Counted from the first letter of the stretch, positions 1-32,477 are shown. The stretch: 32,477 bases of DNA from Nitrospirota bacterium (GCA_040757335.1 JBFLXB010000036.1:1-32477); one strand, 5' to 3'. Program-made: numbers and translations. The notes: generated by a model not told the origin, from the letters alone.

Positions 1-49
1 GAGGCAGCAGGTACGCCGTGTCTCGGTCCGCTGGGATAAATCGCGCCAT
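1..49 (-). CDS. IS1182-like transposase, N-terminal 16 codons (runs off the window)
   Basis: On the minus strand an ATG at 49 opens a reading frame that begins MARFIPADRDTAYLLP and is still open at the window edge. This is the usual opening of IS1182/IS5-superfamily DDE transposases (recognised from memory of the family, not by a search). An excellent ribosome binding site, AGGAGG, lies 8 nt before the ATG. The catalytic DDE domain would lie outside the window. The frame starts just beyond the point where the neighbouring regulator loses similarity to its paralog, which is what an insertion sequence cutting that gene would produce. With only 16 codons visible, the family call is moderate. Confidence 0.6.
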   Translation of the reverse strand, partial: MARFIPADRDTAYLLP

Positions 50-115
50 GGGTCGGGCCTCCTGGGTGGACGAGCGACGCCATTATCCCACAACGGTGAA
101 CGGGACGAAAGTCCG
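1..115 (-). mobile_element. End of an insertion sequence (IS1182-like)
   Basis: The stretch between the transposase start at 49 and about 115 should be the 5' end of the element, including its terminal inverted repeat. The inner boundary is placed at about 113-118, where the regulator encoded on the same strand stops resembling its paralog at 2452-5709. I cannot define the inverted repeat or a target-site duplication because the other end lies outside the window. Confidence 0.5.
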
Positions 116-1903
116 ACAGACTCCTAGGTCCGCCGTTAGCCAGTGGTAGCATGCCTCCCACATGGCGAGGAAGATCGCCATTGGCGGCGATGTTTCCGGA
201 GTGTCGGCCAGTCGTCTCACGTCATCGATCAGGGTTTTCGCTCGCCTCAAATCCCCGAGGTAGACGAAATAGTTCACCGCGTTCAGTCCAATCCGCATCC
301 GCAAGGTGTGGTCCGTAACCTGATCGGACAAGACCAGTGTGCGGTCCATCCATCGCCGGAGGCCTCGATGCGATGGTTGGCGGTGGATCAACGCAGCGGC
401 TGCGCTCGTCATAACTCGGGCCTCGATCTCCACGGAGGGGAATGTGGGATCGCTGTGGACCCGTTGATCGAGCCACTCGATCCAGGGGTCCAGTGCGGCC
501 ATCGTAGTCAGGTAGAGAGTCATCATCTCGACTGCCGCAGACCATGCCAACAATGTTCCGGTGTGATCGCCGGTCGCCTGAAACATTTCAAAGGCCTTTT
601 GGAACGAAGCCAGGCTCTCTGGAGAGCCAGAAAAGAACCGACAGGTTCCCTGCCAGTACACCAACCAGGGATCGGTCTGGACAATGGTCGTGGGCAACCG
701 TTCGATCCACGATTGCAGTGTGCGACTGCGCCCTTGTCCGACCAGCACCGGCGCCTGCGTGAGGATGAGGCGCTGCACCGCAGCCCAGTCGCCCGCCCCC
801 GCATACAGATCCACCGCGTCTTCGATGCGGCCGGAGGATTCCAACACCGTCCCGGCCCGATGGCGCACCTGGCTGAGTTCGGCTGGGCTAAAGCGCTCCT
901 TCGCGCGGGAAAGCAGAAAGTCGCGAAAGAGATCGTGGTATTGATAGATGCGTTCGCTGCCAGGACGCTCTGACAGAAAATAGTTCGCGCGGGCCAGTTC
1001 TCCCAGCGTCTTCCCCACGTCGTGTGCACCCGCCATCCCTTCGGCCATCCGAACGGTCATGGCCGGCAGGAAGGCGCTCCGCAGCAGCAGATCCTGCGCG
1101 GGGCGCGCCAACTTCGCGAAGACCTCGCCGGCAAAGTAATCGAAGACCGACTCGGACATCGTGCGGGTCGGAGTGGACGCGTCGCTGCCGACCTTCATGG
1201 TTTGCAGCATCAACACGACCCCGGCCGTCCAGCCGTCGGTTTTGGCCTGAATGCCCTGCATCGTATCGATCGAGAAGCGCCGCCCCGTGCTGAGGGTCAT
1301 GAGCGCGCGCGTTTCCGACGGCGTCAACCGCAGCGCATCCCAACTTAGCATCCCCATCTGTCCGCTGGCCTGGAAAGCGGCCAGGCTGGGCGGCGGGGCG
1401 CTGCGGCTGATCAGGATGACCACACCCCCCTCCGGAATCTGCGTGAGCCCCTCGCGCACGACGTCGTGAATGGGCGAGTCGGATGGCAGCTCGTGGTAGT
1501 TATCGAAGACCAGCACAAAGGGCGTGGGCAAGCGCGCAACCAGCGCCTCAAAGTAGCGTCGAGTGAACACCGGCAGGCCGGGCAGCCGATCCGGGGTCAG
1601 CAGCGGCAGCGGGCGGCGAAAACGCGGCGCGGCGGCTTTTGCGGCCAGTCCCAAGTAGTAGAACAACGACGCGGGGTCGGTATCGCCAGCATCGAGCTGG
1701 TACCAAATCCCCTTGAGCTGCTTGCATTCCACGTAGCTGGAGATCAAGGTGGTTTTTCCCGAGCCTGGTGGACCCGTGACCCACAGGATCGGCTGGGATC
1801 GCGTGCGATCCACGAGCCGGAACAGGCGCGGCCGAGGGAGCACCGCGGCCCCGAGGCGCGGGCGGCTGATCTTCGCGATGGATCGTTCGCGTTGTCCCGC
1901 CAT
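83..1903 (-). pseudogene. STAND NTPase/TPR regulator, 3' half lost to an IS insertion
   Basis: This 606-codon frame is the N-terminal part of a MalT-like STAND ATPase of the type that in its full-length neighbours ends in a winged helix and BTAD domain. Visible features are a Walker A motif GPPGSGKTT (K50), a Walker B strand VLVFDNYHEL, and the start of the TPR-like helical solenoid. It is closely similar to the 1,085-aa regulator at 2452-5709 up to roughly residue 596; the last ten or so residues are read from the insertion sequence and end at a chance stop. The DNA-binding half is therefore missing here and the product should be unable to regulate. The start ATG at 1903 has GAGGT 5 nt upstream. 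The remainder may survive on the far side of the IS, outside the window. Confidence 0.8.
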
Positions 1904-1958
1904 CAGTGACCTCGCCCCCGCCGGGTCCCAGTGCCACCACGCGCCGATGGCGGTCTTC

Positions 1959-1988
1959 TTGACCCGCGTTTCGGCAAGGCGCTATAGT
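1959..1988 (+). promoter_or_regulatory. Putative hicBA promoter
   Basis: TTGACC (1959-1964) and TATAGT (1983-1988) are separated by 18 bp and predict a transcript start near 1995, about 20 nt before the hicB start. The promoter lies in the gap upstream of the divergent broken regulator. Confidence 0.55.
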
Positions 1989-2013
1989 GAATCATCGTCA
2001 ACGGAGGAGCGCA

Positions 2014-2214
2014 ATGAAGTTGCACGTCAAGATCGAACGAGATGAAGCAGGGTACTATGTCGCGGAGGTCCCCGCGCTTCCCGGGTGCCTGTCTCAAGGG
2101 AATACTCGCGAAGAAGCGATCGCCAATGTGAAGGAGGCCATCGAAGGTTGGCTCGAAGTGATGGAGGCCAAACAGCCGACCGATCCAGCCGCCCTGGTTG
2201 AAATTGCCGTCTGA
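2014..2214 (+). CDS. hicB: HicB-family antitoxin
   Basis: A 66-aa protein with the HicB fold signature: a beta-strand start MKLHVKIERDE, then GYYVAEVPALPGCLSQGNT, then EEAIANVKEAIEGWLE. HicB binds and neutralises the HicA RNase and usually represses its own operon. The ATG at 2014 is chosen because GGAGGAG (2003-2009) sits 4 nt upstream; an upstream GTG at 1987 in the same frame has no such site. The stop overlaps the start of hicA by one base, so the two are translationally coupled. This is the short HicB form that lacks a separate C-terminal DNA-binding domain. The antitoxin-first order is the reverse of the commoner hicA-hicB order. Confidence 0.9.
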   Translation: MKLHVKIERDEAGYYVAEVPALPGCLSQGNTREEAIANVKEAIEGWLEVMEAKQPTDPAALVEIAV

Positions 2215-2432
2215 TGGCTCATCTCGCACCCTGCTCGGGGGCGGAGGCAGTCAGGAAACTTTCCCGGGCAGGCTGGACGATCGCCCGCCAAAAAGGTTCC
2301 CACGTGATGATGACCAAGACGGGTTACCAATGGACCCTCTCGATCCCTCAGCATCATGAACTCGGCCCCGGCCTGCTTCGCAAATTGATCCGCCAGGCAG
2401 GCCTGACGGTCGACGAGTTCAACGCTTTGTAG
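2214..2432 (+). CDS. hicA: HicA-family mRNA interferase toxin
   Basis: A 72-aa protein of normal HicA length with the double-stranded-RNA-binding-like fold: AVRKLSRAGWTIARQKGSH, a central strand region, and LRKLIRQAGLTVDEF. His30 in the KGSH motif is the conserved catalytic residue of the family. HicA cleaves mRNA and halts translation when not held by HicB. Its ATG shares a base with the hicB stop. The gene is convergent with the regulator ending at 2452, only 19 bp away, with no obvious terminator between them. Confidence 0.9.
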   Translation: MAHLAPCSGAEAVRKLSRAGWTIARQKGSHVMMTKTGYQWTLSIPQHHELGPGLLRKLIRQAGLTVDEFNAL

Positions 2433-2451
2433 CACCGGCACTTCAGAACCT

Positions 2452-5400
2452 CTACGTCACGGCCCCTCGTATCTGTTGATGAATCGTCTCCGTGGCCGGA
2501 GACGGCGGGATCTGGAGCTGGGCGTGCAGGGTCTCGCGGCAGCGGCGATACGTGGCCAGAGCCTCGGCCCGGCGGCCCAATGTCTGATAGCCCAGCATCA
2601 AGTGCTGGTAGAACGGTTCGACCAAGGGGTCGAGCTCGATGCCACGTTGATAATAGGTCACGGCGCGTTCCCAGTCCTTGCCGCGTTCGCAGCAGCGTCC
2701 CAGCTCGCTCAGTAACGCAACCAGCCGGCCATGGACCTTCTCGCGCCGGCTTAACGCCCAGGCCTCATCGCTCTCCTCCCGCAGAAACGGGCCGGCGTAG
2801 AGCCGAAAGAGCTTTTCCGCAGTGGCACATACCGTCTCGGCGTCCGGCGACGGCTGCTTGAGCGTCGAATCCAGATCTCGAATGAGCCGTTCGACGCTCC
2901 ACAGATCCACCCACACCCGCTTCGGATCCAGCGTGAGTCGTCCGTCCGCGAGGAACACGGTTTCCTCACCGAGCAGCTTCCTCAACCGATGCAACGTGGT
3001 ATCGAACGCTTGCCGGGCTGCATCCCCGTCCGCCTCGGGCCAAAGCGCTTCGGTCAGTTCACTTTGGGCTACGTCCCGCCCACCATGCGCGATCAGGGCT
3101 TTGAGCAGCGCGAGCGGTTTGCCGTGTTGGCTGCGCCGGCCCATCGAGAGGGGTTGATCGCCCCACAGGATCGAGAACCGGCCCAAGGTGTAGACTTTGA
3201 CTGGCCAGGGCCAGGCCTCGATCCCGCGCGCCGATGGTTCCGGCAGCAGATTCCGCTTGCGGATGAGATGGCGGACATAGTCCACCTCGATCCCGTGCTC
3301 CAGGGCGGTGGCGCAGAGCCGCGACATGACTGTGGGCCGCGAGAAAGGCTTGTTCACGTAACCCTGCTCGCGCCCGATCGCCATCGCTCGCCGCAGCGCG
3401 GCAAGCCCGCGCTCGGCCGCGTCCTTGTCCGGTTGTCGATCCAACTTCCGATCCGAGAGATCCAGGTCGATCTGCGCACGAGCTAGGCAGCACTGGTGTT
3501 CGAGGACCATGCTGTTCATAGCGGCCGCAAGGTCAACAACCTGTCCCAGATGCGAGGCGACATCCTCCAGGCGGCCTCGCTCCAGCAGCACCTGAACCAG
3601 CCCGAGTCGGCATTGCGCCTCACTGAAGGGCCCTCCCACTTGGCACGCAATCTCCGTCGCCTGCTTTGCACGCTGAAGCGCCTCCTGAAGATTCCCGACT
3701 AGTATGGCGTGCCAGCTCGCAAGGTGGTGGTAATGACTCGCTTCCAAATTGTTCCCGCTGCGCAGCGCGGCCCTCACTCTATCCAGGTATTCCGCTCCAC
3801 GCTTCACGTCCCCCATGCAGAGCGAACCGTACACCCCCTGGGCCAAGGTCCAGCCGTCAAAGAGATGCGCGCCACTCTCTTCCGCCAGTTCTAGCGTTCT
3901 GTTCACGGTCCGAAGACAGGCCGACAAATCGGCCTTTACCAACCAATTGCGCGTCGCTTCCCACGTCGCCGCGATGATCTTGTTGATGGGCGCAGCGTGC
4001 GGCGACTCCGCCAGCATGAGGATCTCATCGGTCATCGCCTTACCGAATGCGTAGTCCCCGATGTAGGTGGCATAGTGGATTGCGGTCATGGCAACCCGGA
4101 TGCGCAAGTTGATGTCCGTCACGTGCCGGGACGATTCCAGTGCGCGGTCGACCCAACGCCGCAGCCTTGGATGCTGCGGTTGGCGATGGAGCATGGCCAT
4201 GGATGCGCTCGCCGCCACGCGGGCCTCAATATCCGGGGAGGGGAACTCTGGACTGGTCCTCATGCGCTGATCAAGCCACTCGATCCACGAGTCCAACCCG
4301 GTGATGGCTTGCATCGGGAGCCCAATCATGTCGACCGCCGCAGACCAGGCCAACCAGGTTCCCGCTGAATCGTCGGCGGCCTGAAACAACTCGAAGGCCC
4401 TTTCAAAAGAGCGAAGGCCTTCCCTCACCCCGTACGAGAACTGGCAGACCCCGAGCCAGTACAGCAACCACGGCTCGGCCCCGACTAAGTCCTTCGGCAA
4501 TCGGTCGATCCACTCTTGCAGCGTGCGACTGCGGCCCTGTTCCACGAGAACTGGCGCCTGCGTGACGATGATCCGTTGCACCGCGGCCCAGTCACCCGCA
4601 CCAGCGTACAGGTCCACCGCCTCCTCGAGGCGGCCGGATTCTTCGAGAAGCGTCGCGGCGCGCTGGCGAATCCGGCTCAACTCGACTGCGCTGAATCGCT
4701 CCCGCGCCTGAGAGAGGAGAAACTCTCGGAATAAATCGTGGTACCGGTAGATCCGGTCGGTTCCAGGACGTTCCTCGACAAAGTAGTTCGAGCGGCTGAA
4801 GTCCGCGAGGTTCTTCCCCACTTCTCTTGCGCCGGTCAGCCGTTCAGCGATCCCGAGTGTCATGGAGGGCAGGAACGCGGTCCGAAGCAGCATTTCCTGA
4901 ACGCTCCGAGACAACTTCGCGAAGACCTCGCCGGCAAAGTAGTCGAAGACCGACGCAGACATGTTCTGGGCCGGAGATTGCGCATCGCTCGCGACCTTGA
5001 TGTGTTGCAGCATCAAGACGACCCCGGCGGCCCAGCCGTCGGTTTTGGCTTGGATGCATTGCATCGCGTCGTTCGAGAATCGTTTCCCCGCGGTGAGCGA
5101 GATCAGCGCGCGAGTCTCTGGCGGGGTGAGCCGCAGGGCATCCCAATTCAGCACCTGCATCTGTCCGTTGGCGTGGAAGGCGGCCAGGCTTGGCGGCGGG
5201 GCGTTGCGGCTGATCAGAATCACCACGACACCCTCCGGGATCTGAGTCAGCCCTTCGCGCATGACGTCGTGAATCACCGAGTCGGATGGGAGCTCGTGGT
5301 AGTTGTCGAAGACCACGACGGATGGCCGGGGCAATCGCTCGGTCAGCGCCTCGAAATACCGGCGGGTAAACACCGGCAGACCGGGCAGACGATCCGGGGT

Positions 5401-5709
5401 CAGGAGCGGCAGCGGCCGGCGCACGCGGGGCGCCGCCTTTTTGGCGGCTAATCCCAGGTAATAGAACAATGACGCCGGATCGGCATCGCCGGCGTCGAGA
5501 TGATACCAGATGGCTTTGCGCCGGCGAACGGCGAGATAGCTGGAGACCAGCGTGGTCTTGCCGGAGCCTGGAGGCCCATTTACCCAAAGGACACGACGCG
5601 GACCCGGTCGGTCCAACAGGCGAAACAGCCGCGGCCGTTGCAACACTTTCGCAGACACGGGCGGACTGATCTTGGCCAGGCCGCCGAGGTGTTGCCTGAC
5701 ACGGACCAT
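2452..5709 (-). CDS. STAND NTPase-TPR-winged helix-BTAD transcriptional regulator (full length)
   Basis: A 1,085-aa regulator that joins a MalT-type signal-sensing ATPase to a SARP-type DNA-binding end. Walker A is GPPGSGKTT (residues 45-53, K51), Walker B is VVVFDNYHEL (D135), and residues 250-830 are an alpha-helical TPR-like solenoid. An OmpR/PhoB-type winged helix follows from about 836 (VKVYTLGRFSILWGDQPL, then LLKALIAHGGRDV and ALWPEADGDAARQAF), and a BTAD helical domain covers about 935-1080. STAND proteins typically bind an inducer on the solenoid, oligomerise with ATP and then activate transcription; the inducer is unknown. The ATG at 5709 is preceded by GAGGG. The broken copy at 83-1903 lies downstream on the same strand with hicBA between them. 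No target operon with the direct-repeat promoter seen further right is visible next to this copy. Confidence 0.9.
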   Translation of the reverse strand: MVRVRQHLGGLAKISPPVSAKVLQRPRLFRLLDRPGPRRVLWVNGPPGSGKTTLVSSYLAVRRRKAIWYHLDAGDADPASLFYYLGLAAKKAAPRVRRPLPLLTPDRLPGLPVFTRRYFEALTERLPRPSVVVFDNYHELPSDSVIHDVMREGLTQIPEGVVVILISRNAPPPSLAAFHANGQMQVLNWDALRLTPPETRALISLTAGKRFSNDAMQCIQAKTDGWAAGVVLMLQHIKVASDAQSPAQNMSASVFDYFAGEVFAKLSRSVQEMLLRTAFLPSMTLGIAERLTGAREVGKNLADFSRSNYFVEERPGTDRIYRYHDLFREFLLSQARERFSAVELSRIRQRAATLLEESGRLEEAVDLYAGAGDWAAVQRIIVTQAPVLVEQGRSRTLQEWIDRLPKDLVGAEPWLLYWLGVCQFSYGVREGLRSFERAFELFQAADDSAGTWLAWSAAVDMIGLPMQAITGLDSWIEWLDQRMRTSPEFPSPDIEARVAASASMAMLHRQPQHPRLRRWVDRALESSRHVTDINLRIRVAMTAIHYATYIGDYAFGKAMTDEILMLAESPHAAPINKIIAATWEATRNWLVKADLSACLRTVNRTLELAEESGAHLFDGWTLAQGVYGSLCMGDVKRGAEYLDRVRAALRSGNNLEASHYHHLASWHAILVGNLQEALQRAKQATEIACQVGGPFSEAQCRLGLVQVLLERGRLEDVASHLGQVVDLAAAMNSMVLEHQCCLARAQIDLDLSDRKLDRQPDKDAAERGLAALRRAMAIGREQGYVNKPFSRPTVMSRLCATALEHGIEVDYVRHLIRKRNLLPEPSARGIEAWPWPVKVYTLGRFSILWGDQPLSMGRRSQHGKPLALLKALIAHGGRDVAQSELTEALWPEADGDAARQAFDTTLHRLRKLLGEETVFLADGRLTLDPKRVWVDLWSVERLIRDLDSTLKQPSPDAETVCATAEKLFRLYAGPFLREESDEAWALSRREKVHGRLVALLSELGRCCERGKDWERAVTYYQRGIELDPLVEPFYQHLMLGYQTLGRRAEALATYRRCRETLHAQLQIPPSPATETIHQQIRGAVT

Positions 5710-5775
5710 AAGGCCCTCTGGGGACCGCGTGGGAAAGGAGCGTCAGTATACATAAAAGTCAAGCTCAGAGGGAAG

Positions 5776-5797
5776 CATTAAATTCATTAAATTCATT
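5776..5797. repeat. Tandem CATTAAATT repeat upstream of regulator
   Basis: Two exact copies of CATTAAATT plus a further CATT lie 67-88 bp before the start codon of the regulator at 2452-5709. This is an AT-rich island in GC-rich DNA. It may be an operator or UP-like element of that gene; that is inference. Confidence 0.5.
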
Positions 5798-5894
5798 CCC
5801 GTGGCCCCGAAAACTGTCTCAGTAAGGGGGTTCACGTCAAACACTTCTGAGCCCCGGAAGGTGGGCATCCGGTCGTTGTGTTGAAACTGTACTA

Positions 5895-5922
5895 GCGCCG
5901 TCCGCTTGGGGCGGTACGGCGC
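5895..5922. other. Strong imperfect hairpin in intergenic region
   Basis: GCGCCGT (5895-5901) pairs with ACGGCGC (5916-5922), and inside it CCGC pairs with GCGG around a TTGGG loop, with one bulged T. There is no T-run, so it is not a classical terminator. It lies exactly at the end of a membrane-protein gene remnant, which suggests the edge of a lost mobile element or a small structured element. Confidence 0.45.
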
Positions 5923-5923
5923 G

Positions 5924-6033
5924 CATGGCCGTAATCAATCCTCGTGCCGCCTGGCTCTGTCCATCCTGGCGCGCCAGCCAACAAGCGATACCCAATGCCA
6001 GCAGCGCGGCCCCGGCTCGCCCCCACCCACGTC
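5924..6033 (-). pseudogene. Remnant of a small membrane-protein gene
   Basis: Reading the minus strand from about 6033 to 5924 gives GAALLALGIACWLARQDGQ followed by SQAARGLITAM. This resembles the middle of small hydrophobic membrane proteins with an alternating GIACWLAR helix (a resemblance from memory, not searched). There is no start codon or ribosome site upstream, and after LITAM the reading turns into non-membrane sequence. The piece is therefore cut at both ends. The gap from 5710 to 6064 holds only this remnant, the hairpin and the CATTAAATT repeat. Confidence 0.35.
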
Positions 6034-6064
6034 CCTAAAACTCACGTCCAAGTTGCAGTCGAAG

Positions 6065-6093
6065 TTGACTTCTTATTTTTAAGAAGTTATGAT
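6065..6093 (+). promoter_or_regulatory. Promoter with palindromic operator for the RelE/Xre module
   Basis: TTGACT (6065-6070) and TATGAT (6088-6093) are separated by exactly 17 bp. The spacer is filled by a perfect 8-bp inverted repeat, ACTTCTTA-TTTT-TAAGAAGT (6068-6087). This is an ideal place for the HTH antitoxin to bind and block RNA polymerase. Transcription would start at about 6100, so the GTG at 6102 would be read from an almost leaderless message. Confidence 0.7.
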
Positions 6094-6101
6094 GGCTACC
6101 C

Positions 6102-6665
6102 GTGTGGCGCGTGCGTGAGCACCGGGAGTTGGGAAAGCGGGCCCGAAAGCTGCCCGTGGCTGTGTTAAAAAAATACGAACTCTGGAAAAATCTTGTGTTT
6201 CGACACGGACCGGCCGTTCTGAGAACATTTCCCGGCTTCCACGATGAGAAGCTTAAAGGCGAGCGATCGGGCCAACGCTCGTCGCGTCTCAGCCTTCAGT
6301 ACCGCGTCATTTATCAAGTGGAGGAGCGTGAACAGGTCGTCTACGTGCTGGATGTGACGCCGCATCAGTATTCGGAGAGCCCAGCCATGAAGAAAGCAAC
6401 TTCCACGCAGTTCATCCCCGCGAAACCGCGCATCATCCTGACCACCGGGGAGGTGATCAAAATGCTGCGAGACTTGAAGGGCTGGACCCAGAAGGACCTG
6501 TCCCTGCGATGCGGCATCAGCCCGAGTAACCTGAGCCTGCTCGAACACGACCGACTGGAGATCGGAAAAAGACGGGCTGAGCAATTGGCCAAAGCGTTCG
6601 GTATTCATCCGGCGATTATTATGTTCCCCGAATACGAAGGCTCCGAGATCGCCCGAGTCGCGTAG
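6102..6665 (+). CDS. RelE/HigB-like toxin in frame with an Xre-type antitoxin
   Basis: This 187-codon frame has two parts. Residues 1-90 are a RelE/ParE-superfamily toxin: KRARKLPVAVLKKYELW, then FHDEKLKGERSGQRSSRLS, then QYRVIYQVE and VLDVTPHQY, typical of ribosome-dependent mRNA interferases. Residues 96-187 are an HTH_3/Xre protein with GWTQKDLSLRCGISPSNLS. Toxin genes of this family normally end just after the VTPHxY motif; here no stop separates the two. The product is either a genuine fusion or two proteins, with the antitoxin made from the internal ATG at 6387. The GTG at 6102 is used because a stop lies four codons upstream in frame, and it has no ribosome site, which fits leaderless translation. 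Confidence 0.7.
   Translation: MWRVREHRELGKRARKLPVAVLKKYELWKNLVFRHGPAVLRTFPGFHDEKLKGERSGQRSSRLSLQYRVIYQVEEREQVVYVLDVTPHQYSESPAMKKATSTQFIPAKPRIILTTGEVIKMLRDLKGWTQKDLSLRCGISPSNLSLLEHDRLEIGKRRAEQLAKAFGIHPAIIMFPEYEGSEIARVA
6387..6665 (+). CDS. Xre-family antitoxin from an internal start (alternative product)
   Basis: The ATG at 6387 lies in the same frame as the toxin and has GGAG 9 nt upstream (6374-6377), so independent initiation is plausible. It would give a 92-aa HigA-like antitoxin: an N-terminal extension, then a helix-turn-helix around GWTQKDLSLRCGISPSNLS and a dimerising tail AEQLAKAFGIHPAIIMF. It would neutralise the toxin and probably bind the inverted repeat at 6068-6087 to repress the operon. 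Free antitoxin from this start would explain how the cell tolerates the joined ORF. Which product is made cannot be told from sequence. Confidence 0.6.
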   Translation: MKKATSTQFIPAKPRIILTTGEVIKMLRDLKGWTQKDLSLRCGISPSNLSLLEHDRLEIGKRRAEQLAKAFGIHPAIIMFPEYEGSEIARVA

Positions 6666-6806
6666 CCAGACACCCGCCCAATGGCAGCTGCCTTCAGGAG
6701 GAGCTTGAGCCGCCGAGTCATCCGTGACGATCTCTGAAGCAACCACTGCCGAAGACTATACGACCGGGCCGAGCGAGATCGTAACGGCGCGTCATCATGG
6801 CGTCGA

Positions 6807-6890
6807 GACAACGTCCGCTGCGAATCATACCGTAGGAGGAAGGACGCAGACGAGCCGTGGGCTTCGCTGGTCATCATGGCTTGCCTTCCT
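6807..6890. repeat. Diverged ~75-bp repeat, copy 1
   Basis: This stretch aligns with 8801-8877 at roughly 75 percent identity by eye. Shared cores are ACGTCYGCTGCRAATCATA and ACGCAGAC.AGCCGTGGGC. A pair of arms, GTCYGC and GCAGAC, is kept in both copies and could form a stem. Copy 1 lies directly upstream of the vapBC promoter. The rest of the 6666-6880 gap shows no convincing gene. Confidence 0.5.
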
Positions 6891-6909
6891 GACTAGAAGT
6901 GACTATGAT
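6881..6909 (+). promoter_or_regulatory. vapBC promoter, probably leaderless
   Basis: TTGCCT (6881-6886) and TATGAT (6904-6909) are 17 bp apart. The -10 box ends 6 nt before the vapB ATG at 6916, so transcription should start at or next to the start codon. No ribosome site is present. Confidence 0.6.
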
Positions 6910-6915
6910 TGGTCT

Positions 6916-7179
6916 ATGAAAACCGTCCGCATTGCCGAACTCAAAGCCCGACTCAGCGGGTATCTCCGAGAAGTCCGGAGCGGTCGATCCGTCACCGTGC
7001 TCGATCGCGATACGCCGATCGCACGGATCGTTCCCTATACCCCCGACGTCGCTTCCCTGATCGTCCACAAACCGCTGCCGAACGCCCCACCTCCCGGTCG
7101 CGTGAAGTTACCGCCCCCTCTTTCCATTAAGGGTGATATCGTTGACCTCCTCATGGTGGAACGGCAAGGCGAACGGTGA
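6916..7179 (+). CDS. vapB: VapB antitoxin, Phd/YefM family
   Basis: An 87-aa protein with the Phd/YefM N-terminal DNA-binding fold: MKTVRIAELKARLSGYLREV, then GRSVTVLDRDTPIARIVPY. The proline-rich C-terminal tail would wrap around the toxin, as usual for VapB antitoxins. The ATG at 6916 matches the family's normal start and lies at the predicted transcript start. Its stop overlaps the vapC start by the GTGA arrangement (4 nt). VapB neutralises VapC, and the complex normally represses the shared promoter. Confidence 0.88.
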   Translation: MKTVRIAELKARLSGYLREVRSGRSVTVLDRDTPIARIVPYTPDVASLIVHKPLPNAPPPGRVKLPPPLSIKGDIVDLLMVERQGER

Positions 7180-7592
7180 TCGCCTACGTCGATTCGTCGG
7201 TTCTCCTACGGGTCGTGCTGGGACAGCGACACGCCCTCCGAGAGTGGCCCACCATCGAACGAGGAATCGCGAGTGCGTTGGTCCAGGTGGAATGCCTCCG
7301 AACCCTGGACCGACTCCGCATTCAGCAGCGCATCGACCAAGCCACCATCGCCGAGCGGCGCGAGGCGATCTACACGGTGATCGACACGTTGGAAATCGCT
7401 GCACTCACGCAGAGTGTGCTGTCTCGAGCCGCCGCGCCGTTTCCAACGGAACTCGGCACGCTGGATGCCCTCCATCTTGCCACCGTCCTGCTGTGGCGCG
7501 ACCAGGTTCAGCAAGATCTCGTCATGGCTACCCACGATGCCGCGCTGGGCCTGGCCGCCCGGGCGTCGGGCTTGCGCGTGGTCGGCGTCTAG
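7176..7592 (+). CDS. vapC: VapC toxin, PIN-domain ribonuclease
   Basis: A 138-aa PIN-domain protein of standard VapC length. The acidic metal-binding residues are visible in their usual places: D6 in AYVDSS, E39 in VQVECLRTL, D97 in TLDALHLAT and D121 in ATHDAAL. VapC enzymes cut tRNA or rRNA with Mg2+ or Mn2+. The GTG start at 7176 overlaps the vapB stop, so translation is coupled. All catalytic residues are intact, so the toxin looks functional. About 100 bp of plain sequence separates it from the convergent YciI-like gene. Confidence 0.9.
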   Translation: MIAYVDSSVLLRVVLGQRHALREWPTIERGIASALVQVECLRTLDRLRIQQRIDQATIAERREAIYTVIDTLEIAALTQSVLSRAAAPFPTELGTLDALHLATVLLWRDQVQQDLVMATHDAALGLAARASGLRVVGV

Positions 7593-7695
7593 CCCGCGTT
7601 GCACCTCCCCGGTGGCAAGCAAGTGGCTGGGGTCCGACAACAAGATGCCGTATTCAAAGCCGAGCCGGACGCGATATACACGGTCTGAAAGTTAC

Positions 7696-7983
7696 TCAGT
7701 CCAGCAGAAACGTCAGCCGTTCATCGGCTTTTGACGGCGTGATTTCAAGAATTTCCCCGCTGACAACATTTCCCGCCACAAACGGATCATCGTTCACCCT
7801 GCGTTGGAGATCTGACAGTGACGTGTTATGCGCCACAATCCCACCGCCCAAACGAGGCTGAAGACCGCCGGCCAACAAAAATACGCCGTCATCAAAACCG
7901 CGTTTGATCCATTCCTTGTGGCCGTCCATGAATTGGCCGGCTTGGCCTTTGTTGTCGGAAAAACGAAGAAGGACGATAAACAT
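7696..7983 (-). CDS. YciI-like (YCII-domain) protein
   Basis: A 95-aa protein with the dimeric alpha/beta ferredoxin-like YCII pattern: a strand start MFIVLLRFSDN, His22 in GHKEWIKRGF, a GVFLLAGGL strand and the DDPF motif at 65-68, then GEILEI. Family members resemble muconolactone isomerase-type folds; their substrates are mostly unknown. The ATG at 7983 has AAGGAG about 12 nt upstream. It follows the SRPBCC gene by 24 nt on the same strand, so the two probably form an operon, a pairing that suggests small-molecule chemistry rather than a link to the toxin-antitoxin genes. Confidence 0.8.
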   Translation of the reverse strand: MFIVLLRFSDNKGQAGQFMDGHKEWIKRGFDDGVFLLAGGLQPRLGGGIVAHNTSLSDLQRRVNDDPFVAGNVVSGEILEITPSKADERLTFLLD

Positions 7984-8007
7984 TGGACCTATTCTCTCCT
8001 TTCGGCA

Positions 8008-8355
8008 TCAACTCCGTTTCTCCAACAACCCCTTGAGCACGCCCAACTCTTTCTTCAGCGCCGCACCCATCCGCGCAAAGTCCTGATCCGAGATATCCGA
8101 CGTCTGAAAGAACGTGAACACGTACTCGCTGCCGTCGCCGTTGGGAATCACGCGCGAGTACGCCACATCCTCCTCGCCCCCTGCCACCGAGGTGTACATG
8201 TCCACGACTCCGGATCGAGGATCGCTCGCGTAGCGAAGGGTCATCTCTCCGCCCGGCGTGGTCACGATCCAGCGGCTCCCGTCGCGGCGCAGCTTCTGGC
8301 AAAAGACCACGGCCCACTGAGGAAGGGTCTCAATGTTCGCCACAAAGTCGAACAC
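8008..8355 (-). CDS. SRPBCC-fold protein (polyketide cyclase/START-like), start uncertain
   Basis: The 115-aa reading from a GTG at 8355 shows an SRPBCC helix-grip pattern: VFDFVANIETLPQWA, alternating strands (SRWIVTTPGGEMTLRYA, SGVVDMYTS, YVFTFFQT) and a long C-terminal helix ARMGAALKKELGVLKGLLEKR. The fold binds hydrophobic ligands. Upstream in the same frame the sequence reads ERVHQTITIRATPN, which is the expected first strand of the domain, but no start codon serves it: an ATG 8 nt further out is in another frame. A one-base loss in GCGTACACC would explain this, so the gene may be a recent frameshift, or it starts internally. It is followed by the YciI-like gene. Confidence 0.65.
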   Translation of the reverse strand: MFDFVANIETLPQWAVVFCQKLRRDGSRWIVTTPGGEMTLRYASDPRSGVVDMYTSVAGGEEDVAYSRVIPNGDGSEYVFTFFQTSDISDQDFARMGAALKKELGVLKGLLEKRS

Positions 8356-8570
8356 CGCGTTGGGGGTTGCCCGAATGGTGATGGTCTGGTGTACGCGTTC
8401 ATGGGTCGCCTCCGGCTGGCGGTGTTGTGAACCACCGGCAGCGTAGGCGATGTCGGTGACAACCCTGTGTCAGCAGACCAGAGCGCGGCCTGGCGCTCGC
8501 ACGTGCGGATGTAGTCGGAGAGGGTCGGGCCCGGGCGCGGGGGAAAGGTCTCGGGCAGCAGATGCGTCTC

Positions 8571-8789
8571 GACCAGATCATCGACGTAGGGGAACCGCCC
8601 CCACGCCAAGCTCTCCCCGATTCTGCAGCCGACGACCGCCACGGGTTCTCCGCCGTCAAGGACATAGGCAAACCGGTAGCCGGATGCCTCTTGGCGTCGG
8701 ACTCGGGAGACGAAATCACTGCTAGCCACATGCGGACGCAGCTCGTGCATCACGGCGAAACACGTCGAGGTATCGTCGCATTGAGTCAT
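8571..8789 (-). pseudogene. N-terminal fragment of a GNAT acetyltransferase
   Basis: From an ATG at 8789 the minus strand encodes about 73 residues (FAVMHELRPHV, VRRQEASGYRFAYVLDGGE, SLAWGRFPYVDDLV) closely matching the first half of the GNAT gene at 14079-14520. Similarity ends right after YVDDL, before the acetyl-CoA binding motif RSRGYGAAL, so the catalytic half is absent. The frame continues into about 215 bp (8356-8570; ETHLLPETFPPRPGPTLSDY and on) that I do not recognise and that joins the SRPBCC gene. It should be inactive as an acetyltransferase. Confidence 0.7.
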
Positions 8790-8800
8790 CGTCGCATTGG

Positions 8801-8877
8801 CACCACGTCTGCTGCAAATCATACGTAGGTGCGAAAACGCAGACAAGCCGTGGGCCGTGGTGGTTAGCGACCTGCCT
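8801..8877. repeat. Diverged ~75-bp repeat, copy 2
   Basis: This is the partner of 6807-6890. It keeps the paired arms GTCTGC and GCAGAC (perfect here) and the AGCCGTGGGC core. It lies between the GNAT fragment and the transposase remnant, which suggests the repeat belongs to, or marks an insertion point of, a mobile element. Confidence 0.5.
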
Positions 8878-8888
8878 CCGCGGGGTGT

Positions 8889-9057
8889 GTGGTCGATGTC
8901 GCGGTCACGACCGGCGAGGTCAACGAAGGGCCCCACTTGCTTGAAGATTTCGCGCGGATTGAAGCGACGACCGGGGTCCCGGTGCGCACCGTCACGGCCG
9001 ATGGCGCCCATGCGCATCCCGCCAACTACGCGGCGCTGGAGGCCCCCGGCACGTCCG
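8889..9057 (+). pseudogene. Transposase remnant (IS1182-like DDE domain)
   Basis: About 56 codons read VDVAVTTGEVNEGPHLLED, ARIEATTGVPVRTVTADGA, then HPANYAALEA. This matches the catalytic-core segment of IS1182-family transposases, where VTADxAY carries one of the DDE acids. There is no start, no other part of the enzyme and no terminal repeat, so it is a leftover of a decayed element. It may be related to the element at the window's left end, but the visible parts of the two do not overlap, so this cannot be tested here. Confidence 0.65.
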
Positions 9058-9064
9058 TTGCTGC

Positions 9065-9090
9065 CCGTATCATCCGCCCGTATCATCCGC
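9065..9090. repeat. 13-bp tandem duplication
   Basis: CCGTATCATCCGC occurs twice in a row directly before the promoter of the 9176 regulator. It may be an operator or a scar from loss of the adjoining transposase. Confidence 0.6.
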
Positions 9091-9093
9091 GCG

Positions 9094-9123
9094 TTGTGCT
9101 CACGCGTGAGCCCATGCTATGTT
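9094..9123 (+). promoter_or_regulatory. Putative regulator promoter with palindrome in spacer
   Basis: TTGTGC (9094-9099) and TATGTT (9118-9123) are 18 bp apart. Between them lies the perfect 12-bp palindrome CTCACGCGTGAG (9099-9110). The predicted start near 9130 gives a leader of about 45 nt before the ATG at 9176. Confidence 0.45.
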
Positions 9124-9175
9124 GGAGCCCTACCTATTTCATCTCGTATCGTTCGTGTCTCTGCGCGGGGCTGCC

Positions 9176-12100
9176 ATGGCTCGAAGACATCCCTTACTTG
9201 CCAAAGTCACCCCGCCCAGCTTGCCGCGCATCCTGAATCGGCCGCGGCTCTTTCGAGTCTTGGACCGAGCGCGACAGCGGCCGATCACCTGGATTTGCGC
9301 GCCTCCCGGGTCCGGCAAAACCACGCTGGTCGCCAGCTACGCGCGCTCGCGGAGACTCGCGGTCCTGTGGGACCAGCTCGATGCGGGCGATGCGGACCCC
9401 GCCACGTTCTTTCACTACCTGGGGCTGGCGAGCCGCCAAGCCTCTCCGCGATATCGCAGGCCGCTGCCGCACCTCACGCCGGAGTACCTGCCCGGCCTGG
9501 CGATCTTTGCCAGGCGCTTCTTTGAGGAGGTCTTCGCACGCCTCAAAACGCCGGCGGTGGTCGTGTTCGACAACTATCAGGACGTGCCCGATGACGCGAG
9601 GTTCCACGAGCTGATGCCGCTCGGGCTGAGCGCGATTCCCCACACGGTGTCGGTCGTGGTGCTCAGTCGTCGAGCGCCCCACCCCGCCCTCGGGGCGCTG
9701 CAAGCTCGCCGGACCATGTCGGTGGTGGACGACGAGGCGCTCCGCCTGACCCCGACCGAACTGAGACGCTTGGCCGCCCTGCACATGAAGGGTCGCACCT
9801 CGCGGTCCCGGCGAGACCTTGATCGTCTGTATCAGCAGACCCAGGGATGGTTTGCCGGGGCGGTCTTGTTCCTCGATCCCCATCACGGCCGCTGCGATAC
9901 GGCCGACGGCGAGGGCCGGCCGTCGCGGGAGATCCTGTTCGACTACCTGGCGTCCGAGGCCATGAAGGATCTGGATGCGGACACCCACACGGTGCTGCTC
10001 AAGACCAGTCTCTTGCCGAGCCTCTCGGTCTCAACGGCCCGGGCGCTGACCGGCGTGGACCAGGCCGGAGAGATTCTCGCTCGGCTCCATCGTGCCCGCT
10101 ACTTTACCGAGCGGCGTTCTGATCCCGAACCGACCTATCAATACCACCCCTTGTTTCGGGAGTTTCTGCAGGCACGGGCCGCCACGGTCTACCCCCCCGA
10201 GGAACTGCGCGGTCTGCGCGAGACCGCGGCTCGACTCTTGGAGGGGACCGGGCTGATCGAGGAGGCGGGCGCGCTCTACCAGGAAGCCCGGCAGCACAAC
10301 GGGCTTGTGCGGCTGGCACTCACCCACGCGCCGGCGCTATTTGTCCAAGGCCGATCCGCTCTAATCGAGCAGTGGATCGGCCATTTGCCGTTGCCCTTGG
10401 TTGAGCAGACCCCCTGGCTGCTCTATTGGCGTGCAAACTGCCTCCTGCCCGTCAGCCCGGCCAAGGCGCAGCCGCTCTATATGAGCGCGTACGAGCAGTT
10501 CCAGACGGCCGGAGACCGCGCCGGCGCCCTGCTGGCGTGGTGCGGCGTCGTGGATGCCATCTGGTATGCCTGGGAGGACCTTCCCCAGATGGACCCCTGG
10601 ATCGAGCGATTTGCAACGCTCATGCCGGAAGGCGAGCCCTATCCCTCGCCAGAGATCGAGGCCGCCGTGGCCTGCGCCATGTTTAATGCCCTGTTCTGGA
10701 GACGCCCGGCGTTCGCAACGATTGCGCCCTGGGCGGCGAAGGTCATGGCCTTGCTGGAGAGCGCTCCGGTCCTGACGGTGCAGATGGGGACCACGGTCGT
10801 GGCCTTGGTCAACCACTACACCCACGTGGCGGACCTGGTGAAGGCCGAGCGCGTTCTGAGGTTGGTGGACCACGCCTTGCGCCGCAGTCCGCCGTTGCCG
10901 TTCGTCCGGCTCGCGCGCGAGCAGACCGCAGCGGTCCTCGCCTACATGCACGGCGATGCGGAGCAAAGCGCCCAGACGGTGGTCGGGGCCCTGGAGCTGG
11001 CCAAACAAAGCGGCGTGCCCCTCTGGAACGTGCCGCTCTGCGGCGGCGGATGTCTGGCCGCCCTCATAACCGGTGATCTCGTCGCCGCGCGACGGTACGT
11101 GGACCAGATGCTGGACCAGCCGCCGGAGTTTATCCATCTCTTTCATTCGTGGGCGTTGATGCTGGACAGCATCGTGTCGTGTGAAACGGGAGACCTCCAC
11201 CGGGCGCTTCAGGCTGCCGAGTCGTCCCTCGCGCTCACTGAGCGGGAAGGGCCGTGGCCCGAATCCCTGAGCCGGCTCAGCCTGGCTGTGATCCTTCACC
11301 ATCTCAGGCGGGAGGCAGAGGCGGATGCCCATCTGGCGCGCGCGGCTGCGATCGCAGACGACATGCAGAGTCGAGCCATGGAGCTGCACTATCGAATCGT
11401 CGCCGCCCAGCTCGCGTTCGATCGGCAGGATGATGAAGCCGGGCTGCGGGAGCTGCGCGCCGCCTTCAAGACCAGTGCGGAAACAGGGCTCATGGGCTGG
11501 CAGGTGTTGGCGGGCCCACGGGTCCTCGCCCGCCTCTGCGCCAGGGCCCTTGAGGCCGGGATCGAAACCGATTTTGCCCGCCGGCTTATCACCAGACGGA
11601 AGTTGATGCCGGACGCTACGGCAACCCACCTTGAATCCTGGCCCTGGCCGGTCAAGGTATACACCTTGGGTCGCTTCTCCCTGGTAAGGGACCAGAGGCC
11701 GGTGGCCTTTCGTGGAAAGGCCCAGAAGCGCCCGCTCGAGCTGCTCAAAGCACTCATCGCGCTGGGAGGCCGCGAGGTGGGTGAGGCGCGGATCATTGAG
11801 GCTCTGTGGCCCGAGGCCGAAGGCGACGCGGCCTACTATGCCTACACCATGGCGCTCAAACGGCTGCGGGAACTGCTGGGGAGCCCGGAGGCGGTGCGGC
11901 TTACAGAGCGCAAGCTCACGCTTAACCCGCAGCTCTGCTGGGTGGATATTTGGGCGTTTGAACGCGGGCTTGGCCAGTCCGCTGCCGATCCCATGTGTAT
12001 GGAAACCGCGCTGGCGTTCTATCGCGGGCCGTTTCTTGGAGCCGACGACGCGCCCTGGGCCCTCTCCCCCCGGGAACGCACACGCGCAAAGTTCCTGAAC

Positions 12101-12364
12101 GGCGTTCGCACCCTCGGCGCTCGGTTCGAAGCGCAGCAGCAATGGGCCGAAGCGATCCAGTGCTATCAGCGTGGCCTGCATGTGGATGATCTTGCTGAGG
12201 AGTTCTACCAGCGCCTGATGATCTGCCACCAGCGCCTCGGCCAGCGCGGGGAGGCCCTGTCCGCGTACCAGCGGTGCAAGAACGTCCTGGCGACGCACTT
12301 GGCCGTTGCCCCGTCAGCCGTGACCGAATCGATCCGCGCCGCGCTCACACCACCGTCACAATGA
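9176..12364 (+). CDS. STAND NTPase-TPR-winged helix-BTAD transcriptional regulator (module 1)
   Basis: A 1,062-aa paralog of the regulator at 2452-5709. Walker A is APPGSGKTT (K48), Walker B is VVVFDNYQDV (D132), followed by a long helical TPR-like region. A winged helix then begins at VKVYTLGRFSLVRDQRPV and continues through LLKALIALGGREV and ALWPEAEGDAAYYAY, with a BTAD domain to the end. The ATG at 9176 is preferred over an upstream ATG at 9119 because all paralogs begin only 7-11 residues before the AKI/AKV motif. A direct-repeat promoter, a YIIRIYRR small-protein gene and a lipoprotein gene follow on the same strand. Because SARP-type winged helices bind just such direct repeats, the downstream operon is its likely target. 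The inducer is unknown. Confidence 0.9.
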   Translation: MARRHPLLAKVTPPSLPRILNRPRLFRVLDRARQRPITWICAPPGSGKTTLVASYARSRRLAVLWDQLDAGDADPATFFHYLGLASRQASPRYRRPLPHLTPEYLPGLAIFARRFFEEVFARLKTPAVVVFDNYQDVPDDARFHELMPLGLSAIPHTVSVVVLSRRAPHPALGALQARRTMSVVDDEALRLTPTELRRLAALHMKGRTSRSRRDLDRLYQQTQGWFAGAVLFLDPHHGRCDTADGEGRPSREILFDYLASEAMKDLDADTHTVLLKTSLLPSLSVSTARALTGVDQAGEILARLHRARYFTERRSDPEPTYQYHPLFREFLQARAATVYPPEELRGLRETAARLLEGTGLIEEAGALYQEARQHNGLVRLALTHAPALFVQGRSALIEQWIGHLPLPLVEQTPWLLYWRANCLLPVSPAKAQPLYMSAYEQFQTAGDRAGALLAWCGVVDAIWYAWEDLPQMDPWIERFATLMPEGEPYPSPEIEAAVACAMFNALFWRRPAFATIAPWAAKVMALLESAPVLTVQMGTTVVALVNHYTHVADLVKAERVLRLVDHALRRSPPLPFVRLAREQTAAVLAYMHGDAEQSAQTVVGALELAKQSGVPLWNVPLCGGGCLAALITGDLVAARRYVDQMLDQPPEFIHLFHSWALMLDSIVSCETGDLHRALQAAESSLALTEREGPWPESLSRLSLAVILHHLRREAEADAHLARAAAIADDMQSRAMELHYRIVAAQLAFDRQDDEAGLRELRAAFKTSAETGLMGWQVLAGPRVLARLCARALEAGIETDFARRLITRRKLMPDATATHLESWPWPVKVYTLGRFSLVRDQRPVAFRGKAQKRPLELLKALIALGGREVGEARIIEALWPEAEGDAAYYAYTMALKRLRELLGSPEAVRLTERKLTLNPQLCWVDIWAFERGLGQSAADPMCMETALAFYRGPFLGADDAPWALSPRERTRAKFLNGVRTLGARFEAQQQWAEAIQCYQRGLHVDDLAEEFYQRLMICHQRLGQRGEALSAYQRCKNVLATHLAVAPSAVTESIRAALTPPSQ

Positions 12365-12448
12365 CCATTGCGCGGTTGGCCTTTGGCCCCTGATCTTTCT
12401 CCGCGCCGTTCTCCTCGCTGCGTCCAGGATCCCCAGGCCAGTTGATCT

Positions 12449-12481
12449 GTTAGTTATCCGTTAGTCCTTGTTCGCTAACCT
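12449..12481 (+). promoter_or_regulatory. SARP-like 7-4-7 direct repeats and -10 box, module 1
   Basis: GTTAGTT (12449-12455) and GTTAGTC (12460-12466) are separated by 4 bp, giving an 11-bp period of one helical turn. Nine bp further lies TAACCT (12476-12481), a -10-like hexamer, and no good -35 box exists. SARP regulators are known to bind 7-bp repeats at 11-bp period about 8 bp before the -10 box. The site at 19830-19862 has the same spacing throughout and a near-identical heptamer. The predicted start lies just before the small gene at 12501. Confidence 0.65.
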
Positions 12482-12500
12482 CTTCAACAGGATCGTCAGG

Positions 12501-12695
12501 ATGGAGAGCTATATCATTCGCATTTACCGCCGCGACGCAAACCAAACGACCCGCGTCGAAGGGATCGTTGAACACGTGGGCACGCAGCAACACCACGCGT
12601 TTCACAGCATGCAGGAGCTGGTGGAGGCGCTCAGCGCGCCCCGCTCTAAGCGGAGCAAAGAAAAGAACAGGCCGCCTTCAACCGGCGTGGCTTGA
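12501..12695 (+). CDS. Small YIIRIYRR-motif protein (module 1)
   Basis: A 64-aa protein of unknown function. It begins MESYIIRIYRR, continues VEGIVEHVGTQQHHAFHSMQ and ends in a basic tail rich in K, R and S. It is clearly related to the protein at 20165-20347: YIIRIYRR, a following T, G.xE.VGT, AFH and spaced leucines are shared, while the tails differ. The short strand-strand-helix look suggests a small cytoplasmic fold; there is no signal peptide or membrane segment. The ATG at 12501 is chosen because the conserved part begins there and CAGG precedes it. It lies 18 nt before the lipoprotein gene and about 20 nt after the predicted promoter, so it is first in that operon. Confidence 0.75.
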   Translation: MESYIIRIYRRDANQTTRVEGIVEHVGTQQHHAFHSMQELVEALSAPRSKRSKEKNRPPSTGVA

Positions 12696-12713
12696 AGAAA
12701 CTTGGAGGAGATC

Positions 12714-14060
12714 ATGGCAATACGAGGCAGGACACAGAGACGACACGGAGGAGTTTTCCTCATAGTCATGTTCGGGCTAATCAGTGCGCTGGCAGCCTGT
12801 AGCAGCGATGAGGATGGCAGTGGGCCCCCTGCGGCGCTGCCAGTGAACAAGGTCGAGCAGGTGGTCAGTGCCGCCGGCGGTACCGTCACGCACGGCAGCG
12901 GCGCGCAGGTTGTGGTGCCTCAGGGCGCGCTGGCCGGGCCGGTCACCATCGGCATCGAAGAGGTGGCGGCCAACTCCGCACCGACACTGCCGGCCGGTGT
13001 CAACGCCGTGGGCGCGACGTTTGCGGTCACGCCCCACGGCCAGACCTTTTTGCAAGACGTGACCGTGACGATTCCGTTCGATCCGGCACAGGTCCCTGCA
13101 GGCGTCCCGTTGAGCCTGCTCAAGACCATGAACCGCGCGGACGGGCCGTGGGAAGAGGTCGCAGGGGCCACAGCCGTGGGGAGCACTCTGAACGCCCAGT
13201 CTTCGGGCTTCTCACACTACGTTGTGACGGTCCGGCAGGTCGTGATCAATCCGAGCAGCCTAGCCGTAGTCTCAGGGGAAAGGGCCACCTTTCACGTCAC
13301 CGTGCTCAACATTGATTCACCATTCACCATCCGGTGGCAACGCTCCACCAACGGTGGCGCGTCTTTTATTGACCTTGCCGCCACCGGCAGAAGTTACACC
13401 ACGGGCCCAACTACATTGAATGACGACGGCGATCAGTACCGGGTGGTCGTGACCAACGACAGCGGCAGTATCACATTCGCAACAAGCCTGGCGGCGACAT
13501 TGAGTGTGTCGCCGAACTCAGTCGCGCCAGACATTACCCAGCATCCTGGCAGCCAAACGGTAACCGTCGGGGCGAGTGCAAGCTTCAGCTGTGAGGCAAG
13601 CGGCACCGCTGTGCAGTACCAGTGGCAGATTTCCTCCGATGGCGGAGTGACCTTTGTCGATATTCAAGGAGCGGCCTTTGCGAACTACGTGTTCACGGTG
13701 CAGGCCAGCAACAACGGCGAACGTTACCGCTGCCGGGCATCGAACTCGGCCGGTACCGCGACAAGCAATACGGCAACGTTGACGGTTGTCATCCCTTCTG
13801 GCACGGAAATCCTTTCGCTGTCAATCGTCGGCGATGGGTTCGGTGTCGTGACCTATAACCCGCCAGTCGAGGGCTGCTCCAAGGCGATCGGCCCGACGAC
13901 GTGTGAACGGGTGTTCAACGGTAACACGATCGTCATCCTGACGCCAACGGCGTACTCGGGTTCCACCTTCGGCGGCTGGACCGGTTGTGATTCCGTCAGC
14001 GGCAACGATTGTTCGGTCACGATGACCGGCAGCCGCGCGGTGTCGGCGGTGATCAACTGA
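12714..14060 (+). CDS. Ig-like repeat lipoprotein
   Basis: A 448-aa exported lipoprotein. The lipobox LAAC puts the lipidated cysteine at residue 29, after a basic start and a hydrophobic stretch. Next comes a ZU5-like region (GGTVTHGSGAQVVVPQGAL, then ATFAVTPHGQTF). Two Ig-like domains follow, marked by WQRSTNGGASFIDL...YRVVVTNDSG and WQISSDGGVTFVDI...YRCRASNSAG. The C-terminal part has the InlB-B-like pattern GFGVVTYNPP, then FGGWTGCDSVSGNDCSVTM. Such proteins sit on the outer membrane or cell surface and often bind partners. The ATG at 12714 is supported by GGAGGAG 3 nt upstream. It is the second gene of the predicted operon controlled from 12449-12481. Confidence 0.85.
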   Translation: MAIRGRTQRRHGGVFLIVMFGLISALAACSSDEDGSGPPAALPVNKVEQVVSAAGGTVTHGSGAQVVVPQGALAGPVTIGIEEVAANSAPTLPAGVNAVGATFAVTPHGQTFLQDVTVTIPFDPAQVPAGVPLSLLKTMNRADGPWEEVAGATAVGSTLNAQSSGFSHYVVTVRQVVINPSSLAVVSGERATFHVTVLNIDSPFTIRWQRSTNGGASFIDLAATGRSYTTGPTTLNDDGDQYRVVVTNDSGSITFATSLAATLSVSPNSVAPDITQHPGSQTVTVGASASFSCEASGTAVQYQWQISSDGGVTFVDIQGAAFANYVFTVQASNNGERYRCRASNSAGTATSNTATLTVVIPSGTEILSLSIVGDGFGVVTYNPPVEGCSKAIGPTTCERVFNGNTIVILTPTAYSGSTFGGWTGCDSVSGNDCSVTMTGSRAVSAVIN

Positions 14061-14078
14061 ACATGTCCGCAGCGACCG

Positions 14079-14520
14079 TCAATCCCCGGAGTCTATCCGT
14101 GACGTCAACACCTTCCGGAAGTGCACACTCGCCCGCTCCATCCCTTCCCGCTCGTAAAAGCGATGCGCTTCCGTGCGCTGGACTCCGGAGTCGAGGTGCA
14201 CCTGCTGACAGCCTGCCGTTGCCGCAAGGTCCACTAACCACGACAACAGTGCAGCGCCGTAGCCGCGGGAACGCTGACTTGAGCTGGTGCAGATCATCGA
14301 CGTAGAGAAACCGCCCCCATGCGAGGTTCTCCCCGATTCGGTACCCCGCAACAGCCACGGGCTCGCCGCCTTCGAGGACATAGGCAAGCCGGTAACCGGA
14401 TGCCTCTTGGCGTCGCAGGCGGAACACGAAATCGTGTTCTGCCACATGCGGGCGCAGCTCGCGCATCACGGGGAAACACCGGGCAATTTCTTCGTCCGAT
14501 TTCGCCGGTTTGATGTCCAT
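14079..14520 (-). pseudogene. GNAT N-acetyltransferase with a central frameshift
   Basis: The first half (ATG at 14520; IARCFPVMRELRPHV, RRQEASGYRLAYVLEGGE, LAWGRFLYVDDL) and the second half in another frame (QRSRGYGAALLSWLVDLA, HLDSGVQRTEAHRFYEREGM) together make a normal GNAT of about 147 aa, including the acetyl-CoA loop RSRGYGAAL. A 13-nt stretch near 14270-14285 where a multiple of three is expected causes the shift, so neither frame alone is active. A sequencing error cannot be excluded. The gene lies 22 nt after the small unknown gene on the same strand and converges with the lipoprotein gene. Confidence 0.75.
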
Positions 14521-14542
14521 ACGCCGGAGGGCTGACCGCGGG

Positions 14543-14797
14543 TTAGCGCTTCGCCTTGGGAATCACGAGCTTCAGCGCGGTGTGCGTCTCTGAAAGACCC
14601 ACCACCTTGGTGGCCACCAGCCCCGCGTCGCGAGCGACGGCCATCACGCCGTGCCCTTGGAGCTTCGGTCCTCGAACCGACACATGCAATGCGCCTCCGA
14701 GCCCATGCCCGTTCCCCTTGAGTTGACCGCCCATTCCTGTGACGAGGGGATAGATATCGCAGATCACCGGCTGCGCCGTCAACCCGGCCTCGCTCAT
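14543..14797 (-). CDS. Small conserved-looking protein of unknown function
   Basis: An 84-aa frame from an ATG at 14797 with a strong AGGAGAAGG ribosome site. It is glycine-rich: GMGGQLKGNGHGLGGALHV, then KLQGHGVMAVARDAGLVAT and a basic end PKAKR. There is no signal peptide or membrane helix. I do not recognise a family. It precedes the frameshifted GNAT gene by 22 nt and could share its transcript. The good ribosome site and balanced composition argue that it is a real gene. Confidence 0.5.
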   Translation of the reverse strand: MSEAGLTAQPVICDIYPLVTGMGGQLKGNGHGLGGALHVSVRGPKLQGHGVMAVARDAGLVATKVVGLSETHTALKLVIPKAKR

Positions 14798-14850
14798 GCC
14801 CCTTCTCCTGCCTCGGCGCACGCGCGCCGGTACCGCCCGTCTCGCTTGTG

Positions 14851-14879
14851 TTGACAGCCGCCTCGCGCCGTGCTACAGA
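14851..14879 (+). promoter_or_regulatory. Putative promoter of the module 2 regulator
   Basis: A consensus TTGACA (14851-14856) lies 17 bp before TACAGA (14874-14879). The -10 box is weak. Transcription from about 14886 would give a leader near 205 nt before the ATG at 15092. Confidence 0.45.
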
Positions 14880-14952
14880 TCGCGTTCACATTCCTGTGTG
14901 GACGCCATTCCCTCCTGCCAGGATGGCCGCCGGTCACTGATCACCGTCGAAC

Positions 14953-14994
14953 CCCACGGGGTGGTTCGGTGTCCGCAAACACCCGTCCCGTGGG
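14953..14994 (+). other. Long-stem structure in the regulator's leader
   Basis: CCCACGGG (14953-14960) pairs with CCCGTGGG (14987-14994), and inside it GGTGT (14968-14972) pairs with ACACC (14979-14983). It lies in the predicted long leader of the 15092 regulator. No known riboswitch is recognised. It is not followed by a T-run. Confidence 0.4.
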
Positions 14995-15091
14995 CCGACC
15001 GGATACGCGTGGCGATGCTGAGACCGACCGATGACGTGGCGGAACAGCAGGGGGTGCAGGGCAACACGTGGCCCCGAGGCTTCGCGGTGAG

Positions 15092-18000
15092 ATGACGCCT
15101 CCGCGCGCGTCCGCCAAGATCACCCGCCCCCACACGCCGCGGGCATTGCCGCGCCTTCGCCTGTTCGAGCAACTCGACCAGGGCCGCGCGCAGCGCCTGA
15201 CCTGGATCGCGGCGCCGCCGGGCGCGGGCAAGACCACGCTGGTCTGCAGCTATCTGGACGCCCGCAAGCTCCCCTGCCTGTGGTATCAAATCGATGCCGA
15301 CGATCGTGATCCGGCGGCGTTCTTTTACCACCTGGGAGTCGCCGTGGCCCAGGCCGCGCCGCGGTATCGCCGCCCCTTGCCCGCGCTCACCCCGGAATAT
15401 CTGTTGGGCATCACGACCTTCACCCGCAACTTTTTCCGCGAAGCGGCCCGGCGGCTCCATCCTCCGCATGTGCTGGTGTTCGACAACCTCCAAGAGGTGG
15501 ACCCCGCGGCGCCGCTCTATGAGGTGCTGCGTGAAGGACTGAGCGAGCTCCCGGACGGCCTGCAGGGGATCCTCATCAGTCGCAGTGAGCCGGCGGCGAA
15601 CTTTGCCCGGATGCGGGTCTCCGGGCACCTCGCGGTCCTTGATTGGGACGCGTTGCGGCTGCGGCCGGAGGAGACGAGGCCGTTCCTGGAGCGTCTCGAT
15701 CACCGTGGAGCGCTTCCAGTAGAGGTGGCGACGCGCCTGCACGAGCAGTGCGCGGGCTGGGCGGCGGGGCTGATTCTGCTGCACGAGGGGGTGACAAAGG
15801 AAACGCCGGGGCACGCGGTGGTCGATGCCGCGTCGGCCCAGCGCACGTTCGACTACTTTGCGACGGAAGTCTTTGCGCGCCGACAGCCTGCGGTCAAGGA
15901 GCTGCTCATGCTGACCGCGCTCTTTCCGAGCTTCACCGCCACGATGGCGGCGCGGATCAGCGGCTATCGCCAGGCAGACTCCTGGCTCAATGATCTGGTG
16001 CAGAGCCACCACTTCACCGAGCGCCGCGCCGGGACCGGCGCCGACTACCAGTACCACCCGTTGTTTCGCAGCTTCCTGCTCGCACAAGCGCAGAAGACCT
16101 GGGGCCCGGCCGAGCTCGCCCGCCGCCGTCACAGGGCCGCGATCCTGCTGGAGGACTCCGGTCGCGCCGAGGAGGCGCTCGCCCTCTATCTCGACACGAA
16201 AGACTGGGGCGCCGCAACCCGGCTGATTCTGCGCCATGCGCCGACGATCCTCGCAGCAGGACGCTTCCTCACGCTGGGCGCGGCCCTCCGCAGACTTCCG
16301 GCCGCTGAACTCGAAGCGGAGCCCTGGCTCTCGTACTGGCTCGGCATGTGTTCGCTGGCGATCAATCCCGGAGGGGCGCTGACCTTGTTCGACGCGGCCT
16401 TTGAGCGCTTCGAGCGCGACCGGAACGCCACCGGAGCGTACCTTGCCTGGGCCGGCGCGGCGGACGCCATTGTCTTTCAGGCGACCGACTATCGCCAGTT
16501 TGCCCCGTGGCTGGAACGCCTGGATCGTCTGATTGAGGCCTATCCCGAGTTTCCCACTAGCGAGATCGAAGCACGAGTGGCGGGCGGCGCGATCGCCGCC
16601 GGGATGTGGCACCGCCCCGCGCACCCCTCCTTTGTCCGCTGGCTGCAACGCGCCGCCACCCTGGTCCGCACCTGCGACCATCCAGCCACCTGCGCGCGCC
16701 TGGTGTTTCACTGGCTGGTGAGTTGGTTCTGGTACGGGACCGATCGTGATAGCGCGGCCGCCGCAGAGATGTTCGACGCTGCCGCGAGGCTGACGAGGCG
16801 TCTGACCGACGCCCCGTTTGAGCACATCCTGTTGACGATAACGGAAACGCACCGGCACATCCTTGCCGGGGAGACTGATCGCGGACTCGCGGCCACGCAG
16901 GCTGCGTTGGACATCAGCCAGCGCAGCGGCGTGCATTTGATCGATCCGGTGCTCATCGGCGGGGGGACTTGGGCGTGCCTTGCCGCGGGCCGGCTCGCTG
17001 CGGCAGACACGCTCTTGCAGCGGATGCAGGAGCGTATTGAGGTCGTTGCCTCGAATAAGATGGATCGCGACTTTTATTGGCACCTGTACGCCTGGCGGGC
17101 CGCGCTGGCCGGAGACTTCCGGGCGGCGCTGCACCGCCTTGCCTCCTCCCTGCAGATCCATGAGACCTTGCAGGCGACACCCACCCTCACCAACACACTC
17201 CTCAACCAGGCGCTCTACCAGGTGGAGCTGGGCGACCTCGATGCGGCGCGCGCGAGCCTGGCCCGCGCCGACGACCTGATGCAGGGGACACCGGATGGAT
17301 GCTTACGCCATCAGCGCCTCCTCGTAGCTGCGCAACTTGCCCGCGCCGAGCAGCGGGAGGCTGAGGCCTGTGAACTCCTCGGGGAGGCGGTCCGAACCAA
17401 GGTCGCGAACAACTTCTTTGTTCTCCCCGCACCGCTCGCCCGGCTCTGCGCCCTCGCCCTGAAGCGAGACATTGAGGCCGACGCCGCGCGCACCCTGATC
17501 CGCAGGCTGCGATTGACACCGCCTGGCGGGATGCAGCCGGAGACCTGGCCGTGGCCCGTCAAGGTCTACACGCTGGGACGGTTTAGCCTGCTCTTGGATG
17601 GAACCCCTGCCCGGTTTTCCGGGAAGATCCAGAAGAAACCGCTTGAACTGCTGAAGGCCCTCATTGCGTTCGGCGGACGGGACGTGAGCGAGACTCGGTT
17701 GACCGAAGCCCTCTGGCCCGAGGCCGAAGGCGACGCGGCCCATCGTGCCCTGGATACCACCCTGCACCGGCTGCGTAAGCTGCTCGGATCCGATGAGGCC
17801 GTCATGTTACAGGAGGGACGGCTCACCCTGGACCCTCGCTACTGTTGGGTGGACGTCTGGGCGTTCGACCGGCTGACGGAAACAACGCGTGCCAAACTCG
17901 CCAAAGGACCAAGCGTGCCGGAGGAGGAAATCGTCGATCTCTCCCAAAAGGCGCTGACTCTTTACCAGGGATCGTTTCTCAGCCAGGAGAGCGAGATTCC

Positions 18001-18301
18001 GTGGACCCTCTCCGAGCGTGAGCGCCTTCGGAGCCGGTTTCTGCGCTATTTGGAAGCGCTGGGGAGGCACTGGGAGCAGACCGGACAATGGGAACGAGCG
18101 GTGGAGTGCTACCTAAAAGGTCTGGACATCGATCACCTGGCCGAGGGCATCTACCAACGCCTGATGACCGCCTACCACCGTCTGGGCCGCCGAGCCGAGG
18201 CCATGGGGGTCTACCAACGCTGTCGCAACACCCTTTCCGCCCTCCTGGGGGTCGAACCGTCGTCGCAGACCGAGGGGATTTATCGGAAAATCATTTCCTG
18301 A
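15092..18301 (+). CDS. STAND NTPase-TPR-winged helix-BTAD transcriptional regulator (module 2)
   Basis: A 1,069-aa paralog of the other regulators. Walker A is APPGAGKTT (K47) with alanine in place of the usual serine; Walker B is VLVFDNLQEV. The helical solenoid follows, then the winged helix (VKVYTLGRFSLLLDGTPARF, LLKALIAFGGRDV, ALWPEAEGDAAHRAL) and the BTAD domain. The ATG at 15092 matches the paralogs' short lead before AKI; a GTG at 15068 in the same frame would add 8 residues and has a G-rich upstream stretch, so it remains possible. Downstream, beyond an antisense ATPase gene, lie a direct-repeat promoter, a YIIRIYRR gene and a PEP-CTERM gene, the presumed target operon. Confidence 0.9.
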   Translation: MTPPRASAKITRPHTPRALPRLRLFEQLDQGRAQRLTWIAAPPGAGKTTLVCSYLDARKLPCLWYQIDADDRDPAAFFYHLGVAVAQAAPRYRRPLPALTPEYLLGITTFTRNFFREAARRLHPPHVLVFDNLQEVDPAAPLYEVLREGLSELPDGLQGILISRSEPAANFARMRVSGHLAVLDWDALRLRPEETRPFLERLDHRGALPVEVATRLHEQCAGWAAGLILLHEGVTKETPGHAVVDAASAQRTFDYFATEVFARRQPAVKELLMLTALFPSFTATMAARISGYRQADSWLNDLVQSHHFTERRAGTGADYQYHPLFRSFLLAQAQKTWGPAELARRRHRAAILLEDSGRAEEALALYLDTKDWGAATRLILRHAPTILAAGRFLTLGAALRRLPAAELEAEPWLSYWLGMCSLAINPGGALTLFDAAFERFERDRNATGAYLAWAGAADAIVFQATDYRQFAPWLERLDRLIEAYPEFPTSEIEARVAGGAIAAGMWHRPAHPSFVRWLQRAATLVRTCDHPATCARLVFHWLVSWFWYGTDRDSAAAAEMFDAAARLTRRLTDAPFEHILLTITETHRHILAGETDRGLAATQAALDISQRSGVHLIDPVLIGGGTWACLAAGRLAAADTLLQRMQERIEVVASNKMDRDFYWHLYAWRAALAGDFRAALHRLASSLQIHETLQATPTLTNTLLNQALYQVELGDLDAARASLARADDLMQGTPDGCLRHQRLLVAAQLARAEQREAEACELLGEAVRTKVANNFFVLPAPLARLCALALKRDIEADAARTLIRRLRLTPPGGMQPETWPWPVKVYTLGRFSLLLDGTPARFSGKIQKKPLELLKALIAFGGRDVSETRLTEALWPEAEGDAAHRALDTTLHRLRKLLGSDEAVMLQEGRLTLDPRYCWVDVWAFDRLTETTRAKLAKGPSVPEEEIVDLSQKALTLYQGSFLSQESEIPWTLSERERLRSRFLRYLEALGRHWEQTGQWERAVECYLKGLDIDHLAEGIYQRLMTAYHRLGRRAEAMGVYQRCRNTLSALLGVEPSSQTEGIYRKIIS

Positions 18302-18308
18302 GCCCTTA

Positions 18309-18327
18309 GACGACGGCCAACGTCGTC
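18309..18327. terminator. Stem-loop between convergent genes
   Basis: GACGACG (18309-18315) pairs with CGTCGTC (18321-18327) around a 5-nt loop. It fills the 30-bp gap between the regulator stop and the ATPase stop. There is no T-run on either strand, so it is a weak or factor-assisted terminator at best. Confidence 0.4.
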
Positions 18328-18331
18328 CGCG

Positions 18332-19573
18332 TTACTTGCCAGGCCCCTCCCACAGCTCACTCATCGGCACGGCCCGCAAGGTCTCACCCATAGGCAGCGC
18401 GGTCTCACCGAGGTACAACAGCACGCCGCGCACGAAGTTTTTCCCGGCCGCCTCGGCCAGCGCTTCGAGGCCGGCGAAGTCGCTCCGGCTCACGGTCGCA
18501 GCGGCCTTGACCTCGATACCCACCAGTCTGCCGCCCGGCGCCTCCAGGACAATGTCCACTTCTCGCCCGGCGGCGGTGCGGAGGTGGAACAGCGAGACCA
18601 ATTGCCGGCTCCAGCCGAGCTGCTTGCGCAACTCCTGCAGCACAAATGATTCGAGCAGGTGGCCAAGCTCAGGTGACTGCGCAAGCCGCTCCGGGTCCGT
18701 GTCTCCACGGAGATGAGCGGCAAGACCTGTATCGACCAGATGAATCTTGGGGGACTTGACGAAACGCTTCGCCACATTGGTGGACCACGCCGGCAACGGT
18801 TGAAGGATGAACGTCGCCTCAAGCAGAGTGAGATACCTCCGGAGCGTGGAGTGCGTGATCCCCGAGGAGCGTGACAGCTCGGACATGTTCAAGAGCGCGC
18901 TCGACCGCGCCGCCAGCAGACCGAGCAACCGTGGCATGTCGGTCAGCCCCTCGATGTGCGCGAGATCTCGCACGTCACGCTGCAGCAGGGTTGCCACGTA
19001 GGCTTTGAACCAGGCCGCGCGCCGCTCCGAGGTCTCGCGCGTCAGGGCCTCCGGATATCCGCCGGCCATCAGACGCCGGCATACGTCCAGTCGGTCCACC
19101 GCGCGGCGGTGGAGGGCCGCGGGTTCACGGGAAAATAGCGCGTCGGCAAAACGCTCGGTGCGGCCGGCAATTTCGTCCTGCGAAAGGGGCAGAAGCGACA
19201 GGATTTCCATGCGTCCGGCCAATGATTCCGACAACCTGGGAAGAAGGAGGACATTCGCCGAGCCCGTGAGGAGAAAACGCCCGGGACGCCGCCTGCGGTC
19301 CACCTCTAGCTTGATCGCCGGAAACAGCTCTGGCGCCTTCTGCGCCTCATCGATCACCACCAGGCCGTCCCCGCCGCGCACCAGGGCCATGGGATCCGAG
19401 CGCGCCGTCCCGAGCACGGCGGGGTCGTCAAGGGTGACGTACACTCCGCCGCGCTCGTCCGCCACCTGCTGCGCGAGCGTCGTCTTCCCGGTCTGCCGCG
19501 CGCCGTTCAGCAGAACGACCGGAGAATCCGAGAGAGCGGCCCGAAGCGCGGTTTCGATATTCCTCCGATACAT
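18332..19573 (-). CDS. AAA_14/DUF4143 ATPase
   Basis: A 413-aa protein of the widespread AAA_14-DUF4143 family and of usual length. Walker A is NGARQTGKTT (K30), Walker B is LVVIDEAQ (D75, E76), and the sensor strand is FLLTGSANV (near 103). The DUF4143 part covers about 190-360 with TLLQRDVRDLAHIEG and SGITHSTLRRYLTLLE, a winged-helix-like segment. The C-terminus carries GREVDIVLE followed by GIEVKA, a PD-(D/E)XK nuclease-like pattern. The function is unknown; members are scattered in accessory regions and are thought to be mobile or defence-linked. It sits antisense between the module 2 regulator and its presumed target operon. A leaderless-type promoter lies immediately upstream. Confidence 0.88.
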   Translation of the reverse strand: MYRRNIETALRAALSDSPVVLLNGARQTGKTTLAQQVADERGGVYVTLDDPAVLGTARSDPMALVRGGDGLVVIDEAQKAPELFPAIKLEVDRRRRPGRFLLTGSANVLLLPRLSESLAGRMEILSLLPLSQDEIAGRTERFADALFSREPAALHRRAVDRLDVCRRLMAGGYPEALTRETSERRAAWFKAYVATLLQRDVRDLAHIEGLTDMPRLLGLLAARSSALLNMSELSRSSGITHSTLRRYLTLLEATFILQPLPAWSTNVAKRFVKSPKIHLVDTGLAAHLRGDTDPERLAQSPELGHLLESFVLQELRKQLGWSRQLVSLFHLRTAAGREVDIVLEAPGGRLVGIEVKAAATVSRSDFAGLEALAEAAGKNFVRGVLLYLGETALPMGETLRAVPMSELWEGPGK

Positions 19574-19579
19574 AGCGAT

Positions 19580-19608
19580 ATATTAGCCATCTCATGGCGA
19601 ATTTACAA
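19580..19608 (-). promoter_or_regulatory. Leaderless-type promoter of the ATPase gene
   Basis: On the minus strand TTGTAA (19608-19603) and TAATAT (19585-19580) are 17 bp apart. The -10 box ends 6 nt before the ATG at 19573, so the message should begin at the start codon. Confidence 0.55.
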
Positions 19609-19829
19609 TCAGAATGCTTGCCTTGTACGCTCATCGGTTAACCGGACACGTTTCTTTTGGATCGGAGCCAGCGGAACGGCTGGCTGGGGAGCTAAACCAG
19701 ACGGAAGAGATTGACCGGAGCGTCGGAAAAACGGAGACAGGGAGACGGGGGAGAAGGGATAAGACCGGTTTTCCGTTTCACCGATTTCCAACGCAAGTTT
19801 AATTCTTCCCCTCATTTTCCCCTCAATCG
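19609..19829. other. Non-coding stretch with inverted repeats
   Basis: I see no gene here. It contains a perfect palindrome CGGTTAACCG (19635-19644), a hairpin AGCCAGC-6 nt-GCTGGCT (19666-19685) and a purine-rich run around 19725-19760. None has a clear role; the hairpin has no T-run on either strand. Confidence 0.4.
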
Positions 19830-19862
19830 GTAAGTAACCTGTAAGTTTCTCTCTGTTATTCT
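19830..19862 (+). promoter_or_regulatory. SARP-like 7-4-7 direct repeats and -10 box, module 2
   Basis: GTAAGTA (19830-19836) and GTAAGTT (19841-19847) are separated by 4 bp. Nine bp later lies TATTCT (19857-19862). Heptamer length, spacer, period and distance to the -10 box are identical to those at 12449-12481, and the heptamers differ at one main position (GTTAGT against GTAAGT). No -35 box is present, as expected for an activator-dependent promoter. Confidence 0.65.
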
Positions 19863-19935
19863 CGCGCCCAGTCACACTGGCCGCGGCTTGCCGGCGATCC
19901 CAGCCGGTAGCGAGGTGGCCGTCATTGAACGATGT

Positions 19936-19948
19936 CGTGACCGTCACG
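19936..19948. promoter_or_regulatory. Palindrome in the module 2 leader
   Basis: CGTGAC-C-GTCACG is a perfect 6-bp inverted repeat about 75 bp after the direct-repeat promoter. It could be an operator for a second regulator; there is no other support. Confidence 0.3.
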
Positions 19949-20045
19949 GATGTGGTTTTAGGAGGCGCTGTAGGCGGCTGGACCTGGGTTATTACCCAAC
20001 TGGAGTGAGCGTGCGGACACTCTACGGCCAAACACGGGAGGAACG

Positions 20046-20117
20046 ATGAACCCGAGAATCCACAGAAGCACGGTCACACCCCAAGGCAGCTCGTCGTTCA
20101 CGTTCGCACGCCCCTAG
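20046..20117 (+). CDS. Possible 23-aa leader peptide
   Basis: An ATG with a near-ideal ribosome site (GGAGGA, 3 nt before the ATG) opens 23 codons beginning MNPRIHRSTVTPQG and ending FARP. It lies within the ~300-nt leader between the module 2 promoter and the YIIRIYRR gene. The peptide has no recognisable motif. Module 1 has only a ~13-nt leader and no counterpart, so this is either a control element specific to module 2 or chance. Confidence 0.35.
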   Translation: MNPRIHRSTVTPQGSSSFTFARP

Positions 20118-20164
20118 GTGGTTGGACAGATCCCGTGGAACTCTCATTGAAGAAGCATCCGCCC

Positions 20165-20347
20165 ATGGACAGTGACACCTACATCATTCGAATCTATCGC
20201 CGCAACAAGGAACGTCCGACGAGTCTAGTGGGGGTGGCCGAGCAGGTCGGGACGAAAGAACAACGAGCATTCCACGATCTGGACGGGCTCTTGGCGATTC
20301 TGACCTCATCGGAAACCCGCGTGCATCTAAATAAAGAAGGAGGGTAG
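20165..20347 (+). CDS. Small YIIRIYRR-motif protein (module 2)
   Basis: A 60-aa protein of unknown function related to that at 12501-12695: MDSDTYIIRIYRR, then LVGVAEQVGTKEQRAFHDLD and GLLAIL. It has no export signal. The ATG at 20165 is preferred because it places the conserved motif near the N-terminus as in the paralog; a GTG at 20135 in frame would add 10 residues. Its stop lies 2 nt before the PEP-CTERM start, and the AAGGAGGG that serves the next gene is inside its last codons, so the two are tightly coupled. Conservation of position in both modules suggests that it works with the regulator or with the exported protein. Confidence 0.75.
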   Translation: MDSDTYIIRIYRRNKERPTSLVGVAEQVGTKEQRAFHDLDGLLAILTSSETRVHLNKEGG

Positions 20348-20349
20348 AC

Positions 20350-21207
20350 ATGTCTAGACATCTTGGCTGGTCGAGGCTCAGTGCTTCATTGGCGGCTGGG
20401 GCGATCGTGTGCGTTGCGCAGGCCGCCAATGCCGTACCGGTGTCGGTCATCGGTGGCTTTACGTCGTTTTCGGGGGTAGTTGGGGCTGGGGGGTCGTTCG
20501 TAACGACCATCAACGGAAGCGTGGTCTGTCCTGAGTCGGGATGCGACACGACCTTTGGCGATGATTCCTTCCCATTCACGTCGATACCCCCATTCACGTC
20601 ACCGATATCCACGGTGGAGTTTGGCAACTCAACGTTGTCCGGGTTCTCCGGAACCACGCCCGTCTATACGCCCCAAACACCCAATCTGCTCAGCTTCGCA
20701 CCGGCTGCGCCGCAAGATGTGATCGCAGGGCAGGAGTTTCTGCTCGGAACCTTTACCTACGCGAACGGGATCTGGTTCACCGACCCGACCTTTGGATTTT
20801 CGTTAACCACGGTCTCATCCGATCCCGCGCTCAACGGACAGGTGTTCTCAGATTCGCTGAGACTAACGATCACGCCCAACGACTTTGTGAACCAGACACC
20901 GGATCAGAACGCGGACTTCATCTCCTTCCTCGGTCGCCCGGACCTAGGTAGTGCGCGCGCCTATGAGCTCGCCGATAGTCCGACGGGCAGTAACCTCATG
21001 ACCTTCGACTTCTATGGCCGGATCGGTTCGTTGATTCCCACCCGATTCGACAATGCCGCAGGCGGCGGATTTCTGGACCCCGGCGTCGCGATCGAACCTA
21101 CGCCGAGGGCCTCGGTGCCGGAACCAGGCACATTCACGTTGATGCTATCCGGTCTTGTCGGCGTGTTGGCGTACCGACGGACGATCTGCAGGGGCGCGTT
21201 GGGCTGA
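20350..21207 (+). CDS. PEP-CTERM sorted exported protein
   Basis: A 285-aa protein with a signal peptide (probable cleavage after ANA at residue 28) and a C-terminal sorting signal: VPEPG at 256-260, a hydrophobic helix to about 274, then YRR. The PEP-CTERM signal is recognised by exosortase, which cuts near it during transfer to the surface or exopolysaccharide. Eight extra residues follow the arginines, slightly more than usual. The middle (FTYANGIWFTDPTFGFSL, FSDSLRLTITPN) resembles choice-of-anchor type beta domains found with PEP-CTERM signals, but this is tentative. The start is fixed by AAGGAGGG and by coupling to the small gene. No exosortase gene lies in the window. Confidence 0.88.
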   Translation: MSRHLGWSRLSASLAAGAIVCVAQAANAVPVSVIGGFTSFSGVVGAGGSFVTTINGSVVCPESGCDTTFGDDSFPFTSIPPFTSPISTVEFGNSTLSGFSGTTPVYTPQTPNLLSFAPAAPQDVIAGQEFLLGTFTYANGIWFTDPTFGFSLTTVSSDPALNGQVFSDSLRLTITPNDFVNQTPDQNADFISFLGRPDLGSARAYELADSPTGSNLMTFDFYGRIGSLIPTRFDNAAGGGFLDPGVAIEPTPRASVPEPGTFTLMLSGLVGVLAYRRTICRGALG

Positions 21208-21334
21208 TGGCGACGGGAAGACGGCAACGGCCAGCGGCACGCGGTCGCGATCGCCTTCGCGCTCGGTTCTGCAGAGTCCGGGGGCGTCCGTTCGACGGTC
21301 GCGACGGTGCGTGCGCGAGTTGGGGGCAATGACG

Positions 21335-23854
21335 ATGAACCGATGGATACGGATGCTCGGCGTGGGCTCGTTATGCCTGCTCTCGGCGTGCGGCGACGGC
21401 TCCAGTGATGCGCCGTTGTCCGCGCCTCCATCTCAACCTCCGGAGCCGACACCCGTCTCGCCGCCGCCCCCATCGGCGCTGCCGTTCAAGGTCATGCCGC
21501 CTCGGGTTAGTCTCGCGGTCGATGGCCAGGGCGCGCTGGCGGCTATCGGCGCGATCTCCACGGTCACCTGGACGTCGAGCGATCCGACGGTCGCGTGGGT
21601 CGATGCGAACGGTGTGGTCATGGCGGTGGCGCGCGGCAGCGCGACCATCACCGCTACCGACGGCACGCGCAGTTCGTCGGCGACGGTGAAAGTCTGGCAG
21701 ACCGCCGGTCCGAACCCCGATGCATCCACCGAATCGCTGATTGCAGCCGCGTTGGCCGCCGGGCGCATCAGCGCCGAGGAGGCGCTCGTCTATCGCGTGT
21801 ACGTAATGTTCGGCGACGAGCGCCTGCCGACAGAGTACGACGGCGCACCCGATCCGCAAGCCGGCGTCTCGCTTCGGCTCTTGTCCGAACAGCTGCCCAC
21901 GCTGTCGCAGGCGACTCAGGACATCCTGCGACCGTTCTTCATCCCGCCGATCTACCCCGAAAGCTGGTTTGGTCGGCAGCTCGGGCTGGCGACCGCGGAG
22001 GCCGTGCAGGCCGCGCAGACCGTGCAGACCGTGCAGGCCGTGCAGGCGGGCTCGCCGACGCTGTGCTCGGCGGAGGTTGTGACGGCGTTCATCCAGGCCG
22101 GTTTGCTGGTGCGCCGGACCACTGCGCACTACAACCTATACGCGTCCGTCAGCCAGTTCGGCAATGAAGACGCACTGCTCGACTACGGCGCGTCGGTGAT
22201 TGAGCAGATCGACGCGGCACTGACGGGCCTGCTGCAGCGTCACGCGCAGAGCGATGCCGCGGAAGCCTGCAACGGCGGCGATGGTGCAGTCGACATCTAT
22301 CTCACTGACGGACTTCTCGCCGCGGAGTTCGGCGCTACAGTGGCTTACCCTGACCGCTGCGAGAATACTCCAGCGTATATCCTGCTCAACAAGCTCCCGC
22401 TATCGATTGCATTTAACGCCGACAAGGCATTGAGCCAAAGGTGGCTGCGCACCGTACTCACGCACGAAGTGACGCACACGATCCAGTTCGGCATGGATCG
22501 GGCCGCCGCCTGCGCCGACTATGACTGGATCGACGAGGGGACCGCGCAGTGGGCGCCCGACCACGTGTTTCCGGCCGACAACGAAGAAGACGGGTTCAAG
22601 AAACTGAGCACGACCCACCGCAGCGGCGATTACTTCATCAACTACCTAAAGGGCGGCCACCGCGAGTCGATCGAAAAGACGAACGGCTACTCGACCTACA
22701 TCTACTTCCAGTTCATCGCGCGCAAGTACGGCGCGGCGGCGGTCAAGGCGCTGTTCGATGTCTGGGCAAGCAGCGGCAGCGTCGACTCGCTCGACGCGGC
22801 CTTGAAGGCGGTCGGCGGCAATCTCAGGGACGCCTGGCCGGAGTTCGGCAAGGCGTTGTGGAACGACGTGCGCGACAACGTGCTGACCGACCTGCGCGGC
22901 TGGGACGGCTACGACTACGGCATGGCCAACGTCGCGCAGGCGAACCCCACCACGCTTGCCGGCGGGCGCACGACGCTCGCCCTGCTGAGCGCCAACGGCG
23001 GCAAGCTCGCGCCGCGCAGCCTGGCGTACGAGCGGCTCACGTTCCCCGATGAAGTGAGCCCGGTGCTGCTGTCGAACCCGCTCGGCCTGCTGCCGCAAGC
23101 CCAGCACTTAAAGCTCACCGCGCTGAAGAAGATCGGCGGCCAGTGGCGCACGCCGGAGGATTGGACAGCGGACGCCGACAAGTACTTCTGCCGCGACAAG
23201 GTGGGAGAGCGGCTCGAAGAGCTGGTGCTGATCGTCAGCAACAGCGACCCCGATCCGAACGCCGCGCCGGTGACCTTGCCGACTAACACGCCGTTTGAGT
23301 TGAGCGCGTCGAACGTCGGCTGCTGGAAGTGGCAGGGCAGCGCCACACGACAGATCATCAGCGACGACGGCGTTCAAAGCAGCGAGTACACCGCGCGGGG
23401 GACCGACTTGGTGTTCGAGCCGCAGGGCGACACCGCGGCTGGCGGAGTGTTGTTTTTGGCCCCGATTGCCGGCAGTGCAAACGGGCTGTCCACGCTGCGG
23501 TCCACCATTCCGCCCTGCACGACGACGATCACCGGCCCGACCACGACCGTGTCCGCCACCGACGGCGCGCTCATTTTCAACCTTGACCTGAAGACGAGCG
23601 CGGCTACACCCGACCGCCGTGTTGGAACTCTGGTCGGGACTACCTTCATCGACTCGACGCAGGTCGCCACGTGCAACGGCCAGACGACCACCACCCCGGC
23701 GCCCGGCACCGGCTGGCAGTGGCTGCTGTACCCGGTGACGACGAACCCACTGGACGTGTCCCCGGACGGCAAGACGATTGCGGCGAACTTCACGCAGACG
23801 GCCACCAACACCCGCACCGTTCACAACTTCAGTTACACGGCGATGCGAGAGTAG
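21335..23854 (+). CDS. BIG2-containing lipoprotein with a gluzincin-type metalloprotease site
   Basis: An 839-aa exported lipoprotein. The lipobox LSAC places the lipidated cysteine at residue 19. A proline-rich linker follows, then a BIG2 Ig-like domain at about 53-120 (VTWTSSDPTVAWVDANGVV). A protease region has HEVTH at 377-381 and WIDEGTAQW with Glu401 about 20 residues later, the zinc-ligand spacing of gluzincins. The C-terminal ~300 residues look like beta-rich domains I do not recognise. The ATG at 21335 is chosen because the G-run lies 8 nt upstream; an ATG at 21329 is only 2 nt away from it. It may cleave surface or extracellular proteins; the substrate is unknown. It could share a transcript with the PEP-CTERM gene 127 bp upstream. 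Confidence 0.8.
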   Translation: MNRWIRMLGVGSLCLLSACGDGSSDAPLSAPPSQPPEPTPVSPPPPSALPFKVMPPRVSLAVDGQGALAAIGAISTVTWTSSDPTVAWVDANGVVMAVARGSATITATDGTRSSSATVKVWQTAGPNPDASTESLIAAALAAGRISAEEALVYRVYVMFGDERLPTEYDGAPDPQAGVSLRLLSEQLPTLSQATQDILRPFFIPPIYPESWFGRQLGLATAEAVQAAQTVQTVQAVQAGSPTLCSAEVVTAFIQAGLLVRRTTAHYNLYASVSQFGNEDALLDYGASVIEQIDAALTGLLQRHAQSDAAEACNGGDGAVDIYLTDGLLAAEFGATVAYPDRCENTPAYILLNKLPLSIAFNADKALSQRWLRTVLTHEVTHTIQFGMDRAAACADYDWIDEGTAQWAPDHVFPADNEEDGFKKLSTTHRSGDYFINYLKGGHRESIEKTNGYSTYIYFQFIARKYGAAAVKALFDVWASSGSVDSLDAALKAVGGNLRDAWPEFGKALWNDVRDNVLTDLRGWDGYDYGMANVAQANPTTLAGGRTTLALLSANGGKLAPRSLAYERLTFPDEVSPVLLSNPLGLLPQAQHLKLTALKKIGGQWRTPEDWTADADKYFCRDKVGERLEELVLIVSNSDPDPNAAPVTLPTNTPFELSASNVGCWKWQGSATRQIISDDGVQSSEYTARGTDLVFEPQGDTAAGGVLFLAPIAGSANGLSTLRSTIPPCTTTITGPTTTVSATDGALIFNLDLKTSAATPDRRVGTLVGTTFIDSTQVATCNGQTTTTPAPGTGWQWLLYPVTTNPLDVSPDGKTIAANFTQTATNTRTVHNFSYTAMRE
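22001..22045. repeat. Five 9-bp units inside the lipoprotein gene
   Basis: Five units of RCCGYGCAG in a row encode AVQ-AAQ-TVQ-TVQ-AVQ. Changes in unit number would keep frame, so length could vary between strains. It sits between the BIG2 and protease regions. Confidence 0.7.
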
Positions 23855-23927
23855 CGCGATTCGACATGACGCACGACACGCCCCGCAAACCTACGCACGC
23901 TTCGATCATGCTGGCAAAGCTTGAAAG

Positions 23928-23980
23928 AAGCATTGGAGAAGCATTGGTGGAAAAGCATTGGGGTCAGAGTACTTTTTCGG
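23928..23980. repeat. Triple AAGCATTGG and GGGGTCAGAGTAC motif
   Basis: AAGCATTGG occurs at 23928, 23939 and 23953, the last running into GGGGTCAGAGTACTTTTT. I recall the GGGGTCAGAGTAC type of motif from the ends of REP-associated tyrosine transposase elements, but no such gene is nearby, so this would be a leftover. Confidence in that origin is low. Confidence 0.35.
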
Positions 23981-24022
23981 CCGCGAGTGGATATGCCTTT
24001 GACATGGACAACGGGGGGAGCC

Positions 24023-24712
24023 ATGAACACGATGAACGGTAGTTGCATGCTAGTCACGCGAGGGTTGCTGATGCTGATGTCAGTTGTGTTTTTCGGCGTG
24101 GGGCCCGCGCTGGCGGAGGAGCCCGCGGCGAGACAAGATACGGCTGCCGCAAAGCCCGTTGCTGCGACGCCGGAGTCTGGGCCCATCGCACAGCCTGCCC
24201 ACGGGCCGCAGGAAGGCATCAAGGTGCACGGCCACTGGGTGATCGAAGTCCGCAACCCGGACGGCAAATTGGTTGAGCGCCGCGACTTCGAGAACGCACT
24301 CACGCAATATGGCCAGATTTATCTTGCAGACTTCCTGAGGCGCAGCTCCACACCGGGGAGCTGGGCAATATTGGTCTTTGACGGACTGTGCCCGGGCGGG
24401 TCAACGGCCGTGTGCGTGATTCTCGAAAGCGGCGCCTCCTATCCAGCCATCGCCCCCGTCACCTTCCCGAATCTCCAAGTTTCCGGGGGGCCGGGCTCAT
24501 TAGTTTTGAGCGGCAGCTTAACCGCGTCTGCTGCCGGCAACGTAACTGATGTGGCTGCGCAAGTTGGCCGCTGCGGCCCTGATGCAGCTCCCCAGAATTG
24601 CGGCTCTGGTTTCCTCTACGGTCAGCCCTTCACCAGCCGTCAGGTGTCCCCGCCCGTTCCTGTGCAGCAGGGACAAATTGTCCAGATCACCGTCACCATC
24701 AGCTTCTCCTGA
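24023..24712 (+). CDS. Small secreted protein of unknown function
   Basis: A 229-aa protein with a signal peptide (hydrophobic core GLLMLMSVVFFGVG, cleavage probably after ALA). A low-complexity A/P/E linker follows, then the block HGHWVIEVRNPDGKLVERRD with FENALTQYGQIYLADFLRR, which I have seen in other secreted proteins but cannot name. The C-terminal part is beta-rich with cysteines in GRCGPDAAPQNCGSG, possibly a disulphide, and ends QIVQITVTISFS. The ATG at 24023 has GGGGGAG 2 nt upstream. It precedes the giant secreted ORF by 48 nt on the same strand, so the two are probably co-transcribed, perhaps as partners on the cell surface. Confidence 0.75.
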   Translation: MNTMNGSCMLVTRGLLMLMSVVFFGVGPALAEEPAARQDTAAAKPVAATPESGPIAQPAHGPQEGIKVHGHWVIEVRNPDGKLVERRDFENALTQYGQIYLADFLRRSSTPGSWAILVFDGLCPGGSTAVCVILESGASYPAIAPVTFPNLQVSGGPGSLVLSGSLTASAAGNVTDVAAQVGRCGPDAAPQNCGSGFLYGQPFTSRQVSPPVPVQQGQIVQITVTISFS

Positions 24713-24760
24713 TTCTCGGATGGGAACGTGTACTCGCGCAGGAGTCGGCATGAGGGGGGC

Positions 24761-27700
24761 ATGATGAACTTTGGGCATAAAATGTTGCGAAGAGTGCTCT
24801 TGGCGGCGGTGTTGGCCATAGGGTCCTTGCCAGCTCCAAGCCTCTTCGCCCAGACCCACACGGATGCGGGTCCTGCGCCGAAGCCCTCGGCAACAGCCTC
24901 GCAGGTGCGCTCCGGGCCTCCCGCGCATACGAGACACACGGCGGCGCCGCTCGGCCGGTTGCCCGTGTCCTTTGAGGAGAACCGCGGGCAAACGGATGCG
25001 CGGGTGAAGTTCCTGTCGCGCGGAAACGGGTATGCCCTGGCATTGACGGAGGACGAAGCGGTGTTGGCGCTTCGGGCCGACCAGCCGGCGGTGCTGCGGA
25101 TGGGACTGGCCGGAGCCAGCGACACGGCCCGAATCTCCGGCGAAGAGCCGCTGCCCGGAAAAATCTACTACGTGGACGGCGAGACCAAGGGCCCGCTCAC
25201 CGGGAGTCGCACGTTCCGCCGCGTGCGCTATACCGGCGTCTATCCCGGCATTGATGCCGTTTATCACGGCGACCACGACCGCCTGGAATTTGACTTCATC
25301 GTCGCGCCGCACGCCGACCCCGGCCGCATCCGCCTGGCCTTCTCCGGGGCCGACAAGGACAAGGTCGTGCTCGCCGAAAATGGCGATCTGGTCTTGCGCG
25401 TGGCGGGTGAAGACGTGCTCCTGAAGAAGCCGGTCGTCTATCAGGACGCGGCCAGCGGACGCCGCGAGGTGAGCGGCGGGTTTGTCCTCGAGAAAGACTC
25501 CACTGCGCGCTTTACGCTGGGCCAGTATGATCCGGCGCTGCCACTGGTCATCGACCCCACCATTTCGTTCGCGACCTACATCGGCTCGGGCGCGATGGAT
25601 ACTGTTGCCGCCTTGGAGACCGACGCCACCGGCGCCATTTACATCCTTGGGAGTCTTGGCGACGTGGTCAGCGGCGGCGCGGCCATTTCGTTCCCGTTTT
25701 GGCAGTCGTTTCCGGATTTCTTCACCGGCTCCGGCAGTTCCGGTTGTTACCTGGCGAAGTTGCGCCCAGACGGCAGTGGCGGAGTGAACTACGACTTCGT
25801 CGCGCTCATCGCCAGCCTCGGGTGCGAGGCGATGGCCGTCGCGCCCACCGGCGAAGTCTCCATTGCCGGTCCGAACGGGCTCCCACAGCAAACCGTGGTG
25901 CAAACCTTTGATACCGCCGGCAGCCTGCAGCGCACCCGGCTGTTCCACATTCCGCTGCAAAACACCCGCCAATTGCGGGTGGACAGTTCCGGCAACACCT
26001 ACGCTCTCGGCCTGTGCTCGCAAGAGGCCACCTCCGGAACCTTCTATCCGCTGCCTGGCGGTTTCCAAGACAGCCCAGCCCCTGGCTTGTGCGACGACCC
26101 CAATTCGATCGGCGGGACGAATGCGCAGTTTCTGCTGATCGTCACCGATACGGCCGGCCAGATCAGCTACGGCACGTTCCTCGGCGACGGTACGGATGTG
26201 GTGGACGCGACCGCGCTGGAGATTGACGGCCACGGCACGGCATACATTGCGGGGCAGACGGACGGGGGATTGAATGGGTTCCTCACGGACAACGCTTTCC
26301 AGTCGTCGCCAGGGGATACGGTCTGCACCCAGAATTGCAGTCCGGGCGATGCGTTCCTGATGGTGATTGACCCCACGCAAGCCGAACTCGCTTCGCTGTC
26401 TTACTCCTCCTTCTTTGGCGGCACGAATGTCGAGCGCGACATTGCCTTGGCGCTCGACGGCGCCGGCCTGGTTTACCTGGCCGGAAACACCGACTCGCGC
26501 GGCAGTTTCCCCGGTTACGCTTTCAATGACCCCGCCATTTTTCTTTCCGTGCTGGACCTCTCCCAGCCCCCGGCGAACCAGCTTCTCTCCAGCGTTGCGG
26601 TGGTGGAGAGCCCGGCGACCTCGCTGCTGCCGTGGCTCGAAAGCGGCCCCACGCTGCGCCTGATGCCCAACGGCTGGGTGGCGCTGATGGCGGATAGTAC
26701 GGATAGCTCTTTCCTCCTGGTGAACCCACTGTTTTCCGGCCCCTATGACCTGGTGGCACCGAACCCGCTCCGGCCGTTGCTGCTGGTGTACGACCCGGTG
26801 AACGCCGCGTTCCCCTTGGCCACGTTCCTCGACAATGTGCAGCTTGCGCGGAACCCGCACATCGCCACGTTTGGGGCAGACAATCTCTATGTGGCGATGG
26901 TCACCACGGAAATGAACCGCTCTACCGACAACTCTCCCACCTTCGGCCAGGAGGACGTGCTGCTCTTCGGAGTCACCGGCATCAGCGGTTCGGGCGGGGG
27001 CAACCAGCCGCCTACCGTATTCATTCCGTTCTTCACGCCGGTGCTGTACGCGGACTCACCCTCCGGTGTCACCCTCAATTTGACCGCCCAAGCCTTCGAT
27101 CCGGAAGGCGACCCGTTGACCTACTCCTGGAGCGGGCCGTTTACCGATAGTCCGGTGACGACTGGCTACAACCTGACGACGCGGCTCGCGCTCGGCTTGC
27201 AGCAGACGGTCACCGTGACCGTGAGGGACGACCACGGCAACTCCGCCTCCACCAGCATCACCGTGGACGTGCTTGGTGTGTCCTGCGCCGGCGGCGTGGC
27301 CGCGCCAGTGGACAGCTCCGCCAACGCCGGGATCTTCAACTACGCGCCGCTCACCTTCACCGCCGTCGGTTCGACCGTCGGCAACTGCCAGGCCTTCCTG
27401 ACCACGCGCCTGGACCAGAATCCGCCGGTTCCTTCGAACCTGCAGGCGGGCTCGCCGCCGATGTACTTCGAAGTTTCCCACATCGGCGCCTCGTTGGTGG
27501 TGCCCATTGACGTGTGCATTGATACGCGGGGCATGAGCTTCCCCAATCCCGCAAGCATCCGCCTCTACCAGTTTGACCGGAGCGGGCCACTGGCCTTCTG
27601 GAACGACATCACCACGGCGGGCTATCCGCAAGGCAACCAGCTCTGCGGCCGGACCAATACCCTGGGCACCTTCGCCATTTTCTATCCGCAGGTGCCGCAG

Positions 27701-30700
27701 ACAGCCATCGAAACCATCGCCGGCAACGGCATCCTCGTTGGCAGCGTCGACGGCCCGGGCGGCGATCCGTCAGACGACTTCGTCTCGGGTCCCGCGCTGT
27801 CCACGCCGTTGGGCTATCTGGGAACCGGCGCGTACGACCGCGCCCGCAACGTCCTCTATTTCACGCAGCTCGGCGGGTACATCCGCAAGCTCGACTTGAA
27901 CACCAATATGGTCACCACCGTGGCCGGAAATGGAATTCAGATCCTGGGCGTGATTGACGGCCCGGGCGGCGACCTGCGCGACGACCTGGTAGACGGCGGC
28001 GATCCCTTCAACACCTTCATCGGGCAGCCGGTGGAACTAGCGCTCCATCCTGGCGGGGACCTGGTCTTCTTCGACCGCTATACCTGCCGCATCCGCAGGC
28101 TCGATTTCGCGCAGAACCGGGTGTTCAGTTTCGGCGGCAACGGCAACTGTGCATTCTCGGGCGACGGAGGCCCCGCGGCGCAGGCCGCGCTCTCACTCAG
28201 CAACATGGCCTTTGATGCCGCGGGCCATCTCCTCCTCGCCGATCGTTCACATGCCCGTGTCCGCCGCGTGGATGGCGCGACCGGCATCATCTCCACCATA
28301 GCCGGCGACGGCACGTTCGGCGTGCCGGCCAGCGGTTCGCCTCTCGCCACCATCGGGCCAGTGCAGGCGTTGGCCTTCGACGCGCAGGGCCATTTGTTGA
28401 TCAGCAACGGCACCGACTTGATGCGCATGTCGCCGGGCGCGGACGGTCTCATTGACGGCAGCGCTGACGAAACGCTCACCCTGATCAACGGCTGCCACAC
28501 CAATTGCCAGCAACCCTTCGGCGGCGACGGCCTGCCCATCAACGATCCGACCGTGTTCCTCGCGCAGGTACACCACATGAGCGTGGCGCAGGATGGCGCG
28601 CTGCTATTAGGCGATGGCTTCCGCATCCGCCGGATCGCGCCCGGCGCGGACGGCGTGGTGACCGGGGCCAACGACGAAATCATCCAGACCATTGCCAGCT
28701 ACGTCGATTTTCGTTCGAATCCGCCGGCCAACTTCAACGGCGATACGTTCGCCACCCAGTCATACTTGGGGCCCGGCGCCACGCCGCTGGAAGACAACCA
28801 GGGCCGCATCCTGGTGGTGGACGCCAACAATTACCGCATCCGGCGCTTTGGCCTGTCGCCGTTCTTGGCGCCTCCGCCGGCTCCAAACCTGGCCGCGTCC
28901 AAAGCGATTGTCACGTCGGGGCTCTTCCAAACAGAGGTGAGTGCGCTGGATGTCTTCAACGGCGACACGGTGCAATTCCGCTTGACGGCCTCCAACGTCG
29001 GCGCCGACCCGACCACGGGGCCCATTGCCTTCAGCGATACGCTGGCTGCCGGCCTGACCTACACGGGCAGCACCCCGGGCTGCAGCGCCGCAGGACAAGT
29101 CGTCACCTGCGTCCGTGCCGGGCCCATCGCGCCAGGCCAGAGCGAGTCCGTGGACATCGTCGCGCAAGTGGGCCAGAACGTCGCCTCCCCAGGCCCGGTG
29201 CGGCTCGATAACCGGGTCAGCGTCTCGACGGCCGGCGATACGGATGCCACCAACGATCTCTCCGCACCGGTCGTGCTCAGCGTAAACCTCGCCCCCGCGG
29301 TGATCAACGTCACGGAGACGATTATCGTCACGGACACGCCCACTGTGCTGCCGTCGGCGATGATCGGCGTGAACGAAAACATCGTGGTCACCGACGCGCC
29401 GGCAGTGACGCCGCCGGCTCCAAACCTGGCCGCGTCCAAAGCGATTATCACATCGGGGCTCTTCCAAACCGAGGTGAGTGCGCTGGATGTCGTCAACGGC
29501 GACACGGTGCGCTTCCGCGTAACGGCCTCCAACGTCGGCGCCGGCCCGACCACCGGGCCCATTACCTTTAGCGATACGCTGGCTGCCGGCCTGACCTACA
29601 CGGGCACCCGCCCGGGCTGCAGCGCCGCGGGACAAGTCGTCGCCTGCGTGCTGGCTGGGCCAATCGCGCCAGGCCAAAGCGCGTCCGTGGACATCGTCGT
29701 GCAAGTGGGCCCGACCGTCGCCGCTCCAGGTCCGGTTCAGCTCACCAACCGGGTCAGCGTCGCGACGGCCGGCGATACGGATGCCACCAACGATCTCTCC
29801 GCACCCGTCACGCTCACCGTGACCGCGCCGCCCACGCTTACGTCCATCGTTGTGACCCCGGCCGATCATACGATCACCGTCGGTCAGATACAGCCGTTCA
29901 CGGCCACCGGGCACTACAGCGATGGATCCACGCGGGTGCTCAGCCCGGGCAACCACATTGCCGCGGGGTATAATCACACGTGTGCGCTGCTGGCCGACGG
30001 CACGGTGCACTGCTGGGGGGATAACACCTATGGCAAACTCGGCGATGGAACGAACGCACCCTTCTCCACCGTTCCCGTATCGGTCAGCGGGATGTCTACC
30101 GCCACGACGATTGCGGCGGGGGTCGCTCACACGTGTGCGCTGCTGGCCGACGGCACGGTGCACTGCTGGGGGGATAACACCTATGGCGAGCTCGGCGATG
30201 GGATGAACACGCCCTTGTCCAATGTTCCCGTGTCGGTCAGCGGGATCTCCACCGCCACGGCGATTGCCACGGGGGCATTTCACACGTGTGCGCTGCTGGC
30301 CGATGGCACGGTGCACTGCTGGGGGGATAACACCTATGGCGAGCTCGGCGATGGGATGAACACGCCCTTGTCCAATGTTCCCGTGTCGGTCAGCGGGATC
30401 TCCACCGCCACGGCGATTGCCGCGGGGTATGATCACACGTGTGCGCTGCTGGCCGACGGCACGGTGCACTGCTGGGGGCGTAACGGCGATGGCCAACTCG
30501 GCGATGGAACGAACGCACCCTTCTCCACTGTTCCCGTGTCGGTCAGCGGGATCTCCACCGCTACGGCGATTGCGGCGGGGGACCTTCATACATGCGCGTT
30601 GACTTCCGACGGCACAGTGGAATGCTGGGGGCAGAACTTCTACGGCCAACTCGGCGATGGGACGAACGCACCCTCCGCTGTTCCCGTGTCGGTCAGCGGG

Positions 30701-32477
30701 ATCTCCACCGCTACGGCGATTGCCACGGGGCAACTTCACACCTGTGCGCTGCTGGCCGACGGCACGGTGACATGCTGGGGGTATAACGGCAGCGGCCGAC
30801 TCGGCGATGGGACGAACGCGCCTTCCAACACCCCCGTATCGGTCAGCGGGATGACGCCACCTGCGTTCGCCGTGGTCTGGACGAGCAGCACCACGGCCGT
30901 CGCGACCATCAACGCCAATGGCGTTGCGGCCGGCCTGAGCCCCGGCGCCACGACGATCACGGCCACCTACGGCGGCCTCAGCGGAAACACGACGCTGACG
31001 GTCAATGCACCGGCTCCAAACCTGGCCGCGTCCAAAGCGATTGTGACGTCGGGGCTCTTCCAAACAGAGGTGAGTGCGCTGGATGTCTTCAACGGCGACA
31101 CGGTGCAATTCCGCTTGACGGCCTCCAACGTCGGCCCCGGCCCGACCACGGGGCCCATTGCCCTCAGCGATACGCTGGCTGCCGGCCTGACCTACACGGG
31201 CAGCACCCCGGGCTGCAGCGCCACAGGACAAGTCGTCACCTGCGTCCGTGCCGGGCCCATCGCGCCAGGCCAGAGCGAGTCCGTGGACATCGTCGCGCAG
31301 GTGGGCCAGAACGTCGCCTCCCCAGGCCCGGTGCGGCTCGATAACCGGGTCAGCGTCTCGACGGCCGGCGATACGGATGCCACCAACGATCTCTCCGCAC
31401 CCGTTGTGCTCACCGTGACCGCTCCGGTGGACGTGCAGATCATAAAAGCCGTGAGATTTATCCTGGACAGCAGGAACGTTCTCGTGCCTGAGGCCGACGG
31501 CAAGGCTGAAAATGGGAGCCTGGTCGCATTCGGCATCGGTCTGGCGAACGTCGGAACCAACCCCATTACCGGCACGGTTACCGTCAGGGACACGCTGCCA
31601 ACAGGTCTGACGCTTCTCTCCTTCGGCCAACCGTGCACGGCGGCAGGCCAGGTCCTCACTTGCGAGTTCGATTTCTCAACAGATTGGCTCCGGCCGAACA
31701 CCCAGGTTGCGGTTGGCCTGCAAACGCGAGTCGGTAACCTGGCCACGCCGGGTCAGCCGGTAAACATCACCAACACGGCCATTGCCATGCTGGCCGGCGA
31801 TTCCAATCCGCAGAACAACTCCGCCAGCGTCAGTTTCACCGTCACCGATCTCACGCCGCCGGTGATCAGTGCGTGTGCGACACCGGCGAATCTTGGCGCA
31901 AATGCTGCCGGCCAGGCCACGATGCCGGATATGACCGCCACCGTGCAGGCCACCGACAACTGGCCCGGCGCGCTCATCATCGCGCAGAATCCGTCGGCCG
32001 GCACACTGCTCGGTATCGGAACGTATCCAGTGACAATAACGGTGATTGACACGGAAGGAAATAGCAGCACTTGCCAGAGCTCCGTGATCGTGCAGGATGT
32101 GACGCCGCCTACGCTGACGCTGCCGGCCAACATCACCACGTCGGCCACGAGCTCCTCCGGCGCAGTGGTGAACTACACGGCCAAAGCCGACGACGGCATC
32201 TTCGGCCCGCTCACGCCTTCGTGCACGCCGCCCAGCGGCTCCACCTTCGCCGTCGGCACCACCACGGTGAACTGCAACGTGGCCGACGCGGCCGGCAACC
32301 GCACGACGGGCAGCTTCACCGTGACCGTGGTCGAGATTCTCCCCGCCGGCGGCCGCGTGGTGGAGGGGACGGTGACACGGCTGTTGGCGTTTGCGCCGGG
32401 AGGCGGACCGGAGAGTGAGCCGGCGCAGGGGCTGAGCGTGCGGCTGGCGAGGCAGATCGGCGGAGGTCCTACGCTGA
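24761..32477 (+). CDS. Giant modular secreted protein (incomplete at the window end)
   Basis: This frame is open for 2,572 codons and leaves the window; I followed it codon by codon and re-checked the phase at several points. A signal peptide (to about 31) is followed by a DUF7948-like head (VSFEENRGQTDARVKFLSRG, about 67-270), a beta-propeller (SBBP-like) to about 745, a PKD/cadherin-like domain (about 748-840), an unassigned region, NHL-type repeats (about 984-1367), two DUF11 domains (from 1373 and 1552), a BIG2 domain split by six RCC1 repeats (1692-2082), a third and a diverged fourth DUF11, and two HYR domains (about 2362-2524). Such mosaics are cell-surface or secreted adhesin-like proteins. 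The start is one of two adjacent ATGs after a G-run. The C-terminus and any sorting signal lie outside the window. Confidence 0.88.
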   Translation, partial: MMNFGHKMLRRVLLAAVLAIGSLPAPSLFAQTHTDAGPAPKPSATASQVRSGPPAHTRHTAAPLGRLPVSFEENRGQTDARVKFLSRGNGYALALTEDEAVLALRADQPAVLRMGLAGASDTARISGEEPLPGKIYYVDGETKGPLTGSRTFRRVRYTGVYPGIDAVYHGDHDRLEFDFIVAPHADPGRIRLAFSGADKDKVVLAENGDLVLRVAGEDVLLKKPVVYQDAASGRREVSGGFVLEKDSTARFTLGQYDPALPLVIDPTISFATYIGSGAMDTVAALETDATGAIYILGSLGDVVSGGAAISFPFWQSFPDFFTGSGSSGCYLAKLRPDGSGGVNYDFVALIASLGCEAMAVAPTGEVSIAGPNGLPQQTVVQTFDTAGSLQRTRLFHIPLQNTRQLRVDSSGNTYALGLCSQEATSGTFYPLPGGFQDSPAPGLCDDPNSIGGTNAQFLLIVTDTAGQISYGTFLGDGTDVVDATALEIDGHGTAYIAGQTDGGLNGFLTDNAFQSSPGDTVCTQNCSPGDAFLMVIDPTQAELASLSYSSFFGGTNVERDIALALDGAGLVYLAGNTDSRGSFPGYAFNDPAIFLSVLDLSQPPANQLLSSVAVVESPATSLLPWLESGPTLRLMPNGWVALMADSTDSSFLLVNPLFSGPYDLVAPNPLRPLLLVYDPVNAAFPLATFLDNVQLARNPHIATFGADNLYVAMVTTEMNRSTDNSPTFGQEDVLLFGVTGISGSGGGNQPPTVFIPFFTPVLYADSPSGVTLNLTAQAFDPEGDPLTYSWSGPFTDSPVTTGYNLTTRLALGLQQTVTVTVRDDHGNSASTSITVDVLGVSCAGGVAAPVDSSANAGIFNYAPLTFTAVGSTVGNCQAFLTTRLDQNPPVPSNLQAGSPPMYFEVSHIGASLVVPIDVCIDTRGMSFPNPASIRLYQFDRSGPLAFWNDITTAGYPQGNQLCGRTNTLGTFAIFYPQVPQTAIETIAGNGILVGSVDGPGGDPSDDFVSGPALSTPLGYLGTGAYDRARNVLYFTQLGGYIRKLDLNTNMVTTVAGNGIQILGVIDGPGGDLRDDLVDGGDPFNTFIGQPVELALHPGGDLVFFDRYTCRIRRLDFAQNRVFSFGGNGNCAFSGDGGPAAQAALSLSNMAFDAAGHLLLADRSHARVRRVDGATGIISTIAGDGTFGVPASGSPLATIGPVQALAFDAQGHLLISNGTDLMRMSPGADGLIDGSADETLTLINGCHTNCQQPFGGDGLPINDPTVFLAQVHHMSVAQDGALLLGDGFRIRRIAPGADGVVTGANDEIIQTIASYVDFRSNPPANFNGDTFATQSYLGPGATPLEDNQGRILVVDANNYRIRRFGLSPFLAPPPAPNLAASKAIVTSGLFQTEVSALDVFNGDTVQFRLTASNVGADPTTGPIAFSDTLAAGLTYTGSTPGCSAAGQVVTCVRAGPIAPGQSESVDIVAQVGQNVASPGPVRLDNRVSVSTAGDTDATNDLSAPVVLSVNLAPAVINVTETIIVTDTPTVLPSAMIGVNENIVVTDAPAVTPPAPNLAASKAIITSGLFQTEVSALDVVNGDTVRFRVTASNVGAGPTTGPITFSDTLAAGLTYTGTRPGCSAAGQVVACVLAGPIAPGQSASVDIVVQVGPTVAAPGPVQLTNRVSVATAGDTDATNDLSAPVTLTVTAPPTLTSIVVTPADHTITVGQIQPFTATGHYSDGSTRVLSPGNHIAAGYNHTCALLADGTVHCWGDNTYGKLGDGTNAPFSTVPVSVSGMSTATTIAAGVAHTCALLADGTVHCWGDNTYGELGDGMNTPLSNVPVSVSGISTATAIATGAFHTCALLADGTVHCWGDNTYGELGDGMNTPLSNVPVSVSGISTATAIAAGYDHTCALLADGTVHCWGRNGDGQLGDGTNAPFSTVPVSVSGISTATAIAAGDLHTCALTSDGTVECWGQNFYGQLGDGTNAPSAVPVSVSGISTATAIATGQLHTCALLADGTVTCWGYNGSGRLGDGTNAPSNTPVSVSGMTPPAFAVVWTSSTTAVATINANGVAAGLSPGATTITATYGGLSGNTTLTVNAPAPNLAASKAIVTSGLFQTEVSALDVFNGDTVQFRLTASNVGPGPTTGPIALSDTLAAGLTYTGSTPGCSATGQVVTCVRAGPIAPGQSESVDIVAQVGQNVASPGPVRLDNRVSVSTAGDTDATNDLSAPVVLTVTAPVDVQIIKAVRFILDSRNVLVPEADGKAENGSLVAFGIGLANVGTNPITGTVTVRDTLPTGLTLLSFGQPCTAAGQVLTCEFDFSTDWLRPNTQVAVGLQTRVGNLATPGQPVNITNTAIAMLAGDSNPQNNSASVSFTVTDLTPPVISACATPANLGANAAGQATMPDMTATVQATDNWPGALIIAQNPSAGTLLGIGTYPVTITVIDTEGNSSTCQSSVIVQDVTPPTLTLPANITTSATSSSGAVVNYTAKADDGIFGPLTPSCTPPSGSTFAVGTTTVNCNVADAAGNRTTGSFTVTVVEILPAGGRVVEGTVTRLLAFAPGGGPESEPAQGLSVRLARQIGGGPTL
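28877..29281 (+). repeat. 405-bp DUF11-encoding repeat, copy 1
   Basis: It begins CCGGCTCCAAACCTGGCC and matches copy 3 (31010-31414) at about 97-98 percent without gaps by eye (offset 2,133 bp). It encodes one CARDB/DUF11-like Ig-fold domain with a cysteine pair in GCSAAGQVVTC. Confidence 0.85.
29414..29818 (+). repeat. 405-bp DUF11-encoding repeat, copy 2
   Basis: This copy has the same length as copies 1 and 3 but is more diverged (scattered third-position and some coding changes). It is joined to copy 1 by a linker with twin V-E-x-I-x-VTD-x-P motifs. Confidence 0.85.
29951..30855 (+). repeat. Six RCC1-type repeats of about 50 residues
   Basis: Each unit reads I-A-x-G-xx-HTCALLADGTVHCWG, then N-xx-G-x-LGDG, then PVSVSG. 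Two cysteines per unit (HTC and CWG) could pair. Units 2 and 3 are nearly identical at the DNA level, which points to recent duplication. RCC1 propellers usually have seven blades; six are seen here. Confidence 0.9.
31010..31414 (+). repeat. 405-bp DUF11-encoding repeat, copy 3
   Basis: Near-identical to copy 1 and placed on the far side of the RCC1 block. Direct recombination between copies 1 and 3 would remove 2,133 bp (711 codons) in frame, including copy 2 and the RCC1 block. Confidence 0.85.

Follow-up and report, generated by a model that had tools for sequence, protein, structure and literature searches.

Two large regulator genes on one contig, each followed by a direct repeat, a short gene and a gene for an exported protein, raise the question of what such sets do. 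The original prediction was that they are self-contained signal-response units in which the small protein is a conserved partner. The sequence that we analyzed (here, the window) is a single contig of 32,477 bases from a genome of 3.56 Mb. The twice-repeated module was borne out: regulators, direct repeats, related small genes and exported-protein genes are all present on the plus strand in both sets (Table 1), and the "7-4-7" repeats are real, consisting of two 11-bp units. That each regulator precedes its promoter on the same strand also holds, but regulator 2 and operator 2 are 1.5 kb apart with an opposite-strand ATPase gene between them. The flanks are duplicated as well, as remnants at 8574-8763 and 14290-14479 are 83% identical. 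A search for RNA families between window positions 8 and 24 kb found none. The 5' leader of small gene 2 (300 nt) folds no better than shuffled sequences, which lends no support to a structured leader, and a plasmid search gave matches at chance level only.

Table 1. Features of the two gene sets in the window, counted from its first base.
Feature	Position	Strand	Details
Regulator 1	9176..12364	+	ATG start at 9176, ORF open from 9119; BTAD (Pfam) 1.2e-19; MalT NCBIfam model 4.9e-49 across N-terminal half
Recognition helix, regulator 1	11825..11878	+	DAAYYAYTMALKRLRELL; class found with GTTAGT operators, also in L055
Operator 1	12445..12466	+	ATCTGTTAGTT ATCCGTTAGTC; tandem 11-bp repeats; 20/20 consensus positions, 0 mismatches (genome scan)
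-10 element 1	12476..12481	+	TAACCT; 9 bp 3' of operator 1
Small protein 1 gene	12501..12695	+	64 aa, MESYIIRIYRR...
Output gene 1, exported lipoprotein with ZU5 and Ig-like domains	12714..14060	+	Pfam Ig_3 8.7e-14, ZU5 2.9e-4; lipobox LAAC
Regulator 2	15092..18301	+	ATG start at 15092, ORF open from 15068; domain layout as regulator 1; BTAD 8.7e-27
Recognition helix, regulator 2	17732..17785	+	DAAHRALDTTLHRLRKLL; class found with GTAAGT operators
DUF4143 ATPase gene	18332..19573	opposite	between regulator 2 and operator 2
Operator 2	19826..19847	+	ATCGGTAAGTA ACCTGTAAGTT; 2 mismatches against consensus
-10 element 2	19857..19862	+	TATTCT; 9 bp 3' of operator 2
Small protein 2 gene	20165..20347	+	60 aa, MDSDTYIIRIYRR...
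Output gene 2, exported PEP-CTERM protein with choice-of-anchor K domain	20350..21207	+	PF07589 2.8e-5; NF038131 2.9e-10

Sequence searches against the PDB together with fold searches confirmed that the regulator is a chimera of MalT and AfsR. Both regulators, at approximately 1,065 residues, comprise a MalT-like NOD, a TPR region and a C-terminal winged helix with BTAD (SARP). Regulator 2 matched MalT (8bob) with an E-value of 1.1e-26 over residues 8-411 and AfsR (8hvr) with 1.5e-8 over 843-1067, and Pfam placed an OmpR-type winged helix (Trans_reg_C) at 854-910 followed by BTAD at 928-1075. The AF2 model of this protein (pLDDT 88) yielded Foldseek matches to MalT, the STAND protein 6mfv, AfsR and EmbR, with a TM of 0.77 between its SARP part and that of AfsR. 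In the Walker A motif of the NOD, G44, G46 and K47 are invariant. The likeness to MalT, the STAND activator of the maltose regulon, thus covers the N-terminal 410 or so residues by both sequence and fold, including the Walker motifs, and extends to a TPR-type sensor; the LuxR-type C-terminal HTH of MalT/LAL regulators is replaced by a SARP domain, and the operator is of SARP type. The winged helix followed by BTAD is as in SARP/AfsR activators, but the order is NOD, TPR, SARP, whereas AfsR has an N-terminal SARP followed by NOD and TPR. We know of no EmbR-type regulator with a small protein or exported target in cassette form; EmbR and other NOD-less SARP-domain regulators share the winged helix and BTAD fold (2fez/2ff4), but EmbR has neither the NOD nor the TPR sensor array. 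We also considered STAND-type anti-phage defense (Avs and others), for which PADLOC returned only weak generic TPR/ATPase matches and so no support.

To find further sets we scanned 84,980 genomes, one per species, for the small protein and obtained 59 loci, distributed over Nitrospirota, Pseudomonadota and Desulfobacterota-type bacteria. Of the 56 loci whose small gene was readable, 45 have a co-oriented STAND-BTAD or BTAD regulator gene upstream (no more than 750 bp away in 34), and 5 of the remaining 11 have a regulator elsewhere in the fetched stretch. Because the window's genome holds only about ten genuine BTAD regulators (by our reading of 20 Pfam hits), the chance of such adjacency is well below one percent. 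A second search used a profile that did not depend on the YIVRIYRR motif; within the phylum, 46 of 396 genomes had a homologue, as did 12 of 277 genomes from a second class. This search added 27 new loci, with a regulator at most 1.5 kb upstream in 16 and the exact operator core in 13 (counted from the individual rows). Most small genes from the 84,980 genomes have the expected neighborhood, with a STAND-BTAD gene and then tandem 11-bp repeats directly 5' of them, but this does not hold for the 11 of 27 profile-search loci that lack a regulator within 1.5 kb. Small proteins without a regulator, named in the original prediction as evidence that would count against it, do occur in part: several profile-search loci have neither regulator nor operator, and one fusion to a PilZ protein has no regulator. 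The link between small protein and regulator is strong but not exclusive. A third small protein in the window's genome (G000:C20:16737) stands in a different arrangement, without an ATCYGTAAGTN operator. Near relatives point to class Nitrospiria for the window's genome, in that the small protein of one locus from a genome of the same class (L006) is the same as that of L055, from Nitrospira sp. RSF48.

The DNA 5' of the small genes yielded a consensus of ATCYGTAAGTN twice in tandem. At least 14 of 20 positions agreed in 44 of 58 upstream regions (the 59 loci minus one spurious match), as against about 4% of shuffled regions, and near-perfect repeats occurred at an offset of 11 in 37 of the 58, compared with 2-7 at offsets 7-10 and 12-16. 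With the repeats as the sole anchor for aligning the 44 promoters, a TAnnnT hexamer (-10) fell at position 32 in 24 of them and in 0-4 at any other position, which places it nine bp past the 22-mer operator. SARP promoters follow a plan of 11-bp direct repeats with the 3' repeat approximately 8 bp from the -10 (PMC10936776), and because the dominant 11-bp offset and the fixed -10 spacing agree with this rule, we call the present promoters SARP type. A search of the whole 3.56-Mb genome with the 21-bp consensus, allowing up to 3 mismatches, returned two sites, both in the window's cassettes, and a reversed-pattern control returned 0; the scan found no site upstream of regulator 1 or 2 for autoregulation through the same operator. 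These results bear on the simplest account of the locus, namely that the regulators are ordinary neighboring paralogues that control distant genes, the small ORF and the repeats being incidental. The STAND regulators here are indeed paralogous and their flanks duplicated, yet gene order, operator and spacing are kept across phyla and the operator is unique in the genome to the cassettes, and we consider this account highly improbable.

If the SARP domain reads the repeats, then residues of its recognition helix should vary with the operator bases. We calculated mutual information between operator bases and those columns of the C-terminal 300 residues that were testable, 251 in all. The two top columns were 896 and 897, and the fifth was 900, all of them in the recognition helix (columns are numbered from the ORF at 15068; the helix spans 880-898 in the model, which is numbered from 15092). 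Across 50 pairs of regulator and operator, D, E or N at 896 accompanied G at base 9 in 31 of 31 and other residues accompanied a base other than G in 17 of 19, while His at 900 accompanied A at base 7 in 24 of 25 and Arg at 896 accompanied C at base 9 in 6 of 6 loci found by operator alone, although these counts are not independent and include only 2 phylogenetically independent contrasts on well supported branches. Regulator 1, with the helix M-A-L-K and a GTTAGT operator as in L055, is one of the two exceptions to the rule for 896 (Thr with G); regulator 2 pairs the helix D-T-T-L-H with GTAAGT. Because bases 7 and 9 track helix residues, operator-found cassettes included, we regard the regulator-operator link as well supported at the sequence level, and the covariation is indirect evidence that the SARP domain may bind and activate at the operator. 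Two further regulators of the window's genome, 2452 and C20:1135, share the D-T-T-L-H helix and have no nearby operator of their own; given the shared helix, cross-talk from either onto operator 2 is possible.

We also took the operator, rather than the small protein, as the starting point. The consensus operator matched 22 sites in 33 other genomes, compared with 1 in the control. Of the 22, 16 stand in front of a small gene and have the regulator behind them; in one of these cassettes (L135, G276:C38) the protein scan had missed the small protein. Three other sites (L129, L134 and L137) directly precede genes for exported proteins. A blind scan for the operator core plus -10 in 270 genomes of the class gave 21 matches, compared with 2 in controls. 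Nine of the 21 lie directly behind a STAND-BTAD gene, all but one of the nine without a small protein, and several of the genes 3' of the blind-scan sites start with an export signal, of the lipoprotein type or another. A regulator, operator and target set of this kind, without a small protein, is also present in the window's own genome, at C2:120770. Because the blind-scan sets mostly have no small protein, the core of the system is the regulator, the operator and the target, to which the small protein is added in a large subset. The original prediction is supported in part: operator specificity tracks the recognition helix of the neighboring regulator, but a regulator, an operator and an exported gene also occur together without the small protein, whose role as a functional partner, like the response to a signal, is a proposal.

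Exported proteins are enriched among the outputs: compared with control ORFs, a lipobox is found in 28% versus 5.7% and a PEP-like C-terminus in 16% versus 2.5%. Output 2 ends in a PEP motif, a hydrophobic stretch and a basic end, with its PF07589 match above the cut-off. Outputs that are not exported also occur, including a sigma factor in L076 (with similar-looking cases in L070 and L080), a PilZ fusion in L058 and a reductase in L101. In most cassettes the small gene is on the same strand as the exported-protein gene and closely spaced with it. Together with the sets that have a switch and no small protein, and so a switch that does not need one, this spacing would suit a small protein that belongs to the output and helps, in the cytoplasm, to make, chaperone or export the adjoining surface protein, the regulator merely switching the pair on. 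We believe this to be rather unlikely, because the neighboring outputs are unrelated to each other (lipoproteins, PEP-CTERM proteins, very large proteins, a sigma factor, a reductase) and yet the small protein is constant and its gene is first in the operon whatever the output.

The small protein is approximately 60 residues long and has no export signal. The two in the window are 39% identical over 49 aa (E-value 2e-14), and R9, Y11, R12, R13, G23 and F36 are invariant among the homologues. An AF2 model of small protein 2 has a beta-beta-beta-alpha topology (mean pLDDT 83, core above 90), in which the invariant R-x-Y-R-R lies on a predicted strand. Profile searches of Pfam, NCBIfam and the PDB assigned it to no family, and a fold search with the model gave no significant match (best E-value 1.3). 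In two homologues (L058 and L085) the small protein forms the N-terminal domain of a PilZ protein, and one of the two belongs to a cassette that has both regulator and operator. These fusions and the strand-borne arginine motif raise the prospect of a nucleotide or second-messenger module (for c-di-GMP, for example) that couples the cassette to biofilm signaling; there are two such fusions only and the fold search matched no known binder, and we judge this improbable. Some cassette regulators, of approximately 650 or 312 aa, have no NOD and still keep the small protein beside them, and therefore the small protein need not act on the NOD. Because it stays first while the output gene changes, we tentatively prefer to see it as a cytoplasmic modulator of the switch, a feedback element or adaptor that could act on the regulator or the promoter.

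Taken as a whole, we think it probable that each set is a one-component signal-to-surface switch of the following kind. In STAND proteins, a ligand on the sensor opens the NOD and the protein multimerizes. By analogy with the MalT family, the MalT-like NOD and the long TPR sensor would keep the regulator off until ligand binds. The C-terminal SARP domain would then bind the two tandem 11-bp repeats, which occupy the place of a -35, 9 bp from the -10, and, as in AfsR, would recruit RNA polymerase to the -10. The operon thereby turned on would start with the gene for the YIIRIYRR protein, followed usually by one for an exported, often anchored, protein; more tentatively, the small protein may feed back on, or adapt, the regulator or the promoter. 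Bases 7-10 of the repeat are cassette-specific and apparently read by residues of the recognition helix, and therefore paralogous cassettes in one cell could be insulated from each other.

The closest known system is AfsR-afsS of Streptomyces, in which a STAND-type SARP uses a 22-bp operator of two 11-bp direct repeats beside the -10, and in which the direct target is the gene for a very small protein, the 63-aa AfsS (PMC10936776, PMC6988585). The likeness lies in a STAND-SARP protein that acts, or here would act, through two 11-bp repeats on the gene for a tiny protein. Beyond the domain order, the differences are that AfsS steers antibiotic genes, whereas the YIIRIYRR gene heads an operon with a surface protein, and that Streptomyces is an actinomycete, whereas the cassette hosts are not; AfsS and the YIIRIYRR protein, which has no known family, were compared by description. 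Feedback by a small protein on the regulator under which it is made has a precedent in MgrB, a 47-aa member of the PhoP regulon that inhibits PhoQ (PMC8404706), although MgrB is a membrane protein that acts on a histidine kinase, and we claim no sequence relation.

Our searches of the open literature (BTAD with PEP-CTERM, Geobacter, Nitrospira or MalT) found no description of this cassette. It appears to be an undescribed and repeatedly reused means of turning on surface proteins in several phyla of environmental bacteria, and what is new relative to AfsR-afsS is the reversed domain order, the non-actinomycete hosts, a small protein without a known family and outputs that are mostly surface proteins. 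A broader reading, which we offer with somewhat more reserve than the modulator role itself, is that the small protein may represent a new class of small co-regulators that spans phyla and tunes STAND-SARP switches, and that the cassette with its helix-to-repeat code may be a one-component system, portable and insulated, by which cells choose surface proteins. The analysis supplies a function-level hypothesis for the large "BTAD domain" regulators that occur across uncultured bacteria, a precise operator from which the targets of these regulators can be predicted from sequence, and a first putative recognition code between helix residues and operator bases. It also opens an unnamed family of small proteins to testing, and provides a route to asking how environmental bacteria choose among their PEP-CTERM and lipoprotein surface proteins.

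Each of the two window regulators is preceded by a remnant of an acetyltransferase-like gene, and these remnants share their orientation and 83% DNA identity, as if the regulator flanks had been duplicated together. The window also carries two further STAND paralogues in tandem, 74% identical across 1.6 kb, the first of which lacks the C-terminal SARP part inside the contig. A long repetitive open frame near the window end (28874-31426) contains strong internal DNA repeats of 0.4-0.7 kb, at up to 98% identity.

Locations of features in the window, its genome (G000) and one surveyed genome (G267)
Feature	Location	Remark
Acetyltransferase-like gene remnant	window 8574-8763	upstream of regulator 1
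Acetyltransferase-like gene remnant	window 14290-14479	upstream of regulator 2
STAND paralogue	window 83-1903	minus strand
STAND paralogue	window 2452-5709	minus strand
Third small protein of G000	G000:C20:16737-16937	L004 8738-8938
Short BTAD gene (L048)	G000:C2:165456
Loci with operator variant ATCYGTATGC (L163, L165)	G267:C54:7395 and 10885

At the third YIIRIYRR small protein locus of G000, the gene order is exported-exported-small-BTAD, the BTAD protein is short and without the MalT-like ATPase part, and the operator is absent directly upstream. Elsewhere in this genome, TGTAAGAGGTTTGTAAGAC and TATAAG lie upstream of the short BTAD gene L048, together an 11-bp repeat promoter of another type. 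Upstream of the small genes at three surveyed loci (L068, L069 and L105) are two copies of a perfect 11-bp repeat, CTTCCGGTTAC, which has the geometry of the cassette operator but a different sequence.

The operator variant ATCYGTATGC precedes both a STAND-BTAD gene and that gene's lipoprotein target, and by this shared variant the regulator gene is apparently autoregulated. In one genome, a complete cassette and a second small gene with no regulator nearby have the variant ACCCT/AATTT in common (L056, L086), which suggests that one regulator acts in trans on two operons.
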